Virus record (IMG/VR): IMGVR_UViG_3300025000_000107 | Coordinates: 1-61,011 of that record | Source: a virus | Strand: one strand, 5' to 3' | DNA length: 61,011 nt | In this document: piece by piece, positions 1 to 61,011 of the stretch | Position numbering within the stretch: the stretch's first letter is position 1 | How the letters are laid out: each line of letters starts with the position of its first letter | Translations under genes and position numbers: made by a program | The notes under the pieces: generated by a model | The model's database searches: none | What the model was told of the DNA's origin: nothing | What the model saw: only the letters and a program-made list of their open reading frames with translations

Positions 1-63
1 TGCAAGTACCCGAAAGAATACTTAAAGTACTAATAAGTTACCAACATTTAATCTCGTTCATGA

Positions 64-82
64 TTTGATACACTATATAGAC
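64..82 (+). promoter_or_regulatory. CACTATATAG-type phage promoter before the packaging operon
   Basis: The decamer CACTATATAG at 71-80 recurs at several intergenic positions on both strands, always pointing toward a gene. Here it lies about 100 bases before the small terminase gene, the first gene of the right-going arm. The core resembles the CACTATAG of T7-type promoters but could also be an extended -10 box read by the phage sigma-like protein. A weak hairpin (ATGAGG 131-136 with CCTCAT 151-156) follows in the leader. Confidence 0.6.
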
Positions 83-180
83 GATAGTATTGAGAAATGT
101 ACCACCAGAAGTAGTAGGAACTTACAAACTATGAGGCCTTGGTCCTCTTACCTCATTAAAAACAAGGGGTCTACCTTTAA

Positions 181-951
181 ATGACAACTACAATAGTCAA
201 GAAAGCAGCTGATAACATTACAGCTAAGCATAAATATGATATCATAGATGATTATATCTACACTAATCTTACTAACAAGGAGATCTCAGAGAAGTATGGA
301 ACCTCTGAGAAGAATGTAGGCCTTATAATCGCTAGACACTACAAGGCTCTGGCCAATGTGAGAGAGACTAAACTCCTTCTCCATACCCAGGTAGGTAATA
401 GTAGGTTCGTAATGTCTAAGAACGAAGTGTTAGACACTAACAAGATCAATGAAGAGTTCCTATCCCTACTCTCAGAACCTGATAGCCTAGTCCTTACAGA
501 CAATGAGCTGATCTTCTGTGAGTTATACAACGATGATGGAGATGAGATCAGAGCGATTGAGGAATCCAAACTCAATGCTGGCCTAAAGAAGACTAAAGAT
601 ATTAGAGATCGAGAAGAGTATGTTCATGCTGTTCAACTTCGTTCTTTCTATCTAAGACGTAAAGCTAATGTAGGTGCCTACCTCCTCCAGATCAAACAGG
701 ATAGAATCAAGTCCATCACTGATGGCAAGCAGTTTGTTCAGACAGAACTCTTAGCTGTCATAGAGAGACTTAAGACTTCTGGTAGTATCAATTCTTTGTC
801 AACTTACCTTAAAGCTGTAGAGTCCTTGGGTAGAACATTTGGTGCCTTTGAGGATAAGGTTACAGTTGAGAACCTGTCAGGTGACAGTGCGTTAGATAAG
901 ATTTTGATGAGAGCTACTCAAGCTAAAGCTCAACTAATTGAACAAGAATAG
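181..951 (+). CDS. terS: Terminase small subunit (probable)
   Basis: This 256-residue protein would recognise packaging sites on the DNA and load the large terminase. An N-terminal helix-turn-helix is visible at residues 30-55 (LTNKEISEKYGTSEKNVGLI). A second helical segment (LTDNELIFCELY, about residue 105) resembles the start of small-terminase DNA-binding domains. Its place immediately before the large terminase, with only an HNH gene between, supports the call. The ATG follows CAAGGGG at a rather long spacing. Nothing rules out another DNA-binding role, but context makes TerS the best reading. Confidence 0.7.
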   Translation: MTTTIVKKAADNITAKHKYDIIDDYIYTNLTNKEISEKYGTSEKNVGLIIARHYKALANVRETKLLLHTQVGNSRFVMSKNEVLDTNKINEEFLSLLSEPDSLVLTDNELIFCELYNDDGDEIRAIEESKLNAGLKKTKDIRDREEYVHAVQLRSFYLRRKANVGAYLLQIKQDRIKSITDGKQFVQTELLAVIERLKTSGSINSLSTYLKAVESLGRTFGAFEDKVTVENLSGDSALDKILMRATQAKAQLIEQE

Positions 952-954
952 ACT

Positions 955-1009
955 AGGATAGGATGGCCATCCGACAAGAGAGCTTACTCAACTCTCTTCC
1001 TAGTATCCT
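955..1009 (+). other. Nested hairpins between terS and the HNH gene
   Basis: Three self-complementary elements are nested here: AGGATA 955-960 with TATCCT 1004-1009, the palindrome GGATGGCCATCC 961-972, and AAGAGAG 976-982 with CTCTCTT 992-998. They fill the whole spacer between the terS stop and the endonuclease gene. There is no T tract, so this is not a standard terminator. It may be an RNA-processing site or a trace of endonuclease insertion. Confidence 0.45.
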
Positions 1010-1032
1010 TTGAGTTAACTATGGAGATAGTT

Positions 1033-1539
1033 ATGAAATGTAAGACATGTGGGGAAGAGTATGAAGATCTAAAACTGTATTTTGATAAGCACAAAACTAC
1101 AAGATCTGGATTTAATACTGAGTGTAAGATTTGTGTAAGTAAGAGAAGAAAGATACACTACATAAATAATAGAGAAAAGATTATAAAAGATAGAAAAGAG
1201 TATAAGATAAAGAACAGAGAAAAGGTCTTAAAATGTCAAAGGGATTATAGTAAAAATAATAAAGAGAAAAGAAGAGCTAGTCATATAAGATGCGAATACA
1301 AAGTTGAAGAGATTTATATTCAGGAGTTAATGAATATACAAAGCGGATGCTGTGAGATATGTGGGCAGTCTTTAGTTTACCCAAACTCTAGACGGTCTTA
1401 TGATATAGATCATAACCATAAAACTGGAGAAGTTAGATCTTTACTATGTTCTAAGTGTAATACAGCTATAGGTTTATTACAGGAAGATATAACAATAGCT
1501 GAAAGTATTGTAAAGTATCTAAAGAAATATCATGGCTAA
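1033..1539 (+). CDS. HNH endonuclease, endonuclease VII-like, between terS and terL
   Basis: This 168-residue selfish-type endonuclease has an N-terminal zinc finger (CKTCGEEY...CKIC, residues 3-38), a basic N-K-E repeat region, and a C-terminal endonuclease VII fold of the His-Me finger class (GCCEICG, YDIDHNHKTGEVRSLLCSKC). The ATG at 1033 is preferred over the in-frame ATG at 1021 because GGAGA lies just before it. The same arrangement is seen in two paralogues. Its last eight bases overlap the start of the large terminase gene. It separates two genes that are normally adjacent, which fits insertion by homing. Confidence 0.85.
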   Translation: MKCKTCGEEYEDLKLYFDKHKTTRSGFNTECKICVSKRRKIHYINNREKIIKDRKEYKIKNREKVLKCQRDYSKNNKEKRRASHIRCEYKVEEIYIQELMNIQSGCCEICGQSLVYPNSRRSYDIDHNHKTGEVRSLLCSKCNTAIGLLQEDITIAESIVKYLKKYHG

Positions 1540-2944
1540 ACTGACCCAAGAACAATTCGACAACCTCTTAGTAATGTGGTCTGAGGATCATATACTTGGA
1601 ATAGAATCTTTGTTCGACATAATTCTAACAGAGCAACAGAAGATTCTTATAAATAATTGCAACAACCAAAAAGCTCGTGTAGCTGTATCCTCTTGTACTG
1701 GCTCTGGTAAAACTGCTGTACTTAGTATGTTAACTCTTCTGTATCTGATGATACTTCCAGACTGTAGGATTCTTATTACAGCACCATCCTCTAATCACCT
1801 TGAGCGGGTTTTCCGTTCAGAGATAGAGAAGTGGTTTAAAAGAATGCCATTACAATTCCAAGAACTGTTTACTATGACACAAAGGAGAGTAGAATACAAC
1901 GCAGGTAAGTATGTACACTTTGCATCTTTAGTTACAGCTAGTGTAGAGAACGTAGAGAATTTAGCTGGTGGACATAGCGAGTCGTATGTAATTCTTGCTG
2001 ACGAAGCCTCTGGTATTTCTGAAGAAGCTTTTGATATCCTACTAGGAACACTAAGCACCGGAAAGGGTGGTAGATTTATACAGGTAAGTAATCCACAAAG
2101 ATCTTCAGGGAGGTTCTATGAAATCTTCCAGAGAGATTTAGGTACATGGGTAAAAATGTACTTCTCAGCGTTCGATTCTCCAAACGTCAATGCTGAGTGG
2201 ATAAAAGAAATGGAGGAAGTTTACGGCCTGGATTCAGACATTTATAGAATGAGGTGCCTTGGTCAGTTCCCTAGAGTTGGTGTATCTCAGTTCATATCAG
2301 CTGATGATGTTGAAGATGCTGTAAAGAATAGGTTAGACTTCAAGGACTATATCAACTTCCCTAAGCTTATGGGTGTTGACGTAGCTCGATTCGGTGATGA
2401 CCTTACAGCTGTAGTAGTGAGACAAGGACCTAAGATTATAGATATCAAAACCTACCGTGGCTTAGACACGATGGATGTTGCATCTAAAGTAGCTGAAGCT
2501 CAGGCATATCATCAGTGTGCAACTATCTACATCGACTCGATTGGTGTAGGTGCTGGTACTGCTGATAGGCTAAGACAATTAAACATGCCAGTACGTGACG
2601 TGGTAGTAAGTAATAAGAGTTCAGACCCCAGTACTTATAGCAACTTAAGGGCACAATTATGGGGTAAAATGAGGGAATGGCTGGCTATAGGGGGTGCTGA
2701 TTTACCTATAGAAGCTACTGAGAAGGAGGCCAATCTGGCTGCTCAGCTCACCTCTATGGAGTATGGTTACAATAATAAGATGCAGATTCAGTTGTTATCT
2801 AAGAAAGATCTTAAGAAGATGGGACATGCATCTCCAGATATAGCTGATGCATTGTCATTCACATTTGCAGATGCTGTCTTCGAACACAAACCAAGATACA
2901 AAAGTAAGAAGCTAATCAAGCGAAATAACTTTCTATGGGTATAG
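1532..2944 (+). CDS. terL: Terminase large subunit (packaging ATPase/nuclease)
   Basis: This 470-residue packaging motor drives DNA into the prohead and cuts it. The N-terminal ATPase shows Walker A (SSCTGSGKT, residues 53-61) and a Walker B-like ILADEAS with D157/E158. The C-terminal RNase H-like nuclease shows MGVDVARFGDD (D283), IYIDSIGVGAG (D335) and PDIADALSF near the end. Length and motif order are normal. The ATG lies inside the last codons of the upstream HNH gene. No strong ribosome site is visible, so translation is probably coupled to that gene. Confidence 0.95.
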   Translation: MAKLTQEQFDNLLVMWSEDHILGIESLFDIILTEQQKILINNCNNQKARVAVSSCTGSGKTAVLSMLTLLYLMILPDCRILITAPSSNHLERVFRSEIEKWFKRMPLQFQELFTMTQRRVEYNAGKYVHFASLVTASVENVENLAGGHSESYVILADEASGISEEAFDILLGTLSTGKGGRFIQVSNPQRSSGRFYEIFQRDLGTWVKMYFSAFDSPNVNAEWIKEMEEVYGLDSDIYRMRCLGQFPRVGVSQFISADDVEDAVKNRLDFKDYINFPKLMGVDVARFGDDLTAVVVRQGPKIIDIKTYRGLDTMDVASKVAEAQAYHQCATIYIDSIGVGAGTADRLRQLNMPVRDVVVSNKSSDPSTYSNLRAQLWGKMREWLAIGGADLPIEATEKEANLAAQLTSMEYGYNNKMQIQLLSKKDLKKMGHASPDIADALSFTFADAVFEHKPRYKSKKLIKRNNFLWV

Positions 2945-2955
2945 GGTGACAGGGC

Positions 2956-5280
2956 TTGGACACATATCATGATCGTCCCGCAGTTCTGATAGCTAAGGCA
3001 GAGGATGTAGAGGCTATCCAGAACAGTTACAGAATGTATGATGATCCAGATGATCTGCTAGAGGAAGAAGAAGAACAAGAGTACTCAGCTCTCTCAGTAT
3101 ATATCAGATCAATCTATCAAGAGAATAGAGATGCTAAGACAAGCTCTGGTATGGAAGAGAAGATGTTCCAGAGTCTCAGAGCCTACAACGGGCACTATGA
3201 CCCTGAGGATCTAGAGCGTATTAAAGCATCAGGCGGATCAGAGATCTACATGAATCTGACTCCGACCAAGTGTAGGGCAGCTATGTCTTGGATCAGAGAC
3301 ATTATGATGCCGGCCAAAGAGACTGCATGGGGCTTCGAGCCTACATCAGTCCCTGACTTACCTGATGAGATCAGGATGCAGATCGAGGAGCATATCGATG
3401 CCTTATCTAAGGAGCAGCCTGTAGCACCTCCAACTGCTGAAGGGGAAGCACCTAAGCCTACTGCTCAGGGTGCAGCTCAGAAGCTGCAGGAGATACATCA
3501 ACTTAAGAGAGATGTAGAAGATGCTATTCAGGATGAGATCTATAAGGTAGCTCAGGCTGAAGTAAAGAAGTTCGAAAGGATCGTAGCAGATCAATTACAG
3601 GAAGGTGAGTGGGATAAAGCACTGTCAGACTTCATTGAAGACTTCTGTGTATTCCCTATTGCAATACTTAAAGGTCCAGTCATCTCTAAGAAGAAGAGAC
3701 TGACCTACGTAGACGGAAGGGCTGAAGAGGTAACGGATTTCGTATTCCTAAATAAGAGAGTATCTCCTTTTGATATTTACCCGTCTGCTGCTGCTACAGG
3801 GATCCAGGATGGAGACTTGTGTGAGCATGTAAGGTTTGATAAGAAGACCTTATATAACATGATTGGTGTTAAGCATTATAAAGAAGAGGCTATCAGAAAG
3901 GTACTGGCGGATGAGGCTGGCTATACTGGCATCCTAATGGATAACGGAGTAGAGTCTGACAAGGTACTTGAAGAGATGCGTGGTGACGCTTACAGGGCGA
4001 ACAAGGGTGTCATTCATGGAATCCACTTCTTTGGAAGCGTACCTTGGAAGGAACTTAAGGAATGGGATTTCGATGAGGAAACTATCGGAACCGATGAGGA
4101 TAAGCAGTTTGAAGTAGAGGCCATCTTAGCAGGAAACGAAGTCATCAAGTGTGTTATCAATGATGATCCACTTCTCCGAAGGCCTTACTACAAGGCTTCC
4201 TTCCAGAACATTCCTGGCAGTTGGTGGGGAAGGTCTCTCCCAGAAATGATGAGAGATATTCAGAGAATGTGTAATGCTACAGCACGCGCTCTGGCTAATA
4301 ATATGGGAGTTGCTTCCGGTCCTCAGATAGAGATATATGTAGATAGGCTAGCCGATGACTCCTCAATCGATAGTATCGAACCGTTCCACGTTTGGCAACT
4401 TACCAGCGATCCTTCAGGCGCAGGAGGACGAGCAGTCAACTTTTGGCAGCCGACCTCAAATGCTCAAGAGCTTCTGGCAGTATACAAAGAGTTCGAACTC
4501 AGAGCTGATGACGCTACCGGAATCCCAAGATATGCATATGGAAATGAGAGAACAGGTGGTGCTGCTCAAACAGCTTCTGGACTATCAATGCTACTTGAGT
4601 CAGCGTCTAAAGGAATTAAGGATTCAGTACGAAACATTGACTATGGGGTTATCAAACCCCGAGTAGAATACCAGTTCTATTATAATGTAGTAAGTAACGA
4701 TGATGTTACCTTCACTGGTGATATTAATGTTATACCTCGTGGTTCAGAAATGCTGACCATGAAGGGTGCTAGTGAGATGAGACGTAATGAGTTCATTCAG
4801 ATCCTAGCTAACCCAATGTTCACAGAGATTGTAGGTATGGAAGGTATCGCAGATATCCTAAGAGAGATGGCTAAGTCACTAGGACTTGGACATAACATCG
4901 TACCGAGCAGGTTGGAACTGAAGAAGAAACAGGAAGAGTCTAAACAGATGCAAGCTCAACAGGCTGAGGCTCAGGCACAGGAAGCCCAACTTAAGTCACA
5001 GACTAGTCTACAGGCTACTCAGATGCAGGTACAGGGTCAGGATGCTATGAACCAGAGATCGTTGCAGCTCAAGGCTGAAGAGATCAAGGCGAAGATAGAC
5101 CAGTCCGAGAAGGATAGGATGGTCAAGGTAGCTGAACTCGAACAGTCCCGTGAAAACGCTATCACTAAAGGCACTTCAGACCTTCAGAAAACCCAAATGA
5201 TCGAAGCGAATAAGGCTTTGAATATAGATAAGTCTATAGCTCTAAGTCTCAAAACTGGCGATAAGTCTAACGTACAATGA
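2956..5280 (+). CDS. Portal protein (head-tail connector)
   Basis: This 774-residue protein follows terL, as expected for the dodecameric portal that forms the DNA entry vertex. The central part (about 100-620) has portal-like segments such as MRDIQRMCNATARALANNMG and the conserved QTASGLSMLLESASKGIKD. The last 130 residues are a Q/A/K-rich coiled coil. No ATG lies near the 5' end, so a TTG at 2956 is the best start. The next in-frame ATG would remove 26 residues. The gene overlaps the next one by four bases (ATGA). Confidence 0.88.
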   Translation: MDTYHDRPAVLIAKAEDVEAIQNSYRMYDDPDDLLEEEEEQEYSALSVYIRSIYQENRDAKTSSGMEEKMFQSLRAYNGHYDPEDLERIKASGGSEIYMNLTPTKCRAAMSWIRDIMMPAKETAWGFEPTSVPDLPDEIRMQIEEHIDALSKEQPVAPPTAEGEAPKPTAQGAAQKLQEIHQLKRDVEDAIQDEIYKVAQAEVKKFERIVADQLQEGEWDKALSDFIEDFCVFPIAILKGPVISKKKRLTYVDGRAEEVTDFVFLNKRVSPFDIYPSAAATGIQDGDLCEHVRFDKKTLYNMIGVKHYKEEAIRKVLADEAGYTGILMDNGVESDKVLEEMRGDAYRANKGVIHGIHFFGSVPWKELKEWDFDEETIGTDEDKQFEVEAILAGNEVIKCVINDDPLLRRPYYKASFQNIPGSWWGRSLPEMMRDIQRMCNATARALANNMGVASGPQIEIYVDRLADDSSIDSIEPFHVWQLTSDPSGAGGRAVNFWQPTSNAQELLAVYKEFELRADDATGIPRYAYGNERTGGAAQTASGLSMLLESASKGIKDSVRNIDYGVIKPRVEYQFYYNVVSNDDVTFTGDINVIPRGSEMLTMKGASEMRRNEFIQILANPMFTEIVGMEGIADILREMAKSLGLGHNIVPSRLELKKKQEESKQMQAQQAEAQAQEAQLKSQTSLQATQMQVQGQDAMNQRSLQLKAEEIKAKIDQSEKDRMVKVAELEQSRENAITKGTSDLQKTQMIEANKALNIDKSIALSLKTGDKSNVQ

Positions 5281-5471
5281 AGGTAACTACAGAACAGAAG
5301 AAGAGGTTAAGCCAAGGAGACTTCCACACGCTGAAGGCTCTTCTTCTTATAGAACTGGATGCAATTAAGAATGATCTATTAGTGTTCAAACCTGATAGAA
5401 TAGAGTACGATAACATTCTGAGAGGTAGGGGCCTACTTGCTCAGGAGATTATTAACCTGCTCAGTGATTGA
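5277..5471 (+). CDS. Small protein after portal, unknown function
   Basis: A 64-residue, mostly helical protein whose ATG overlaps the portal stop (ATGA), so the two are translationally coupled. It has no recognisable motif. Small proteins in this position of podovirus operons are sometimes head-assembly accessories, but nothing in the sequence shows that here. Confidence 0.7.
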   Translation: MKVTTEQKKRLSQGDFHTLKALLLIELDAIKNDLLVFKPDRIEYDNILRGRGLLAQEIINLLSD

Positions 5472-5555
5472 GCATAACAACCAATCTAGAAGTAAGCAAA
5501 CGCCTGATCACCGAAAGGTCCAGAGCACCCCTGCTGAAAACCTACTGGAGAATGT

Positions 5556-6530
5556 ATGTCGTTAAAACGAGCACTAGCTGATGAAGAAGCATTGGAAAAG
5601 GAACTTTTTGCTGAGGTGAGTGACCCTGAGAAATCAACCACTCCCATCCCGAATGTGGATACTTTTGAACTGGACGATGATTCAGATGAAAAGAATCCTA
5701 ACCTTGATGCCGATGAGGTAGTTGAGGATAGTAAGGAAGATGCTAACAAGAAGAAACAATCTTGGAAACAAAGGTTCGCAAGCTACAAAGGATCCACAGA
5801 TAGGACAATATCAAACCTTCGTAAAGAGAATCAGTCTTTGATCGGGCAGATCTCTGAAGCACGTAAAGAAATCTCAAGGCAACATGCTATTGTCGCTGAA
5901 CTGCAGAATCGCGACAAGGACGTATTCGGTGAGGTGATCACTCCTGAAGACGTAGAGACTATTGGTGTCGAGGCAGTAGATATTGTTAAGAAAACTACTA
6001 AGCGAGCAACTGAAGCAGCAGTAGGGCCTCTCCTCGAAGAGATCAAGCAGATGAAAGCTAAAGAGCTGGAAGCTGCTAAGAAAGCTCACGAGAGTAAGAG
6101 AGTAGCTGAGTACGGTAAGTTCACATCTAGGTTGGGAGAACTTGTTCCTGACTATCAGGCTGTGAATCTTGATCCTGGTTTTGAGATCTTTATGATGAAT
6201 ACAGATCCTAATACTGGTGAGAAACGTATTGATGCATTTAGGAGAGCTGAGGACTATCTGGATCACGAAAGAGTTGCCGACTTCTTTAATGACTATAAGG
6301 CTAGTATTCCAAGGAGCAAGAAAGAAATGCTGGAAGATAAGATAACAGTAGAGGGTTCGGCTTCCGGCTCAGCACCCGCACAATCAAAGAAAGAAACTTT
6401 CTCTATTAAAGATGTAGACAAGTTCTTCAATGATATTACTAAGGGTGTCTATAAAGGACGAATGAAAGAAGCAGATGAAATTGAGGCTAGGATTACTAGA
6501 GCTTACATAGAAGGTAGAATTACCGATTAA
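5556..6530 (+). CDS. Scaffolding protein (probable)
   Basis: This 324-residue, strongly acidic and helical protein lies directly before the major capsid gene, the classic position of the scaffold that templates prohead assembly and then leaves. It has an acidic N-terminal third, a central coiled coil (about 80-180, including RTISNLRKENQSLIGQISEA), and a more basic C-terminus of the kind that contacts coat protein. GGAG lies a few bases before the ATG. The 84-base spacer upstream shows no gene. The call rests on context and composition, not on a motif. Confidence 0.72.
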   Translation: MSLKRALADEEALEKELFAEVSDPEKSTTPIPNVDTFELDDDSDEKNPNLDADEVVEDSKEDANKKKQSWKQRFASYKGSTDRTISNLRKENQSLIGQISEARKEISRQHAIVAELQNRDKDVFGEVITPEDVETIGVEAVDIVKKTTKRATEAAVGPLLEEIKQMKAKELEAAKKAHESKRVAEYGKFTSRLGELVPDYQAVNLDPGFEIFMMNTDPNTGEKRIDAFRRAEDYLDHERVADFFNDYKASIPRSKKEMLEDKITVEGSASGSAPAQSKKETFSIKDVDKFFNDITKGVYKGRMKEADEIEARITRAYIEGRITD

Positions 6531-6574
6531 GCAATTCTCCTAGCCATATAAATAAATAATTTAGGAGATTTATA

Positions 6575-7504
6575 ATGGCTGGCGTAACACGTGCAGGTGG
6601 ATATAACGACTATAGTTCTACTGGTACTTCCAAGTTCACCCCGCAGCTCTTCTCTAAAAAGATGCTTCGGAACTTCTATCAGACCACGGCTTTCTCTGAG
6701 ATCGCTAATACTGACTATGAGGGTGAGATTGGTAAGGTTGGTGATACCGTTATTATCCGTAAGACTCCCGCTATCACCATCACTGCTTATACGGTAGGTG
6801 GTGCACTCACTTATGAAGTACCGGAAGTTGCAAACACTTCCCTTGTAATTGATCAGGCTAACTCCTGGTCCTTCAGGATTGATGACATTGATGCTTTCCA
6901 GACAGACCTTGATCTGATCAACAAGTTCACTGCTGATGCTGGTGAGCGTATGAAGATCACGGTTGATACTGAATGTTTTAACTATATCTCTACCCTCCCT
7001 GCATCCACCAATAAGGGTGCAACGGCTGGTGCCATCAGTGCTAGTATCGATCTTGGATCGGCTGGTGCTCCTGTAACTGTAACCTCATCTAATGCTATCG
7101 ACCTGATTGTTGATGTTAACCTCGTCCTCGATGAAGCTAATATCCCCAGTGCCGATAGGTTCTTGGTTCTTCCCGCATGGTATATCGCTATGCTGAAGAA
7201 AGGTGATCTGAAGAGTGCTGATATTACTGGTGACTCTTCTGGTGTTATCAGGTCTGGTGTTGTAGGTATGGTAGATCGTACCAAGATTATCCAGAGTAAT
7301 CTGTTGAAGACTGCAGTTGATGGAGTACAGTGTACATACTGTATGGGTGGAACTAAAGAGGCAGTTACTTTCGCTTCTCAGCTCACCAAGACTGAGACCC
7401 TTCGTATACCGGATTCGTTCGGTGATTACATGCGTGGTCTGGCTGTCTATGGCCGTAAGGTTGTACAGGATACAGCTCTTGTAGCTCTGTATGTTCGTAA
7501 GTAA
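6575..7504 (+). CDS. Major capsid protein
   Basis: This 309-residue coat protein, of the HK97-fold type, follows the scaffold. Typical features are the N-terminal arm with KKMLRNFYQTTAFSEIAN, the segment GKVGDTVIIRKTPAITITAY, and a C-terminal domain ending in a strand-rich YGRKVVQDTALVALYVRK. It has the cleanest ribosome site of the operon (TTTAGGAGA before the ATG). A strong terminator follows directly, consistent with a highly expressed product. Codon use is more G+C-rich than in the flanking genes, as is common for coat proteins. Confidence 0.9.
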   Translation: MAGVTRAGGYNDYSSTGTSKFTPQLFSKKMLRNFYQTTAFSEIANTDYEGEIGKVGDTVIIRKTPAITITAYTVGGALTYEVPEVANTSLVIDQANSWSFRIDDIDAFQTDLDLINKFTADAGERMKITVDTECFNYISTLPASTNKGATAGAISASIDLGSAGAPVTVTSSNAIDLIVDVNLVLDEANIPSADRFLVLPAWYIAMLKKGDLKSADITGDSSGVIRSGVVGMVDRTKIIQSNLLKTAVDGVQCTYCMGGTKEAVTFASQLTKTETLRIPDSFGDYMRGLAVYGRKVVQDTALVALYVRK

Positions 7505-7511
7505 TTAAACT

Positions 7512-7573
7512 AGCCCCTCTAAGAATTCTATATCCTCAAGGTATTGATTACTTAGAGGGGCTTTCTTATTTTA
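7512..7573 (+). terminator. Rho-independent terminator after the major capsid gene
   Basis: AGCCCCTCTAAG (7512-7523) pairs perfectly with CTTAGAGGGGCT (7551-7562) across a 27-base loop. A T-rich run (TTCTTATTTT) follows. It lies eight bases after the capsid stop and probably lowers transcription of the tail genes relative to the capsid. Confidence 0.88.
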
Positions 7574-7589
7574 TAGATTGGAGTATTAA

Positions 7590-7781
7590 ATGTTTGTATA
7601 TGCTAAAGATATCGCTGATGGAACTCTTTCTTGTATCACAATGGAAGAATGTAAGGCTACTCCCTGGAGATGGAAGTTTGTTAAAGTAAGTCCTGGACAG
7701 GAGAATATTGTAGAGGAAGAGAAGAAAGAACCTGTAATGTCAAAAAACATAACCACTAAGAAGGGAATCGCTAAGAAATGA
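7590..7781 (+). CDS. Small protein between capsid and adaptor, unknown
   Basis: A 63-residue protein with a compact N-terminal half and a charged lysine/glutamate tail (EEEKKEPVMSKNITTKKG). It overlaps the adaptor gene by four bases (ATGA). No family is recognised. The position suggests a head-completion accessory, which is inference only. Confidence 0.65.
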   Translation: MFVYAKDIADGTLSCITMEECKATPWRWKFVKVSPGQENIVEEEKKEPVMSKNITTKKGIAKK

Positions 7782-8443
7782 ACTTCCTACAGCTAGCTCA
7801 AGACGTAAGGAAGAGGGTCGGTATTCAAGGTACTGGACCATCTTCTGTATCTGCCACAGGCTATGAGGCTCTGATCTTAGCAGCTGTTCATGACGCTTGG
7901 CAGGACCTTCAGGGGTATAGAGATAACTGGGCATGGATGAGGACTAAAGCATCCTTCACTATCGGTGTAGCAGCTACTGAGTATACTCCTACTACTATCT
8001 TAGGACCAACTAATAGGTTTCGAGTATGGATCCCAGAAACCTGTTATGCAGAGATCTTAGGTAAGAAAGTACCTATGAGATACATCGATGACTATGACTA
8101 CTATATGAGTAAGCATATCAACGATACTGTTGGTACTAAGCCAACAGAATTTACTATAAAGACAGATAAATCTACCCTCGTGTTTAATATGGTAGATGCT
8201 CCTTACAACGTGATCTGTTCTTATTATAAGTCGCCACAAGAGCTAGTACTAGCAACAGACACCCCAGAGATGCCAGCTATTCATCATCTGTGGATTGTGT
8301 ATGAAGCTATTGCTAGGTACTCTGCATCCATATCGATGACAGCTATGTATCAACTCTACTCAGGGAAAGCAGATATCCTGTTAGGTCAGATCATGAGAGA
8401 CTTTATCCCTGCTGCTAGATTTCAAGTAAGAGGAATAGCATGA
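7778..8443 (+). CDS. Head-tail adaptor protein (SU10 adaptor-like)
   Basis: A 221-residue protein in the position of the adaptor ring that joins portal to tail nozzle in phiEco32/SU10-like podoviruses. The N-terminus (MNFLQLAQDVRKRVGI) and the helix with AVHDAWQDLQGYRDNWAWMR are typical of this family. The C-terminal helix (LGQIMRDFIPAARF) is also characteristic. It overlaps the nozzle gene by four bases, so the two are expected to be co-translated. No enzymatic motif is present. Confidence 0.75.
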   Translation: MNFLQLAQDVRKRVGIQGTGPSSVSATGYEALILAAVHDAWQDLQGYRDNWAWMRTKASFTIGVAATEYTPTTILGPTNRFRVWIPETCYAEILGKKVPMRYIDDYDYYMSKHINDTVGTKPTEFTIKTDKSTLVFNMVDAPYNVICSYYKSPQELVLATDTPEMPAIHHLWIVYEAIARYSASISMTAMYQLYSGKADILLGQIMRDFIPAARFQVRGIA

Positions 8444-10044
8444 CAATCTCCAAGAGACTTTCAATCCAAGAACCTAGTACAGAGATGATAGTCTTTGATG
8501 GTGGTCTTAATGAGGCTGTGTCTTCTATAGAAATGCCTCCTGGAGAATTGATAGCCTGTAGCAACTATTACTTAACTGATGGTTCTACAGGTGGTTATGT
8601 ATCTATTAGCGGATACGAGAGATATGACGGAACAGCTCTTGCTTCTACTGTAGCTGCTCCAGGTGGTGACCTTACTGATAGAGATATCGCTAGGGGTCTT
8701 ATAACATCTGTCCCAGGAGTGGATCCAGTTCTAGGAGTACACATGTATAAGGGTGTGCTCTATGCATTTAGGAACGATATAGATGGTATCCATGCTAAGA
8801 TGTGGAAGGCTACAGCTGGTGGGTGGATAGAGGTAGATACCTCAGCCGATCCGATACTGAAGGATGGTGAATATAGGTTTGTTAACTACAACTTCAGTGA
8901 TCTAGCAGATACTGAAAGTATGTACTGGTGTGATGGAGTCAATAACGCTAGAGAGTATAATGATGTTACTGGCGCTGTTGTTAAGATAGAAACAAATACA
9001 ACTCCAGATGCACCTCAATATCTTGTAGTACATCAACATTATCTATTCTTTTCATTTCCAGGTGGTTACTTAATCCACGGAGGTATAGGAGAACCTATAG
9101 ACTGGTCTATCGGAACTGGTGACTGGGGTATAGGTGCTGATATAACTGCACTCCATACGACTGTAGGTGGAACGCTAGTCATCTTCTGTAGGAATAAGAT
9201 AAAGATAATGGAAGGTGATAGTCCTGATAATTGGGTTATGAAGGGCTTCAGTGATCACTTAGGGGCAATGCATAATACTGTAAGGGAGATCTTCGATACC
9301 TTAGTGTTTGTAAGTGACTATGGTGTAACTACCCTATCAGCTGCTCAAGAGTTTGGTGACTTCAAGTCAGCCTCAGTATCTGATAAGATCAAGAAGACCT
9401 TCTTAAAATATAAAGATACGATCACATGTACTGTAGTAATCAGAGAGCTGAATCAGTATAGAGTATATCTAAGTAGCGGAAAGATCTTAGTATTCTCATT
9501 CTTCAATAAGAAGATGAGGGGTATTACGATCTGCCAGTATCCAATAGGTGTACTCACAGTTACTGAGGGTAGAGATCTTAATAACAACCCAGTAGTATAC
9601 TTCACTAACCCTTCAGGTTATGTATTCAAGTCAGATTCAGGTACATCCTTTGATGGTGTAAAGATTATAACTAAGCTTTCTACAGCTTACTACCACTATA
9701 AATCTCCTAGGAACTGGAAGAGATTCTTCAGGGTAACCTTCGAGATCTCATCTGTCAACTCCTTCTTAGCATATATAAGAACCGCATTTGACTACTCTAA
9801 GTTTACGTATGCGAAGAGTTCTGCTGAGGACTTAGATGTTACAGGTGCTGGAGATCTGTGGGGTGAGGGAGAGTGGGGTGAGATGGTGTATGCATCTACT
9901 GAATCAACTAACAGAATCTTCTATGACATTAATGCTATAGGTGCTAATATGAGTATAACTATAATGTCAGAGAGTGATCTTATAAAGCAACACACTATTC
10001 AGAATATGGTAGTAGACTATCAGACGGTTGGGAGGCAAATGTAA
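8440..10044 (+). CDS. Tail nozzle / tail tubular protein B-like
   Basis: A 534-residue strand-rich protein right after the adaptor. It has the repeated Y-x-F/W and VYFT strands expected of a beta-propeller nozzle, the part through which DNA leaves. Segments such as FDGGLNEAVSSIEMPPGELI near the N-terminus are typical of podovirus nozzle proteins, which often begin with a statement of gain-loss of bound strands around residue 20. Length fits the family. The call rests on order, size and fold-like composition. Confidence 0.72.
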   Translation: MTISKRLSIQEPSTEMIVFDGGLNEAVSSIEMPPGELIACSNYYLTDGSTGGYVSISGYERYDGTALASTVAAPGGDLTDRDIARGLITSVPGVDPVLGVHMYKGVLYAFRNDIDGIHAKMWKATAGGWIEVDTSADPILKDGEYRFVNYNFSDLADTESMYWCDGVNNAREYNDVTGAVVKIETNTTPDAPQYLVVHQHYLFFSFPGGYLIHGGIGEPIDWSIGTGDWGIGADITALHTTVGGTLVIFCRNKIKIMEGDSPDNWVMKGFSDHLGAMHNTVREIFDTLVFVSDYGVTTLSAAQEFGDFKSASVSDKIKKTFLKYKDTITCTVVIRELNQYRVYLSSGKILVFSFFNKKMRGITICQYPIGVLTVTEGRDLNNNPVVYFTNPSGYVFKSDSGTSFDGVKIITKLSTAYYHYKSPRNWKRFFRVTFEISSVNSFLAYIRTAFDYSKFTYAKSSAEDLDVTGAGDLWGEGEWGEMVYASTESTNRIFYDINAIGANMSITIMSESDLIKQHTIQNMVVDYQTVGRQM

Positions 10045-11352
10045 ATGGCCAGTGCTTATTATACTAACGTAGGTAAAGAGGTTGTAGATGGTGATGTAGC
10101 CTATGCCAATGATTTGAATAGTGTTAATACTGATGTTGATGTAGCCTTTCAGTTAGTAGAGAATGAGATAGATACTGTAGCAGCTAACATGGTTATCTAT
10201 CTCGATAAGGCAGAGAAGTGGGCTGAAGAGACTGAAGATGTGGAGATAGAACCTGGTCTTTACTCAGCACATCACTGGGCTAATAAGGCTGAGGATCAGG
10301 CTATCCTTGCAGATGCTGATGCTACTCAGACAGCTCTAGATGTTATAGCTACAGCAGCGGATGTTGTCCAGACAGGTCTTGATGCTGTAGCCACAGCAGC
10401 TGATAGGGTCCAGACAGGACTAGATGTTGTAGCTGCTGCTGCTAGTGCTGACATTGCTGCTGAACTAGCTGTTACTAACTTCATGATGAATAACTATATC
10501 ATCAATGGAGATATGAGGATAGCCCAGAGAGGTACGTCAGGGTTGATAGTAGGTGGGTCTGATACTTACACACTCGACAGGTGGTGTGGGATAGCCACTG
10601 GTGCTAATATCACTGTAGTTCAATCAACAGCAGTATTAGCTGAAGGTTATACTAATACTTTAGTAGGAGCTGGAGCTACAGGGAATACTTTATTCGATGT
10701 GTTCCAAAGGATTGAGGGGAGTAATGTAGCAGCCCTTAGAGGTAATACTGTAACCCTAGATTTTTATACACTTACTACAGACGGTACATCTATAACCATA
10801 GAGGTCAGCTATGCTGATGCTGTAGATACTTGGACAACAAAGACTCTCATAGATTCAACTACAATAACACCTGCTGGTGGTAGTTATGTAAAAGGGTCTT
10901 TCTCTTTTGTTATGCCGTCTCTGTATACACACCAAGGTATTGAGATCCGATTTAAGTTTGGTGCAACTGTATTAACAAAGCAAGTAGGACTTACTAAGGT
11001 TAGACTAAGTGAAGGTGCTGAGAGTAGTGCAATGCAGGAGAGGCCTATAGGATTAGAACTACTATTGTGTCAAAGATACTACGAGACAGGTGTAGTAAAT
11101 GGGATAGCTTCAGCTTACTCTTCAGTGTATGTAAGACTTAACTCTGTTATGTTTAAGGTGACGAAGAGATCAACAACAGTTATGAGTATATCTGGGGTAG
11201 TATTTACTGGATACGCTGGTACACCAGGAACGTTATACTCCACTAACTCAAGTGCTGTCGGATTTGCACCTACTTATAACTGGACTAGTGGTACTGTAGG
11301 ATTGGCATTTACTTTCAGTACATTAACATATACTTCTGAATCGGAACTATAA
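10045..11352 (+). CDS. Tail fibre protein A
   Basis: A 435-residue fibre. Residues 1-90 form a tail-attachment domain shared with the fibre at 11926 (both contain AEKWA-E-ED-E-PG-YSA-HWA-KAED). An alanine/aspartate-rich helical repeat of A-T-A-A-D-x-V-Q-T-G-L-D type spans about 95-150. The C-terminal domain starts with NNYIINGDMRIAQRG and TYTLDRW, a common head for phage receptor-binding modules. It starts immediately after the nozzle stop. Confidence 0.78.
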   Translation: MASAYYTNVGKEVVDGDVAYANDLNSVNTDVDVAFQLVENEIDTVAANMVIYLDKAEKWAEETEDVEIEPGLYSAHHWANKAEDQAILADADATQTALDVIATAADVVQTGLDAVATAADRVQTGLDVVAAAASADIAAELAVTNFMMNNYIINGDMRIAQRGTSGLIVGGSDTYTLDRWCGIATGANITVVQSTAVLAEGYTNTLVGAGATGNTLFDVFQRIEGSNVAALRGNTVTLDFYTLTTDGTSITIEVSYADAVDTWTTKTLIDSTTITPAGGSYVKGSFSFVMPSLYTHQGIEIRFKFGATVLTKQVGLTKVRLSEGAESSAMQERPIGLELLLCQRYYETGVVNGIASAYSSVYVRLNSVMFKVTKRSTTVMSISGVVFTGYAGTPGTLYSTNSSAVGFAPTYNWTSGTVGLAFTFSTLTYTSESEL

Positions 11353-11371
11353 ATATAAGTGGGGTGAATAA

Positions 11372-11917
11372 GTGTACAAGTTCTCGAATAAAGAACAATC
11401 TAGGGTAAACAATCTAAGTATTGGTATATTCGACATAGACCCTACATCATATCAATGGGCAGCTTATCAGAAGTGGGTAGATGTTGGTGGAATAACAGAA
11501 CCATTCAACACCCCTCAAGAGGTAATTTCTGAAGTTAGGTCTAACATTATCCAAGAGGGTAGATCTAGAAGATATGGTGGATTGCTTATCCAAGATAAGT
11601 GGGTATCTTCAGATCAAGACGCTAGGTTAGAGTATTTAGCCCTTAGAGATATTGTAAGAGATATGATAAGTTCTGGTAGTACTCTAACTGCTCCAGTAAT
11701 TGTAGATGGTGAACAAGCCACTGTAGATACTCTAGACAATATCTCTGTACCACTAACATGTCAAAGAGTTATTCTTCTTATAGAATCTATTAGGCTATTG
11801 GATATGAGGTTAAAGAGAGTGACTAAGTATCACTTAAATCAAGTTACACTTAGTGCAGATCCAGTTAACTATGATTATCTGACTGGATGGCCATTAAGAT
11901 ATGAAGACACAATCTAG
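11372..11917 (+). CDS. Tail fibre accessory protein (DUF4376-like)
   Basis: A 181-residue protein between two fibre genes. The central part (RRYGGLLIQDKWVSSDQDAR, residues 67-86) resembles DUF4376-type domains found in fibre-associated proteins. The start is GTG at 11372, after GGGGTGA. It is probably either a fibre assembly helper or a virion component of the fibre complex. Confidence 0.6.
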   Translation: MYKFSNKEQSRVNNLSIGIFDIDPTSYQWAAYQKWVDVGGITEPFNTPQEVISEVRSNIIQEGRSRRYGGLLIQDKWVSSDQDARLEYLALRDIVRDMISSGSTLTAPVIVDGEQATVDTLDNISVPLTCQRVILLIESIRLLDMRLKRVTKYHLNQVTLSADPVNYDYLTGWPLRYEDTI

Positions 11918-11925
11918 GAGAAGAG

Positions 11926-13101
11926 ATGAGTGACTACTATAGTCCAAGTGACAAGTATGTTGAGAATGGGGATATTGCATTCGCTGCAGACTTGAACAAT
12001 ATTAATGATGCTGTAAGTGCAGGGTTCGATCAAGTACAAGTAGCTATAGAAGGTATAGCAGCTGGTCAATCTTACTATGCAGATATAGCTGAGAAGTGGG
12101 CAACTGAGGTAGAAGATACAGAGGTAGACCCTGGTAGATATTCAGCGTTCCATTGGGCACAGAAAGCAGAGGATGATGCTGCAGATGCTTTAGTAAGTAA
12201 AGATGCTGCAGCTGCTTCTGCATTATCAGCTTCAGGTTCAGCATCTAGTGCAACCTCTTCAGCTAATAGTGCATTATCTAGTAAGAACGCTGCAGGAGTC
12301 TCCGAGACTAACGCTGCTGCTAGTGCTGTAGCTGCAGCCTTCAGTGCTAGTGAGGCAGCTCAGACTCCTGTAGGTGCTATCATCCCTATAGTAAGAGCTT
12401 ACTTTACTAATGGGTCTAATGGTGGTATGACTGCTGTAGGTACTAACAGCGCTGCTGGTCTTAATGCATTGTACAATGCTGGTGGTTGGTACGTATGCAA
12501 TGGAGCTGCTCTTAATCTAGTAGACTCTCCGATCTTCAATGGTGCTGGTAGATATCTACCTAACCTTACAGATGCTAGATTCTTAGAGGGTAGTACAGCT
12601 TATGGTGCTACTGGTGGTTCTAACAGTATGGCTCATACACACAATGTTACTGTAGCTGCTACAACTACTAATAGTATTTCTGATGCAACTACAGGTGATG
12701 TTAGTTACAACGGTACTGGTCCTGTTAGTACTCCTAGTACTGCAAATTCAGCAGCTGTAAATGTAGGAGCTACTACACTAACAACTGATCAGATGCCAGC
12801 ACATACTCATACTTTTAATAACTACTACACTAATGGGAACAACAGTTTAGGTACTGAGGATGCTGGAAGTCCTAACTTAGTAACTACTACTACTGGAAGT
12901 ACTGGGGGTGGTTTATCTCACACACATACCCAAACTCAACACACACATACTATGGCACATACACACACTATAGCCCATACTCACGAGCATTCACACACTC
13001 ATGGAGTTCCTGGACAGACTGTAGCAGCTACAGGTCCTGCTACTAGCTCGTCTAACATACCTCTGTTCATGTCCTGTATATACATCATGAAGGTGCTTTA
13101 A
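11926..13101 (+). CDS. Tail fibre protein B with histidine-rich tip
   Basis: A 391-residue fibre with the same N-terminal attachment domain as the fibre at 10045. An alanine/serine-rich helical shaft spans about 80-150. The C-terminal part (from about 155) contains a tail-collar-like segment (GTNSAAGLNALYNAGGWYVC), then a very dense run of H-x-H motifs from about residue 325. In T4-type fibre tips H-x-H pairs bind iron in a trimeric needle, so a similar metal-bound tip is likely. AGGAGA precedes the ATG. Confidence 0.8.
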   Translation: MSDYYSPSDKYVENGDIAFAADLNNINDAVSAGFDQVQVAIEGIAAGQSYYADIAEKWATEVEDTEVDPGRYSAFHWAQKAEDDAADALVSKDAAAASALSASGSASSATSSANSALSSKNAAGVSETNAAASAVAAAFSASEAAQTPVGAIIPIVRAYFTNGSNGGMTAVGTNSAAGLNALYNAGGWYVCNGAALNLVDSPIFNGAGRYLPNLTDARFLEGSTAYGATGGSNSMAHTHNVTVAATTTNSISDATTGDVSYNGTGPVSTPSTANSAAVNVGATTLTTDQMPAHTHTFNNYYTNGNNSLGTEDAGSPNLVTTTTGSTGGGLSHTHTQTQHTHTMAHTHTIAHTHEHSHTHGVPGQTVAATGPATSSSNIPLFMSCIYIMKVL

Positions 13102-13331
13102 TGAAAGAGATGTACAATGTGAAGTATAAGGTGATTGGACAGTGGTTCTGGAAGACTCTCAAGGATGTAAAGATGGATGGTATTGAAGAGAGGTTCAGAT
13201 GGTTTCATCTAGATGATGACTCACTGGTCCATCTTCCTATAGACACTGTAGTAGTCTTTCCACCCCATAGACAGAAGGTGATAGAGTTTCAAATGAGTAA
13301 AGTAATTGGACAACCTATATCGAGGGTATAA
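13101..13331 (+). CDS. Small protein, unknown, in the tail operon
   Basis: A 76-residue strand-rich protein with many aromatic residues (GQWFWKTLKDVK, FRWFHLDDDS). It overlaps its neighbours by one base on each side. No motif is recognised. Its position after a fibre gene suggests a fibre or baseplate accessory. Confidence 0.65.
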   Translation: MKEMYNVKYKVIGQWFWKTLKDVKMDGIEERFRWFHLDDDSLVHLPIDTVVVFPPHRQKVIEFQMSKVIGQPISRV

Positions 13332-13945
13332 TGAGACTTACAATAGTTAGAGATGATAATATGGTTGGTATCAATGGGAGATTCTATAATATAAATCTCT
13401 CAGATATGTCAGACACAATCAGGGCTGTACAGTGGATTGATGATAGGGGGTTTATAGAAAGGTCTGATTATTCTAATGATGAAATAGACAATATTAAACA
13501 GTTCCAGAATATTGTCGATGAGTGGAATGTCCTAGAGCTAAAGAGAAAGAATAAGGAGAAGAACCCTTACATAGATCTTAAACTTCCTGATGCTAAAGCT
13601 GCTAAGATTCAAGAGCTTAGTGCAAGATTTGAGGAGGAGAAGAGCAAGCCTGTTAACTTTAAGGGCAATAAGTTCTCTCCCTCTGATGGGATAGAGAAGA
13701 CTCTTAAGAGGTTTGACAAGCTTAGTAAGGATACTGTAGTTCCGAACGCTAGGAAGGGTTGGGATACTAGTGATAACAGTGAGGCTGTGCCATTGACACT
13801 CCAAGAGTTGAGAGATCTTAGTGATGCTCTTTATGATAAAGAGGCTGAGGTATACGAAGTAAAGAAGATGCATATAGATAATATCAATAAGCTTACAGCT
13901 ACAATAGATGTAGCGTCTTACAACATTAATACGGGGTGGAAATAA
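13331..13945 (+). CDS. Tail-associated protein, DUF4376-like C-terminus
   Basis: A 204-residue protein. The N-terminus (RDDNMVGINGRFYNINLS, then IRAVQWIDDRGFIE) matches a pattern common in phage tail proteins where a short beta domain precedes the rest. The C-terminus (about 155-204) has the Y-x-x-K-x-x-H-x-x-x-I-x-x-L-x(8)-Y-x-x-x-x-GW pattern of fibre-assembly helpers. A lysine-rich region lies between. Confidence 0.55.
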   Translation: MRLTIVRDDNMVGINGRFYNINLSDMSDTIRAVQWIDDRGFIERSDYSNDEIDNIKQFQNIVDEWNVLELKRKNKEKNPYIDLKLPDAKAAKIQELSARFEEEKSKPVNFKGNKFSPSDGIEKTLKRFDKLSKDTVVPNARKGWDTSDNSEAVPLTLQELRDLSDALYDKEAEVYEVKKMHIDNINKLTATIDVASYNINTGWK

Positions 13946-14979
13946 TGGCAGTACTAACTGGTGCAACTTCTCTCCTTACAAATACTGCTACTAAGGATCC
14001 TGTAACTAAGCCAACTACAGGTATAGCAACCACAACTAAACCTGCAGCTACTACAACCACAGCTACTACTCCTGCTACAGGAACCACTACGGGTACTACC
14101 ACACCTGCTACTACAGTCCCTACAGGTACTGCTGTTGCAGGAAAGATAGGCTCAGCTTATGATGCAGTAGCTAAGGAAGCTTTAGCTACTAAGGTAGATC
14201 CAGCCTCTTATGACTCTGCAGCAGTTGCTGACTCCATTAATAAAGATGCAGCAGTAAAGGCTGGTACATCATACTACGACCAAGCCAAGGGAACTGTAGC
14301 TGGACAGTTGCAGAACCTTCTCAACTCTGATAGCCCTTATATGAAACAGGCTGAACAGAAAGCTAAAGAAGCTGCAGGTGCTAGGGGGATGCTTAATAGC
14401 TCTATAGCTGTTCAGGCAGGACAAGCAGCAGCATATGAGGCAGCTCTTCCTATAGCCACCTCAGATGCTGGAGCATTCAATCAGTTCCAGGCAGGGCAGC
14501 AGACAGCAGAGAATCAGCAAGCTACTATGAAGGCTGAGGCAATTGTCTCTGGTGGTATGGTAGAACAGAAAGCAAAGATTGATCAGACTGCACAGAACAT
14601 TCAGAATGCTTTCAACTCCAAACTATCAGCAGCTAATGAGCAGAGCAAAGCTTTCCTTCAGGAGTTCTCACAGACTCATGAGAAGTCTATGTCTGAGTTG
14701 ACTAATCAGCAGAATCTGGTAATGCAACAGTTTCAGAATGATCTTACAAAACAACAGACAGCTACTGTAGAAGCTGGTAAAGTTGTACAGAACTATCAGA
14801 TTGCTATAGAGAATATGATGACTGATCCTGACTTCTTGGATCTTGGTAAGGATGCTATAAACGCTGCTATAGAACGTGAGAGGGTCTTAGCTAAGAACGC
14901 TATTAAGTTTATTGGAGCTACTGCTAATATCCCAAACTTCTCTGTATGGGCAGATACCTATATAACTAAGCTTGCTTAA
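13945..14979 (+). CDS. Ejection/internal virion protein, threonine-rich start
   Basis: A 344-residue protein. An ATG at 13945 overlapping the previous stop (TAATG) is preferred over an in-frame ATG at 13936. Residues 20-60 are a threonine/alanine/proline-rich low-complexity linker. The remainder is a long helical, glutamine/alanine-rich region containing GARGMLNSSIAVQAGQAAAY, which is typical of podovirus tail-needle or ejected proteins. It opens the run of ejection-type genes. Confidence 0.6.
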   Translation: MAVLTGATSLLTNTATKDPVTKPTTGIATTTKPAATTTTATTPATGTTTGTTTPATTVPTGTAVAGKIGSAYDAVAKEALATKVDPASYDSAAVADSINKDAAVKAGTSYYDQAKGTVAGQLQNLLNSDSPYMKQAEQKAKEAAGARGMLNSSIAVQAGQAAAYEAALPIATSDAGAFNQFQAGQQTAENQQATMKAEAIVSGGMVEQKAKIDQTAQNIQNAFNSKLSAANEQSKAFLQEFSQTHEKSMSELTNQQNLVMQQFQNDLTKQQTATVEAGKVVQNYQIAIENMMTDPDFLDLGKDAINAAIERERVLAKNAIKFIGATANIPNFSVWADTYITKLA

Positions 14980-14981
14980 TT

Positions 14982-15431
14982 ATGAAACCTTGTACAATAT
15001 TAGATCTTGGTAGAGTAGCGGATGTTGCAACTAAACATTTCGGAACAGATGCAACCCTTTGGGCTAGAGAAAAACTATATAGTCCTATAGATAAGTTATT
15101 CTATTTCAATGAAGATTTAGTTCTTCTTATAGAAGCTATAGGTGACTATAAGTTCTCTATCCACACTATAGGAAGAACGAATAAGGTAAAGGAATATAAA
15201 GACTTTACTATCAATGCAGGATCATGGATGTTCGATAACACTAAGTGTACATGTCTCATAGCGTTTGCAGCTGCTAGTAATCTAAGGATGCAGAGGTTTA
15301 TAGGCCTTACAGGTGGTCAGAGGGTAGGAATACTTCCTGATGCTGGAGGTACTGAAGATGAGATTATGTACGTATACCCGATAAGGGATAGAAAAGAATT
15401 GGAGGATAGAGTATGCCAGCAGCAGGTATAG
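14982..15431 (+). CDS. Small internal protein, possibly GNAT-fold (T7 gp13-like)
   Basis: A 149-residue protein. The segment LRMQRFIGLTGGQRVGILPD near the C-terminus resembles the acetyl-CoA loop and following strand of GNAT-like DUF2833 proteins found at this position in T7-like phages. Catalytic activity cannot be claimed. It overlaps the next gene by 19 bases. Confidence 0.5.
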   Translation: MKPCTILDLGRVADVATKHFGTDATLWAREKLYSPIDKLFYFNEDLVLLIEAIGDYKFSIHTIGRTNKVKEYKDFTINAGSWMFDNTKCTCLIAFAAASNLRMQRFIGLTGGQRVGILPDAGGTEDEIMYVYPIRDRKELEDRVCQQQV

Positions 15432-16258
15432 CGGTTGCATTTGGTACTTGGGTTACGGCAGGAGTTGCAACTGGAATTGCAGCTGGATTGATTGGTGGTG
15501 CTATTATTGGTGCTGCTATTGGTGGTATCACAGCAGCAGTTACTGGTGGTAGTATAGGTAAAGGTATGCTGTTCGGTGCTGTAGGTGGTGCTGTCCTTGG
15601 TGGTATTGGCGGATGGGCTGCAGGTGCTAGTGGTGGAGCTGGAAGTGCTGTAGGTATGACCTCAGCAACTCTAGAGGCTGAAGCTGGTGGAGCACTTATG
15701 GGATCTACTGGTACTGCAGTATCAGCTGGTACTACTGCAACTGGTGGTGGAATCCTCGGAGGTGGAGCCGGACTTCTGTCAGGTCAAGGTACAGGAGCAG
15801 CTCTAGTAACTACAGGCGGTCAGATGCTGATGGGTGCTTTCTCTGCTGACCCAGGTGATCTTACTGAGAAAGACAAGGCACAGATAGAGCAGGCTGATAG
15901 GTTAGCTCAACTTCAGGCAGACACTCAACTAGCTATCGAGAAAATGAGGAGTGGAAGTGGCGGAAGTGGTGGTGGATCAGATCACTATGCTGCTGATATC
16001 CAACTCAAGAATGCTAGAGAGCAGAGGGCGCAGGACTATAAGGTACAGCACGAAGAATGGTCTATGATTGACGAGGCTAGAGCTAGGAGAGCTGGTGCTG
16101 TAACTGGTGTTAAGATGGAAGAAGCGCCTACAGTAGCATCTACTGGACCTACAGCCCCTGGAGTAATGAATCGTGTAGCTGCTGATCCTACACCTGTATC
16201 ACCTACAGCAGCTCTTCCAGGCGGAGGGGTGATGAAAGAGGAGGTGGCAGTTGGCTAA
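15413..16258 (+). CDS. Glycine-rich membrane-active ejection protein
   Basis: A 281-residue protein. Residues 1-75 are an almost uninterrupted glycine/alanine/isoleucine stretch with glycine-zipper spacing (GLIGGAIIGAAIGGITAAV). This is the pattern of ejected proteins that insert into the host inner membrane to build the DNA channel (compare T7 gp14). The second half is helical and charged. A proline-rich end carries PGGGVMKEE, echoed in the protein encoded at 17090. Confidence 0.62.
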   Translation: MPAAGIAVAFGTWVTAGVATGIAAGLIGGAIIGAAIGGITAAVTGGSIGKGMLFGAVGGAVLGGIGGWAAGASGGAGSAVGMTSATLEAEAGGALMGSTGTAVSAGTTATGGGILGGGAGLLSGQGTGAALVTTGGQMLMGAFSADPGDLTEKDKAQIEQADRLAQLQADTQLAIEKMRSGSGGSGGGSDHYAADIQLKNAREQRAQDYKVQHEEWSMIDEARARRAGAVTGVKMEEAPTVASTGPTAPGVMNRVAADPTPVSPTAALPGGGVMKEEVAVG

Positions 16259-17090
16259 TGAGGTTAGGACTGGAGCACTTAGAGGTGCTAGGGTAAAGAC
16301 AGGGGTTGAGGGCCAAGATACTAGACTAGCTAACGACAGGTCTAAACACATAAGTAAAGGATCTTTCGTTAACTATTACGATGATCTTGGTATATCTTCT
16401 ACAGCTGCTGGTGCTAAAGATATCAGACAAAAGGAGTCAGACTATAGTACATCTATTAAAGACCAGCAGGGCAAGATAGATACTGCTAATAAGGAAGTAC
16501 AAACCCAATATGCTGCTGGTAAGTCTCAAATAAATAAAGCTTGGGACGCTCTTCCGGGATACAAGGAAGGTGTCAGTACTGCATGGAATGCTAACAAGAA
16601 AAGTCTTACACCTATCAATGTCGTTAGACAAGATGGTAAAGGTGGATATACAACTGAAGGTACTTATTATTTACCTAAGTCTGTAGCTGAGAAGTTGGCA
16701 GAGACTAAAGGTGTAGCTACTAGCTGGGGTCCTAAAGGTGAGTTCTATATAGATGCTAAAACTTCTGAAGGTGGAAGATACATAGGAGAAGAGCTTCATA
16801 CAGAGCTTGGACAGGGGCAGAAAGATTACTACAATACTTGGTATACTCAGTCAGCACCTGTTATAGCTGGTCAGATTAAGAAGGCTGAAGGTCAGATAGG
16901 ATCTGCAGAGTCAGCACTAGAGTCTTCTTATGCAACTGGTAAAGGACAGATAGGTGCAGCTCAGACTACGATAGACTCAGCTATCTATAAGCACGATAGC
17001 GATTGGGAAAAGGTTAGGTCTGATTACCAGGCAAGAAAAGATACTATGGCTAAGATCTTTACTGAAACTAAATTTGAGGAGGCGAAGTAA
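16251..17090 (+). CDS. Ejection-block protein, unknown
   Basis: A 279-residue, helical, lysine-rich protein. The start is a TTG at 16251 with an excellent AGGAGGTGG ribosome site that lies inside the previous gene. Two long helices near 190-275 (KKAEGQIGSAESALESS) suggest a coiled-coil virion protein. No family is recognised. Confidence 0.6.
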   Translation: MANEVRTGALRGARVKTGVEGQDTRLANDRSKHISKGSFVNYYDDLGISSTAAGAKDIRQKESDYSTSIKDQQGKIDTANKEVQTQYAAGKSQINKAWDALPGYKEGVSTAWNANKKSLTPINVVRQDGKGGYTTEGTYYLPKSVAEKLAETKGVATSWGPKGEFYIDAKTSEGGRYIGEELHTELGQGQKDYYNTWYTQSAPVIAGQIKKAEGQIGSAESALESSYATGKGQIGAAQTTIDSAIYKHDSDWEKVRSDYQARKDTMAKIFTETKFEEAK

Positions 17091-17737
17091 TGGAGAAGGA
17101 GTACAATGCACAAGAAGCCCTACAGCCTGGAGGTGGTGTTATGCAGGAACCTGCAGAGCAGCAACCCACTGAGGGTAGCGCTCCTTTAGAACCAGCTTCA
17201 GCACCTCAAGGTGAGAAAGCTCAGGAGATGTTGAGTGAAGCTGACCAAGCTTATATCGGTGGTCTGATGAAGATGCTTCACAGTAAAGAGACTGCGCCAT
17301 TGGTTGAAGAGATGCTTCAGGCTGGAGAGCCTGGAGATACTATCCCTAGGATTGCTAATCAGATTAATGATCAGATGGAGCAGGCTGTTAAGAAGAAGCC
17401 AGCCCTTGAGACTGCACTTGCTGCTGGAATCTATTTGGTTCAAGACTTGATAGAGATTGGTAGAGCAGCTGGATACTTCGATGTTACTGAGGATCAGATG
17501 CAACCTATCTTCAGGGATACCATGCAGATATACATAGAAGCCGGTTTGAACGATGGTAGCATAGACCCCATAGAACTTCAGGAGAAAGTAGAACCTCTGA
17601 TGGATGAACAACAGAAGGCTACAGGACTACAGGCTGCTGAACTTACTGGTGTACCTAAGCAAGCTACCGAACAGACAGCTATGGCAGCTTATGGTGCTAA
17701 GAGAGAACGCCAAGGTATGATGAGAGGTAAGAAATAA
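17090..17737 (+). CDS. Ejection-block protein, unknown, acidic
   Basis: A 215-residue acidic protein. A proline/glutamine-rich N-terminus includes LQPGGGVMQEP, matching the PGGGVMKEE tail of the 15413 protein. A helical core spans about 45-170 and the tail is basic (KRERQGMMRGKK). The shared PGGGVM and GGGMMRR-like tails across 15413, 17090 and 17737 hint at a common assembly signal. Confidence 0.6.
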   Translation: MEKEYNAQEALQPGGGVMQEPAEQQPTEGSAPLEPASAPQGEKAQEMLSEADQAYIGGLMKMLHSKETAPLVEEMLQAGEPGDTIPRIANQINDQMEQAVKKKPALETALAAGIYLVQDLIEIGRAAGYFDVTEDQMQPIFRDTMQIYIEAGLNDGSIDPIELQEKVEPLMDEQQKATGLQAAELTGVPKQATEQTAMAAYGAKRERQGMMRGKK

Positions 17738-18747
17738 TGGCTGGTTTCAACTTCGGTGGTATGATGCAGGGTATGGGTGCCGGCATGGTTCAGACTGGTG
17801 CCTGGATGAAGGAGCAGGAGAAGTTAGACTGGGAGACTCAGCAAGCTACTCTTAAGTATGAAAGAGATATGCACATGGAGAAGCTGAGACTCCAGGCTGC
17901 TAAAGAAGGACAAGAGAGGGGTATTGCTAGTTCTGAGAAGATCTCTGGTAACCAGATAGCATCAACAGAGCGGGTAGCTGGTGAGGGTAGAACTCTAGAG
18001 AGAGAGAAGCTTGATGTAACTAGAGCAGCTAACGAGTCCCAAGCAGCTTACCAAAACAGGATGGCTGGTGCAGCCGAGAGTAACGCAGCTACTAGTGCTA
18101 ACGAGTCTGCAGCTAAGCTTGAGATGCTAAGAGAGGCGAAGGATGCTCCTGAAAAAGAGAGGGCTACTAGACAGGCGTGGATCGATGAGAACTACGAACC
18201 TGGTTCAACTCAACATACATCAGCCTCTGCAGCTAATATGGGAGTAGCAGTTGCAACACCTGAGAAAGTTCCTGCTGATGTACAGACAAAGGTCTTAGAG
18301 ATGTCTGGGACTAACTTAGAGGAGTTGAAGGCTCTGAACAAAGGTAAGGACTATAAGAAGGCTTGGGATAAATACAGGGTTCTCCATAAGGGAGATACTG
18401 AGTTAGACTTTCAAGCAGCTTATGTAGCCAACTATGCAGATAAGCTTTACTCTAGTATGGGGTATGGTGGGTCTGATAAGACTAAGGCCAAAGAGGCAGC
18501 ACCAGCTACTAAGGGTGAGCTGCCAGACACTCAGATAGCTACTTATGCCAAGACCCTTAATACCCTATCAGCAACTGATAGAGCTAAAGCTATCGATGAT
18601 ATGGAGAAGAAGGGTGTAAGTAAGATGAGCATCTATAAGATCACCTCTATGGCAGATCAGTTAGATCCTAGAAAAAAGAGTATGCTAGACACACCAGAGG
18701 GTGTTACACCCATCAGTGGTGGCGGTATGATGAGAAGAACCTATTGA
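17737..18747 (+). CDS. Ejection-block protein, coiled coil
   Basis: A 336-residue protein that starts at the previous stop. The N-terminus is glycine/methionine-rich (FNFGGMMQGMGAGMVQTGAW). A long charged coiled coil spans about 30-140, and the C-terminus ends GVTPISGGGMMRR followed by TY. Composition and place right before the giant polyvalent protein make an internal core or ejected protein likely. Confidence 0.6.
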   Translation: MAGFNFGGMMQGMGAGMVQTGAWMKEQEKLDWETQQATLKYERDMHMEKLRLQAAKEGQERGIASSEKISGNQIASTERVAGEGRTLEREKLDVTRAANESQAAYQNRMAGAAESNAATSANESAAKLEMLREAKDAPEKERATRQAWIDENYEPGSTQHTSASAANMGVAVATPEKVPADVQTKVLEMSGTNLEELKALNKGKDYKKAWDKYRVLHKGDTELDFQAAYVANYADKLYSSMGYGGSDKTKAKEAAPATKGELPDTQIATYAKTLNTLSATDRAKAIDDMEKKGVSKMSIYKITSMADQLDPRKKSMLDTPEGVTPISGGGMMRRTY

Positions 18748-18771
18748 TAAATAAACAACTAAGGAACTTAA

Positions 18772-21700
18772 ATGTCAGACTATAATTTTTCCCAACTGTT
18801 CGGAGATCCTATTAATGATTCCTACATGTACGAAGGTGGGGAAACCCCTTTCGCTGCAGAGCGTTGGGACATAACAGATATCGTAAGTTCCCTATGGAAA
18901 GGTACTGGTGAGACTGCTAGGTTGTTTGGTAGAGGATCTGGTTCTGAAACCCTAGAAGGTATCGGAACAAGCATATCTGAAAGTGATTTTGCTAAACCAG
19001 ACGAGAGCACCTACTTCGGTAGAGACTCTTACAAGAAAGAAATCCTTATGGGTGCAGCTGAGTCTGCGCCCCTCACTGCAGTCCTCGCTGGTGCTAGTAC
19101 TTTAGGTACTATGGCAGGAGGCCCTGTAGGGACTGTAGCTGGTCTTACAGCAGCAGGTTCGGTACTCTCTCGTGGTCTCTACCTTGATAACATGGATAGG
19201 TATTGGGAGCAGCATCCTGATGGTACTGATGAAGATGCTATCAAGTACTCTGCTATGCATGCTGGAGTTGAAGCACTTACTGAGGTTGGTGGCGCAGCTC
19301 TAGGGTTCGGTGCCTTGAAGCTTGGTGGACAGGTTGCTAAACCCTTCTTGATTAATGCTATTGAGAAGGGTGTTATATCTACCGCTGATGTACTGGATAC
19401 TGTAGCTGCTAAGGCTGGTGCGACTACATTCATGCAGAGGATGTTTGGTGCTACTCTACCTGAAGGTGGTGAAGAGGTTGTAGCATCTTACCTCCAGCAC
19501 AAGTTAGATACCTCATATGAAATGAAGACTGAAGCTCCAGACTACTTCAAGACTTTCTTGATTGGTGCTGTAGCTTCAGGTCCGTTTGCCATAGCTGGTG
19601 CTAAGATTACTAGTGACCAGCAGAACAAGATTCGTAATAACATCGAGACAGGCCTTCAGTCTGAAGATAAAGACCAGCGTCTCCATACAGTAAAGCAGGT
19701 CTATGATACTATCAAAGAGGTATCACCTGAGGCAGCTCTTAACTGGGACAACTATGCTAGTGTAGCTGCAGTTAATGGACCTCTCAGTCTTGATGGTACT
19801 GTAGACCCATCACTTGCTTGGAAGAAACATCTCCAGGAGTGGCAGGATTCTCGTAGGACTAAGGAAGAGTTGTATGAAGTAACAAGAGATCCTGCTGAGA
19901 TCCTTAAGGGATTTGAGATTCCTTTCGGTACTGCAGACATGCAGCCTGTAGCAACATCAGCTGATCCTTATGGTGCTGGTATTGCACCACCTACAGCTTC
20001 TAAGATTGATCAGCTCCTTGAAGAGAATAAGCAGAAGGCTATCAGCCCTACACTCTGGCAGGATTATCTCAAGTCTATCAAGGGTAAGAGTACTGTAGCT
20101 GAAGTAGTAAGACCTGAAGCAGATAAGACCGCACAGTGGAAGAAGCCTATCTATGACAACACAGCTAAACTTGCTGCAGTTGAAGAGGAGATTAAGGATG
20201 CAGACACTAACGAGCTTCCTGCTACAGAGATAGCTAAGCTTAAGGCAGACGAGGAAGAGACCTTCAAGGCTAGAAGGATCCAAGAACTTTCAGCTAAGAG
20301 AAAGGCTCAGCTCACGCCGTATGAGAAGCTTCGTCTTGAAGAACTGACAGGTAAAGAGAAACTTACCTTGAAGGAAAAGAAAGAGACTAAGACCCTCAAG
20401 GCTAAGGATAAGGCAGCTAAGGAGATAGTGGTTACAGAGGCTAAGGTTGAGCCTACAGCAGCTGTAGCAGCTGACGTGACTCCTACTACCACTGTAGCTA
20501 CTGTAGACGATACAGAGTACTCTAAGGACGATCTAGAGGGTATTGAAGTTGACATCCCTCTTGGTAAGAATAAGAAGACTGGTGAGATTAAGTGGAAGAA
20601 AGGTGTACCTGCACACGACGCTCTTGATGAAATCAGAAAGGCAGAAGAGAAGTGGCAAGCAGTTGTAGATACAGCCACTGATCCTAAGATAGTTGAAGGT
20701 GCTAAGAACAGACTGAAGCAGGAAGGGGTCCGTAAGGCTAAGATAGAAGAGCAGATCGGTAAGGTAGCTAAGACTGGTACTAAAGAAAGTCGTATCAGAG
20801 AGGCGATGATCGATCAGGCTGGTATCATTAATGACCCTGCTGTAGATGAGAAACTGAAAGAGAAGGCTCAGCTTGAGCTTGATAGGTTGGAGAAACTACT
20901 TCAGGTTGATAAGTCTGGGATTGCTAAAGGTGCTACTACTGGTGTTAATACTGCAGGAGAAAAGCAGGTAGTAGAGTATTCAGACAACGCTAGAGATTGG
21001 AAACCAGTTGATAAGAGCAACCCTAATGTTCTTGTTAATCAAAATAGTATCATCATTAAAAATAATGACAGCAATTGGTCAGTATTCCAGAGAGATGAAG
21101 ATGGTGGACTAGTACCTGTAGGTAGAGGTTTCAAAAGAAAGAGTCATGCTATAGCAGCTCTTAGAGCTGGACAGACTAAGGAAGAGTACTACGGTGCCAA
21201 TCCTGAGGAAGCTCCTAAACCTCTAACAGATGACCAGAAGAAGCTTGTAGGTAGTATCAAAGACGTAAGGAAGCTTATAGGTTCTCGTATTAATAAGATT
21301 ACAGATTTAAGAGGAGATCCCGAAGCAGATGGTATAGCAACTGAGGCTATCTTCGAAGCTGCTGGTAAGTTCAAAGAAGGTAAGGGAGCGTCCTTTACTA
21401 CGTTTGCTACCTCTGTTATTGATGCTAGGCTTAAGGAGTATAACGAGAACAGATACAAGTTCGAGACTCAGGGAGTAGAGAGTACTGAATCTACTACTGG
21501 AACTATAGAGTCTGCAACTCGTTCTGATGTGTACGAGACTCCAGCTACTGAGGTGCAGAAGCAAGAGAAAGAAGCACCACCTCCAGTTACAAAAGTTGAT
21601 GTATCTTCTCTTACTGAAGAGGAGAAAGCTAGGTATGGACAAGGTGGTGTAGTAAAGAAGAGGACTCTTGCTGAGCAGAAGGCTGAACTAGATGCTATGA

Positions 21701-24700
21701 GACAGGCTGAGAAGGCTGCTGATAATAAGGTAGATGAAGAGATCTCAGAAGAGCAGAAGAACTCTGAAGCTCAACAGGATGTTAAGGATAAGAAAGCTAA
21801 GGCTGAGGCTGAGACTAAGAAGAAAACCTTAGCAGAGAAAGAAGCTAAGAAGAAACTTGATGATGAAGCAGTTAAAGCTAAGAAGGCTGATGAGAAACTG
21901 AAGAAAGATCAAGCTGCTGCTAAGAAGGTTGTAGATAAGGATAGTGACTCCTATAAGAAAGCGCAGGAGATCAAGAAGCTTGAGCTACTTAAGAAGTCTC
22001 TCACCCCTACAGATCCTGCAGATCCTAAGTCAGCTAAGATGCAACCTCCTCCGGGTAAGACTCTGGAAGAGACCTTAGCTCGTATAGATAGAATGATTGA
22101 GGAGCTGAATGGTACTAAGACTGATGCATCTCCTGTTATCCTTAGGAGATCTAAAGCCAAAGAGGCTTTCGTAGACACTAAGAAAGAGCAAGTACTCTTG
22201 AGCACTGAGGCAGTTAATAAGGCTAGAGAGATCCTTGATCGAGTTAAGGGAAACAAAGCTGAAGCCTATAGGGTGATTGAGTCTATTAAGGAGGATGCCT
22301 TTAGGGAGAGTGTTAGAGCACAGGTAGAGGTTATGAACTATACGAACCTCTCTTCTATTATCAAACCATTTCTAAATAAAGACAAGTCCTCTCAAGAATA
22401 TAAGCTAGCTACTTGGATTAACAAGCTTATCCTTGACTCTGGTAAAAAGAATATCAATGTAATTGTAGATCCTACTGCAGCGTATGAGCAGTTCTCTCAT
22501 GCCGGCAGTGGTACTGTAATAGTCAAAGCTCTCAACACTACTACCGTAAACCTGCATGAAGTTATGCATGCTATCACAAGTAGGGAACTCGATAATAGCC
22601 CTGAGTTAAAGTTGAGGGTTCGTGCTTTGATGGACCTCGTAGAAAAGGCCGCCATTGAACGATCAGATATACAGATAGACAAGGCTATGCTTAAGAAGCT
22701 TCGTTCAATAGAGCCCACTTCAGCAGCCTTTAGGGAGGCATTTGATGTAGCTAACCTCGGAGATCATGGCGGTATCCTTTATGCCCTGCTCAATGAGAAA
22801 GAGTTCCTCGCTCAGGTGATGAACGATAAAGCCTTTCAAGATCTTTTGTTAAGTACTGAAGTACCTGTGAAGAGTGGGTTCATCAAGAACCTCTTTGATC
22901 ATGTAGTTGAGATCTTCCTCCAGATGTTTGGTAAGGGAAAGATACAACACAACGCTATGAAGGAAGCCCTGCAGTTGATGGCCGAACTCTCTAGAGTTAA
23001 CTTAGCTAAAGGCCCTGTGGTTTCTAATCAGGTAGATGGTCTACTGGTTGGTGAAAGGTCACAAGGTATCCATCTAGGCACCCTCCTCGATGCACAGTTT
23101 AGAGGTGCTAGGGGTGACAATATGGAAACCATCAGGAAGGGGACAGGTTGGTATAAGGATCCTATAGATGATAAGTGGAGGTTTGAGATCTCTGATCATG
23201 AAGCTGAGTGGCTTAATCCTTGGGAAACCTTAGAGACCTATGAGGATGGTACTGATGGTGAGTTTAAGTTATTCGATATCCTGATCCATGATAAACTCTT
23301 CGAGGCTTATCCTGAGTTGAGGAACATCATGGTCTATAAAGAAGACTTCGGAAGAAACAGTAACATTCTCGGAGAGTACAGGCCTTATAGTAGATCTATC
23401 GCTGTGAATAGTAGGAGCAACAGTGAAGAAGCTCTTAGTACTATCATGCATGAGATACAACATATTATCCAATTCAAGGAAGGATTTGCTAAGGGTGGTA
23501 ACACTGCTTCAGTTAGCGTAATCAATAGTCGTTCTGAGATTGAAGATCTCCTGATAGAACAAATCAATAGGAGATTAGATAGAGGATCTGATGCAGACAA
23601 CAGGGTTCTTCCAGAACTTCGTGAGAACTTAGCTGAGATCCGTAGTATCCATGAGTGGGCTGAAGAGAACGAAGACCTTCTTGAAGAACTCCGTGATATA
23701 GAGGATGAGTTAAAAAGGTTAGAGGTCGAGTATAATAAGGATGCTAAAAGAATTAGAGATAGGATTAAGATAAAAGAGGACAAGAGGTACAATACAGATC
23801 CTTTTGACAACTCAGCTGCGTGGGAAAAACTAGATAATGAAATCAAGTCTATGTATAAAAGTCTTGATAAGTTAGCTAAAGATTCTAGCAAAAGAGTTAC
23901 ACGCTTGGCTAGTAGAAAAGATGACATCTTAGATGAAGTAAACTATCCAACAATAAGTGATGACCTTAAATACCACGCCTATAGCCTTATAGCTGGTGAG
24001 GCTGAGTCTAGGGTTATTCAGAAGCGTATGAAGTGGCAAGAGCACCAGAGGAAAGAGTTCTCACCACTTGAGTCTCTTGATGTACCTGCAGAGGCTAGAA
24101 TCTTAGCACCTTCAGATCACTCAGTATCTATGTCATCTATGTCGAAGACGCCAGAGAAGACAGAGGCTGAGAGGGATAAGGTCTTAGAAGCTAACGATGT
24201 TAATGCAACTAAGATAGGAGCTATCAAGAACTTCTTTACTGACAGTATGAGTAAAGAGGTTAAGCGATTGGCTATGGGAATGACTGAGCATCTTCGAAGG
24301 ATAGACCCTCGTCTTCTCAACTATGTACGTAAGTTCGAGATGGCAATCATTAACTACAATGTAAAGTATCAGAGAATGGCTGATCCTTTCGTTAAGAAGT
24401 TTAAGAAGTTGAGTGATAAGGATAAGAGAATGTTGGGGCTTGTATTGCTTAACAACTTCCCTCAGGACATAGAGAAGAGGTTCGAGATCCTTAAGAGAAA
24501 CAATATGGTATCTGAGTATGAGAAGATAGTTGAGATACTCAAAGATATCCAGAAGCGTAAGAAGATGGTGTCTATAGGTGACTATAGTGAGATAGAGGGT
24601 TACTTTCCTAGAACTATTAAGGATCGTATGGGGTTGCTTCAGGCTATGAAGAAAGACCCAAACTATGGTGTAATAGATCAGGAACTCTCTGAAGCTGGAC

Positions 24701-26361
24701 TAGATGAAGCTGATAGAATCTCAGCGATAGAGAAACTTCTCCACACTGGCAGATACCCTGCACTTGCATTACTGAAGCCAGGGTCTAGTAAGAAGAGGAG
24801 AATCGAAAGGGTGTCATCTGAATGGGCACACTTCTACGAGAACCCTATTGACAGCTTACTCAGTCACATCTATGAAAACAACGAGGCTATCGAAGCTCGG
24901 AACATGTTCGGTGATACTAGGCGTAAAGGCTTAGCTCAGAAACGAGATGAGATGATGAAGGAGCTGGAAGCTGATAAGCTTTCTGCTGGTAAGAGGAAGG
25001 CTATCATAGGCAGGATTGTAGCTATCGAGAAAGACCTTGATGTATACAATGATAAGGATGGAAAGGAAGGTGCATGGAACGAGGGTATAGCTGACCTGCT
25101 GTCTAGAGTAAACGCAGAATATCAGAAGGATCCCAAGAATGCCTTCAGGTACACTGAGAATCAACAGATGGAGATCATCGCACTCATACGTGCGCGTCTC
25201 ACCCAAAGAGGTATGAGCGGTGCTTGGCAGACCTTGAGGAACGTATCCCTCATGACAGCACTTGGTAATCCCACATCTGCTATAACTCAGTTGTCAGACT
25301 TTGCAATGTCAGTACATACCAATGGTCTGATGAATACAGTAAGCAGTATGTTCGGTGATCAGATAATCACTACTAAAGATCTTGATCTATCTCATAGCCT
25401 GAGAGAGTTCCAGTCCAGTAGTAGTGCAGCTGTACTTGATAAGGTTCTTCACTTCTCAGGTTTGAAGTATATGGATCTGAAAGCTAAGAACACATTCATG
25501 AATGCAGCAATGAAGAAAGCTAAGTCCCAAACCTTTGAGCAGTTCGACAAACAGTGGGGTAGTACTCTAGCTGGAGATACTAAACAAACTTATGAGGAGT
25601 TGAAGGAAGGAAAGAATTCTGATAGGACTAGGTTCTTCGCTTTCAATGCTCTCTCTGAGTTCCAGCCAGTGTCACTGTCAGAGATGCCTGTTGGTTATCT
25701 TACAGCAGGTAACGGAAGGTTATTCTATGCACTGAAGAGTTACAATATTAAGATGATAAACGTCTATGCTCGTAAGCTGTTCTATGGTATGAGTACTGCT
25801 AAGAATAAGACGGAGAAGGCAGCAGCTATTAAAGACGCTATGTCTCTCCTCATCTTGATGACCCTTGCAGGTGCTGGAGCAGATGAGTTGAAAGATCTTA
25901 TCATGAATAGGGATGTAGAGTTCAGTGATAACGTTCATAACAACATACTCAAAGCTTTCTTCATGAACTCTTATATGTTGGAGCAGGGTAGTAAGAAGGG
26001 TATTATTAAGCAGATGCTTACTGATACTATTCTTCCACCCACAAGAGCTGGTGATGATGCCCTTAAGGATCTTACTAACCTCTTGGATATGGATCCAGAT
26101 ACTGAGGCAACTATGAAGTTCCTCAAGAGTGTACCTTGGGGTGGTATAGTGTATGCATGGACTAGTGAAGATGCAGACAAAGTGAACTATACTAATATGA
26201 AAGAGGGTATCTCCAAGGATATTAAATCTGGGGATTCTATCAGTGATGTAAGAAGTAGAATGCTGAAGTACAATCAGTGGGCTAGAGGTGCAGGAGAAAC
26301 CCTGATCACTTACTCTTCTATTAAGAAGATGAGAAATAAAAAGAAGGATCAGAAGAAGTAA
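18772..26361 (+). CDS. Giant polyvalent ejection protein with two HExxH metallopeptidase motifs
   Basis: A 2529-residue protein, probably packaged in the head and injected with the DNA. Hydrophobic helices lie at about 85-135, 160-190 and 260-280. K/E-rich coiled coils and linkers span about 400-1190. A sigma-region-2-like stretch lies near 850-890. A first zinc-peptidase motif HEVMH is at 1262-1266. A domain like large polyvalent protein domain 23 lies near 1444-1485 (TGWYKD...KWRFEISD), and a second motif HEIQH is at 1560-1564. Coiled coil follows to about 1750. Near 2150-2185 LMTALGNPTSAITQL matches a segment common in large ejected phage proteins. The basic tail ends KKMRNKKKDQKK. The ATG lies 25 bases after the previous stop. 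Confidence 0.85.
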   Translation: MSDYNFSQLFGDPINDSYMYEGGETPFAAERWDITDIVSSLWKGTGETARLFGRGSGSETLEGIGTSISESDFAKPDESTYFGRDSYKKEILMGAAESAPLTAVLAGASTLGTMAGGPVGTVAGLTAAGSVLSRGLYLDNMDRYWEQHPDGTDEDAIKYSAMHAGVEALTEVGGAALGFGALKLGGQVAKPFLINAIEKGVISTADVLDTVAAKAGATTFMQRMFGATLPEGGEEVVASYLQHKLDTSYEMKTEAPDYFKTFLIGAVASGPFAIAGAKITSDQQNKIRNNIETGLQSEDKDQRLHTVKQVYDTIKEVSPEAALNWDNYASVAAVNGPLSLDGTVDPSLAWKKHLQEWQDSRRTKEELYEVTRDPAEILKGFEIPFGTADMQPVATSADPYGAGIAPPTASKIDQLLEENKQKAISPTLWQDYLKSIKGKSTVAEVVRPEADKTAQWKKPIYDNTAKLAAVEEEIKDADTNELPATEIAKLKADEEETFKARRIQELSAKRKAQLTPYEKLRLEELTGKEKLTLKEKKETKTLKAKDKAAKEIVVTEAKVEPTAAVAADVTPTTTVATVDDTEYSKDDLEGIEVDIPLGKNKKTGEIKWKKGVPAHDALDEIRKAEEKWQAVVDTATDPKIVEGAKNRLKQEGVRKAKIEEQIGKVAKTGTKESRIREAMIDQAGIINDPAVDEKLKEKAQLELDRLEKLLQVDKSGIAKGATTGVNTAGEKQVVEYSDNARDWKPVDKSNPNVLVNQNSIIIKNNDSNWSVFQRDEDGGLVPVGRGFKRKSHAIAALRAGQTKEEYYGANPEEAPKPLTDDQKKLVGSIKDVRKLIGSRINKITDLRGDPEADGIATEAIFEAAGKFKEGKGASFTTFATSVIDARLKEYNENRYKFETQGVESTESTTGTIESATRSDVYETPATEVQKQEKEAPPPVTKVDVSSLTEEEKARYGQGGVVKKRTLAEQKAELDAMRQAEKAADNKVDEEISEEQKNSEAQQDVKDKKAKAEAETKKKTLAEKEAKKKLDDEAVKAKKADEKLKKDQAAAKKVVDKDSDSYKKAQEIKKLELLKKSLTPTDPADPKSAKMQPPPGKTLEETLARIDRMIEELNGTKTDASPVILRRSKAKEAFVDTKKEQVLLSTEAVNKAREILDRVKGNKAEAYRVIESIKEDAFRESVRAQVEVMNYTNLSSIIKPFLNKDKSSQEYKLATWINKLILDSGKKNINVIVDPTAAYEQFSHAGSGTVIVKALNTTTVNLHEVMHAITSRELDNSPELKLRVRALMDLVEKAAIERSDIQIDKAMLKKLRSIEPTSAAFREAFDVANLGDHGGILYALLNEKEFLAQVMNDKAFQDLLLSTEVPVKSGFIKNLFDHVVEIFLQMFGKGKIQHNAMKEALQLMAELSRVNLAKGPVVSNQVDGLLVGERSQGIHLGTLLDAQFRGARGDNMETIRKGTGWYKDPIDDKWRFEISDHEAEWLNPWETLETYEDGTDGEFKLFDILIHDKLFEAYPELRNIMVYKEDFGRNSNILGEYRPYSRSIAVNSRSNSEEALSTIMHEIQHIIQFKEGFAKGGNTASVSVINSRSEIEDLLIEQINRRLDRGSDADNRVLPELRENLAEIRSIHEWAEENEDLLEELRDIEDELKRLEVEYNKDAKRIRDRIKIKEDKRYNTDPFDNSAAWEKLDNEIKSMYKSLDKLAKDSSKRVTRLASRKDDILDEVNYPTISDDLKYHAYSLIAGEAESRVIQKRMKWQEHQRKEFSPLESLDVPAEARILAPSDHSVSMSSMSKTPEKTEAERDKVLEANDVNATKIGAIKNFFTDSMSKEVKRLAMGMTEHLRRIDPRLLNYVRKFEMAIINYNVKYQRMADPFVKKFKKLSDKDKRMLGLVLLNNFPQDIEKRFEILKRNNMVSEYEKIVEILKDIQKRKKMVSIGDYSEIEGYFPRTIKDRMGLLQAMKKDPNYGVIDQELSEAGLDEADRISAIEKLLHTGRYPALALLKPGSSKKRRIERVSSEWAHFYENPIDSLLSHIYENNEAIEARNMFGDTRRKGLAQKRDEMMKELEADKLSAGKRKAIIGRIVAIEKDLDVYNDKDGKEGAWNEGIADLLSRVNAEYQKDPKNAFRYTENQQMEIIALIRARLTQRGMSGAWQTLRNVSLMTALGNPTSAITQLSDFAMSVHTNGLMNTVSSMFGDQIITTKDLDLSHSLREFQSSSSAAVLDKVLHFSGLKYMDLKAKNTFMNAAMKKAKSQTFEQFDKQWGSTLAGDTKQTYEELKEGKNSDRTRFFAFNALSEFQPVSLSEMPVGYLTAGNGRLFYALKSYNIKMINVYARKLFYGMSTAKNKTEKAAAIKDAMSLLILMTLAGAGADELKDLIMNRDVEFSDNVHNNILKAFFMNSYMLEQGSKKGIIKQMLTDTILPPTRAGDDALKDLTNLLDMDPDTEATMKFLKSVPWGGIVYAWTSEDADKVNYTNMKEGISKDIKSGDSISDVRSRMLKYNQWARGAGETLITYSSIKKMRNKKKDQKK

Positions 26362-26371
26362 CACTATATAG
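26362..26371 (+). promoter_or_regulatory. CACTATATAG promoter for the lysis/receptor module
   Basis: An exact CACTATATAG one base after the giant gene's stop codon, about 200 bases upstream of the next gene. The continuation ACCTATAGG resembles the ACGATAG and ACTATAAG found after other copies. It would give the 26571-32734 module transcription independent of the long structural operon. Confidence 0.62.
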
Positions 26372-26391
26372 ACCTATAGGTATTAGAAGAA

Positions 26392-26530
26392 CTATCAGAT
26401 GCTGATAGGTGATACTAGTACCTATAGGACTTATAGACCTACAGTCCATTATTTTTATTCTTATATACATCTTATATAAGAACTATTAGCACCTATAGAG
26501 CTATTAACCCTGTAGGGCTAATAGGTGCTA
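26392..26530 (+). repeat. Structured leader with three consecutive hairpins
   Basis: Three perfect or near-perfect inverted repeats lie in the untranslated leader: CTATCAG 26392-26398 with CTGATAG 26402-26408; TTCTTATATA 26458-26467 with TATATAAGAA 26473-26482; and TAGCACCTAT 26487-26496 with ATAGGTGCTA 26521-26530, which encloses CCCTGTAGGG. CCTATAGG palindromes are also present. No protein longer than a few codons fits. The last arm lies about 40 bases before the next start, so a role in RNA stability or translation control is plausible. Confidence 0.6.
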
Positions 26531-26570
26531 TACGGAGATAAATTATTTGTAATTGAAAGGAAATTACCTA

Positions 26571-26891
26571 ATGTCCGATTGTACATCTAAAGATTGTGAA
26601 GCTCACCTGTTTATGGTTGAGACTGTAAAAGAAATCAAATCTATGAACCTAGAGCTTATGAGAAGTCAACAGGTTTTAGAGAACTCAATAATCAAGTTGA
26701 CTGAAAACCTTAACGAGTTACATAGGATGAATCAAAGAATAGATACAATAATGGAGAAACAGGATATCAAGGAGGCAGCTCAAGATTTAGAGATAGCTAA
26801 TCAGAAGGCATTTATGAATAAGGCTTTAGGTGCTATAGCTATAGCAACCTTTATAATCCCAATTGTTGTAACTCTTATAATAGGAAACTAA
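26571..26891 (+). CDS. Coiled-coil protein with C-terminal membrane anchor (XhlA-like)
   Basis: A 106-residue protein. The N-terminus is hydrophilic, a coiled coil lies at about 20-75, and a single transmembrane helix near 83-104 (IATFIIPIVVTLII) ends the protein. This layout matches XhlA-type holin-associated membrane proteins, and lysis genes lie in the same module. The ATG at 26571 follows AAAGGAAA. A TTG 18 bases upstream is less likely. Confidence 0.65.
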   Translation: MSDCTSKDCEAHLFMVETVKEIKSMNLELMRSQQVLENSIIKLTENLNELHRMNQRIDTIMEKQDIKEAAQDLEIANQKAFMNKALGAIAIATFIIPIVVTLIIGN

Positions 26892-27194
26892 ATGAACTAT
26901 ACGTATATGGACGTTGTTCTTGGTGTTGGTGGTACATCTCCCGAAATTCATGTGACTGGATATTGTGATCTTGTTATTCAGGGATTAACCTCAGGGGTTG
27001 TTAAGTTACAGTATCTTCTTAATAAGACTGCAGCCCTACCAGCACCTGCATGGACTGATTTTCCTGACGGATCTTTTAGTGCTAACACTTTTCAGACTAT
27101 ATTCATGTCAGCTATTGGTGTATACTTTAGGTTGGTTGGTGTAGCTAATAATGCTGGTGTATATGTAAAGGTAGCTAGAGGGCGGGATGAGTAA
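26892..27194 (+). CDS. Small structural protein, unknown
   Basis: A 100-residue strand-rich protein (GVVKLQYLLNKTAALPAPAW, then FRLVGVANNAGVYVKVARG), probably a small beta-sandwich of the kind found on virion surfaces. It overlaps the following receptor-binding-like gene by eight bases, suggesting that they work together. No family is named. Confidence 0.6.
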   Translation: MNYTYMDVVLGVGGTSPEIHVTGYCDLVIQGLTSGVVKLQYLLNKTAALPAPAWTDFPDGSFSANTFQTIFMSAIGVYFRLVGVANNAGVYVKVARGRDE

Positions 27195-28497
27195 GATATA
27201 TGGTAAGACATCTGGTAAGGTGTTCCCTAATATATACGGTGTTGATAGTAGTAACAAAGGTTCTATGACTCCTTCAGGTCTTATATCTATGTGGAATGCT
27301 AGGACACCTACAAGGTCAGCCGTAGGCCCCCAGATAGTAACCTCAGCAGCAGGCACCGTCCCGGACGAGAATGGCAACTTGGTAGCATTCCCATACAACA
27401 CTCCCAATAAGGGAGTGATGGTTCATCCTGCCTTCACAAAACTTGGCAACAACTCAGTATTTGCTGGAGCGGTTGCAGGCTCTCCGGGTACGACTCCGAC
27501 AGGCTGGACATATACAGTTGTTGATTCCCCGACGATGGCTGTAACGGATATTGAGGGTGAGAATAAACTGACCTTCAGCGGTACAGCATCAAGGGGATAT
27601 CTCAGTCTATCGCAAGCAGTCGCAGCTTTGGCGGTCTATACCTTCGATGTGATGGTCACGACTGACGGAGTGCTGCGGTATGCCGACCTTGAGTATTGTT
27701 CGCTGACTGGCGGAACCATCGTTGTAATGAAGGATGGAGTTGTCATTGCTGACGAGACTGCCGTTCCTGCTGCTGGCACGTTCAAATTGTCCGTAAAGGT
27801 CACGGCTGGCGCGGTTGGCGATACGGCCATATTCAGGTTTGGTCTTGGTGCATCTGCTGTAGCAACCGGCACTGTCTCGGTATGGCAACCTCAACTTGTC
27901 CTCGGTGCATATTCTCTGCCGTATGTCAGGAGTACGACAGGTTCTGTGTCGGTTGTATCAACCGCAGCGACCTCGGGCGGGAATGGCATGGCTATCCCGC
28001 TGAATGCGGCGATGACTGCTGCGCTCAGTGCTGGCGCGGCGTTTACTATGTGCGCCCTTACGTGGATGGGTGTAGCAAATACAGAGCTTGGAGTGGGGGT
28101 AGCGGTGCCAATTGTTTACGCAAATCATAGCGCTGGTGGGCTTTATGCACAGAATATCGGGGGCAGTTATAAAATAGTTGGCACATTCGATGGCTCTTCA
28201 ACTCCGCAATTAGTTGCAACATGGTCCAGAGGAGAAATCCACCTCCGAGTGGTCCAAACCAACGTAGCCAAAACTCACTTCAGGGCAGGCTGTCGTCGCT
28301 ACAGTTCGGCAATGGTTGCCATAGATGCAAACATCGTCTGGGGTACATGGGCAGCCTACGATGGCAGCATGAACCCCTTGACGCACCTCCGCTTCGGCTA
28401 TGGACTCACTGTGCCTATAGGCTTCCGGCAGGTGCAATTTTGGGGCAAGTCATGTTCTGATGCGGAGATATTGAAGGTTGTGGGGTATGAGATATGA
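27187..28497 (+). CDS. Receptor-binding / tail fibre-like protein with GC-rich body
   Basis: A 436-residue protein. The first 45 residues share the A+T-rich codon use of the phage. From about 27325 to 28490 the gene becomes clearly G+C-rich (for example GCGCTCAGTGCTGGCGCGGCG near 28021). The body is strand-rich, with QLVLGAYSLPYVRS-type motifs typical of lectin-like fibre domains, then a jellyroll-like C-terminus. An A+T-rich anchor joined to a foreign body suggests module swapping of the host-recognition part. Confidence 0.65.
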   Translation: MSKIYGKTSGKVFPNIYGVDSSNKGSMTPSGLISMWNARTPTRSAVGPQIVTSAAGTVPDENGNLVAFPYNTPNKGVMVHPAFTKLGNNSVFAGAVAGSPGTTPTGWTYTVVDSPTMAVTDIEGENKLTFSGTASRGYLSLSQAVAALAVYTFDVMVTTDGVLRYADLEYCSLTGGTIVVMKDGVVIADETAVPAAGTFKLSVKVTAGAVGDTAIFRFGLGASAVATGTVSVWQPQLVLGAYSLPYVRSTTGSVSVVSTAATSGGNGMAIPLNAAMTAALSAGAAFTMCALTWMGVANTELGVGVAVPIVYANHSAGGLYAQNIGGSYKIVGTFDGSSTPQLVATWSRGEIHLRVVQTNVAKTHFRAGCRRYSSAMVAIDANIVWGTWAAYDGSMNPLTHLRFGYGLTVPIGFRQVQFWGKSCSDAEILKVVGYEI

Positions 28498-29006
28498 AAC
28501 TAGATAGAGGACAGCACCTCACAGGATACTATGTCACTGATCCAGCTACTCAAAGGAAACTCTACGGGAAGACTTGGGAGAACTCATTCCCCTGTGGGAC
28601 ATATGTAGCTGCTGACAGCACAGTCAAGGCTATAACATTCATCATGTTCTTGGCTAACGACCCTGCAATAGATGATGTAGATCATGCAGAGTCCTTTGAT
28701 CTAAACCTTGAAGCAGAGGCAGCACTTGCAGCCAACCAGGTCTACCTTGACCTGATGGCTGATAAGCTGCCAAACCTGTCGGTACTGAAGGAGAAGATCA
28801 AGGCAGAGATCGAGGCAGAGATTGCAGAAGGAAAGGAGAAGCCAGAGATTGCCAAAGATAAGAAGAAGTCCTTGGTTGGAGAGTATCTTGGTGCAACTCT
28901 GGCGAATGTGATTGCTGACTGGCCTATAGTCTGGCAGCCCACTACAGATGCTGAAACAGGTACAGAAGTCCCTAATATAATGAGGTGTTCACTTGAAGAT
29001 TCTTAA
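28494..29006 (+). CDS. Unknown protein following the receptor-binding-like gene
   Basis: A 170-residue protein overlapping the previous gene by four bases. The N-terminus (TGYYVTDPATQRKLYGKTW) is compact. A helical lysine/glutamate-rich region at about 95-125 has a repeat of A-E-I-E-A-E-I-type. No family is recognised. It could be a fibre chaperone, by position only. Confidence 0.6.
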   Translation: MKLDRGQHLTGYYVTDPATQRKLYGKTWENSFPCGTYVAADSTVKAITFIMFLANDPAIDDVDHAESFDLNLEAEAALAANQVYLDLMADKLPNLSVLKEKIKAEIEAEIAEGKEKPEIAKDKKKSLVGEYLGATLANVIADWPIVWQPTTDAETGTEVPNIMRCSLEDS

Positions 29007-29337
29007 AGTTCTAGCATTACTTACATGTCTCCTAATCCCTGTAGCTGCTTCAGCTGCACCTGGGTGGCAAAGAAACATAACAGTAGATTGGTGGTATGAA
29101 GTACCAACAGACCTAACTGTATCAGGGTTCAAGCTTTATCAGGAAACTCTACCAGCATGTGAGTGGAGTATACCTACTATCAGAACAGGAGCATGCTCTG
29201 TTGTTTTGATAAAGAGGTTCACATCATTTACACTATCAGCTTTGTTTTCTGATGGAACAGAGTCACCACAATCTGAACCCTATGTGCTGAATGACTGGGG
29301 TCCGAAACCTAAGATTAATAACATTATATCAAAATGA
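28993..29337 (+). CDS. Secreted protein with fibronectin-like fold
   Basis: A 114-residue protein starting at a TTG after GAGGTG. Residues 1-21 form a clear signal peptide (basic KILK, hydrophobic core, cleavage near AASAA). The mature part has the strand order VDWWYEVPTDLTVSGFKLYQ, typical of a fibronectin type III-like domain, with two cysteines that could form a disulphide. It would act in the periplasm or outside. It may be a moron-type gene rather than a virion part. Confidence 0.6.
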   Translation: MKILKVLALLTCLLIPVAASAAPGWQRNITVDWWYEVPTDLTVSGFKLYQETLPACEWSIPTIRTGACSVVLIKRFTSFTLSALFSDGTESPQSEPYVLNDWGPKPKINNIISK

Positions 29338-29834
29338 AACTACTTAAAGTACTAGCACTAGTGTTCTTAGTGTCTATGTTTGGTTGCTCTAATGGGGATA
29401 AACCTCATGCAAGTGTCTCAGATACTAATCAGGTATATAACCCTATGGAGCAGGATGATGATGATAAGATCCTGAATGAACCTGCAGTAGAGTCAGACTA
29501 TGAGGCTGATGGTATTGTAGATGGGAGTGCAGTATCTGTAGATGAAGGTATGAGTGATGAGTATGGTTCCTACACCTATAGCGGTAAAGGTTCCTTCAAG
29601 ACATACGGTACTCGTAATGGTGGGAGACAGGCTTGGAGAATCCCAGGACCTATGTCTAAGTATGGTAAGGTGTGCAAGGTGGTCTTCTCGGGCGGAGGTA
29701 CTTACTATGTTGTAGCTCAGAAAGCTAATAGGAGTAACAAGGGTTTCGTCTGGAAGAAGGGAAGTCATGGTGGACCTTATATCCACGCTAGATACGGGAA
29801 CAGTTCCCAGTATGTAAACATTTCATGTAGGTGA
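29334..29834 (+). CDS. Lipoprotein, unknown function
   Basis: A 166-residue protein with a lipoprotein signal (MKLLKVLALVFLVSMFGC; lipobox cysteine at 18). An acidic linker follows (QDDDDK), then a globular glycine/tyrosine-rich domain (KTYGTRNGGRQAWRIPGPMS) ending in ISCR. It overlaps the previous gene by four bases. The N-terminus is nearly the same as that of the 28993 protein (MKILKVLALLTCL), so the signals may be duplicated. Surface exclusion of other phages is a possible role. Confidence 0.62.
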   Translation: MKLLKVLALVFLVSMFGCSNGDKPHASVSDTNQVYNPMEQDDDDKILNEPAVESDYEADGIVDGSAVSVDEGMSDEYGSYTYSGKGSFKTYGTRNGGRQAWRIPGPMSKYGKVCKVVFSGGGTYYVVAQKANRSNKGFVWKKGSHGGPYIHARYGNSSQYVNISCR

Positions 29835-29838
29835 TAAT

Positions 29839-30474
29839 ATGAGATTCTTATGGATGTTGGTAGCCCTCTTCATGCTTACTGGTTGTGGAGCTACTTATGA
29901 TGTAGGCCCTGAGATGGGTCAGTTGGCAGCTGCTCAAGAGACTGGTCGTGCTGAATGCATGAAGGCTTATGCTGAGTCACAGAAGGTAGACTGCACTGGT
30001 ATGGATTCTAGAGACTGTATGATGGTTAAGGTACAGCAGCAGACAGCTATCCTTGTAGGAATGGCTACAGGTAAGTCAGCTAACCCTTGCGGGGAAGGCA
30101 GCAACCTGTTTGATGTTATGAAGGAAGAGGTCGCACAGAAGAATGAGTCTCTTAGAAGTGGTATGGGTGTAGCAGGTGGTGTAGCTAAGATCGGTCTTGG
30201 TGTATGGGGTGCTACAGAGATCGTAGACTCTATAGGAAAGAATGCAGGGTCTACCAGTACAGTTAATACCGAGGGTGGTGACTCAACCATCTCGAATACT
30301 AGAAGCAACACAGAGACTAACACTGATGTAAGCAACACTGGAGAAGAGGGTACAGCTACTACGAGTGGTGGCTTTAGTTCAGACCCTGTAGCACCTGTCA
30401 ACACTACTGGAGAGCCAGCTCTTGACCCCGCTACCGAGGTCTCAGATGAAACTATAACTGTTACTAACGACTAA
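29839..30474 (+). CDS. Lipoprotein with serine/threonine-rich tail
   Basis: A 211-residue protein with a signal and lipobox (LFMLTGC, cysteine 16). Residues 35-80 contain four further cysteines. A glycine-rich helix spans about 110-130. The last 70 residues are a disordered N/T/S/E-rich tail. It lies before the holin-like gene, so an outer-membrane spanin role can be considered, but the usual proline-rich outer spanin pattern is not visible. Confidence 0.58.
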   Translation: MRFLWMLVALFMLTGCGATYDVGPEMGQLAAAQETGRAECMKAYAESQKVDCTGMDSRDCMMVKVQQQTAILVGMATGKSANPCGEGSNLFDVMKEEVAQKNESLRSGMGVAGGVAKIGLGVWGATEIVDSIGKNAGSTSTVNTEGGDSTISNTRSNTETNTDVSNTGEEGTATTSGGFSSDPVAPVNTTGEPALDPATEVSDETITVTND

Positions 30475-30584
30475 TGAACGAGTATAGTCCTCACCCTAAG
30501 GATAAGATCGTAGGTATTAAGATCAATATCCTTAAGGTGCTGAAGATTATTAAGTCACTACTAAAGAAGAGGAAGAAGAAATGA
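30474..30584 (+). CDS. Tiny basic protein before holin
   Basis: A 36-residue open frame with an amphipathic lysine-rich helix ending KSLLKKRKKK. It overlaps both neighbours in the TAATG and ATGA style, which strongly suggests that it is translated. The charge pattern suggests membrane-surface binding and possibly a lysis accessory role. Confidence 0.55.
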   Translation: MNEYSPHPKDKIVGIKINILKVLKIIKSLLKKRKKK

Positions 30585-30841
30585 TAGTAGTTGACCTATG
30601 GAAAGCAGTACGTGCTGGTAAAGAGCTTAAGAACGCCTCTACGTGGGCGAACAGGCAGGCCCTTACCAGCATATGCGTTGTCGTATTAACGTTCACTGTA
30701 GGTATCTTAAAGTTCCTAGGAGTGGATCTTCCGTTTACTGATGAACAGATCGTAGAAGGTGGAGCTGCAATAGCAACCCTCCTCTTCCTTGGTAACTCTG
30801 TCTTATCAGTAGCTACAACTAAAGATGCTGGAGTTAAATAA
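30581..30841 (+). CDS. Holin (probable)
   Basis: An 86-residue protein with two transmembrane helices (about 28-46, ALTSICVVVLTFTVGILKFL, and about 60-78, AAIATLLFLGNSVLSVA) joined by a short acidic loop. This class II holin layout, one gene before a small protein and the endolysin, makes holin the best call. Overlaps of four and one bases with its neighbours show tight coupling. Confidence 0.72.
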   Translation: MIVVDLWKAVRAGKELKNASTWANRQALTSICVVVLTFTVGILKFLGVDLPFTDEQIVEGGAAIATLLFLGNSVLSVATTKDAGVK

Positions 30842-31068
30842 TGGAAAAGTTACTGATGTTACTCAAGATGTTACCCGCACTCTTCACCGCTATGAAGGCT
30901 ATCGAAGAGGCACTCCCTGTTAGTGGTATGGGTAAAGATAAGTTGCAGTTGATTAGGGATATCATGGAGACTGCTTATGAGAATGTAAGTTCTATGTGGC
31001 CATCTATTGAGGTAGTCATTGCTAAGGTTGTAGCACTCTTTAATAAGGCTGGAGTCTTCCAGAAGTAA
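30841..31068 (+). CDS. Small helical protein between holin and endolysin
   Basis: A 75-residue protein with a methionine/leucine-rich amphipathic N-terminus (LLMLLKMLPALFTAMKAIEE) and a second helix ending VVALFNKAGVFQK. It may be a holin partner or antiholin. No motif decides. Confidence 0.55.
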   Translation: MEKLLMLLKMLPALFTAMKAIEEALPVSGMGKDKLQLIRDIMETAYENVSSMWPSIEVVIAKVVALFNKAGVFQK

Positions 31069-31082
31069 TAGTAGGTGATACT

Positions 31083-31490
31083 GTGCATGAGATGCTAAAG
31101 AGGCATGAAGGATTCAGAGAGAAGATGTATAAGGATTCTGTCGGAGTATGGACTATAGGATACGGACTGAATCTAGAGGCTGGTATCACAGAAGAGGAAG
31201 CTGCATACTTACTTGATATGAGAGTGAAGAAGATACAGGAAAGGTTGAGTAGATCCTTATACTTCTGGGATGATCTATCGCCTGTAAGGCAGGAAGTCTT
31301 AATAAACATGGCTTACAATCTAGGGGTTGATGGTCTGTATAAGTTCAGGACCACCTTGAGACTTATGGGGGAGGGTAAGTACGAGGAGGCATCTAAGCAG
31401 ATGCTTAACAGTTTGTGGGCTAGGCAGGTTCCTAATAGAGCTAGAGAGTTGTCTGAACTATTCAGGGTGGGAGGTGATATGAGTGGCTAA
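31083..31490 (+). CDS. Endolysin, T4 lysozyme-like (GH24 muramidase)
   Basis: A 135-residue lysozyme that would cut the glycan strands of host peptidoglycan at lysis. The catalytic triad E9-x8-D18-x5-T24 (HEGFREKMYKDSVGVWTIGY) has exactly the T4 lysozyme spacing. LINMAYNLGVDGL and the RA-RELSELF end match the C-terminal lobe. There is no signal peptide, so it depends on the holin. The start is GTG at 31083 after GGTGA; an ATG three codons later is possible. Confidence 0.93.
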   Translation: MHEMLKRHEGFREKMYKDSVGVWTIGYGLNLEAGITEEEAAYLLDMRVKKIQERLSRSLYFWDDLSPVRQEVLINMAYNLGVDGLYKFRTTLRLMGEGKYEEASKQMLNSLWARQVPNRARELSELFRVGGDMSG

Positions 31491-32205
31491 GCAGGAGATA
31501 AAGAGTACTAGCATTACTAGTGATGTTAGGGATCAGCTCAATGAAAACTTTACTGAGATCTATAGTGATAAGGTTCCTTATACTGGAGCTACAGGTCCTG
31601 TAGATCTTGGAGTACAACCACTCGTAGTGGGGGAGATACAATCAACAGGTAATCTTACAATCAATTGCGGAACTAATTGTACAATAGTTTTACAAGAACT
31701 TGTATGGGAAGATCTTAGGTTTCCTGCTACTACTACGAAGCTAGGGGCTACTAGTAAACCTGACTTCGACTATACGAATGTAGGTCTTCTGTTCCCACAG
31801 AATGATGCCACTGAGATAACATATATTAATGTACAGATGCCTCATGCATACAGTATAGGTACTGATATAGTTCCTCATGTACACTTTATTCAGTCAGCAG
31901 CTACAGTACCTGTGTTTAAGATGAGCTATAGGTGGTATGATATGGGTGAAAGTGCAATAGGTGCATTCACTACAATAGCTACCAGCACTTTAGTGTACAC
32001 TTACACATCAGGTAGTATACATCAGTTAGCTAAGTTTCCAAATATAGTATGTCCAGTTACTGGAATGTCTTCTATGCTAGATATAAAACTCTATAGGGAA
32101 GATAACGTAGTAACAGGTGATGTACTAGTGAAAGAGTTTGACATTCATTATCAGATAGACACAATAGGTTCTTCAACAGAATCATCTAAATTTCAAGGAG
32201 ATTGA
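31483..32205 (+). CDS. Structural protein sharing an N-terminal anchor with the next gene
   Basis: A 240-residue protein starting at GTG 31483 after GGAGGTG. The first 30 residues (KQEIKSTSITSDVRDQLNEN) are nearly repeated at the start of the next gene's product. The C-terminal 150 residues are strand-rich and resemble virion surface domains (IVPHVHFIQS, KMSYRWYDMG). It is probably a head fibre or tail-spike part with a common docking segment. Confidence 0.6.
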   Translation: MAKQEIKSTSITSDVRDQLNENFTEIYSDKVPYTGATGPVDLGVQPLVVGEIQSTGNLTINCGTNCTIVLQELVWEDLRFPATTTKLGATSKPDFDYTNVGLLFPQNDATEITYINVQMPHAYSIGTDIVPHVHFIQSAATVPVFKMSYRWYDMGESAIGAFTTIATSTLVYTYTSGSIHQLAKFPNIVCPVTGMSSMLDIKLYREDNVVTGDVLVKEFDIHYQIDTIGSSTESSKFQGD

Positions 32206-32209
32206 TTAA

Positions 32210-32734
32210 ATGGCAAGGCAAGAAATCAAAGGCGTATCTATTAACAGTGACGAGCGTGACCAGCTTAATGCAAACTTCACTGAGCTGTACGCACCACTCA
32301 CAGTAGCTGGCGTTACGGCATCTGCTGCTGAGCTGAATATCCTCGATGGTGTTACAGCTATCGCTGCTGAGATCAACACACTTGATGGAGTTCCTACTCA
32401 CTTCACTACTGCTACTGTACCAGCATCTGGTACTTGTGCAGCAACCTTTACGCTTGCTAATGTCAGCGAGGCTATTGAGTCTGGTACAATCTTGAGTGGT
32501 CTTGGGTACATCTCTACCTCTATCAACACGCTAGGGACTGCAATTACGTCAGTAGCTACGCTGAGTAAGGGCACTATCAATACCCTTGTAACCGGGTCTA
32601 TCTTCTTCTGGGTTGCTGATGGATCTGGAGAACTCAACATGACCCTTACAGGTGCTGCAGGTTCTTATTATGTATCTCTGTTAATGCCCACTGGTGAGGC
32701 TTGGAGATCAGAGGCTTGTGTTATTAACGCATAA
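32210..32734 (+). CDS. Structural/decoration protein with fibre-type repeats
   Basis: A 174-residue protein. The N-terminus is paralogous to that of the previous gene. ASAAELNILDGVT followed by AAEINTLDGV is a repeat frequently seen in phage fibre shafts. The remainder is a threonine/serine-rich beta domain. This is the last gene of the right-going arm, before the terminator. Confidence 0.65.
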   Translation: MARQEIKGVSINSDERDQLNANFTELYAPLTVAGVTASAAELNILDGVTAIAAEINTLDGVPTHFTTATVPASGTCAATFTLANVSEAIESGTILSGLGYISTSINTLGTAITSVATLSKGTINTLVTGSIFFWVADGSGELNMTLTGAAGSYYVSLLMPTGEAWRSEACVINA

Positions 32735-32754
32735 CGGATAGCTAGAACGACAGA

Positions 32755-32792
32755 GGGCCTATAGGAAATGAATCCTATAGGCCCTTTTTGTT
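32755..32792 (+). terminator. Rho-independent terminator between the convergent arms
   Basis: GGGCCTATAGGA (32755-32766) pairs perfectly with TCCTATAGGCCC (32773-32784) over a six-base loop, and TTTTTGTTTG follows. It ends right-going transcription. The stem is symmetric, so it may also act on the converging left-going transcripts. Confidence 0.93.
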
Positions 32793-32796
32793 TGTA

Positions 32797-33159
32797 TTAC
32801 ATCGTTCGTTTCTTCCTAGTCCTCTTTACCTTCATCATCTTAGCTGCTTCAGATACTTGAGCACCTATAGTATTACCACCTACCTGTGCTCTCCTAGCCT
32901 CTCTAGCTGCTGTAGAGTTACCACCAGTATTAGCCTTACCTGCAGCAGCCATAGCACCTATAGCGCCCATCTTAGGGGGGGTAGCTGGCTTAGCTGCCCT
33001 CACTGTATTAGCTATAGAAGACCTTTTAGCTTTAGACCTAGCTCCCTTCACCCTCTCAGCTGCCTTAGTAACCATCGTACCTCGCATAGCTTCAGGGCTA
33101 GTGGTTGCTGCCTTAGACTGCTTACCTGCTTCAATAATGTCTCTAATACCTGCCATCAT
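32797..33159 (-). CDS. Basic alanine/lysine-rich protein, nucleoid-like
   Basis: A 120-residue protein with very high K/R/A content (ERVKGARSKAKRSS, ending KVKRTRKKRTM), resembling histone H1-like or DNA-condensing proteins. AAGGAG lies just before the double ATG. A phage promoter lies about 50 bases upstream on the same strand, so this gene has its own transcription although it is last in the left-going arm. It could be a packaged DNA-binding protein, by composition only. Confidence 0.7.
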   Translation of the reverse strand: MMAGIRDIIEAGKQSKAATTSPEAMRGTMVTKAAERVKGARSKAKRSSIANTVRAAKPATPPKMGAIGAMAAAGKANTGGNSTAAREARRAQVGGNTIGAQVSEAAKMMKVKRTRKKRTM

Positions 33160-33205
33160 TTCTCCTTAATTGATATTGATAAATACGAAAGGTTAGTACT
33201 ATAGT

Positions 33206-33216
33206 CTATATAGTTA
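33206..33216 (-). promoter_or_regulatory. Promoter core overlapping the hydrolase stop codon
   Basis: Read on the minus strand, ACTATATAGACTATAG matches the 55873 promoter after the first base. The TAG of ACTATATAG (33206-33214) is the stop codon of the hydrolase gene. It points to the basic protein gene at 33159. Confidence 0.5.
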
Positions 33217-34141
33217 TTACTTTCTTTAAGAAATAATCTATACAACTTCCACGAGTAAATACTGCAGTGTGTCCAGCCTTCTCAAAGTTCTTAGTGGTTA
33301 TCACCTTCGAGGAAACCTTATTGATAATATCTAAAGCCTGTGTTGGATGGGTAATCTGATCATCCTCCCCCGTATAGATATGAAGGGGACATGTGATGTT
33401 CTCTAACTTAGGAACTCTACCATCTGAGAGAACCCAAGTACCATCGTACAACCTGTTGTTAAAGAAATGATTATCTAGGGCCTCTATAAACCATCCACCA
33501 TGCAGGTCTATAGGGCTGTCATACCAGTTGTTCTCAGCAATCCACTTATCTATACTATTTGAGTCACATCTAAGGAAGTGAACATAGAGGTTGTAGTACC
33601 TAGTGAAGAAGGTAGGCATAGGGTTAGAGATAGCAAACGCTAACCACTGCAATGAACCTAGTTGGATACCACCATTGAGGGCAACTACACCCTTGTGGTA
33701 ATCTAAGGAACCCTTAGAGCAATAGTCCTCTATAGAGTTATCCTCACCTGTCTTGGTGTTAATAGGAGATGCAAACATCGAGAAGCTCTTAGCTGTCTCT
33801 GGATACAGAGAGATGAATATAGCTGAGAGCCAACCACCCTGACAGACTCCTACGATGTCTAAAGGGCTGTTACCTATTGTATCTACACAGATCTTCATCT
33901 TACCTACAAGACCTAGTACATCCAGCTTACAGGTCTTAGAGGTGGCCGGCAGTAACTCCATAGTATACACAGCTCTGCTACAAGATGCTATACCATCTAT
34001 CAGCCTTTGAGTAATACAACCATGCCTCCCCGCATGAGGAGGTATTACAAGGATAGGATCTCCACAGTCTGTATTCCAACCGTGAAGCTTTATGCAATCA
34101 TCTGAATACAGTACAACACTTCTCTTAAACTCTTGACTCAT
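33206..34141 (-). CDS. Alpha/beta hydrolase, polyhydroxyalkanoate synthase/depolymerase-like
   Basis: A 311-residue protein with the pattern of the PhaC family: PPHAGRHGC near 34-42, a G-x-C-x-G-G nucleophile elbow (GVCQGGW, C100), an acidic TGEDDQIT (D260/D261) and a late AGHTAVF (H291), giving a Cys-Asp-His triad. PHA synthases use exactly this cysteine box, and intracellular depolymerases a close variant. The protein is somewhat shorter than class III PhaC. It could alter host carbon stores or lipids during infection. The reaction direction cannot be decided from the sequence. Confidence 0.65.
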   Translation of the reverse strand: MSQEFKRSVVLYSDDCIKLHGWNTDCGDPILVIPPHAGRHGCITQRLIDGIASCSRAVYTMELLPATSKTCKLDVLGLVGKMKICVDTIGNSPLDIVGVCQGGWLSAIFISLYPETAKSFSMFASPINTKTGEDNSIEDYCSKGSLDYHKGVVALNGGIQLGSLQWLAFAISNPMPTFFTRYYNLYVHFLRCDSNSIDKWIAENNWYDSPIDLHGGWFIEALDNHFFNNRLYDGTWVLSDGRVPKLENITCPLHIYTGEDDQITHPTQALDIINKVSSKVITTKNFEKAGHTAVFTRGSCIDYFLKKVITI

Positions 34142-34167
34142 GAATAACTATCCTTTGTTAATAGGCT

Positions 34168-36087
34168 TTACAAGTCGCACTTTCCACCTGCACAAGCATA
34201 TTCTTGTGAGGATATTGTATTATCTTCCTTCTCATAATCCTTTAGCTTCTCCCAGTTAATCACAGGGAACTGAGCTGATAGCAACTCCCACGTACCCTCA
34301 TCACAGGGGGTATAAGGGTTGATATCATACACTGAGTCATCTACTGGGAAGAATGATAGTCCACCAATACAATCCCAATTCCTCCAGACCCATGCCTGTA
34401 CCTCTGTAAAGTCTTGGTCAGTGTAGTAGATAGTCTGACTAGGGTTACCGTCACACCAGTAGTCCCTGTAGATCTTCCATAACTCTAGCTGCTCTATAGG
34501 TCCCATCTGATCCTGAGTAACAGAACCTTCAGGTGCCTTGATAGGAAATGCAAAGTAAGTCTTATCGCCCTTCACTTGATGCGGGACGCCCTGGTCAATG
34601 AGCATCTGAGTAAGAGGGTCTTTATTATCTTGTGTAACTTTACGGATAAAGAACTTGCTGTACCTTGGGTGCATCCCACTACTGGAGTCGACCAGCTGAG
34701 ATACAGTACCACTAGGCTTAATAAGAGTAAGTTGCTTAGAAGGATTAACGCCAAGTCTTTCAGCCCATTCGTCATTAGTAGATCGAGCTACCTCCTTTAA
34801 GTATACGAGTACGTCAGATAGTGAGAAGAAGTACCTATCCCCTGTGGGGGTATTCACTAAGACTGCACTAGCGTATGGTGTAGAACAACACATCATCGGG
34901 TTGTCCATAACACCTGTGAAGCTTACACCAAGCAGACGTTCCTCTTCTGCATTCTTCTTCCAAACCTTACGTAAGTATCTGAAGTCTGTCAGTGTTGACT
35001 GTAGTGTACCGATAATGGTAGCAATCCTAACCTTCTCTACAAGAGACTCTACTGTATCTTCAGGCCTGATAACTACTTCAGTTAAGTTACACAACCCTCC
35101 AGTGCTACGGAGGATAGCCTCACCACAAGGGTTCAGTATGTAGTGCATCTCAGGATCACGACCACAACCTACAGCCTTCTCAAGTAAAGCCTTCTGGTTA
35201 ACCATACCACGTTCACCAGCCCTACTTTTGTACATACTCCTGAACTCACCAAGGAATGAATCAAGGTCAGGCTTCTCAGTGTACATCACTGAGTTGTTAG
35301 CTAAGAATCTCTGAGGATCTGTCAGGTAGAACTCCCCAGTCTTACAGCGCCGCATGCGGTCATCAGTAAGATTAGACATAGAGATACAAGCAGACCTCCT
35401 AACGCCTCCGACGATAACAGTATCAGCAATTTGGCATATAAGATCGTGACACTCCAGACTATTAAGCTCCCTACCAATAGCCCTATTGAAAAGCGCAACC
35501 ACTTTCCTAAAGAGTAGATCCAAGGGTTCAGGGCCACTACTTCTACCTCCGAATGTTTTAAGTCTAGCACCTGCAGGTCTTACTAGTGAGAGGTCCCACT
35601 TAGGTACGTCTCCACTGTATAGCAGGGCTATCAGTTCCTTCAATGCCTTGCTCCAACCTTCCTTACTATCCTGAACTAAGATGGTGGTATCTGTGCTATG
35701 CATGCTCTCAGCTACAGTAGGCATCTGATTAATGAACTGTCTCTCAACAGAGAACCCTACACCACTACCGTTCATCAAGATGTAGAAGATCTCATCGAAT
35801 ACTCTAGGGCTATCGACTGAGATACCAGCACAGTTATACCCTGCAAGGTTGTCCCTCTTCAAGGCTCTGCCTGCAGTCATCATGGCCCTCATACTAGGCA
35901 TCACTTGCATATTGAAGATAGAGTCACCTATGGTGGTGGCCTCTTCATCTGTGATGACACCAGTTTCCAGGAAGAACTCTACATACCTATCAACCGTTTC
36001 TCCCCATGTTTCCCTACGCTTAAGCTTATCTCTAAACCTAGCGTACTTACTGATGTGGATGTAGCGCATATAGTCATTCATTATCAT
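34168..36087 (-). CDS. nrdJ: Class II (B12-dependent) ribonucleoside-triphosphate reductase
   Basis: This 639-residue monomeric reductase makes deoxynucleotides. Active-site cysteines are C86 (YNCAGIS), the thiyl cysteine C321 in NPCGE, and C333. TLIKPSGTVSQLVDSSSGMH is a conserved substrate segment, and the C-terminal CAGGKC supplies the relay pair. SGVGFSVER and NSVMYTEKPD also match the RTPR branch. No separate small subunit or activase gene is nearby, as expected for class II. The ATG at 36087 overlaps the end of the upstream HNH gene by 14 bases. Confidence 0.93.
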   Translation of the reverse strand: MIMNDYMRYIHISKYARFRDKLKRRETWGETVDRYVEFFLETGVITDEEATTIGDSIFNMQVMPSMRAMMTAGRALKRDNLAGYNCAGISVDSPRVFDEIFYILMNGSGVGFSVERQFINQMPTVAESMHSTDTTILVQDSKEGWSKALKELIALLYSGDVPKWDLSLVRPAGARLKTFGGRSSGPEPLDLLFRKVVALFNRAIGRELNSLECHDLICQIADTVIVGGVRRSACISMSNLTDDRMRRCKTGEFYLTDPQRFLANNSVMYTEKPDLDSFLGEFRSMYKSRAGERGMVNQKALLEKAVGCGRDPEMHYILNPCGEAILRSTGGLCNLTEVVIRPEDTVESLVEKVRIATIIGTLQSTLTDFRYLRKVWKKNAEEERLLGVSFTGVMDNPMMCCSTPYASAVLVNTPTGDRYFFSLSDVLVYLKEVARSTNDEWAERLGVNPSKQLTLIKPSGTVSQLVDSSSGMHPRYSKFFIRKVTQDNKDPLTQMLIDQGVPHQVKGDKTYFAFPIKAPEGSVTQDQMGPIEQLELWKIYRDYWCDGNPSQTIYYTDQDFTEVQAWVWRNWDCIGGLSFFPVDDSVYDINPYTPCDEGTWELLSAQFPVINWEKLKDYEKEDNTISSQEYACAGGKCDL

Positions 36088-36655
36088 ACTCCGAGATCTT
36101 CTTACACAAATCTATAAACTCCTTCTGGTCCATATCCTGTTTCATTATGTTTATACGCTTATCAACAAACTGAATATTATCTGAGACATATCCAACACTA
36201 GAGTCTATTCTGTCAACTGAAGCGTTTCCCCTTTCTTTAGAAGGATTTGTATACTGCACTTCAGAGAAGCATAAAGGTATCCCACTCAATGCACATCTCC
36301 CACCTTGCTTGACCCACTGACTCTCTAAATCGTCAATAGATATAGAGCACTCTAATACTCTACTACGGTTTAATGTATTTCGTATCTTAGACAGAACAGA
36401 ATAAGGAACCTCTTCAACACCCTTCCAATGTGGGCTATTGTTCCCCCGCTTGCTACCTCCATTACACTTCCGACAAGACTTTGGTGAGTTCTTACCAAAC
36501 AGTGTAGACGGTTGTATGAATCTTTTGAAACCACATTTACACTCAACCTCCCACAACTGATAGCACCTATCCCCTACCAACCTCTCAGTATTGAGTATAG
36601 TCCAGTCGTGTACCGTATCTCCACACCTATCTGATATACTATATTTTCCGTTCAA
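36074..36655 (-). CDS. HNH endonuclease overlapping the reductase start
   Basis: A 193-residue endonuclease. The N-terminal zinc-binding part carries CGDTV...CKCGF...CRKC. The nuclease has the signature SVDRIDSSVGYVSDNIQFVD, a different HNH subfamily from the endonuclease VII-like genes. A TTG at 36655 with GAGGAGAG upstream is the likelier start, because a tiny coupled frame ends exactly there (TTGA). A GTG at 36685 is an alternative. Its 3' end overlaps the nrdJ start, as homing genes elsewhere here overlap core-gene starts. Confidence 0.8.
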   Translation of the reverse strand: MNGKYSISDRCGDTVHDWTILNTERLVGDRCYQLWEVECKCGFKRFIQPSTLFGKNSPKSCRKCNGGSKRGNNSPHWKGVEEVPYSVLSKIRNTLNRSRVLECSISIDDLESQWVKQGGRCALSGIPLCFSEVQYTNPSKERGNASVDRIDSSVGYVSDNIQFVDKRINIMKQDMDQKEFIDLCKKISEYDNE

Positions 36656-36717
36656 ACAACTCTCCTCTCTATAAAGAACCACCACATGATAGGGGCTATT
36701 ATAATAACAACTATCAC
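36652..36717 (-). CDS. Possible 21-residue membrane microprotein
   Basis: The frame starts with GTG, is almost entirely hydrophobic (VVIIIAPIMWWFF) and ends ERRVV. Its stop overlaps the following TTG start. It is too short to be certain. The overlap style and the arginine-valine ending recall the microprotein arrays further right. Confidence 0.3.
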   Translation of the reverse strand: MIVVIIIAPIMWWFFIERRVV

Positions 36718-36737
36718 CTGAGGTAATGTAACATCCA

Positions 36738-37082
36738 CTATCCTAGCTGCTCCCTCTCCAGTTCTCGATTAGCGAACCAGATAATTTTATTCAACTCACG
36801 TACCTTATCAGAGTGCTTACATGAACCCATCCTGTAGCAAGCCTTGAAAATATTACCCAGTGCAAAGTTCATCTCTCTATACTCTATCAGATCCTGTAGG
36901 TCTATAGCACCTTTAGGTAACCCATACTGAGACGGGGTGCTACCACCTGGAGGGCCATCAATTCCTTCAGAAGGTTTATCTCCATACCAAGTAGTATAGA
37001 TAGGATCACTAGCATCTTGATAAGGCTTATTGTTCATCACACGTTTCCACTCAGCGGGTGTTAGTACTCTATCTATCTTCAC
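36738..37082 (-). CDS. DUF3310-like protein
   Basis: A 114-residue protein. The C-terminal half (LIEYREMNFALGNIFKACYR, then KVRELNKIIWFANRELER) follows the DUF3310 pattern of two helices with a conserved N-x-x-KA and a final R-E. Such proteins are common near phage nucleotide-metabolism genes, and this one lies between nrdJ and dut. The function of the family is uncertain. Confidence 0.6.
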   Translation of the reverse strand: MKIDRVLTPAEWKRVMNNKPYQDASDPIYTTWYGDKPSEGIDGPPGGSTPSQYGLPKGAIDLQDLIEYREMNFALGNIFKACYRMGSCKHSDKVRELNKIIWFANRELEREQLG

Positions 37083-37398
37083 TGATCTCCTTCTCCTTCA
37101 TGGCTAAGAGTTTGAATGGGTGACTACCCTTATAGTACCTATCCTCTTGTACTGGTACTCGAACAGCCCTAACACGTAGGAACTCTGGAGGTACATGAAA
37201 CTCCATAGGTTCTTCAACTATGTTTACCTCTGGAGGATCCACTACCTGACGTGCCCACTCAGGGTCTACATAGCGCTCTCTCATTCTCTCAACAGCTTCC
37301 CTATACATCCTCTCACCATAGACTGTACTAGTTGTTGATGATGAAGAAGATGTATCTGTTGTTACATACCTATGATATGTCCAATCACTTGATGGCAT
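37069..37398 (-). CDS. Unknown protein, serine-rich start
   Basis: A 109-residue protein with a serine/threonine run at 14-24 and a helix REAVERMRERYVDPEWARQV. It overlaps both neighbours by about 14 bases. No family is recognised. Confidence 0.6.
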   Translation of the reverse strand: MPSSDWTYHRYVTTDTSSSSSTTSTVYGERMYREAVERMRERYVDPEWARQVVDPPEVNIVEEPMEFHVPPEFLRVRAVRVPVQEDRYYKGSHPFKLLAMKEKEISEDR

Positions 37399-37639
37399 TG
37401 TTCTCGTCTATTACATGTGCATGTACACCACGAGGATCGTCTCCTAGTGTGCGTGAGTAGTTATCCTTACTCCAACAGAACCCCTTAAGCTGGAAGCCAG
37501 CACACCCCACACCCCTAGAGATGTGAAAGCTAGAACACTCAGGGCATGGCATGTCTGTAGGATTATCTCTATGTGCTACAGGAAGTAGCTCTTCCCATTC
37601 ATGGTTACAATCTTTACAGGTATAGGAATAGGTAGGCAT
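37385..37639 (-). CDS. FmdB-like zinc ribbon protein
   Basis: An 84-residue protein beginning MPTYSYTCKDCNHEWEE, the classic FmdB zinc-ribbon start, with a second pair CPEC at about 34-37. A further cysteine-containing stretch (GVGCAGFQLKGFCW) follows. It may be a small regulator or an adaptor of a protein complex. The ATG overlaps the previous stop (TAATG). Confidence 0.75.
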   Translation of the reverse strand: MPTYSYTCKDCNHEWEELLPVAHRDNPTDMPCPECSSFHISRGVGCAGFQLKGFCWSKDNYSRTLGDDPRGVHAHVIDENNAIK

Positions 37640-37791
37640 TAATAGTGCTCCTCCATATCTTCATCATCTTCAGCATCAAGCAGTTCCATCATTTCCTCTA
37701 CCTCTTCAAGCAACTCGTCAAGGTTAGAAATCTCAGCAGTAATAGTGTTAGCTACTGCAGTCAACTTTCTAATCACAGTCTTCTTCTTCAT
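37639..37791 (-). CDS. Small acidic coiled-coil protein
   Basis: A 50-residue protein with a basic start (MKKKTVIRKL) and a strongly acidic helix (NLDELLEEVEEMMELLDAED). It overlaps the zinc-ribbon gene by one base (TAATG). The two could form a unit. No family is known. Confidence 0.6.
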   Translation of the reverse strand: MKKKTVIRKLTAVANTITAEISNLDELLEEVEEMMELLDAEDDEDMEEHY

Positions 37792-38071
37792 TTGTTTCTC
37801 CAGTAACAGAATATATATCTAAGCACCCTCTACAGGTACTAGAAGTTTCATCATACCCACTAAAGTCTATGCAACAATCACATATCCTTAGGAAGATTTC
37901 ATCCCTTTCTGGTGGTGTATAAAATGTTCTCCAATTGTTACGACTCTTGTACATCCCACAGATATCCTTCCTATCAGTCCAGTCAAATACCCTGGCCCTT
38001 CTGGATAGATGACACCTATGGAATGAACAAGTTCGTACTAGGCAATCAAATGAGGTACAGAATAATCTCAC
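37769..38071 (-). CDS. Cysteine-rich protein, unknown
   Basis: A 100-residue protein starting at a GTG that overlaps the dUTPase stop (GTGA). Ten or more cysteines, including CDCC and CRGC, suggest one or two zinc sites. The last 20 bases overlap the start of the following small gene. No family is recognised. Confidence 0.55.
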   Translation of the reverse strand: MRLFCTSFDCLVRTCSFHRCHLSRRARVFDWTDRKDICGMYKSRNNWRTFYTPPERDEIFLRICDCCIDFSGYDETSSTCRGCLDIYSVTGETNEEEDCD

Positions 38072-38493
38072 TTCCCTGTGCTGCCGAAACCTCCAGCACC
38101 CCTAATAGTTTCTGAGAGTTTATCTGTTTCAAGAAGATCTCCTGTGTAGTGAGGAACGAATGTTATCTGTGCGAACCTATCACCCTTCTTAATATGCACT
38201 CCACTCATCCCGAGATTAAATACCTTAACCTTAACCTCCCCCCTAAAATCCGAATCTATTAGCCCGAGAGATGCCACAGAATCCATCTTAAAGGCCAAAG
38301 ACGAACGATGGGAGAGTAGTCCTAACCACCCCTTGTCAATCTCTAATGCGATGCCTGTACCTATAACCTCGCTCATTCCTGGGACTAATAGAACATCCTC
38401 GGTGCTATAGAGATCATAGGCACCAGCCCATATAGATCCTTTAGTTGGGATGGTAGCGTCTTCAGTTAACTTCATAACCTTAATGCACATCAT
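38068..38493 (-). CDS. dut: dUTP diphosphatase (trimeric dUTPase)
   Basis: This 141-residue enzyme hydrolyses dUTP to dUMP, keeping uracil out of phage DNA and feeding dTMP synthesis. All five dUTPase motifs can be seen: AGAYDLYS, SHRSSLAF, GLIDSDFRGEVKV, KGDRFAQITF and the glycine-rich GAGGFGSTGK tail. The length is standard. The second motif has HRSS in place of the commoner PRSS. It lies with nrdJ and a ThyX-like gene in a nucleotide module. Confidence 0.95.
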   Translation of the reverse strand: MMCIKVMKLTEDATIPTKGSIWAGAYDLYSTEDVLLVPGMSEVIGTGIALEIDKGWLGLLSHRSSLAFKMDSVASLGLIDSDFRGEVKVKVFNLGMSGVHIKKGDRFAQITFVPHYTGDLLETDKLSETIRGAGGFGSTGK

Positions 38494-38704
38494 ACACCTC
38501 CAGGTAAAGATCTCCTAAGAAATCTGTCTTGAATACATTACTTACCTTACACTGTGGACATACCACTATAGCACCATGAGACATTAGTGCTACCATAGGA
38601 TCCATCCTACCACCACAGTAATACTCTCCATAACCTTGATCTAACTGCATGGTGAGTTCGTGTTCACATACAGCACAGTTACCTGATACGTTAGAGAAGC
38701 TCAT
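38480..38704 (-). CDS. Zinc-finger protein, unknown
   Basis: A 74-residue protein with CAVC (10-13), a lone cysteine at 30 (YYCGG) and CPQC (49-52), a likely zinc ribbon. It overlaps dut by 14 bases. The role is unknown. Confidence 0.6.
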   Translation of the reverse strand: MSFSNVSGNCAVCEHELTMQLDQGYGEYYCGGRMDPMVALMSHGAIVVCPQCKVSNVFKTDFLGDLYLEVYDVH

Positions 38705-39225
38705 TTCAATCCAAGATACTCAAAGTGTTTAAGGTTTGTCATAGCATCACAGAAGCAGTGCCACTCCTTCAGCTTATGGTTAGCTCTCTGAACCATAATG
38801 TTCCTGATCACCTTATAGTTGGTACAGACTGTACGACATTGAAGGAACCCTTCAGGCAAAGCATTCTTTATGAAGTCTATAGGAGCATTACCATCAATAC
38901 AACTGTTGAGATAGTTGAGGTAACTCGGAAGGATATTATCCTCGAAGTCTTCCTGAAGAAGTGGACGATTCTTTAGTGTATGAAGAGTAGCCTCTGACTG
39001 CTTAGTCATTCCAACCCTATAGGTATCAAACTCCTGCCACCAGTAACGAGGTGCATCTATATCCATCCAGACTACCATACTCTCAAGGAACTTATTATGT
39101 CCCTTATCTTTATTAGCTAAACCTAATGCAACCTTAGGCATATCCTCTGGCTTACGATCAAAGGACTTAGCCAACCCATGCATTGCACAATTGAAACCTG
39201 CTTCCTCAAGTATCTTAATCTTCAA
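38701..39225 (-). CDS. ThyX-related protein, probably divergent
   Basis: A 174-residue protein that resembles flavin-dependent thymidylate synthase in overall pattern: IDAPRYWWQEFDTYRVGMTK for the first conserved helix, then LPEGFLQCRTVCTNYKVIRN and a final helix. The canonical ThyX signature RHRxxSxNxxSxR is not present, and the length is shorter. It may have a changed activity or be a regulator. Neighbouring dut and nrdJ support a nucleotide role. Confidence 0.5.
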   Translation of the reverse strand: MKIKILEEAGFNCAMHGLAKSFDRKPEDMPKVALGLANKDKGHNKFLESMVVWMDIDAPRYWWQEFDTYRVGMTKQSEATLHTLKNRPLLQEDFEDNILPSYLNYLNSCIDGNAPIDFIKNALPEGFLQCRTVCTNYKVIRNIMVQRANHKLKEWHCFCDAMTNLKHFEYLGLK

Positions 39226-39394
39226 ATCTTTCTCCAGTGTGTATGATTTCTAAGACAGCTTCAAGAGTATTAAGATCTATATCATATGACTTCTCTTCAA
39301 CCTTCCTTTGGATATCTTTAAGATCTTTATAATTATATATCCAACCATTTGCCAGATCCTCACCTACAGCATATCTTATAATGTTACGGCTCAT
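39215..39394 (-). CDS. Small protein, unknown
   Basis: A 59-residue protein. The ATG at 39394 with TAGGA before it is preferred over an upstream TTG, because the previous gene stops just before it. A helical segment (YNYKDLKDIQRKVEEKSYD) is visible. No family is recognised. Confidence 0.55.
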   Translation of the reverse strand: MSRNIIRYAVGEDLANGWIYNYKDLKDIQRKVEEKSYDIDLNTLEAVLEIIHTGERFED

Positions 39395-39401
39395 ATAGTT
39401 C

Positions 39402-39605
39402 CTATAGGATATGGCAGTCCCACCACTGAACAAATTTATCCTTGTCAGTGATAGACTCTGTCATCTGTGTTAAGTTCTTTTCTAACTCTTGCTTACTAAA
39501 TATATCGTAAGAGTTACCACAATTGTTTAACAAGTAGTAGTCGTCTCTCTTAGTTATATCTCCTATAAGGAATGATAGACACCCATTGAAAGCCTTACTT
39601 CCCAT
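39402..39605 (-). CDS. Small protein, unknown
   Basis: A 67-residue protein. The ATG at 39605 overlaps the end of the upstream gene. A longer frame upstream merely shadows that gene. Notable features are CLSFLIGDITKRDDYYLLNN and a C-terminal QWWDCHIL. No family is recognised. Confidence 0.55.
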   Translation of the reverse strand: MGSKAFNGCLSFLIGDITKRDDYYLLNNCGNSYDIFSKQELEKNLTQMTESITDKDKFVQWWDCHIL

Positions 39606-39777
39606 CAGACCTAGACCGCTTGGTGATACTAAACCCTGAGATAACCTCAAGGGATCTAATCTTATCAGCCTCAGGGAAGGTAACAAGGAAGTCATTCAAC
39701 GATTCTTTAGTCTCAAACTCTTCCACGAAAGAGTCACCAGTACTCATTTCAATTATGATCCAGAACTTAGGGTTCAA
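39595..39777 (-). CDS. Small protein, unknown
   Basis: A 60-residue protein with a strand-rich start (KFWIIIEMSTGDSFVEEF) and a basic end (TKRSRSDGK). The start follows directly on the previous gene's stop. No family is recognised. Confidence 0.55.
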   Translation of the reverse strand: MNPKFWIIIEMSTGDSFVEEFETKESLNDFLVTFPEADKIRSLEVISGFSITKRSRSDGK

Positions 39778-39948
39778 TCAGATCCTCCCAGGGTAGAATG
39801 TAAAGTCGAACTCATCACACAGGTACTGAATGGCGTTCATCTCCCCCTCATTGGGTTCGTACTTGTGGTCCTTCTTGTAGATACAACCACCTACTTCGAA
39901 GAAGTTATCATAAAGATGTGCCCATGCTATCTGTTCTTTAGTGAGCAT
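39778..39948 (-). CDS. Small protein after the phosphoesterase, unknown
   Basis: A 56-residue protein (starts MLTKEQIAWAHLYDNFFEVG, ends FYPGRI). The ATG overlaps the phosphoesterase stop (TGATG), which supports translation. It is below usual gene-size cut-offs. No family is known. Confidence 0.6.
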   Translation of the reverse strand: MLTKEQIAWAHLYDNFFEVGGCIYKKDHKYEPNEGEMNAIQYLCDEFDFTFYPGRI

Positions 39949-40634
39949 CAGTTACCCATAGGGATCATAATAGGAATACCATTCACAATAATAGTAGCAC
40001 CCCTTATAGGTCTACCTAACTGAGTTTTGTTGTACCTAAACGGACTACCCTTATCTGAGATGAGACATCCAGCATCTACACCCCACAGCACCTTACTCCC
40101 ATTGTTAAATGCAGTAGCGCCAAACTTGGTATGTGAGTGACCTAATACTACAGAACGATTGAGAGTCTTAGCTGCACTAGCCGCACCACCACTAAGAGTG
40201 TGAGCTAGTAACCAGTTACTCCTATCAGAATCTACAGTGATACGTAACTCCTTCTTAAGCTTCCAAGTTTCAGGAGCACCTATAACATCCATGTATGGAA
40301 GAAGGAACTCTCTGGGTACACCAGATATACGAGATGCTTTGTATGCCCTATCGTCATGGTTAGAAGATAGGATATCTAAGGATGGAAAGATCTTAGCTAG
40401 ATCCTGTACAAACTTTCTCCCCTTCTTAAGCTCATCAGTCCAAGTATCTTTATGCTCAATAGATTTAGGATAAGAACTAACGGAATAGATATCAAGTACA
40501 TCACCCATATGGACCACCCTATCAGGCTTATAGTACTTCGAGACATCACTTAAGAAGTCGAGAGTATCTTTATGATGATATGGTGCATGTGTATCTCCAA
40601 GACAAAGAACTGCATTGTTCTCAAACCGTTTCAT
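39948..40634 (-). CDS. Metallophosphoesterase
   Basis: A 228-residue calcineurin-like phosphoesterase. Metal-binding motifs appear in order: GDTHAPYH (D-x-H), GDVLD, SNHDDR (the GNHD motif), AHTLSGG and GHSHT. These ligands are complete, so activity is expected. Substrates of phage members include phosphorylated DNA ends and nucleotides. Its place between endonuclease I and small genes suggests DNA or nucleotide processing. Confidence 0.87.
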   Translation of the reverse strand: MKRFENNAVLCLGDTHAPYHHKDTLDFLSDVSKYYKPDRVVHMGDVLDIYSVSSYPKSIEHKDTWTDELKKGRKFVQDLAKIFPSLDILSSNHDDRAYKASRISGVPREFLLPYMDVIGAPETWKLKKELRITVDSDRSNWLLAHTLSGGAASAAKTLNRSVVLGHSHTKFGATAFNNGSKVLWGVDAGCLISDKGSPFRYNKTQLGRPIRGATIIVNGIPIMIPMGN

Positions 40635-41127
40635 ACAGACCCCTCTTATATTCCCTCACATCTTCTAGACTCCACTCTCCATTACTTATAGCGCTTGGTA
40701 TCTCTTCTACCTTAAAGAATAGAATCTTATTCTTGAAGCACCACTCGCCTAAGCTCAGATAGGATCCATCTTTTCTTATCCTACAGCCAGCATATGCACG
40801 TTTTGATGGATCACTGAAGATGAATACTAACTCCTTATCGGGGTTGTCTCTTATAATTGCTAGATACTTTTGACAATCTGCTGACCCCTTAATCATATAA
40901 CCCTTTACCTCTAGTAATATATCAGGCTGATTAGGGTGAACAAAGTCTGGGTTGTATACGTGAGGAACTGTATAAGATACTTGAGATCCTTTAGGTTCAT
41001 ATATACAACTCTGAAGGTAGTCCTTAGCTACCTTATTCTCCAGTGTTGACTTATATATAGAACTCTTTCTAACCTCGATATCTTCCTTACTACAATATGC
41101 TCTTTTCTTTCTATATGTTCTCGACAA
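40621..41127 (-). CDS. T7 endonuclease I-like Holliday junction resolvase
   Basis: This 168-residue enzyme cuts branched DNA, to resolve concatemers and degrade host DNA. The catalytic layout of T7 gp3 is present: an early LENKVAKDYL helix with its glutamate, YNPDF (aspartate) and LEVKGY (glutamate and lysine). SLGEWCFKN matches the SYGEFC region of T7. It overlaps the exonuclease gene by 17 bases and the phosphoesterase gene by 14. Confidence 0.9.
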   Translation of the reverse strand: MSRTYRKKRAYCSKEDIEVRKSSIYKSTLENKVAKDYLQSCIYEPKGSQVSYTVPHVYNPDFVHPNQPDILLEVKGYMIKGSADCQKYLAIIRDNPDKELVFIFSDPSKRAYAGCRIRKDGSYLSLGEWCFKNKILFFKVEEIPSAISNGEWSLEDVREYKRGLYETV

Positions 41128-41923
41128 ACTTAGCCTCGTAAGGGGGTTGACGTTTCTGTAAGATCCACAGCAGCTTACAGTTTTCTAACATGAATTGTTT
41201 CCAGTAAGAACCAAACCTACATTGATACTCCTTAGCTACAAGATTGAACATCTCTTCTTCAGTATCACATATGTTTATATAGTCTAGTACCTTAGCCTTA
41301 GCACCCAGACCATACAGCCCTAAGATGTTATCTGTTGTATCACCTGTGATTACTTGACGATAGAAAGCTGCATCAGCTTCTTGTTCTGATACCTCATACA
41401 ACCTATCTTCCATCCAGTTGTAATGACTACCCGGTATACAGTTGAGATCCTTATCTAGTGTGGCAACTATATCTACTCCTGGCCTATGGTCTAGGCCTAT
41501 TGTATCGTCAGCCTCCATCCCCACTGACACAGAAGCATCATAGTTATCCACAAGAAACTGCCTAATAGCATCCAAGTGAACGGGCTTTTGAATTGAAACA
41601 CGATTACCTTTATATGGTTGAATTGTTGCTACTTGATACCTGAAGTTGCTCTTGCCTGTAAGGTGTACCTTATAGTCTATACCAACCTTCTCGATGATAT
41701 TCTCTATGTAAGACATAGTAGACTTAGCTACCTTATCCCAGGGTTCAGGTTCGTAAAAGGTTTCTATAGCTGAATCATCCACACCATCAGCCTTTAGGAT
41801 CTTATTAAGCTGTACCTTGCTGTCAAAGACCTGACCTTTATAACGATATCGCTTGCCGTCGCATGCAGAACTAACAGCGTAGCAAACTATATCCCCGTCT
41901 ATGTTAGCTATAGCATCACTCAT
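41111..41923 (-). CDS. 5'-3' exonuclease (T7 gp6 / FEN-like)
   Basis: A 270-residue nuclease for RNA primer removal and host DNA breakdown. Motifs include NIDGDIVCYA at the N-terminus, GMEADDTIG, ATLDKDLNCIPGSHYNW and GDTTDNILGLYGLGAKAK, which gives the metal-binding acids and the helix-hairpin-helix. The order with SSB and endonuclease I is that of T7-like replication modules. Confidence 0.9.
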   Translation of the reverse strand: MSDAIANIDGDIVCYAVSSACDGKRYRYKGQVFDSKVQLNKILKADGVDDSAIETFYEPEPWDKVAKSTMSYIENIIEKVGIDYKVHLTGKSNFRYQVATIQPYKGNRVSIQKPVHLDAIRQFLVDNYDASVSVGMEADDTIGLDHRPGVDIVATLDKDLNCIPGSHYNWMEDRLYEVSEQEADAAFYRQVITGDTTDNILGLYGLGAKAKVLDYINICDTEEEMFNLVAKEYQCRFGSYWKQFMLENCKLLWILQKRQPPYEAKFVENI

Positions 41924-42086
41924 TTCTTTTTGGTATCAGGCTCATTAGGAACATAAGAGGACCTGCAAATCCTAGGAAAGCTATAGGTATAAGATCACTA
42001 GCCTCTATCTTGAACTGATCTCTTAGCAAGTCACGAACCACCAGACCCATACCCACTACCCACCATAACAGTACGAAGCCTGTCAT
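41916..42086 (-). CDS. Small membrane protein, unknown
   Basis: A 56-residue protein with two hydrophobic helices (FVLLWWVVGMGLVV and PIAFLGFAGPLMFLMSL) joined by a charged loop. It overlaps both neighbours (ATGA upstream). The location inside the replication operon is unusual for a membrane protein. No family is known. Confidence 0.6.
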   Translation of the reverse strand: MTGFVLLWWVVGMGLVVRDLLRDQFKIEASDLIPIAFLGFAGPLMFLMSLIPKRNE

Positions 42087-42343
42087 TTCCTAATCTCCTC
42101 CCAGTGCATCTGTGCCCTATAGGCCTCATAGACATTGTTATATTTGTATCTACCATCAGGAGATGCCCACTTAGCACCTTCCTTCTTCCAGCCCCTATCA
42201 GTTATCAGGTTCCAACATCGAACGTAATCGCTTTGATATCCAACTAGATCATCCTTAGAGATAGTAGTCGCCTCCCCTGAATCGTCATACTTAACCCACC
42301 AATCGAACGTAGATGAACCCTCTCTGATTTTCTCAGTCATCAA
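42083..42343 (-). CDS. Small protein next to SSB, unknown
   Basis: An 86-residue, tryptophan-rich protein (STFDWWVKYDDSGEATTISK). It overlaps the SSB gene by four bases. No family is recognised. Confidence 0.6.
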   Translation of the reverse strand: MMTEKIREGSSTFDWWVKYDDSGEATTISKDDLVGYQSDYVRCWNLITDRGWKKEGAKWASPDGRYKYNNVYEAYRAQMHWEEIRK

Positions 42344-42837
42344 AACTCTCCGTTATCGTCGTCGTTATCTTCAGTCTCTGTCTCATCAGAGAACTCATCA
42401 GTTCCATCAACTACATCGAACTCATCAGCATTCGGATCACCACCAGTACCACCTGCATAAGCTACTAAGTCTACGATCTGGATAGCCTGAAGGTCAGCAC
42501 TCAACCCCTTCTTACCTTTATACTCCCAGGCATAAGGAGCAAACTGTACATTGACGATACTCCCATTACCTATAATACCATCGAAGGTGTTCTTCCCTGC
42601 ATCTACTACTCTGGGTGGTGGGTTCTTTCCGATAACCTCTTTACCCTTCTTCTTATCTACGTTACGTTTGAACTTGTACTCATAGACATCATCATCGTTC
42701 CGCTTTACCTTCAGCCCTATACCCTTCAGCTTCTTAGCCTCAGCATCTGACAGGAGAAGAGTTACCCTCCAGCAAGGATCGAACTTAGTATCAGGCTGTT
42801 TGGTGTAACTCCACATTGCGATTCCAGTAGTCTTCAT
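42340..42837 (-). CDS. Single-stranded DNA-binding protein (T7 gp2.5-like)
   Basis: A 165-residue protein with an OB-fold-like core (about 1-120; WRVTLLLSDAEAKKLKGIGL, GNGSIVNVQFAPYAWEYKGK) and a strongly acidic C-terminal tail (about 135-165, DETETEDNDDDNGEF) ending in phenylalanine. The acidic tail with terminal F is the hallmark of T7 gp2.5-type SSBs, which use it to contact polymerase and helicase. Confidence 0.85.
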   Translation of the reverse strand: MKTTGIAMWSYTKQPDTKFDPCWRVTLLLSDAEAKKLKGIGLKVKRNDDDVYEYKFKRNVDKKKGKEVIGKNPPPRVVDAGKNTFDGIIGNGSIVNVQFAPYAWEYKGKKGLSADLQAIQIVDLVAYAGGTGGDPNADEFDVVDGTDEFSDETETEDNDDDNGEF

Positions 42838-43361
42838 ATTGTAACTCCCATGTTTGATCTGATAGTCTTGATGATACGCTTCTTCATATAGCCAGTTTTC
42901 CTAATCGTTACTCCGGCTGCCTTAGCAACCTCAGCTTTAGGATCGCTGTGGACAATAAGCCCATAATAAATGATTCTATCCTGTGTATCTGTGGGTGCTA
43001 GTCCCTCTATGATCCCTTCGTTATCATCACCCTCCTCGTAGATATCCTCAGTTCTAGGCTCATCATCTGTCTCAACAACATTACAGAAAGGGACCTCCAT
43101 CTCTTCTTGTTTCTGTATCTTCTTTAAGAACCATATCATCTCATAGCGTATAGCATTAGATGCATAAGTATTAAACTGGAAGCCACGATCAGGGTCAAAC
43201 TTCAGTGATGCCTTACGTAAGGACACCATACCTATACCCATGAGATCATCTCGGTGGCTAGAGTACCTTCTGTTTCTTTCTCGTGATAGGAACTCATCTA
43301 CTACCACCTCAACCATTCCGAAGAATGTCTCACATAAGTCCTTACGTTCTTGATCTGTCAT
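42834..43361 (-). CDS. Sigma factor-like protein (sigma-70 region 2)
   Basis: A 175-residue protein. Residues 35-85 follow sigma region 2: DDLMGIGMVSLRKASLKFDP followed by DRGFQFNTYASNAIRYEMIW. This is the core-binding helix and the -10 recognition part. The C-terminal third has a helix-turn-helix-like KAEVAKAAGVTIRKTGYMKK suited to region 4. phiEco32 carries a comparable phage sigma factor. The protein could direct host RNA polymerase to the CACTATATAG sites. That link is inference. Confidence 0.72.
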   Translation of the reverse strand: MTDQERKDLCETFFGMVEVVVDEFLSRERNRRYSSHRDDLMGIGMVSLRKASLKFDPDRGFQFNTYASNAIRYEMIWFLKKIQKQEEMEVPFCNVVETDDEPRTEDIYEEGDDNEGIIEGLAPTDTQDRIIYYGLIVHSDPKAEVAKAAGVTIRKTGYMKKRIIKTIRSNMGVTI

Positions 43362-43495
43362 ATCTTCCTCTTAATTGTTAGCAACTTCCATATCTTAGGG
43401 CTCCTTAAGATATACGCATGATCAACCTCATTGTATGGTACTGTAATGATCTCTCTCCTACTACTACTGAGTGTATTAACTACGAGGAGGAACAT
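43358..43495 (-). CDS. KR-tail microprotein 1
   Basis: A 45-residue protein whose stop overlaps the sigma gene's ATG (ATGA). It starts MFLLVVNT and ends KLLTIKRKI, so it has the hydrophobic start and basic-hydrophobic tail shared by the family. The AAGAGG that codes for K-R also serves as the sigma gene's ribosome site. Confidence 0.68.
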   Translation of the reverse strand: MFLLVVNTLSSSRREIITVPYNEVDHAYILRSPKIWKLLTIKRKI

Positions 43496-43497
43496 CT

Positions 43498-43647
43498 TCA
43501 CAGCACCCTCCTCACCCTCAGCACCGCATAGACTTCAGGTCTGTTGTGTACAAACTCCTCTATATCTTTAGACATTGGTTGACCATACATACTTCTATTA
43601 AGTCTATTGTCATATACCCCAACAAACAACATGTACTTAAATTGCAT
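43498..43647 (-). CDS. KR-tail microprotein 2
   Basis: A 49-residue protein (starts MQFKYMLFVGVYDN, ends AVLRVRRVL). It is the first gene after the promoter at 43661-43669. GAGGAGGG near its 3' end forms the ribosome site for the next microgene. Confidence 0.68.
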   Translation of the reverse strand: MQFKYMLFVGVYDNRLNRSMYGQPMSKDIEEFVHNRPEVYAVLRVRRVL

Positions 43648-43660
43648 AGCCTATATTATT

Positions 43661-43669
43661 TATATAGTG
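43661..43669 (-). promoter_or_regulatory. CACTATATA-type promoter before the sigma operon
   Basis: Minus-strand GATACACTATATAAATAATA matches the 64-82 promoter, including the preceding GATA. The G of TATAG is replaced. It lies 14 bases before the first microgene and upstream of the sigma, SSB and exonuclease genes. Confidence 0.55.
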
Positions 43670-43671
43670 TA

Positions 43672-43815
43672 TCATTGTATGAACTCCTTCACCTTTAGGA
43701 TCCTATAAGATTGTAATCCAGATTTAGACTTTAGAAAACGACGACTACCAATATCTGATATATGACAAATTATTTTCCTATTAGTAAATCCTATTATAAA
43801 CAATAGCTTCCTCAA
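43672..43815 (-). CDS. KR-tail microprotein 3 (divergent tail)
   Basis: A 47-residue protein starting at a TTG that overlaps the HNH stop (TTGA), with GGGGAG as ribosome site. It starts MRKLLFIIGFTNRK and ends YRILKVKEFIQ. The L-K-V-K part is kept while the following R is lost. No gene start follows closely, so the tail here is not constrained by a ribosome site. Confidence 0.6.
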   Translation of the reverse strand: MRKLLFIIGFTNRKIICHISDIGSRRFLKSKSGLQSYRILKVKEFIQ

Positions 43816-44282
43816 TGTACATCTCCCCAATTCTTTCCAGATAAGATACCAAGTGTTGATCCTTTCGGATAACCAAAAGATACTAAACACTTTAATCTAT
43901 AACCGATAGATATTAAGAATCTTATATCAATAACCTCATCTTCTACTAATAAAGATCTTGCATTCATTGAACCTTTAGCGCTTCTCCTCCCAGAATTATA
44001 AGAGTGTTTTATATTATCTCCATGAGATAACCACCTAAGATTATCAAGATTATTGTTTAACTTGTTTCCATCTATATGGTCTACATCTGATAGATGATAT
44101 GGGTTTGGTAGGTACACCTCAGCAACCAGCCTATGTATAGCTTTACATACCCTTCTCTTATCTGTATTAATGTTGACAATTAAATACCCTCTCCCATTAT
44201 CATAAGATTTAATAATACCACCAAACTTATTGAAAACTTCTCCATTAGTCGTAACATGATACGAGTAATAGTTCTGATCCAT
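43812..44282 (-). CDS. HNH homing endonuclease (HNH_3/NUMOD-type) after the polymerase gene
   Basis: A 156-residue protein. The N-terminal strand-rich part is typical of NUMOD4-HNH proteins. The nuclease core is AIHRLVAEVYLPNP, then DVDHIDGNKLNNNLDNLRWL. A C-terminal DNA-binding helix region (VIDIRFLISIGYRLKCLVSF) follows. It belongs to a different family from the endonuclease VII-like genes. It has its own promoter at 44341 and lies just downstream of the DNA polymerase gene, a common homing target. Confidence 0.88.
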   Translation of the reverse strand: MDQNYYSYHVTTNGEVFNKFGGIIKSYDNGRGYLIVNINTDKRRVCKAIHRLVAEVYLPNPYHLSDVDHIDGNKLNNNLDNLRWLSHGDNIKHSYNSGRRSAKGSMNARSLLVEDEVIDIRFLISIGYRLKCLVSFGYPKGSTLGILSGKNWGDVH

Positions 44283-44302
44283 AGTGCACCACCATTAGGT
44301 TT

Positions 44303-44350
44303 AGGTTATAACTCTTAAGATTATCCCTACGAACTATAACCTATATAGTG
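44303..44350 (-). promoter_or_regulatory. CACTATATAG promoter and hairpin before the HNH gene
   Basis: Minus-strand CATACACTATATAGG (core at 44341-44350). Immediately after the core, AGGTTATA (44335-44342) and TATAACCT (44303-44310 on the minus strand) form an eight-base stem in the leader of the HNH gene. The promoter lies just after the polymerase stop. Confidence 0.6.
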
Positions 44351-44356
44351 TATGGA

Positions 44357-45442
44357 TCAGTGAACGTCAGCCCACGTCATACCTATCTTCACATCAGCAT
44401 CTATAGGAGTAATTAGATTCAACTGGTCTTGAACCATATTAGCACCAAGTTTAATTATACGAGATGCTTCTTCTGCATGATCAGGAAGACACCTATAACC
44501 AGCCTCATCGTGGTATTCCAGCATTTGTCTGCAGTAGATTCCTGAACTTTCAATCATCCTATTTGTATTGATTAACCACATCTTGAATATAAGTGCAGCT
44601 GTACTTTGAATAGCTGTATTAAGAAGCTTATACTCTTGACGTACTTGAATTCTTCTACCATCGAGACCTACAATATACTTATTCTTCTTAAAGAATTTAG
44701 TAAGATAATCTACAATCATCTTGACTCCTAGATTACCAGACCAAAAGTTATCAATATATATCTCAGCTTGTTCTTCAGAGCACCCTAATATTCTCGAAAG
44801 CTTAGGTGCTCTAGCTCCGTAGAAGATCGCATATTGAAAACTTTTCGCAGTGTTTCTAGTACTTTGGATGAGGTCAGCGTTGTACTGATGAAGATCAGGA
44901 ACAGAGTTTATCACATCCCAATAGGCACCACCATCAAACAGTGAGGCCCAGTGTGCTGTGACCCTAGCCTCAATAGCCTTGAGGTCAGCACCTATCATTA
45001 CATAAGGTGCCCACACCCTGAAGAGGGACCGCATCTCAGTACCGTAGATTACTTTAGGGTCAGCCTTTGGTACATTACAGACAGCACCACTATGTGTAGT
45101 CCTGCCAGTAGGTGTAGCACATGGCATCCCTTCAGCAGATACCCTACCATCACTCCTTACCTTAGAAAGGATACCCTTATTCTCAGGGTCCTTTATGTTC
45201 TCGATGGTTCTCCTTCTATGTACAAGGACGTTCCTTCGAGCTACTAGTTGGCCTGTCTTACCTTGAATAGAGTCGAATGAATCCTCAGTTAGCTTAGGTG
45301 ATGTAGGTTCCTTAGTCTTCTTGTTATAGTTGAACTGAGTAGGAACCCAACCAACAGATAGTAAGAATGCTTTTACTTGTTCATGACTATTGAGGTTGAT
45401 TCGTTCGTACTTGATCTTACAATAAGGTCCTCGTATATTCAA
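44357..45442 (-). CDS. DNA polymerase, polymerase domain only (T7 gp5-like, family A)
   Basis: This 361-residue protein covers the palm and fingers of a T7-type polymerase: motif A GADLKAIEAR (D153), motif B RNTAKSFQYAIFYG (R196, K200, Y208) and motif C YHDEAG (H311, D312, E313). The start of the fragment (GPYCKIKYERIN, then LLSVGWVPTQFN) matches T7 gp5 just after the exonuclease-linked hinge. The exonuclease is encoded separately upstream. The best start is TTG at 45442 with GGTGG before it. The catalytic set is complete. Confidence 0.9.
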   Translation of the reverse strand: MNIRGPYCKIKYERINLNSHEQVKAFLLSVGWVPTQFNYNKKTKEPTSPKLTEDSFDSIQGKTGQLVARRNVLVHRRRTIENIKDPENKGILSKVRSDGRVSAEGMPCATPTGRTTHSGAVCNVPKADPKVIYGTEMRSLFRVWAPYVMIGADLKAIEARVTAHWASLFDGGAYWDVINSVPDLHQYNADLIQSTRNTAKSFQYAIFYGARAPKLSRILGCSEEQAEIYIDNFWSGNLGVKMIVDYLTKFFKKNKYIVGLDGRRIQVRQEYKLLNTAIQSTAALIFKMWLINTNRMIESSGIYCRQMLEYHDEAGYRCLPDHAEEASRIIKLGANMVQDQLNLITPIDADVKIGMTWADVH

Positions 45443-45446
45443 TTCA

Positions 45447-45608
45447 TTACCACCAAAAATGTAGTAAACATTTATCTATCTTGTTATCCTTTAAGAAAGC
45501 TATAAGATTAGGACAACCATCTTCATACTCTTCGTAATCCTCCTCTAACTCTCCCTCATCATTAATGAACCAATCGTCCTCATCATACACCTCAATCCAA
45601 AAGTTCAC
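45447..45608 (-). CDS. Small acidic protein between polymerase halves
   Basis: A 53-residue protein starting at GTG that overlaps the previous stop (GTGA). It is strongly acidic (DDWFINDEGELEEDYEEYED) and ends LLHFWW. It lacks the KR tail, unlike its three upstream neighbours. It ends five bases before the polymerase TTG start. It could be a linker subunit between the two polymerase parts. Confidence 0.6.
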   Translation of the reverse strand: MNFWIEVYDEDDWFINDEGELEEDYEEYEDGCPNLIAFLKDNKIDKCLLHFWW

Positions 45609-45736
45609 ACCACCCTCTTAACCTTTAGTCCTATGAACGGGTCGATGTAGTAGTCCTTACAGCTACCTGTAGTTATACTTCTCGAAGAACTATCAGGGCT
45701 ACCTCTCCACATTATGATAAAGAACCACACACTCAT
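45605..45736 (-). CDS. KR-tail microprotein 4
   Basis: A 43-residue protein (starts MSVWFFIIMWRGSPD, ends IGLKVKRVV). Both ends overlap the neighbouring genes. It is part of the insert inside the split polymerase. Confidence 0.68.
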   Translation of the reverse strand: MSVWFFIIMWRGSPDSSSRSITTGSCKDYYIDPFIGLKVKRVV

Positions 45737-45942
45737 ATAGCCCTCTTTAGTTTTAGTGCCACACAATGCATCTCTGGATGGATGTAGTATCCTCCACCCC
45801 TGAAGTATCCTCTGGTTCTAGTACCTAGATTAGAGAGTGAGTGGATTGGGTAGACGCTTTTGCACATAGGATTCATATCTGATAAGAAATAAACACCATC
45901 CTTTAATCCCTCAACCTTATCTCGTATCATATAGAATATCAT
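45733..45942 (-). CDS. KR-tail microprotein 5
   Basis: A 69-residue protein (starts MIFYMIRDKVEGL, ends CVALKLKRAI). Its ATG overlaps the previous stop (ATGA), as does its stop with the next ATG. The middle is rich in glycine and tyrosine (RTRGYFRGGGYYIHP). Confidence 0.7.
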   Translation of the reverse strand: MIFYMIRDKVEGLKDGVYFLSDMNPMCKSVYPIHSLSNLGTRTRGYFRGGGYYIHPEMHCVALKLKRAI

Positions 45943-46049
45943 AGTCTCCTCTTAATCGTTAGCTTTCTCCACCTAGAGTACTCATCATCGTACAAACTAG
46001 CCGTGCTTACTGAGTATATATTCCTAGTGAAATCCTGATCACCGTACAT
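45939..46049 (-). CDS. KR-tail microprotein 6 (shortest member)
   Basis: A 36-residue protein (starts MYGDQDFTRNIYSV, ends RWRKLTIKRRL). It starts inside the last codons of the exonuclease gene and overlaps the next gene by four bases. It is the first member of the insert between the two polymerase parts. Confidence 0.65.
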   Translation of the reverse strand: MYGDQDFTRNIYSVSTASLYDDEYSRWRKLTIKRRL

Positions 46050-46776
46050 CATCAGAAGGTGAAACGATTTCCTCATTAGCTATCCACTTCTTAGTGGCCT
46101 CATTATATGTTCCATCCTTCTTGAATGGTAGAGTCCCTATATCCAAGTTACCAACACCGATCACCCTCATAGGCATCACCTCATACAGCAGCTTATCCAA
46201 CTCAGCGATCTCAGTATCCATCCTGACTATCAGATCTTCAGCCAGCCCAACATCTATATCGACACCCTCGATCTCTTGAGCTGCACGATACATAGCGAAG
46301 TCTTGCTCTATCTCAAGAGACCTGATCCAGTTCCATGATTGACAGTACCTTTCTACTAGGTACTCATAGGTCATTACATTTATCTCTACATCCTCTGAGC
46401 ACCTGAACAACATATCCTCAGAGAACACTGACCAATCCTCATGTACTGGTTTGCTTCTCCTGAACTGCTCTCCGTATGACTCAAGAGAATGACCCCCGAA
46501 TCTCTCGGGATTAAATAGCTTGGACATACAGAGAGTATCCTTCAGCTTCTTATGAGTGAAGGATGGATACAACTTCTTGATAGCTGGTATATCAAACCCG
46601 CAGATGTTGTGTCCTACTATCTGCTCGGCACTACTAAGTAAGGCAAGGCCTTCCTCTATCTGATGTGGTCTGAACTTGAACACCTCTCTAGTCTTCAAGT
46701 CCTTAGCCACTATACAGTGTATGGTGTGGATATCATACAACAATCCGTTACCTTCTAAATCGAAAACGAGTCGCAT
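46039..46776 (-). CDS. DNA polymerase 3'-5' exonuclease domain, separate gene (T7 gp5 N-part)
   Basis: A 245-residue protein matching the proofreading part of T7 gp5: MRLVFDLEGNGL (first DxE), IVGHNICGFDIPAIKK (second), then a FGGHSLESYG and CSEDVEINVMTYEYL (third, with D in SEDV). Then comes the start of the polymerase thumb (SLEIEQDFAMYRAAQEIEG). It ends ...SPSDDVR, just where the polymerase fragment resumes with ..IRGPYC. A complete enzyme would therefore need both products. The ATG overlaps a preceding 11-codon frame (46776-46811) in the TAATG style. Confidence 0.9.
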   Translation of the reverse strand: MRLVFDLEGNGLLYDIHTIHCIVAKDLKTREVFKFRPHQIEEGLALLSSAEQIVGHNICGFDIPAIKKLYPSFTHKKLKDTLCMSKLFNPERFGGHSLESYGEQFRRSKPVHEDWSVFSEDMLFRCSEDVEINVMTYEYLVERYCQSWNWIRSLEIEQDFAMYRAAQEIEGVDIDVGLAEDLIVRMDTEIAELDKLLYEVMPMRVIGVGNLDIGTLPFKKDGTYNEATKKWIANEEIVSPSDDVR

Positions 46777-46822
46777 TATTTGTTGATACTTATTAAGTCT
46801 TTTAGAACCATGCTTAACTCCT

Positions 46823-46960
46823 CTATAGACGCCTCTTCACCTTCAGTGGATGGAAGCCTTCACGTGCTTTCGGAGCTGTTGGTTGTTGATAGATTCTAAT
46901 CTGTCTCATCATTGACCAGTGCCAATCATAGTACCCATACAGCATCGTGAAGTGTATCAT
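46823..46960 (-). CDS. KR-tail microprotein 7
   Basis: A 45-residue protein (starts MIHFTMLYGYYDWHW, ends HPLKVKRRL). It overlaps the upstream microgene by four bases. Twelve bases downstream an 11-codon frame (46776-46811) leads into the exonuclease gene. Confidence 0.68.
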   Translation of the reverse strand: MIHFTMLYGYYDWHWSMMRQIRIYQQPTAPKAREGFHPLKVKRRL

Positions 46961-47085
46961 AGCACCCTCTTAATCTTCAGCTCTACAAGTTTCTTCTTCA
47001 AGATAAACCCACCATGAGCTAAACCTAGACGCTGCTTTATAGGTTCTCCATGCCCAAGGTACATATGTGATTGTACATAGAACAT
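46957..47085 (-). CDS. KR-tail microprotein 8
   Basis: A 42-residue protein (starts MFYVQSHMYLGHGE, ends LVELKIKRVL). GGGTAGGG lies before the ATG. It lies 60 bases after the primase-helicase gene. The spacer holds a 12-codon frame (MTSFKFWFCNKP) of doubtful status. Confidence 0.68.
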   Translation of the reverse strand: MFYVQSHMYLGHGEPIKQRLGLAHGGFILKKKLVELKIKRVL

Positions 47086-47143
47086 CCCTACCCATCCCGA
47101 TGGGTTTAGAGTATCACGTCAGGGCTTATTACAAAACCAGAAC

Positions 47144-48766
47144 TTAAAACTCGTCATCACAAAACTCCTCTTCAAGTTTACCTGACTCTCTGTTGTACCT
47201 CAATGGGATGTGACCAGTGTTACCACCTAATCTATCCTTGATGATAGATAACTTACACTTGTTCCTATCCTCTATAGACTCAGCTAACTGATCCCTACTC
47301 AGACCCCATAGTGCAGTAGAATACTTCCACTGTGCCCTACTACCAGAGAACTGTGATCCATATACCTCACCACCAGCACCATGATCCTTACCACCTGAAG
47401 GGTTATTAAGATGGTTAGCATGGAAGAATGTCAGTCCTTGCTCAACTCGAAACCTTCGCATATCACGCATCACCTTACCGAGTTCTTGATTACCTTCAGA
47501 TGCTGAGAGGTGCTCAACCAATGCAGATAAAGGATCAATAAAGAATATCCTGATACCCTTACTGGCGAAGTATCTGATATTATCCTTAACCTCTTCCCAA
47601 TCTTCAGTGAGTCCATCATAGAACTGCACCTTCCCATCGAGCAGCTCACCTATCCTACGTGCTTCATCTATGTCATACACACAGTCAGGTTTGTGGATAG
47701 GCTTGTTCATGATACCACCTATCAGGTGCTTCAATGCACCCTTAGCCTTCTCCTCGATATCAAAGACTGCAATGTTCTTATTGTGTACGAACATCAAGTG
47801 TTGTTGTATCTGCCTTACGAGGGTTGACTTGCCACCACCAGGAGCACCACCTATACCTATGATCTCCCCTTCATCTTCCTTAAGTCCATACGTGAGTTTC
47901 GTGAGTCTCTCAAAGGGATAAGACAAACCCCACGGAACAGGCTTAATAGTATCGTCCAGAATATCACATACAGCAACAATATTTGAAGGACGGTACTCAC
48001 GGGCGTTGAAGTAAGCATTGATGAACTCCTTCTGCTTTCCCTTTACCAGCATATCGCTGGAGTCTTTCTCTGAGAGGACTAAGACTCTAGCCTTCTCTCC
48101 AATGACGGGTGCATACTTAGCTACCGCTGCTCTACCAGCAGCATCCATGTCAGTAGCGATGATCACTTCCTCGAAGCCCTTCAGGAACTCGAGGTTCTCT
48201 GTGACTGTAGCCAATGAGGACTCCTCTCCTCTTGGCAACGATACTACCGCTGGCTCTACCTCTGGATACCTAGTCTTCAGCATCTCATAGGCAGCACACA
48301 TATCCTCCTCACCACCTACAATCAGCAGCTTCTTTGCAGTACGGGGGCAGCAGAACTGCCCACTATAATCCGGAACCTTCCCCTTCTGTTCTCCTATACT
48401 CGAGAACTTTTTAGGCAAGGATCTTTTCTTATACCCAATGAACTTACCCTGATGTGTCTCAGGATAATAGATCGCTACTGGTACACCTGTAGCTTCTGAT
48501 AACTCAGTCCTGATCTTGAAGTGTTTGTGTGTCTCAGCACTGACAAGCCTTTCAGGGTTACCATAAAACGGGAGGCTCTTTACTTCATCTATCTCCATCT
48601 CCCCTCCATTAGTAGGTGGTTTACATAACTCTCCGTCCCTTTCATAATAAGGAGGATGATAAGGTTTCAGACATGCTCGTGTTACACCATCCTTCATCAA
48701 CCATAAGTGATCTTTAGTTTTATCTCTACCAAGAGAAAAACATATAGGGCATTGGAGATTACTCAT
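47144..48766 (-). CDS. Primase-helicase (T7 gp4-like)
   Basis: This 540-residue protein combines primase and replicative helicase. An N-terminal zinc site (CPIC 6-9, H20, C32) leads to a TOPRIM fold (LLIVGGEEDM with E153, ATDMDAAG with D206/D208). The RecA-like helicase has Walker A GGAPGGGKST near 306-315, Walker B IFFIDPL and the loop TFFHANHLNNPSGGKDHG. It is the same size as T7 gp4. Its ATG lies inside the last codons of the upstream HNH gene (eight-base overlap). Confidence 0.95.
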   Translation of the reverse strand: MSNLQCPICFSLGRDKTKDHLWLMKDGVTRACLKPYHPPYYERDGELCKPPTNGGEMEIDEVKSLPFYGNPERLVSAETHKHFKIRTELSEATGVPVAIYYPETHQGKFIGYKKRSLPKKFSSIGEQKGKVPDYSGQFCCPRTAKKLLIVGGEEDMCAAYEMLKTRYPEVEPAVVSLPRGEESSLATVTENLEFLKGFEEVIIATDMDAAGRAAVAKYAPVIGEKARVLVLSEKDSSDMLVKGKQKEFINAYFNAREYRPSNIVAVCDILDDTIKPVPWGLSYPFERLTKLTYGLKEDEGEIIGIGGAPGGGKSTLVRQIQQHLMFVHNKNIAVFDIEEKAKGALKHLIGGIMNKPIHKPDCVYDIDEARRIGELLDGKVQFYDGLTEDWEEVKDNIRYFASKGIRIFFIDPLSALVEHLSASEGNQELGKVMRDMRRFRVEQGLTFFHANHLNNPSGGKDHGAGGEVYGSQFSGSRAQWKYSTALWGLSRDQLAESIEDRNKCKLSIIKDRLGGNTGHIPLRYNRESGKLEEEFCDDEF

Positions 48767-49388
48767 ATGATTCCAAATACTTAGCAGCCTTAATGCAAGT
48801 ATCTTTAGAGTCTTTTAAGAATCCTATACCAGAGTTACAAGAATTGCATAACAACCCTCGGGCTTTTCCAGTATCATGGTCATGATCTATGGAGAACATC
48901 TCAATAAAATCTATACCACATATAGCACATTTTCCAACTTGAGAAATTATCATATCCTCTAACTCCTGCTCAGTTATATTGAAGACCTTAAGTCTTCGTC
49001 TGAAGTTAGTCTCGTTATAGCCTTCTGTACCCTTATAAGATTCTCTATTTCTTATTATCCTATCTGCATTCACCTTAACATAGGTAGCATCGTACTCTCT
49101 TTTCCATTCTACATAACCAGGATCTGACCTCTTCCAAAGTGAGTGACATTTCTTAGAACAAAACTTAGTCCTTTTAGGACCCCTCTTAGCTTGTACAATA
49201 ACCTCTCCACATATACAACATATCCCAGTTGTAGCTGTCTTGCATAGATCAACACACTCCTCTCCAGCTCTTCTAGCAAACCCAGCCTCTTCCTTGTCCT
49301 TATAAGACCCTAGGTTCACACAACCAAGACTAGATCTTATAGACGCTTTCCATCTTTTCCTTGCCTTATTCCAATGAACACCTTTCAT
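48759..49388 (-). CDS. AP2-domain / endonuclease VII-like homing endonuclease
   Basis: A 209-residue protein. An AP2-type DNA-binding domain at 1-45 (GVHWNKARKRWKASIRSSLG, then LGSYKDKEEA) precedes a zinc finger (CCICGEVIV...CSKKC) and the endonuclease VII-like domain (GKCAICG, FSIDHDHDTGKARGLLCNSC). The second of two close ATGs (49388) has the better GGAGG spacing. It has its own promoter at 49431. Its end overlaps the start of the primase-helicase gene, a typical homing neighbour. Confidence 0.88.
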   Translation of the reverse strand: MKGVHWNKARKRWKASIRSSLGCVNLGSYKDKEEAGFARRAGEECVDLCKTATTGICCICGEVIVQAKRGPKRTKFCSKKCHSLWKRSDPGYVEWKREYDATYVKVNADRIIRNRESYKGTEGYNETNFRRRLKVFNITEQELEDMIISQVGKCAICGIDFIEMFSIDHDHDTGKARGLLCNSCNSGIGFLKDSKDTCIKAAKYLESYE

Positions 49389-49430
49389 AATCATCCCTCC
49401 AGTTGAATTAAAATATAAACCCTTTAAGGT

Positions 49431-49440
49431 CTATATAGTG
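49431..49440 (-). promoter_or_regulatory. CACTATATAG promoter before the AP2-HNH gene
   Basis: Exact minus-strand CACTATATAGACC, preceded by GTGAT. The leader to the ATG (about 45 bases, with TTTTAATT and GGAGG before ATTATG) resembles the leaders of the HNH genes at 55931 and 57715. Confidence 0.62.
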
Positions 49441-49470
49441 ATCACGTTACTGAAGTGATAATTATAGGGA

Positions 49471-49515
49471 TCAGTTACACATAAACTCCCCACACTCAGG
49501 GCAAGCTTTATTCAT
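49471..49515 (-). CDS. Possible 14-residue zinc-knuckle frame
   Basis: The frame MNKACPECGEFMCN starts inside the end of the neighbouring microgene with GAGGAGG as ribosome site. It carries one CxxC plus a third cysteine. It could be a remnant of a zinc-ribbon gene. Its small size leaves it uncertain. Confidence 0.3.
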   Translation of the reverse strand: MNKACPECGEFMCN

Positions 49516-49642
49516 ACCTCCTCTTCACCTTTAACCTGATAGAGCAATTAAGACCATAATATATAGTAGATATCTTTCTGTTATTTGTTGGGAACCACCA
49601 ATTAGAACCCGGCTTATTATGTAGGATATAGAAGCACCTCAT
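49508..49642 (-). CDS. KR-tail microprotein 9
   Basis: A 44-residue protein (starts MRCFYILHNKPGSNWWFP, ends IRLKVKRRYE). It is the last full member of a chain of five overlapping microgenes. Confidence 0.68.
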   Translation of the reverse strand: MRCFYILHNKPGSNWWFPTNNRKISTIYYGLNCSIRLKVKRRYE

Positions 49643-49785
49643 AGTTTCCTCTTAATCCTTAAGATAATATACAAACTCTGCTCTCCTTCTATAACCTCCT
49701 CCTCTATCATAACCCTTCTTTGGTTACACTCCCACCACCTAGTAGGGTCTGATGCACACCATAAGATAACCCAAAGGTTTGTCAT
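49639..49785 (-). CDS. KR-tail microprotein 10
   Basis: A 48-residue protein (starts MTNLWVILWCASDPTRWW, ends YIILRIKRKL). The tail is almost the same as that of the zinc-ribbon member at 51192 (YIILTIKRKL). It overlaps its neighbours by four bases on each side. Confidence 0.7.
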   Translation of the reverse strand: MTNLWVILWCASDPTRWWECNQRRVMIEEEVIEGEQSLYIILRIKRKL

Positions 49786-49931
49786 ACCCTTCTCTTTATA
49801 TGTAGTATGATGTATATCGGAACAGAGTATCCTAGTGGATAAGGCCTCTCCTTGTATGCCCTAAGACTTCTATTAAAACTAGGATCCCAATACGTGGGTT
49901 CCTCCTTTGAGTATAGTATCAGGTATCTCAC
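49782..49931 (-). CDS. KR-tail microprotein 11
   Basis: A 49-residue protein starting at a GTG that overlaps the previous stop, with AGGAGGG as ribosome site. It starts MRYLILYSKEEPTYWDP and ends YIILHIKRRV. Confidence 0.68.
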   Translation of the reverse strand: MRYLILYSKEEPTYWDPSFNRSLRAYKERPYPLGYSVPIYIILHIKRRV

Positions 49932-50074
49932 AAAACCCTCCTAACCATTAGGTATATATAGAGGAACTTGTCCGTATCAGTATGAGTGCATGCTTTATCA
50001 GCACACAACCTCCTCTGATTCCCCTCATACCAGAAGCTAGCATCATCTGTACAATGAAGTATTACGTACACCAT
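49928..50074 (-). CDS. KR-tail microprotein 12
   Basis: A 48-residue protein (starts MVYVILHCTDDASFWYEG, ends YIYLMVRRVL). It starts 32 bases inside the upstream gene, right at the point where that gene encodes its own K-V-K-R-V. Confidence 0.65.
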   Translation of the reverse strand: MVYVILHCTDDASFWYEGNQRRLCADKACTHTDTDKFLYIYLMVRRVL

Positions 50075-50252
50075 ATATCACCCTCTTCACTTTCAGTCTT
50101 TTCATATCCCTAACACCACCTCTCATACTCCACGTAAATGAGATAGCTGTGTCATGGTGTTGATCACCATCCCTTATCCTGTAGAACGACCCAACCTTAT
50201 CGTTTAACTCAGGACACTCAGGTCGTATAGAGGTTCTGATAAAGAATACCAT
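50043..50252 (-). CDS. KR-tail microprotein 13 with C-terminal extension
   Basis: A 69-residue protein (starts MVFFIRTSIRPECP). The RLKVKRVI motif lies at 51-58 and is followed by 11 extra residues (YGVRNTSLYR), probably because a stop codon was lost. It starts at the stop of the glutamine amidotransferase-like gene. Confidence 0.68.
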   Translation of the reverse strand: MVFFIRTSIRPECPELNDKVGSFYRIRDGDQHHDTAISFTWSMRGGVRDMKRLKVKRVIYGVRNTSLYR

Positions 50253-51190
50253 TAGTTATACATCCCTTGATAGTCCTGCCACGCTTCCTCCTGTTCTGCT
50301 ATGGCAGCTACTTTCTTAGCAGCTATAGCTTTCTCTTTGTTCAACTGGATGTTAGCTTCGGTAAGGTACTTGGCCATGGTTGTCTTGTTCTTATTGCTTA
50401 CAGCACCAGCCTTCTCAAGAGACTTCTTACACTCTTCACAAACCAACATGATAGGTGCATCCTTATCCTCATAGGCATGCATGTCCTTGATCTGAAAGGG
50501 TTGGTTGCAATACTCGCAGTCCTCCCTAGTGAAAGCATTGATAGACCATGCTGCTGTGTTGACTGTTGAATTCGGAAGGGTCCTGGGCTGTGCATTGTAG
50601 TGACCCTGATATCCACCGTACTTAGTGGTGTATACAGGACGTTCCTTGTAGGAGTCATTGCTCATCCAGATACCTTCATGCCAGTGACCCTTCTTCTCGT
50701 TGAAGATGAATCCCTCACCACTGATGCTCAAGACTGCCAGCTTAGATGCACCGATGAATTCCTCTATCAGCATAGCGATTGCAGGATTATACAACCACCC
50801 TTCAGGCATCTCACGGAGGACCTCTTCATTAAACATTCTTGTATCAGACTTATCAGCGTGGCGAGATACACCACCGATGATTCCATTGTGAATGAACACA
50901 GTGTCCTCGTCTATCATAAATGGGTGGCAGTTGGCTATATCTTTCTGACCATGCGTCTTGATCCTGAAGTGTACAAGGAATGCAGAGTCAGGGGCTATAC
51001 GAGTTGCCCTCTCATACTGCTTATAGAATGGTGCGAACTCCATACTCTTGTACATCTTAATACGTTTGACTCCCAGATGGTCCGTGTTAATGTACGCAAA
51101 GCCAGCTCCATCCGGGTTGCTATTGAAGCAAGTTCTGAGGGTTGCTTCAGTGAGTACTCTTCCTGCTGGTTTGAATATCGCAATACACAT
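50252..51190 (-). CDS. Class II glutamine amidotransferase-like protein with C-terminal zinc ribbon
   Basis: A 312-residue protein. The N-terminal Cys2 (MCIAIF) would be the nucleophile that frees ammonia from glutamine. FLVHFRIKTHG, NCHPFM, FIHNGIIGG and SDTRMFNEEVL are the usual GAT-II/Ntn-hydrolase signatures. The C-terminal part has CEYC and CEEC pairs (about 225-260), then a helix. In this place, next to an amidoligase gene, it could supply ammonia or cleave gamma-glutamyl bonds. Metabolic biosynthesis enzymes of this fold normally carry a synthase domain, which is absent here. Confidence 0.8.
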   Translation of the reverse strand: MCIAIFKPAGRVLTEATLRTCFNSNPDGAGFAYINTDHLGVKRIKMYKSMEFAPFYKQYERATRIAPDSAFLVHFRIKTHGQKDIANCHPFMIDEDTVFIHNGIIGGVSRHADKSDTRMFNEEVLREMPEGWLYNPAIAMLIEEFIGASKLAVLSISGEGFIFNEKKGHWHEGIWMSNDSYKERPVYTTKYGGYQGHYNAQPRTLPNSTVNTAAWSINAFTREDCEYCNQPFQIKDMHAYEDKDAPIMLVCEECKKSLEKAGAVSNKNKTTMAKYLTEANIQLNKEKAIAAKKVAAIAEQEEAWQDYQGMYN

Positions 51191-51191
51191 A

Positions 51192-51359
51192 TTATAGTTT
51201 CCTTTTTATTGTAAGAATTATATAGAAGTTACTGGTACTCTTTCCCGGTAAGCATGTGGGGCAGCAGAATACAAACCAACTAGGCCTATTGTCATAGCAC
51301 CTGAAGTACATGCTGGTATGCTCTTCAACCTTTGCCCCACAATTATGGCATTTAATCAC
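51192..51359 (-). CDS. Zinc-ribbon KR-tail microprotein 14
   Basis: A 55-residue protein starting at a GTG overlapping the amidoligase stop (GTGA). The N-terminal zinc ribbon (IKCHNCGAKVEEH, FCCPTCLPG) is followed by the family tail FYIILTIKRKL. It joins the microprotein tail to a zinc-binding body and sits exactly between the amidoligase and amidotransferase genes. Confidence 0.7.
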   Translation of the reverse strand: MIKCHNCGAKVEEHTSMYFRCYDNRPSWFVFCCPTCLPGKSTSNFYIILTIKRKL

Positions 51360-53032
51360 TCAACAAATTTAGCCACAAGTACAGACCCGTTCGGGTAAGT
51401 CTTGCTGTTGTGTGCCATAAACTCCCGGAACTTATCGAGATCTTTCGAGTGTGAGATAGGTGCCTCACGTTCGAAGGAGATCAGTGCATGAAGGAACTCC
51501 ACCTTGCTTCTCAGTTCGAAGTCAGTAACACAACCAGCAAACAGTCGGAACTCTACTGTTGCTTTATTTGTCAGGTTAACCATAGCCCGACGCTCAGTGT
51601 TGCCTGACTTACTATCCTTCAGGTGCCTTGAGGGTTTAGTCTTCAGCCCCGCACAGTAACCATTGAATGAACGACCAGCTACATAGGTGGTGAAGCTCGG
51701 ACAGCTATGAAGGAAGTTGATCACCTTATACAGATGAACTTCCGACTGGAAACCATCACGACCTACATGGATGTGAAGACCACAGCTGGAATCCTTCTTG
51801 AGTTTACCAGGAAGGAGAGGTCCGAGGTCAAGCTGATGGAAGTAGAGGAGAGACATGGGCTGAGATACAACCTCATACCCATAGCCATCAATACTGCCAT
51901 CACTCTTAGCTACCAGTACCGTAGGATCGTAGCTCTTATACAGGTTCTTCAACCCATTGTTACGGTTGCCATCATCCCTACCAAAGGTACACTCATTCTC
52001 AAAGCCAAAGAACACATTACCACGCTTGATCTCTTTGTCCTTGATATAGTTGTAGAAGATCTTCGGCTTGTGACTGTAGCTGTAGATACCCATACTATTA
52101 CATACCCTACAGTGACTCTCATGATCTCGGATCATACCACAAGAACACTTGTTGTTGATATAAACCCTCTTACATGTCTGACAATACTCTCCACTACCAG
52201 CAAACAGGGAGGAGCAGTTAGCACACTCCTTCTTGTCAGCACAACTGGGGCATACACAGTGGACCTTGGACGCACCCTTAACGAACGTCTTCATGGAGGA
52301 CTTGTAGTTGTTACCACAAGCATCACACTCCATTACGTTCTTGTTTTTACAAGACTGACACATGTACTCTGAGTGATTGTCACCATTCTCATCCATGAAT
52401 ACTACAGACTTGATGTTCGGTTCCTTCTTGTGGCACACTCCGCACATCTTGAAACCGTTCCAACACTTTTCACAATACTTTTTAGGATGCTCCTGCCCTT
52501 CAGTGCAAGAGTATTTCTTACCGCAATGGACACACTCCTCAATCTCATACAGTTTGAAGTGTCGCTTCTTCTCCTCGAAGCACTCGGAGCACACCTGATT
52601 ACCGTACTTACGGAAGATGCCAGCTCTACGCATACCCTCAAGGCTGGTGTTCAGTACGATGGTGTCCTTCCTCTTATAGGTGTTGCAGCACCCACACATC
52701 TTATACTTCGTGGAGATGCACGAGGTGCATATCATCTCACCGTTGATATCCCTGAGTGCAGCTTCGGGTTTCTGCTGACCACAACACTCGCAGGTTGCAA
52801 ATGAGGCCATACATTCACGGCAGTAGTGCTCACCATTACCTGTATGAGTAGTCTCGGATGCAAGCACAGCTTTCTGACAACCAGAGCATACCTTCAGCAG
52901 GGAGTAACATCGTTCACAGTAGGGACCGATCTCGATATCAGGGTAGTCTTCATTGAACAGGACTACCCGAAAGTTAGGATCGGTGATTTCAGTACCACAG
53001 TTGAGGCAAGGACAAGGGGTAGCAGTAGGCAT
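51356..53032 (-). CDS. Amidoligase (COOH-NH2 ligase) with a long zinc-knuckle array
   Basis: A 558-residue protein. Residues 7-315 hold about 18 CxxC or related knuckles (for example CLNC, CERC, CSGC, CREC, CECC), probably nine zinc sites. Residues 335-558 match the amidoligase family, which joins a carboxyl to an amine using ATP: FGFENECTF, KSDGSIDGYGYEVVSQP, CGLHIHVG and NKATVEFRLF supply the metal and ATP ligands seen in glutamine synthetase/GCS-like folds. The ATG at 53032 with AAGGAAA is preferred over an upstream start at 53074. The amidotransferase gene lies directly downstream. Confidence 0.82.
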   Translation of the reverse strand: MPTATPCPCLNCGTEITDPNFRVVLFNEDYPDIEIGPYCERCYSLLKVCSGCQKAVLASETTHTGNGEHYCRECMASFATCECCGQQKPEAALRDINGEMICTSCISTKYKMCGCCNTYKRKDTIVLNTSLEGMRRAGIFRKYGNQVCSECFEEKKRHFKLYEIEECVHCGKKYSCTEGQEHPKKYCEKCWNGFKMCGVCHKKEPNIKSVVFMDENGDNHSEYMCQSCKNKNVMECDACGNNYKSSMKTFVKGASKVHCVCPSCADKKECANCSSLFAGSGEYCQTCKRVYINNKCSCGMIRDHESHCRVCNSMGIYSYSHKPKIFYNYIKDKEIKRGNVFFGFENECTFGRDDGNRNNGLKNLYKSYDPTVLVAKSDGSIDGYGYEVVSQPMSLLYFHQLDLGPLLPGKLKKDSSCGLHIHVGRDGFQSEVHLYKVINFLHSCPSFTTYVAGRSFNGYCAGLKTKPSRHLKDSKSGNTERRAMVNLTNKATVEFRLFAGCVTDFELRSKVEFLHALISFEREAPISHSKDLDKFREFMAHNSKTYPNGSVLVAKFVE

Positions 53033-53118
53033 AATTTTGTTTTCCTTCAATAAATGATTTTTGTTTTTCCACACACTGTCCTCTCAACCACATGAGAGTA
53101 TGTTCCTAGTGTGTAGTG

Positions 53119-53343
53119 TTATAAAACTTTCTTTACTTTTAATCTTATAGACTGATCAAATCTTATACCCCAATCACCATCTCTATCTGAGTTGATGTCG
53201 AAGTAGTCTTCATACACTTGTGTTCGATCTGTAGGAATAATACTCCTAGTCAAATGATTCATATCATATACCCATGACCATACACCCCAATAGTCAGCAT
53301 CATCATCATCTCGGCAATAGTGATTCCCTATGAAAAATTCCAT
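53119..53343 (-). CDS. KR-tail microprotein 15
   Basis: A 74-residue protein (starts MEFFIGNHYCRDDDDADYWG, ends IRLKVKKVL). The ATG at 53343 overlaps the previous stop. No gene starts close downstream, and the AGG codon has become AAA, yet the L-K-V-K pattern is kept. This argues for selection on the protein tail. Confidence 0.7.
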   Translation of the reverse strand: MEFFIGNHYCRDDDDADYWGVWSWVYDMNHLTRSIIPTDRTQVYEDYFDINSDRDGDWGIRFDQSIRLKVKKVL

Positions 53344-53528
53344 CAAATTATCCTGGCAAGTCTACCCCTATCGGTGACAGCATTAGAGGACTTGAGAAGA
53401 TCAACAGTCTCTCTATCTATCAGGTACAAAGAACCCTGTACTCCACCTACAGAGTCAGTACCCAACTTAGGAGCACCTTCAACTCTCCTCTCGGAGAACA
53501 CAACATAAGTACAATCCTTACAACCCAT
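53343..53528 (-). CDS. Small protein in the microgene chain, unknown
   Basis: A 61-residue protein (starts MGCKDCTYVVFSERR, ends RLARII). It has a CxxC but not the KR tail. It overlaps its upstream and downstream neighbours. AGGAGGG in the upstream gene acts as its ribosome site. Confidence 0.62.
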   Translation of the reverse strand: MGCKDCTYVVFSERRVEGAPKLGTDSVGGVQGSLYLIDRETVDLLKSSNAVTDRGRLARII

Positions 53529-53733
53529 TATAATCCCTCCTAATTTTGAATACCTTAAAGCGTCTCATATCATCTAGACGTTCTTCATGACAAGCTTTTC
53601 CTACCCCATCATCCTCCCATGAATAATACCCATAATGTTTTATTCCGCTATCCTCTACATTGATCATACAAAAACAGTTCCAGAAAGGCTTAGCCGTTGG
53701 GTATACAGGGGTGAAGATACCTATCTCCCACAT
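53518..53733 (-). CDS. KR-tail microprotein 16 with C-terminal extension
   Basis: A 71-residue protein (starts MWEIGIFTPVYPTAKPFW). FKVFKIRR precedes a short extra end (DYNGL). ATG 53733 has GGAG at a good distance; a TTG precedes it. It is the first gene of the chain that leads into the amidoligase. Confidence 0.6.
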   Translation of the reverse strand: MWEIGIFTPVYPTAKPFWNCFCMINVEDSGIKHYGYYSWEDDGVGKACHEERLDDMRRFKVFKIRRDYNGL

Positions 53734-53744
53734 CAACTAATCTC

Positions 53745-53755
53745 CTACTATATAG
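53745..53755 (+). promoter_or_regulatory. Variant promoter (TACTATATAG) before the HNH gene at 53807
   Basis: CTACTATATAG differs from the consensus by one base at the start of the core. It lies about 50 bases before a right-going endonuclease gene that is surrounded by left-going genes, matching the distance at the other endonuclease cassettes. Confidence 0.45.
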
Positions 53756-53806
53756 TCCTGTAGAAGCGTAAATCTACAGTCCCATAATTCAACAAAAGGT
53801 ATCATA

Positions 53807-54283
53807 ATGAAAGTCCTCACTGAAGAACAGAAGTTAAATAACAAAGAGTACCAAAAAGCTTATCGTCTTGCAAATAAAGATAGGCTTAAAGAGTATGACC
53901 ACTTCAGATACCACCGAGATAAAGATGTCTACAATGGTAAGCGTAGACAACATAGAGCAGAAAACCCTGAATTATATGCTGAAGCTTATAAAGATAACAA
54001 AGATGTTAGAAATTACAGAACAGTTAAGTATAGAAGAAAGAATTCTTATGGAACAGATGAGCACACAATTCAGAAGATGATGGACGAGCAAAGAGGATGT
54101 TGTAAGATATGCGGAGACTCTTTAGTTCATCCAGGTTCTTTAAAATCCTTCTCAATAGATCATTGTCATACTACAGGATCTGTGAGAGGTTTACTTTGCT
54201 CTAGATGCAATCTAACATTAGGTGGAGTACACGACAGCGTGAATCTCCTTCAATCTATGATAGATTACCTTGAGGCGAGTTGA
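53807..54283 (+). CDS. HNH endonuclease, endonuclease VII-like, opposite to its neighbours
   Basis: A 158-residue protein. The N-terminus is K/N/R-rich with loose repeats (NNKEYQKAYRLANKDRLKEY). The C-terminal nuclease has GCCKICGDSLVHPGS, then FSIDHCHTTGSVRGLLCSRC. It is oriented right-going inside the left-going arm, with its own probable promoter. Its last 19 bases overlap the 3' end of the ATP-grasp gene. Confidence 0.88.
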   Translation: MKVLTEEQKLNNKEYQKAYRLANKDRLKEYDHFRYHRDKDVYNGKRRQHRAENPELYAEAYKDNKDVRNYRTVKYRRKNSYGTDEHTIQKMMDEQRGCCKICGDSLVHPGSLKSFSIDHCHTTGSVRGLLCSRCNLTLGGVHDSVNLLQSMIDYLEAS

Positions 54284-55053
54284 ATAATAGCGTTAGTGTA
54301 GGCTTCTAATGTCGCTCCTTCTAAACCTGGAGCGGTATTAGCCTCAAATATCTTAGGGCTATTAAGACTGAGGGCGATATCCAAAGCGGCGAACTGTAAA
54401 CCTAAAGCAGCTACAGCAGCTATAGCAGCGTCCCTTGCACTGTCAGGGATGGTGACTCCTTCACGGGCAAAGACCCATCCGTTCCCATGTGATCTCACAT
54501 CGTTGCTGTAGGTGATACCATCATCTGCCATACGTTCCTCACTCATCTTCTTCTTCTGAGCAAAGGAGATCATCTCCCCATTGAAGATGTGAAGACGGAC
54601 CTCACGACGACGAGGACATTTAGCCGTGTAAAGTGGGGCAGTTACGAGATCATCTACCCTGTTAGCCACCACGACACCTCTGCCCTGGCTTGATCTGGTA
54701 AGTGTCCGGCAGTACACAGTAATACCAGACTCCACCCAAGCTTTTGCTACATCAAGATCGGAAGTAAACCCAGGTATGTTGTCTGACATACCAGAATCCC
54801 TCAGTTTTTCGAATGTCTTCGTCTTGTCTGAGGCGATGATTACAGCAGTAGGGTCGTTCAACATGGTAAACTCTGGTCGAACAGCCTTCCGAGTGTGAGA
54901 CCCCCAGTTGAGAATGAGATGACTAGCTGAACCACGATAGGAGCTGTTGTCATACTTCATCCGCTTGACGTTGGCTCCACGAGCACGGAGAGTAGCAATT
55001 AGACTTGTGATAGAGTCACTCGGTCCATATGGGTTGATTCGAATTACTTTCAT
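54265..55053 (-). CDS. ATP-grasp ligase-like protein
   Basis: A 262-residue protein. Features of ATP-grasp enzymes are the lysine-containing DKTKTFEKLRDSG, a phosphate-binding loop YCRTLTRSSQGRGVVV, a central REVRLHIFNGEMISFAQKKK, and the terminal metal-binding FEANTAPGLEG (the E-x-N motif). Such proteins join a carboxyl group to an amine or thiol. With an amidoligase and an amidotransferase-like gene close by, a peptide- or amino-acid-conjugating pathway is suggested. The substrate is unknown. GGAGGTG precedes the ATG. Confidence 0.8.
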   Translation of the reverse strand: MKVIRINPYGPSDSITSLIATLRARGANVKRMKYDNSSYRGSASHLILNWGSHTRKAVRPEFTMLNDPTAVIIASDKTKTFEKLRDSGMSDNIPGFTSDLDVAKAWVESGITVYCRTLTRSSQGRGVVVANRVDDLVTAPLYTAKCPRRREVRLHIFNGEMISFAQKKKMSEERMADDGITYSNDVRSHGNGWVFAREGVTIPDSARDAAIAAVAALGLQFAALDIALSLNSPKIFEANTAPGLEGATLEAYTNAIIQLASR

Positions 55054-55095
55054 TTAGCACCTCCAGTTGATTTTCATACCTACAGGTACAATCAG

Positions 55096-55405
55096 GCACC
55101 TATAGGTATGATCGTTGAATGTAGACCCCTTGTAGGGGCTAGAGTGGGCTATTACAACCTAATACCTCAGGTCACAATTGATCTTCTTCTTGTAGCTATA
55201 AATATCAAAAGCTTTTAGTTCCTTTTCACTAGCGGTATTAAATACTACCTCTCTGTCGTTCCACTTAGGGTGCTCTTCTAAAGTAACTTGTAAATCACGG
55301 ATAAGTTCTTTAAGCGTCATAAATGCTCCTACATTTGATTTTAATAAAAACTAATACCCACACAAGCACCTACACCCAATCGTTGAATGTAGGAGCCTTG
55401 TAGTC
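55096..55405 (-). repeat. Two copies of a spacer repeat flanking a small gene
   Basis: GCACCTA, ATCGTTGAATGTAG and CCTTGTAG recur in the same order and spacing at 55096-55140 and 55366-55405. One copy lies on each side of the small gene at 55159. Each copy can form short hairpins (for example CCCCT with AGGGG at 55126-55138). They may be processing or regulatory elements copied with small genes. Confidence 0.6.
55159..55320 (-). CDS. Small protein upstream of the ATP-grasp gene, unknown
   Basis: A 53-residue protein (starts MTLKELIRDLQVTLEEHPKW, ends INCDLRY). GTAGGAG lies seven bases before the ATG. The pattern of an N-terminal helix then REVVFNTASEKELKAFDIYS recalls small phage proteins that follow a common helix-strand layout. 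No family is named with confidence. Confidence 0.65.
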   Translation of the reverse strand: MTLKELIRDLQVTLEEHPKWNDREVVFNTASEKELKAFDIYSYKKKINCDLRY

Positions 55406-55415
55406 CCTTTAATAA

Positions 55416-55607
55416 CTAAATATCGTCCTTAGTCATCCCACAGAATGGACAGAACACTTCGAGATAATCCTTTTGGCAATAGTCACACTTCTTCCTCTTG
55501 GTAATATACTCACCATACAGCACCTCAGTGTACATCTCCCTCCCCAAAGAGGGGGTACTGCAAGGAGATGCAACAACTGTCGTATTAATATCGTTCATGA
55601 TTTTCAT
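55416..55607 (-). CDS. Zinc-ribbon protein, small
   Basis: A 63-residue protein with a two-CxxC ribbon at the C-terminus (KKCDYCQKDYLEVFCPFCGM). The first half is serine/threonine-rich. AGGAGA lies before the ATG. It is the first gene left of a probable divergent promoter pair. The role is unknown. Confidence 0.68.
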   Translation of the reverse strand: MKIMNDINTTVVASPCSTPSLGREMYTEVLYGEYITKRKKCDYCQKDYLEVFCPFCGMTKDDI

Positions 55608-55872
55608 TTATTCATCTCCTTTTTATGAACTCATACAGGTGATGTTAGTACCTACAGTTCTATAGGTTCTATAGGTTCTATAGTATTTATCTACGATAAA
55701 TAATGAAACTAAATGACCTACAGCACCTATAGGATCTATTATCACTGTAAGAATCTAATAGCACCTAATAGTACCTTCCCGCCTAAAGGCTATGTAGTGT
55801 ACAAGACTCTGATCTCTAATAATTAAACAATATTAGAAAGATAGTTAACTTATATTAGATCAGTTTCTTATC
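55608..55872 (-). other. Noncoding A+T-rich divergent control region with tandem GTTCTATAG repeats
   Basis: No gene is visible. GTTCTATAG is repeated three times in tandem at 55657-55683. Further CACCTATAGG, CACCTAATAG and CTATAG elements fill the region. A minus-strand promoter variant CACTACATAG is at 55790-55799 and an exact plus-strand promoter starts at 55873. The region separates left-going genes from an HNH cassette and may carry regulator binding sites or a replication start. Confidence 0.55.
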
Positions 55873-55882
55873 CACTATATAG
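55873..55882 (+). promoter_or_regulatory. CACTATATAG promoter of the HNH cassette at 55931
   Basis: Exact copy, followed by ACTATAAGTTG and a leader very similar to that of the cassette at 57661, including AATATTAAT and GGAG before the ATG. Confidence 0.65.
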
Positions 55883-55930
55883 ACTATAAGTTGTAGAAAA
55901 TATTAATATCAATTAAATATGGAGATTATT

Positions 55931-56533
55931 ATGGGTTGGAGCAAAGAGGAAGCTAATGAGTATGCTAAGAAATATTATCAAGAGCATAAAGAAGAGATCG
56001 CTTTGAAGGCTAGAGAGTATAGAGAGAAGAATAGGGATGAGGTAAAAGAATATGCTAAGATTTGTAGTAAAAAGAATAAAGATAAAAGATGTTTAACTTC
56101 TAAAGAGTGGTATTATAATAATAAAGACGAGGCGTTATTAAAAAACAAGGAGTGGCGTGATAATAATAAAGATCATAGAGCTTTATATTCTAAAAATTAT
56201 AGAGAAGATAATAGAGAGAGGTTGTCAGAATATTTTAAAGATTGGAGATCACAACCCTATACAGCCTATAGGATTAGGATTGGTATTTTAAGAAACAAAT
56301 ACGGCGTAACTGAAGAATTGTTGTCAAACATGCTCAATGATCAGAGAGGTTGTTGTAAAACATGCGGTGATAGTCTGATATATTCAGACTCTAAAACAAA
56401 CTATCATATAGATCATTGTCATACTACAGGAACTGTAAGAGGTCTTTTGTGTCATAGCTGCAATGTTTCCCTAGGGCATCTAAAGGAAAATATAGACACC
56501 CTAAGGAATATGATTGCTTATTTGGAAAGTTGA
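55931..56533 (+). CDS. HNH endonuclease, endonuclease VII-like, with basic repeats
   Basis: A 200-residue protein. It starts MGWSKEEANEYAKKYYQEHK, then loose repeats of about 14-20 residues rich in K, N, E and Y. The nuclease part has GCCKTCGDSLIYSDS, YHIDHCHTTGTVRGLLCHSC. GGAG precedes the ATG at 55931. An earlier in-frame ATG (55919) overlaps the ribosome site and is unlikely. It is right-going amid left-going genes. The last 16 bases overlap the 3' end of the gene at 56518. Confidence 0.88.
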   Translation: MGWSKEEANEYAKKYYQEHKEEIALKAREYREKNRDEVKEYAKICSKKNKDKRCLTSKEWYYNNKDEALLKNKEWRDNNKDHRALYSKNYREDNRERLSEYFKDWRSQPYTAYRIRIGILRNKYGVTEELLSNMLNDQRGCCKTCGDSLIYSDSKTNYHIDHCHTTGTVRGLLCHSCNVSLGHLKENIDTLRNMIAYLES

Positions 56534-56676
56534 ACACTTTTAAGGGTATAGGCCCTCATGAGCACGGGAGCTATCTTAACAGTCAGGGGCTTCTGGACGT
56601 ATACCCTCTTTACGAGCTTACTATTAGGTTTAGGTTCAACATTAAAAGCTACAAATCCTACGATTCTTGCGTTCAT
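56518..56676 (-). CDS. Small basic protein, unknown
   Basis: A 52-residue protein (starts MNARIVGFVAFNVEPKPNSK). AGGAGGAG before the ATG at 56676 makes this start secure over a longer frame. The last codons overlap the HNH gene end. Confidence 0.62.
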   Translation of the reverse strand: MNARIVGFVAFNVEPKPNSKLVKRVYVQKPLTVKIAPVLMRAYTLKSVQLSK

Positions 56677-56769
56677 TTGATCTCCTCCTATTGAGTTTTT
56701 GTATCTCAATGTTCTTCTCTGAGACAGTAACAAACAATATGACTAGCACCCAGAAGACTATAGGTTCCA

Positions 56770-56955
56770 TTATAAGATTGGCCACCTCCCTGTCCGTTCA
56801 TGAAATATCTCATCAAGTACCTCCATCCTTCTTTCTGCCAATAGTAGAAAGTCTCTTCTTTGTTCTTCTGAAAAGACTTCTACCTTATTGAGTTCCTCAA
56901 TTCGAGCATCAATCTCTTGTAGACTTAGGTCATGTCGGGTAGATGTAGGGTCCAT
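56770..56955 (-). CDS. Small helical acidic protein, unknown
   Basis: A 61-residue protein with a helical hairpin (SLQEIDARIEELNKVEVF, EEQRRDFLLLAERRMEVL). GGAGG precedes the ATG at 56955. The start region lies in a cluster of GTAGGGTC repeats. Confidence 0.6.
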   Translation of the reverse strand: MDPTSTRHDLSLQEIDARIEELNKVEVFSEEQRRDFLLLAERRMEVLDEIFHERTGRWPIL

Positions 56956-57013
56956 GCATACCTCCATGTAGGGTCTATGTAGGGTCCACGTCTACTCGAC
57001 GTAGGGCTACATG
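56945..57013. repeat. Four GTAGGG repeats spaced in steps of 11 bases
   Basis: GTAGGGTCCATG (56945), GTAGGGTCTATG (56968), GTAGGGTCCACG (56979) and GTAGGGCTACATG (57001) lie 23, 11 and 22 bases apart, close to whole helical turns. They cover the spacer before the 56770-56955 gene and overlap its first codons. This looks like a tandem binding site for a regulator. Confidence 0.55.
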
Positions 57014-57019
57014 AAAGAT

Positions 57020-57400
57020 TTATTTCCTTTGGTAACTCTTCAAGATCCTGAAGACGTTTCCGTCAGTATTGGCATCAACCTCGTACACCCTGCTGCCCAG
57101 GGTAATCAGGTAGGTTTCAGGTGCTATAGGCTCTACCTTATCAACCCAAAGGCTGTAGAAGTTAAAGATATTGTGACGAAATAAGACACCAGATTTGAGA
57201 TGTTTCTTATCATCATCATCTATAATAAATTGGCCATTCTTACTTACCCAATACTCCCTGATCATATCATCAGTAATAGCATTATTCACTCGTTCATCGT
57301 TGATGTAGGTAACTTTAGGACCTTCCATGAGAAATGACATATCGGTCCCACAATCCCTCATAATCCTATCAAGCGGGTGTAAGGTTACTTTGTACTTCAT
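57020..57400 (-). CDS. Unknown early-region protein
   Basis: A 126-residue protein (starts MKYKVTLHPLDRIMRDCG). The C-terminal part is strand-rich (VEPIAPETYLITLGSRVYEV). GGAGGAAC lies before the ATG. No family is recognised. Confidence 0.65.
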   Translation of the reverse strand: MKYKVTLHPLDRIMRDCGTDMSFLMEGPKVTYINDERVNNAITDDMIREYWVSKNGQFIIDDDDKKHLKSGVLFRHNIFNFYSLWVDKVEPIAPETYLITLGSRVYEVDANTDGNVFRILKSYQRK

Positions 57401-57417
57401 AATTGTTCCTCCAATAG

Positions 57418-57591
57418 TTAATAATCTTTCTCTTCGATAGCCCAGTAATTAAACTTAGAATTATAACTCATAGAGAGCGCTAACTGCTTTGCACGCTCTC
57501 TACTAATACTCTTCTTAATTACAGTACCTCTTGACCTTGTATCCCTTGGTGGTCTAACAATAACCATCCAAGAACCTGATGGTAAATTCAT
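57418..57591 (-). CDS. Small protein, unknown
   Basis: A 57-residue protein (starts MNLPSGSWMVIVRPPRDTRS). It has a strand, then a helix with RERAKQLALSM, then a final strand. GGAGG precedes the ATG at 57591. No family is known. Confidence 0.6.
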   Translation of the reverse strand: MNLPSGSWMVIVRPPRDTRSRGTVIKKSISRERAKQLALSMSYNSKFNYWAIEEKDY

Positions 57592-57660
57592 AACGACCTC
57601 CATGTTTAAAACAGGTTTATACCTTTGTCTGATAGTTTGGTATTAGTTCGGATCAACACT

Positions 57661-57670
57661 CACTATATAG
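57661..57670 (+). promoter_or_regulatory. CACTATATAG promoter of the HNH cassette at 57715
   Basis: Exact copy preceded by CACT, giving CACTCACTATATAG, which is close to the CTCACTATAG of T7-type promoters. The 45-base leader to the ATG is closely similar to that at 55883-55930. Confidence 0.65.
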
Positions 57671-57714
57671 CTTATAAATTGCAGAACAATATTAATTTTA
57701 ATACGGAGCTTATC

Positions 57715-58341
57715 ATGGGACGAAGCAAAGAAGAAGCTAACGAGTATGCTAAAGAATATTATAAAAAGAATAAAGATGATATTTTATTAAGGACTAAAAA
57801 GTATAAAGAAGAAAATAAAGATGCTGTTAAATTAAGAAGTAAGGCTTATTATGAGAAAAATAAAGAAGCTCTTGCAGAGAAGAAAAAGGCGTATAGAGAA
57901 GAAAATAAAGAATATCTTGAAGAAAAGAGAAAGAGGTATAGAGAGGAAAATAAAGAAAAAATAAGCAATAGAAGAAAAGAGTACAGAGAGAAAAATAAGG
58001 AAAAGATAAGAGAAAATCATAGTAAATGGTATAATAGTATAGGAAAAGATTACAAGTCAGACCCTAAAAATGTAATGAACTCAAGAGCTAGTGTAATTAA
58101 AAAGAAATATGGAATAAGTATAGATGAATTATCTGATATGCTAGATAAACAAAAAGGTTGCTGTAAGATTTGTGGGGAAACATTGATAAGACCCGACTCA
58201 CAAAACAGTTACCACATAGATCATAACCACGATACAGGTGATGTAAGGGGTTTGCTATGCAGTAACTGTAATATGGCTATAGGTTTGATGTATGACAATC
58301 CAGAGATTGTAATGAGCGTGTATAACTACCTAAAGGGTTAG
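57715..58341 (+). CDS. HNH endonuclease, endonuclease VII-like, with the longest repeat array
   Basis: A 208-residue protein. It starts MGRSKEEANEYAKEYYKKNK. Residues 15-125 hold about eight tandem units of roughly 13-15 residues of the type Y-[RK]-E-x-N-K-E. The nuclease part has GCCKICGETLIRPDS and YHIDHNHDTGDVRGLLCSNC. The start at 57715 is supported by GGAG and by the cassette leader; a longer frame upstream would include the promoter. It is right-going amid left-going genes. Its end overlaps the gene at 58330 by 12 bases. Confidence 0.88.
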   Translation: MGRSKEEANEYAKEYYKKNKDDILLRTKKYKEENKDAVKLRSKAYYEKNKEALAEKKKAYREENKEYLEEKRKRYREENKEKISNRRKEYREKNKEKIRENHSKWYNSIGKDYKSDPKNVMNSRASVIKKKYGISIDELSDMLDKQKGCCKICGETLIRPDSQNSYHIDHNHDTGDVRGLLCSNCNMAIGLMYDNPEIVMSVYNYLKG

Positions 58342-58482
58342 TCCAATTCTATAAAATTCCCTCCTTAGGGTGCTCTTAGGCTCTACAGCCTGGGAGTAGC
58401 CGTCAACCCTGATAGCAGCCTCAAGGCGCTTCTCACGCCTTGATTCTACGTCCGACTTCTTTACTACCATTATCTTCTTCAT
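58330..58482 (-). CDS. Small basic protein, unknown
   Basis: A 50-residue protein (starts MKKIMVVKKSDVESRREKRL, ends YRIGLTL). TAGGAG lies before the ATG. Its stop overlaps the convergent HNH stop. No family is known. Confidence 0.6.
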   Translation of the reverse strand: MKKIMVVKKSDVESRREKRLEAAIRVDGYSQAVEPKSTLRREFYRIGLTL

Positions 58483-58661
58483 ACCAGTAAGCTCCTAAGG
58501 ATATCAATTTGATCTTCAGGGGAGTCAATCAGACACAAATCTTCATTCTCAACTACTGTAAAGATTTGAAGGTCTGTAATAGACTCGGGTAAATTTGCAT
58601 TATCCCTGAAATTTCTTACCATCGCAGTTGCCCATGATGGAACCTCTTTGAATGTCTTCAT
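58479..58661 (-). CDS. Small acidic protein, unknown
   Basis: A 60-residue protein (starts MKTFKEVPSWATAMVRNFRD). GGAG precedes the ATG at 58661. It overlaps the upstream zinc-finger gene by 62 bases, which is large for this genome, so one of the two starts or ends may differ in reality. Confidence 0.5.
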   Translation of the reverse strand: MKTFKEVPSWATAMVRNFRDNANLPESITDLQIFTVVENEDLCLIDSPEDQIDILRSLLV

Positions 58662-58788
58662 AAGGACTCCAATGTTTACACCATTTACAATCATCTTTGA
58701 TGACCAGCCGATACTCGTAACACGAGCCCGACCGGCGGTTAATACGGACTGAATCGCACTTCCGGCAATTATAAAACACTCTGGTCAT
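58600..58788 (-). CDS. Small zinc-finger protein
   Basis: A 62-residue protein with CRKC (8-11) and CKWC (34-37), a likely zinc site. Its ribosome site AATAGGTGACTT lies in a 25-base element repeated before the gene at 59158. It is more G+C-rich than genes to the left. Confidence 0.58.
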   Translation of the reverse strand: MTRVFYNCRKCDSVRINRRSGSCYEYRLVIKDDCKWCKHWSPYEDIQRGSIMGNCDGKKFQG

Positions 58789-58823
58789 AAGTCACCTATT
58801 GGTTGATTTATAAGACTCATCAA

Positions 58824-58849
58824 GGCCCTGAAACTCAGCATTCAGGGCT
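58824..58849 (-). terminator. Hairpin between two small genes, possible terminator
   Basis: GGCCCTGAA (58824-58832) with TTCAGGGCT (58841-58849) gives eight or nine pairs over an eight-base loop. No long T tract follows on either strand, so it may be a processing site or weak terminator. Confidence 0.45.
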
Positions 58850-58861
58850 ATGATCAATCTT

Positions 58862-59158
58862 CTAAATACAGGACTCGATTACTGCACCGGAGAAAGCCTC
58901 TACAAGCTCTTTTTGCTCATCTGACAGGATCGAATGGTCCAGCCGGAAAACTAACAGCTCCCGCAGCTCATTGGCTGCCTTGGCACTCATTGAGAGCTGG
59001 ACCTTCTTGACCTTAATCTTGATTGTTGCCTTGTACCGTTTCGGTGTTTCCAACTTCATAGTATCTCCAGAAAGAACCCTTCCACATTCACACACTGGAC
59101 TCTCCCCTACGGGAATCCAGCCCTCGAAAACTTCAGCACCACAAAAGTCACATTTCAT
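58862..59158 (-). CDS. Zinc-ribbon protein, unknown
   Basis: A 98-residue protein. The N-terminal ribbon (MKCDFCGAEVFEG...CECG) has four cysteines. A basic strand-rich part (KRYKATIKIKVKKVQLSM) and a C-terminal helix pair follow. It is G+C-richer than the phage average. It is probably an early gene. Confidence 0.62.
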   Translation of the reverse strand: MKCDFCGAEVFEGWIPVGESPVCECGRVLSGDTMKLETPKRYKATIKIKVKKVQLSMSAKAANELRELLVFRLDHSILSDEQKELVEAFSGAVIESCI

Positions 59159-59191
59159 AAGTCACCTATTGATTGATTTACATTCCAATCT

Positions 59192-59349
59192 GAACCCTTG
59201 GGTTCCCTGCGGGGAACATCTCGTTAGACTCGATCAGTAGTTGACAGTCACGGAGATTTCAAGGGTTCGAATTGACAGTTAAGTCATGTAGTCGATAAAC
59301 ACCTTGCAGCCCGGTTGTTAATCCATGAGGACCGCAAGGTTCTTATCGA
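59192..59349. other. Structured noncoding spacer, alternative hairpins
   Basis: No gene is visible. GAACCC 59192-59197 with GGGTTC 59200-59205 overlaps GTTCCC 59202-59207 with GGGAAC 59212-59217, so the two hairpins exclude each other. Further on, TCGATAA 59292-59298, ACCTTGC 59301-59307 and CGGT 59312-59315 pair with ACCG, GCAAGGT 59334-59340 and TTATCGA 59343-59349, forming a long interrupted stem right after the 59355 gene's stop. Confidence 0.55.
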
Positions 59350-59354
59350 AAGAG

Positions 59355-60071
59355 CTAGTTGATTGCCTGGATCATCTGCTCGGTTTCTGCCAGGACAGTC
59401 GGATCATCAACCTGTACCATTTCGTCGAACTGGCCAAGAGCGGCCATGAATGCATTGAACTGCTCGGATGCTCCCTTTTCGATGGCGATCTTTCCAAGGA
59501 TTGACAGGTTAGACAGAATGACCGTCTGAATCTGTATGGTGGAAAGGCCCTCGATTACGGGCTTGTTCAGAAGGGATTCAGCCTTGGCCTTAGCCTCCGC
59601 CTTGATACGCTCCACCTTCTCCCGTACAGTCTCGGTGGTTTCCGTGACAATTTCCTTCTCCTCAAGGACCTCGCCATTGGCATTCTTCTTGCGAGTCTTG
59701 GTGGCCTTGACGACCGTCTTTGCGAAATCCTCGCCCTTGATTTTGTTCCGGCTATAGAGCAAGGAGAGATCTTTCTGAACACCGTAGTCTGAGTAATGCC
59801 GATCTTTCCAGTTAAGGAAGTTCTGCATACTGACATACCAGGACCGCTTTTTGCACTCCTCAATCCGCATTCCACGCTCCCAGAGGCCGGATTCGGCTGC
59901 CCTGTTCAAGAGGAACTTCCGGCAATCCTTAAATGCTACACCCTGTTTGTGCAGCTTGACCAGGAGTTCGCCATGCAGCTTCCGAGCGGAAACATGGAAG
60001 GAACTGACCTGGCTAAGGATGCCAAAGAATTGGTCATGGCTCTCAAAGTAATTCAAATTATTCTCGTACAT
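59355..60071 (-). CDS. Unknown early protein with coiled coil
   Basis: A 238-residue protein. A tyrosine/asparagine-rich N-terminus leads to a basic middle and a long coiled coil (about 130-175, TVREKVERIKAEAKAKAESL). The ATG at 60071 is favoured by GAGGT upstream; an in-frame ATG at 60083 is possible. Base use is clearly more G+C-rich than in the rest of the arm, which suggests recent acquisition. A host-takeover role fits its terminal position, but nothing shows it. Confidence 0.7.
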   Translation of the reverse strand: MYENNLNYFESHDQFFGILSQVSSFHVSARKLHGELLVKLHKQGVAFKDCRKFLLNRAAESGLWERGMRIEECKKRSWYVSMQNFLNWKDRHYSDYGVQKDLSLLYSRNKIKGEDFAKTVVKATKTRKKNANGEVLEEKEIVTETTETVREKVERIKAEAKAKAESLLNKPVIEGLSTIQIQTVILSNLSILGKIAIEKGASEQFNAFMAALGQFDEMVQVDDPTVLAETEQMIQAIN

Positions 60072-60124
60072 GTTGAACCTCATTTTACTACATGTTTACT
60101 TGCGTTACCTGACTGACTATCAGG

Positions 60125-60164
60125 CTGATACTCGCTACCCGATGAACTGGGTAGCACCTATCAG
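60125..60164. other. Strong hairpin upstream of the 59355-60071 gene
   Basis: CTGATA (60125-60130) and GCTACCC (60134-60140) pair with GGGTAGC (60149-60155) and TATCAG (60159-60164), giving 13 pairs with an eight-base loop and one symmetric internal loop. It separates two left-going genes and may terminate or protect RNA. Confidence 0.6.
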
Positions 60165-60165
60165 A

Positions 60166-60324
60166 CTATAATCTAACACTTCTCACCTTGAATCCGAGCT
60201 TATCCAACCACTCAGTAAGTCCAGACAACTTATTATCATGCTTGACGCAATCCCAAGACCTATGAGACCAGTATGCTCTGTAACCATCACTTTCCTTTCG
60301 GATGAACACTTCATTTTTAATCAT
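60166..60324 (-). CDS. Small protein, unknown, first gene of the left-going arm
   Basis: A 52-residue protein (starts MIKNEVFIRKESDGYRAYWS, ends GFKVRSVRL). AGGTGA lies before the ATG at 60324. The ending weakly recalls the KR tails, but without the exact L-x-V-K-R pattern, so it is not counted in the family. Confidence 0.58.
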   Translation of the reverse strand: MIKNEVFIRKESDGYRAYWSHRSWDCVKHDNKLSGLTEWLDKLGFKVRSVRL

Positions 60325-61011
60325 TTCATCACCTAAATTTAATTTTAGCATCTTACGTTCTAGTTAGTGGCTATAGCTGGTTAATGATCTATAGCCACCT
60401 ACTAACATGTAGTGCTATTTTCACCGGTCAGCACCTTGTCAGGGCGCTTGACACCTATCAGCACTTGTAAGGTGCTAAAGGTTGGCTATCCAATGTTTTC
60501 CTTTTCGAATTGGGCCATGTTGCAATCATGCAACGCTTGGACTCGACCCGCAACAAATCTTCAGGCGCTTGTGTGCCTCTTCAGGAAAACCTCCGAACCT
60601 CTGGGCTTTTACCTGGCAGTGTTTTAAGGGATGATTTTTTGGCTGTTACACCGTCGAATCCCTGGCGAGCAAGTCTCGCTCCGATTTCGAGGACCGCATC
60701 CTGACCAGCTAGGTGACTTCGTCGGCTCTCCACCGAACTACCCTAGTATCCTGGCTGAACCTCGAAGGTTCAAGGACTTGGTTGGCTGAATCCAGCCCTG
60801 TCCGCTTTCCTGACCCGCTTCCGAACCCGCTTTGCTTCTTGGTGCTCGCCGCTTTCCTGCCCTCTTCCCTACACCCCTTATAGGTTTTCTGCCAGTCTCG
60901 ACCGGGGTGGGGACCTTTCCTATAGCGACCCGACGACCCCCGCAGGTGCTGAAGGCCCCTCCGTGCGCATGCGGGGGGTGCCCTTAGCCTCAATATTGCT
61001 CCAAAACTTTT
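60325..61011. other. Right-end noncoding region with hairpins, turning G+C-rich
   Basis: No convincing gene lies in the last 690 bases. GTGGCTATAG (60367-60376) pairs with CTATAGCCAC (60389-60398). AGCACCTT near 60430 pairs with AAGGTGCT near 60470. From about 60500 the sequence becomes markedly G+C-rich, with C-runs and short palindromes, unlike the rest of the window. It could be a genome end, a packaging site, an early promoter region or a join to host DNA. Confidence 0.5.

Follow-up and report, generated by a model that had tools for sequence, protein, structure and literature searches.

The window analysed here, a stretch of 61,011 nucleotides from a viral record of IMG/VR, carries the replication genes of a bacterial virus and, interspersed with them in arrays on the minus strand, about 17 genes for tiny proteins. 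All 16 tiny open reading frames (ORFs) listed in a preliminary description are present on that strand, with better starts now assigned to two of them (45736 for the gene at 45605 and a TTG at 43803 for the gene at 43672), and a 17th member absent from that list lies at 45447-45608; it begins MNFWIEVYDEDDW and retains the N-terminal plan of the others, its tail having been lost. The features are as follows, and tiny genes are named below by their lower coordinate.

42834..43361, minus, sigma-70 region 2-like gene whose translation follows on the tail of 43358
43358..43501, minus, tiny gene, 47 aa (or shorter from a possible start at 43495), tail LLTIKRKI, in which AAGAGG is the ribosome-binding site of the sigma-like gene starting at 43361
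43498..43647, minus, tiny gene, 49 aa, tail LRVRRVL
43672..43803, minus, tiny gene, 43 aa from the TTG, directly after an HNH gene, drifted tail LKVKEFIQ (AAGGAG)
44357..45442, minus, polymerase part of a family A DNA polymerase (polA) encoded in two halves
45447..45608, minus, 17th tiny gene, weak body match to the profile described below (p 0.02)
45605..45736, minus, tiny gene, 43 aa, tail LKVKRVV, body profile member
45733..45942, minus, tiny gene, 69 aa, tail LKLKRAI
45939..46076, minus, tiny gene, 45 aa, tail LTIKRRL, overlapping the end of the polA exonuclease half
46039..46776, minus, exonuclease half of polA, separated from the polymerase half by tiny genes
46823..46960, minus, tiny gene, 45 aa, tail LKVKRRL, orthologue L003:4676-4816, body profile member
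46957..47085, minus, tiny gene, 42 aa, tail LKIKRVL
47144..48766, minus, T7-like primase/helicase
49508..49642, minus, tiny gene, 44 aa, drifted tail LKVKRRYE, orthologue L003:1898-2026, body profile member
49639..49785, minus, tiny gene, 48 aa, tail LRIKRKL, orthologue L003:1758-1901, body profile member
49639..49674, minus, example of the joint element, formed by the final ~36 nt of a tiny gene, over which unrelated genes of a single genome resemble one another: codons of the L-x-V strand, an AAG AGG Shine-Dalgarno and an NTGA stop/start
49782..49931, minus, tiny gene, 49 aa, GTG start, tail LHIKRRV, body profile member
49928..50074, minus, tiny gene, 48 aa, tail LMVRRVL, body profile member
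50043..50252, minus, tiny gene, 69 aa, reading on for ~10 codons past its LKVKRVI joint and overlapping the next gene by 32 bases
50252..51190, minus, class II glutamine amidotransferase-like gene (GATase)
51192..51359, minus, tiny gene, 55 aa, tail LTIKRKL running into the GATase gene, zinc-ribbon-like CxxC...CxxC body
51356..53074, Amidoligase_2-like gene, among the arrays
53119..53343, minus, tiny gene, 74 aa, tail LKVKKVL, its Shine-Dalgarno decayed to AAGAAAG, no start close behind
53518..53733, minus, tiny gene, 71 aa, drifted tail FKIRRDYNGL, AGGAGG serving a start at 53528
54265..55053, RimK-like ATP-grasp gene, among the arrays

The tiny ORFs are real genes, and relatives of this phage carry orthologues of them and many more arrays. 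Overlaps by ATGA or GTGA, previously taken as a sign of translation, are indeed common (11 of 16 tiny ORFs terminate in one or the other), and translation is further backed by purifying selection: with the tails left out, 11 orthologues in L003 and L005 give a dN/dS of 0.25 (bootstrap 0.19-0.34), a value stated for that pair only because dS is saturated in comparisons of the window with L003, while core genes adjoining the arrays give 0.05-0.10. The arrays are restricted to one phage clade. Megablast of the window DNA against phages returned no match, a scan of IMG/VR for the exact pattern of the joint recovered only relatives that were already known, and of about 110 loci none besides those of the clade had uniform tails.

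Tandem duplication, as had been proposed, accounts for some of the tiny genes, since array neighbours are significantly alike in body (E 1e-10 to 7e-6, the latter for 49928 and 49639). The further proposal of a single family of 16 holds for half of the short members: six of 12 (45605, 46823, 49508, 49639, 49782 and 49928) match a tail-free profile of the others (combined p 6e-8, against p 0.87 for small ORFs of other phages), while the other six, including the zinc-ribbon-like 51192, have only the tail in common, the body of 51192 being unrelated and its joint like the rest. A conserved internal motif, [small]-R-x-hydrophobic, occurs in 25 of 34 proteins against 9.9 in shuffles. Profile-profile comparison across tail lineages with the tails cut off (window against L006 or L036) gave nothing significant, and a common origin of these bodies is therefore not claimed.

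As first supposed, no described family accounts for these proteins: 35 short and 12 longer members had no consistent match in Pfam, PHROGs or PADLOC, the last covering the short set only. Two structure models were obtained at modest confidence (pLDDT 70 and 76). The AlphaFold2 model of the 49639 protein has predicted strands at residues 4-8, 23-26 and 39-43, and Foldseek found no match below E 1e-3 with either model. The best PDB fold matches of a 76-aa relative were mostly SH3 domains (E 0.3-1.8, TM ~0.4), and this hint of an SH3-like barrel was left unused; weak PDB sequence matches to mL53 (E 0.007), uS4c and eL20 were judged to be chance.

The tail itself is far from chance. Defined strictly as [LIVMF]x[VIL][KR][RK]x[LVI]-stop and scored on ORFs of 30-110 aa, it ends 12 of 41 minus-strand ORFs in the array region, where an order-3 Markov null expects 0.025 (~0.03), and none of the 44 small ORFs on the opposite strand; it ends none of 184 ORFs elsewhere on the minus strand and none of 177 on the plus strand. 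Among the 16 ORFs to which a common tail had been ascribed it is strict in 12 and drifted in 43672, 49508, 50043 and 53518.

We find that the tail L-x-V-K-R-x-L is two things, a protein strand (L-x-V) and, in K-R, the in-frame reading of the Shine-Dalgarno sequence that serves the following gene. The K-R codons AAG AGG stand just ahead of the overlapping, usually NTGA, start, and the next start is at exactly -4 in 59 of 128 collected genes. Arginine codons in tails are skewed to AGG relative to those in bodies (p 1e-7), and A<->G exchanges make up 15 of the 17 substitutions in the K-R codon pair, compared with 30 of the 83 in the 21 nt before it (p 9e-5). At the protein level pN is 0.09 for L-x-V, 0.17 for the body and 0.22 for the last four codons. 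Both spacing and Shine-Dalgarno sequence fit translational coupling of the tiny genes. Promoters at the joints were at shuffle level, and six joints examined for RNA structure folded no better than shuffles (best z -1.8).

The tail type is uniform within each phage and differs between lineages. Close relatives keep the KR tail, whose absence from related phages would have counted against the earlier proposal, but more distant relatives have KE (L006), KRKE (L115), KRR (L004) or EEY (L036), their arrays in matching junctions ending LKVKE, LKRKE, LKRR or LEEY and fitting each phage's own ribosome site. The KR tail is thus not a protein-family signature: it is the in-frame translation of the next gene's Shine-Dalgarno sequence, bodies of unrelated sequence carry it and it varies by lineage.

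The joint is also where gene content changes. DNA identity among the genes of one genome rises above background only in the last ~36 nt, and near-identical relatives differ by whole mini-genes joined in the tail element, L002 and L003 being distinguished by one added 191-bp gene and one swapped gene, both joined within the tail. The tail thus behaves as a cassette junction; the ends of BLAST alignments near tails are partly an effect of tail likeness. Among KR-type genes without a following start, some lost their partner to insertion of a homing gene, though not all.

Taken together, these observations indicate that the tiny genes are probably tandemly duplicated, fast-evolving accessory genes strung between replication genes and joined by an in-frame junction element. 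In the mechanism we propose, the last ~36 nt of each gene would supply a conserved beta strand (x-L-x-V), a purine-rich Shine-Dalgarno sequence read as K-R and an NTGA stop/start, so that a ribosome ending one mini-gene would restart on the next, and likewise on the core gene behind (sigma-like factor, GATase, helicase or polymerase half). Because every gene would bring the same joint, recombination between joints could add, drop or exchange genes with frame and ribosome site intact. More tentatively, the arrays may form a recombinase-free cassette system, in which the tail serves at once as beta strand, next ribosome site and recombination joint, mini-genes related or unrelated are added, lost and exchanged at any junction of the replication operon with expression preserved, and the tail is homogenised in each lineage and replaced whole between lineages.

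There is some chance, a small one in our estimate, that this is an ordinary region of phage ORFans in which unrelated small early genes converged on the same overlapping ribosome site. The absence of body homology in half of the short members would fit, as would the fact that NTGA overlaps are the commonest gene spacing in prokaryotes (PMC12548453) and that LUZ24-like phages also hold small ORFs between the polA halves; those ORFs and the large genes of the present phage, however, use varied end codons for their overlaps, whereas the ends here are uniform down to the conserved L-x-V, and part of the set consists of tandem paralogues. Nor is it likely that the tail is kept for protein function, as a basic C-terminal peptide binding nucleic acid or a common partner, with the ribosome site an incidental overlap. 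Such a role would explain why 12 of 13 KR-type genes without a start close behind keep the motif, in some with codons drifted from AAGAGG to AAAAAG or AAGAAG and K/R retained, and it agrees with the charge-preserving K<->R changes and the strong conservation of L-x-V. Against it, relatives with AAGGAG or GAGGAG as ribosome site have K-E or E-E-Y in place of the basic pair, evolution of the final four residues is no slower than that of the body, unrelated bodies bear the tail, and the model of the 49639 protein places the KR tail outside the strands.

The earlier suggestion of a regulator, inhibitor or peptide-substrate family found no direct support. That the tiny proteins are substrates of the nearby ATP-grasp, amidoligase and GATase enzymes in a peptide-modification system appears improbable, even with those genes lying among the arrays and a GGCT added in L036: Pseudomonas phages UFV-P2 and tf and phage MEP402 have such enzymes and no such arrays, LUZ24-like phages have the cluster without uniform-tail genes, the arrays span the whole replication module and border on the sigma-like gene, the helicase and each half of polA as well, and no acceptor residue is invariant save a conserved Arg and Leu. 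We give slightly less credence still to spacers or leader peptides of irrelevant sequence that set the translation level of core genes. Tiny ORFs do precede core genes at coupling distance, but purifying selection on the tail-free bodies and their conserved internal motif already disfavour this reading, which does not need several genes in series. Under the preferred reading of duplicated accessory genes, the likeliest guess at a biochemical role is that of host-interaction proteins, and these could be small binders built of beta strands, produced early to counter host functions and diverse through host change, although this is the most speculative part of the proposal and we hold it only tentatively.

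The mobile regulatory cassettes of T4-type phages are reportedly intergenic promoter/stem-loop elements. Here, unlike there, the joint is part of the coding sequence and takes a single form throughout each phage, and an intergenic promoter plus stem-loop was not found at the joints. What the two have in common, so far as the T4-type system is summarised in PMC4177764 (citing Arbiol et al. 2010), where 'semilegitimate' recombination at conserved regulatory signals is described, is that short repeated expression signals at gene borders, translation initiation regions among them, give homology for the shuffling of accessory genes; the present arrays have both the repeated signal at borders and the modular gain, loss and swap of genes. 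General NTGA coupling likewise shares the -4 spacing and a Shine-Dalgarno sequence within the upstream gene (PMC12548453), but here one uniform, lineage-specific coding version is found on at least a dozen small genes.

In genome layout the closest parallels are LUZ24-like, phiEco32-like and MEP401-type phages, which share the split polA and the ATP-grasp/amidoligase/GATase cluster (PMC3890496; PMC10580990) and hold small ORFs of no assigned function between the polA halves, without a uniform tail and without a match to the body profile. A group I intron or intein was rejected as the cause of the split, there being no Rfam match in the window and the halves being separate genes; the tiny ORFs between them overlap, and a genome scan for the polymerase half recovered three distant polymerases and nothing else. 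LUZ24 early ORFans such as Mip/gp4 are small early proteins that bind host regulators (PMC4635203), and the likeness of the tiny proteins to them would be one of guessed function and related layout, the tiny proteins having no family match and gp4 not being a tandem family.

Such arrays would let phages maintain a shifting repertoire of tiny accessory proteins within an operon that is itself essential, the last codons of each cassette carrying its successor's ribosome site. That a striking 'protein motif' is explained as an RNA signal calls for caution with motif-based families of small overlapping genes, and it supplies a search rule for unannotated small-protein arrays, namely to look for successive small ORFs that overlap by NTGA and end in uniform codons. 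The change of the whole tail lineage by lineage raises the testable question of concerted evolution of gene joints.

The window is a virus record of 61,011 bp whose replication module lies on the minus strand at about 40.6 to 55 kb, with tiny ORFs in nearly all of its junctions and, nearby, four or more free-standing genes of HNH or endonuclease VII-like type.

Genes of the replication module (minus strand) and neighbouring endonuclease genes
within the module, endonuclease I
within the module, sigma-70 region 2-like gene
44357-45442, family A DNA polymerase, polymerase half
46039-46776, family A DNA polymerase, exonuclease half
47144-48766, T7-like primase/helicase
50252-51190, class II glutamine amidotransferase (GATase)
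51356-53074, amidoligase-like protein
54265-55053, RimK-like ATP-grasp
43812-44282, HNH or endonuclease VII-like gene (Pfam match)
48759-49394, the same, endonuclease VII-type (Pfam match)
53807-54283, HNH or endonuclease VII-like gene (by eye)
55919-56533, HNH or endonuclease VII-like gene (Pfam match)

All 16 tiny ORFs of the preliminary description are present in these minus-strand junctions, and a 17th (45447-45608) has their N-terminal plan without the C-terminal tail, L-x-V-K-R-x-L. A strict form of the tail, [LIVMF]x[VIL][KR][RK]x[LVI] before the stop, closes 12 of the 41 small minus-strand ORFs of the replication region (0.025 expected under a Markov null) and 0 of 184 on the rest of that strand and 0 of 177 on the plus strand. 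Arrays occupy the same junctions in the IMG/VR relatives L002, L003, L005, L013, L032-L034, L004, L006, L115 and L036, the first three having helicases 85-89% identical to the window's. Eleven orthologues in L003 and L005 show a dN/dS of 0.25 (0.19-0.34; last seven codons omitted), against 0.05-0.10 for adjoining core genes. The ORFs are thus genes, which supports the earlier claim of translation, and their products are under constraint yet evolve faster than the replication proteins.

In the window the K-R codons are AAG AGG, followed by NNN NTA TGA, so that the ATG of ATGA is directly preceded by a Shine-Dalgarno sequence. Where relatives have another tail (LKVKE in L006, LKRKE in L115, KRR in L004, LEEY in L036), AAGGAG, GAGGAG and the like within it serve the next start. 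AGG is over-represented for tail arginines relative to bodies (p 1e-7), and K-R codon substitutions between orthologues are A<->G in 15 of 17 cases, whereas the 21 nt before these codons have 30 such changes among 83 (p 9e-5). The pN of the last four codons (0.22) is no lower than that of the body (0.17); the L-x-V codons, with ordinary synonymous change, are the most conserved protein stretch (pN 0.09), modelled as the third and final strand of three. From this codon bias, A<->G excess and pN pattern, K-R is mainly a ribosome site and L-x-V a feature of the protein, its predicted last strand. A residual role of K-R in the protein is possible, since 12 of 13 KR-type genes without a start close behind keep the motif. 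Tiny genes at L005:8990-9127 and L002:3432-3662 carry a frameshift or in-frame stop with the tail ribosome site still whole.

The tail is also the joint between tiny genes. DNA identity between unrelated genes of one genome stays at background (about 0.26) up to 36 nt before the stop, climbs to 0.4-0.7 in the last 36 nt in KR lineages, and drops back immediately after the stop. Between L002 and L003, otherwise nearly identical here, an additional 191-bp gene in L003 enters inside the tail element, and a second gene is exchanged between two conserved tails; L005 lacks two genes and has one tail where L003 has three. Alignments of the L003 and L005 arrays break off no more than 44 nt from the stop of a tiny gene, a clustering partly by construction, since one tail resembles another. 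When about 110 loci were screened for uniform tails by an unsupervised test, only the window's clade stood out. The simplest reading is of mini-genes strung together and coupled in translation, whose repeated joints would permit duplication, loss and exchange of whole genes with frame and ribosome site unharmed. NTGA spacing is the commonest in prokaryotes and couples efficiently (PMC12548453); at the joints, promoters were no more frequent than expected by chance, and RNA structure was not found. The nearest idea, in the part of the literature consulted, is recombination at conserved regulatory signals, translation initiation regions included, in T4-type phages (PMC4177764, citing Arbiol et al. 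2010), from which the window differs, as far as that account goes, in having the signal written in frame within proteins.

The proposal of a single protein family holds for six of the 12 short members: with tails removed ahead of the conserved Leu, each beats every shuffle, or almost every one, when scored on a profile built from the remaining members (combined p 6e-8, against p 0.87 for small control ORFs from LUZ24-like and MEP402 phages). The rest, such as the zinc-ribbon-like protein at 51192, have the tail but no detectable body similarity. Across tail lineages no body homology was demonstrable once tails were removed. The closest paralogues are adjacent genes (body E-values 1e-10 to 7e-6), which indicates that part of the set arose by tandem duplication. 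At L119:5523-6533, upstream of the helicase, three genes of 90-108 aa all finish in something close to ERKIAVMYKRFENR, which may be another kind of joint or domain family.

Consistent with the earlier statement that no described family fits, searches of Pfam, PHROGs and PADLOC gave no family for the tiny proteins, and comparison with solved and viral structures gave no matching fold. The tiny proteins are small, paralogous, turned over between near-identical phages and placed among replication genes, and the window's layout is common to relatives of LUZ24, a Pseudomonas phage whose small early proteins bind host regulators (PMC4635203). On these grounds the tiny proteins might be host-directed accessory proteins, a suggestion we hold somewhat short of probable. 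In LUZ24-like and MEP401-type phages, too, polA is split, small ORFs lie between its two parts, and there is an ATP-grasp/amidoligase/GATase cluster (PMC3890496; PMC10580990); the uniform tail is absent from the small ORFs of these phages.

Tiny genes likewise sit between the two halves of the window's polymerase (44357-46776), where no Rfam intron was found; the polymerase is split also in L002, L003, L005, L006, L013, L036, L115, L116 and L119 and is a single gene in L007 and L126. The ATP-grasp, amidoligase-like and GATase genes grouped at 50252-55053 we take to be a phage peptide or cell-wall modification cluster; the amidoligase-like protein bears a Cys-rich zinc-ribbon extension. Beside the endonuclease VII-type gene, a 14-codon ORF at 49471-49515 (MNKACPECGEFMCN) resembles a truncated helicase start (MSN..CP.C) and was probably left behind when a homing gene inserted; L005 has a comparable polymerase-start remnant (ATGAATATTCGTGGA) ahead of an inserted HNH-like gene. 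Elsewhere, the plus strand carries an ORF of 2,529 codons (18772-26361), unusually large for a phage of 61 kb, and 33206-34141 encodes an alpha/beta hydrolase similar to DUF3141 and the PHB depolymerase C-terminus, of a sort uncommon in phages.
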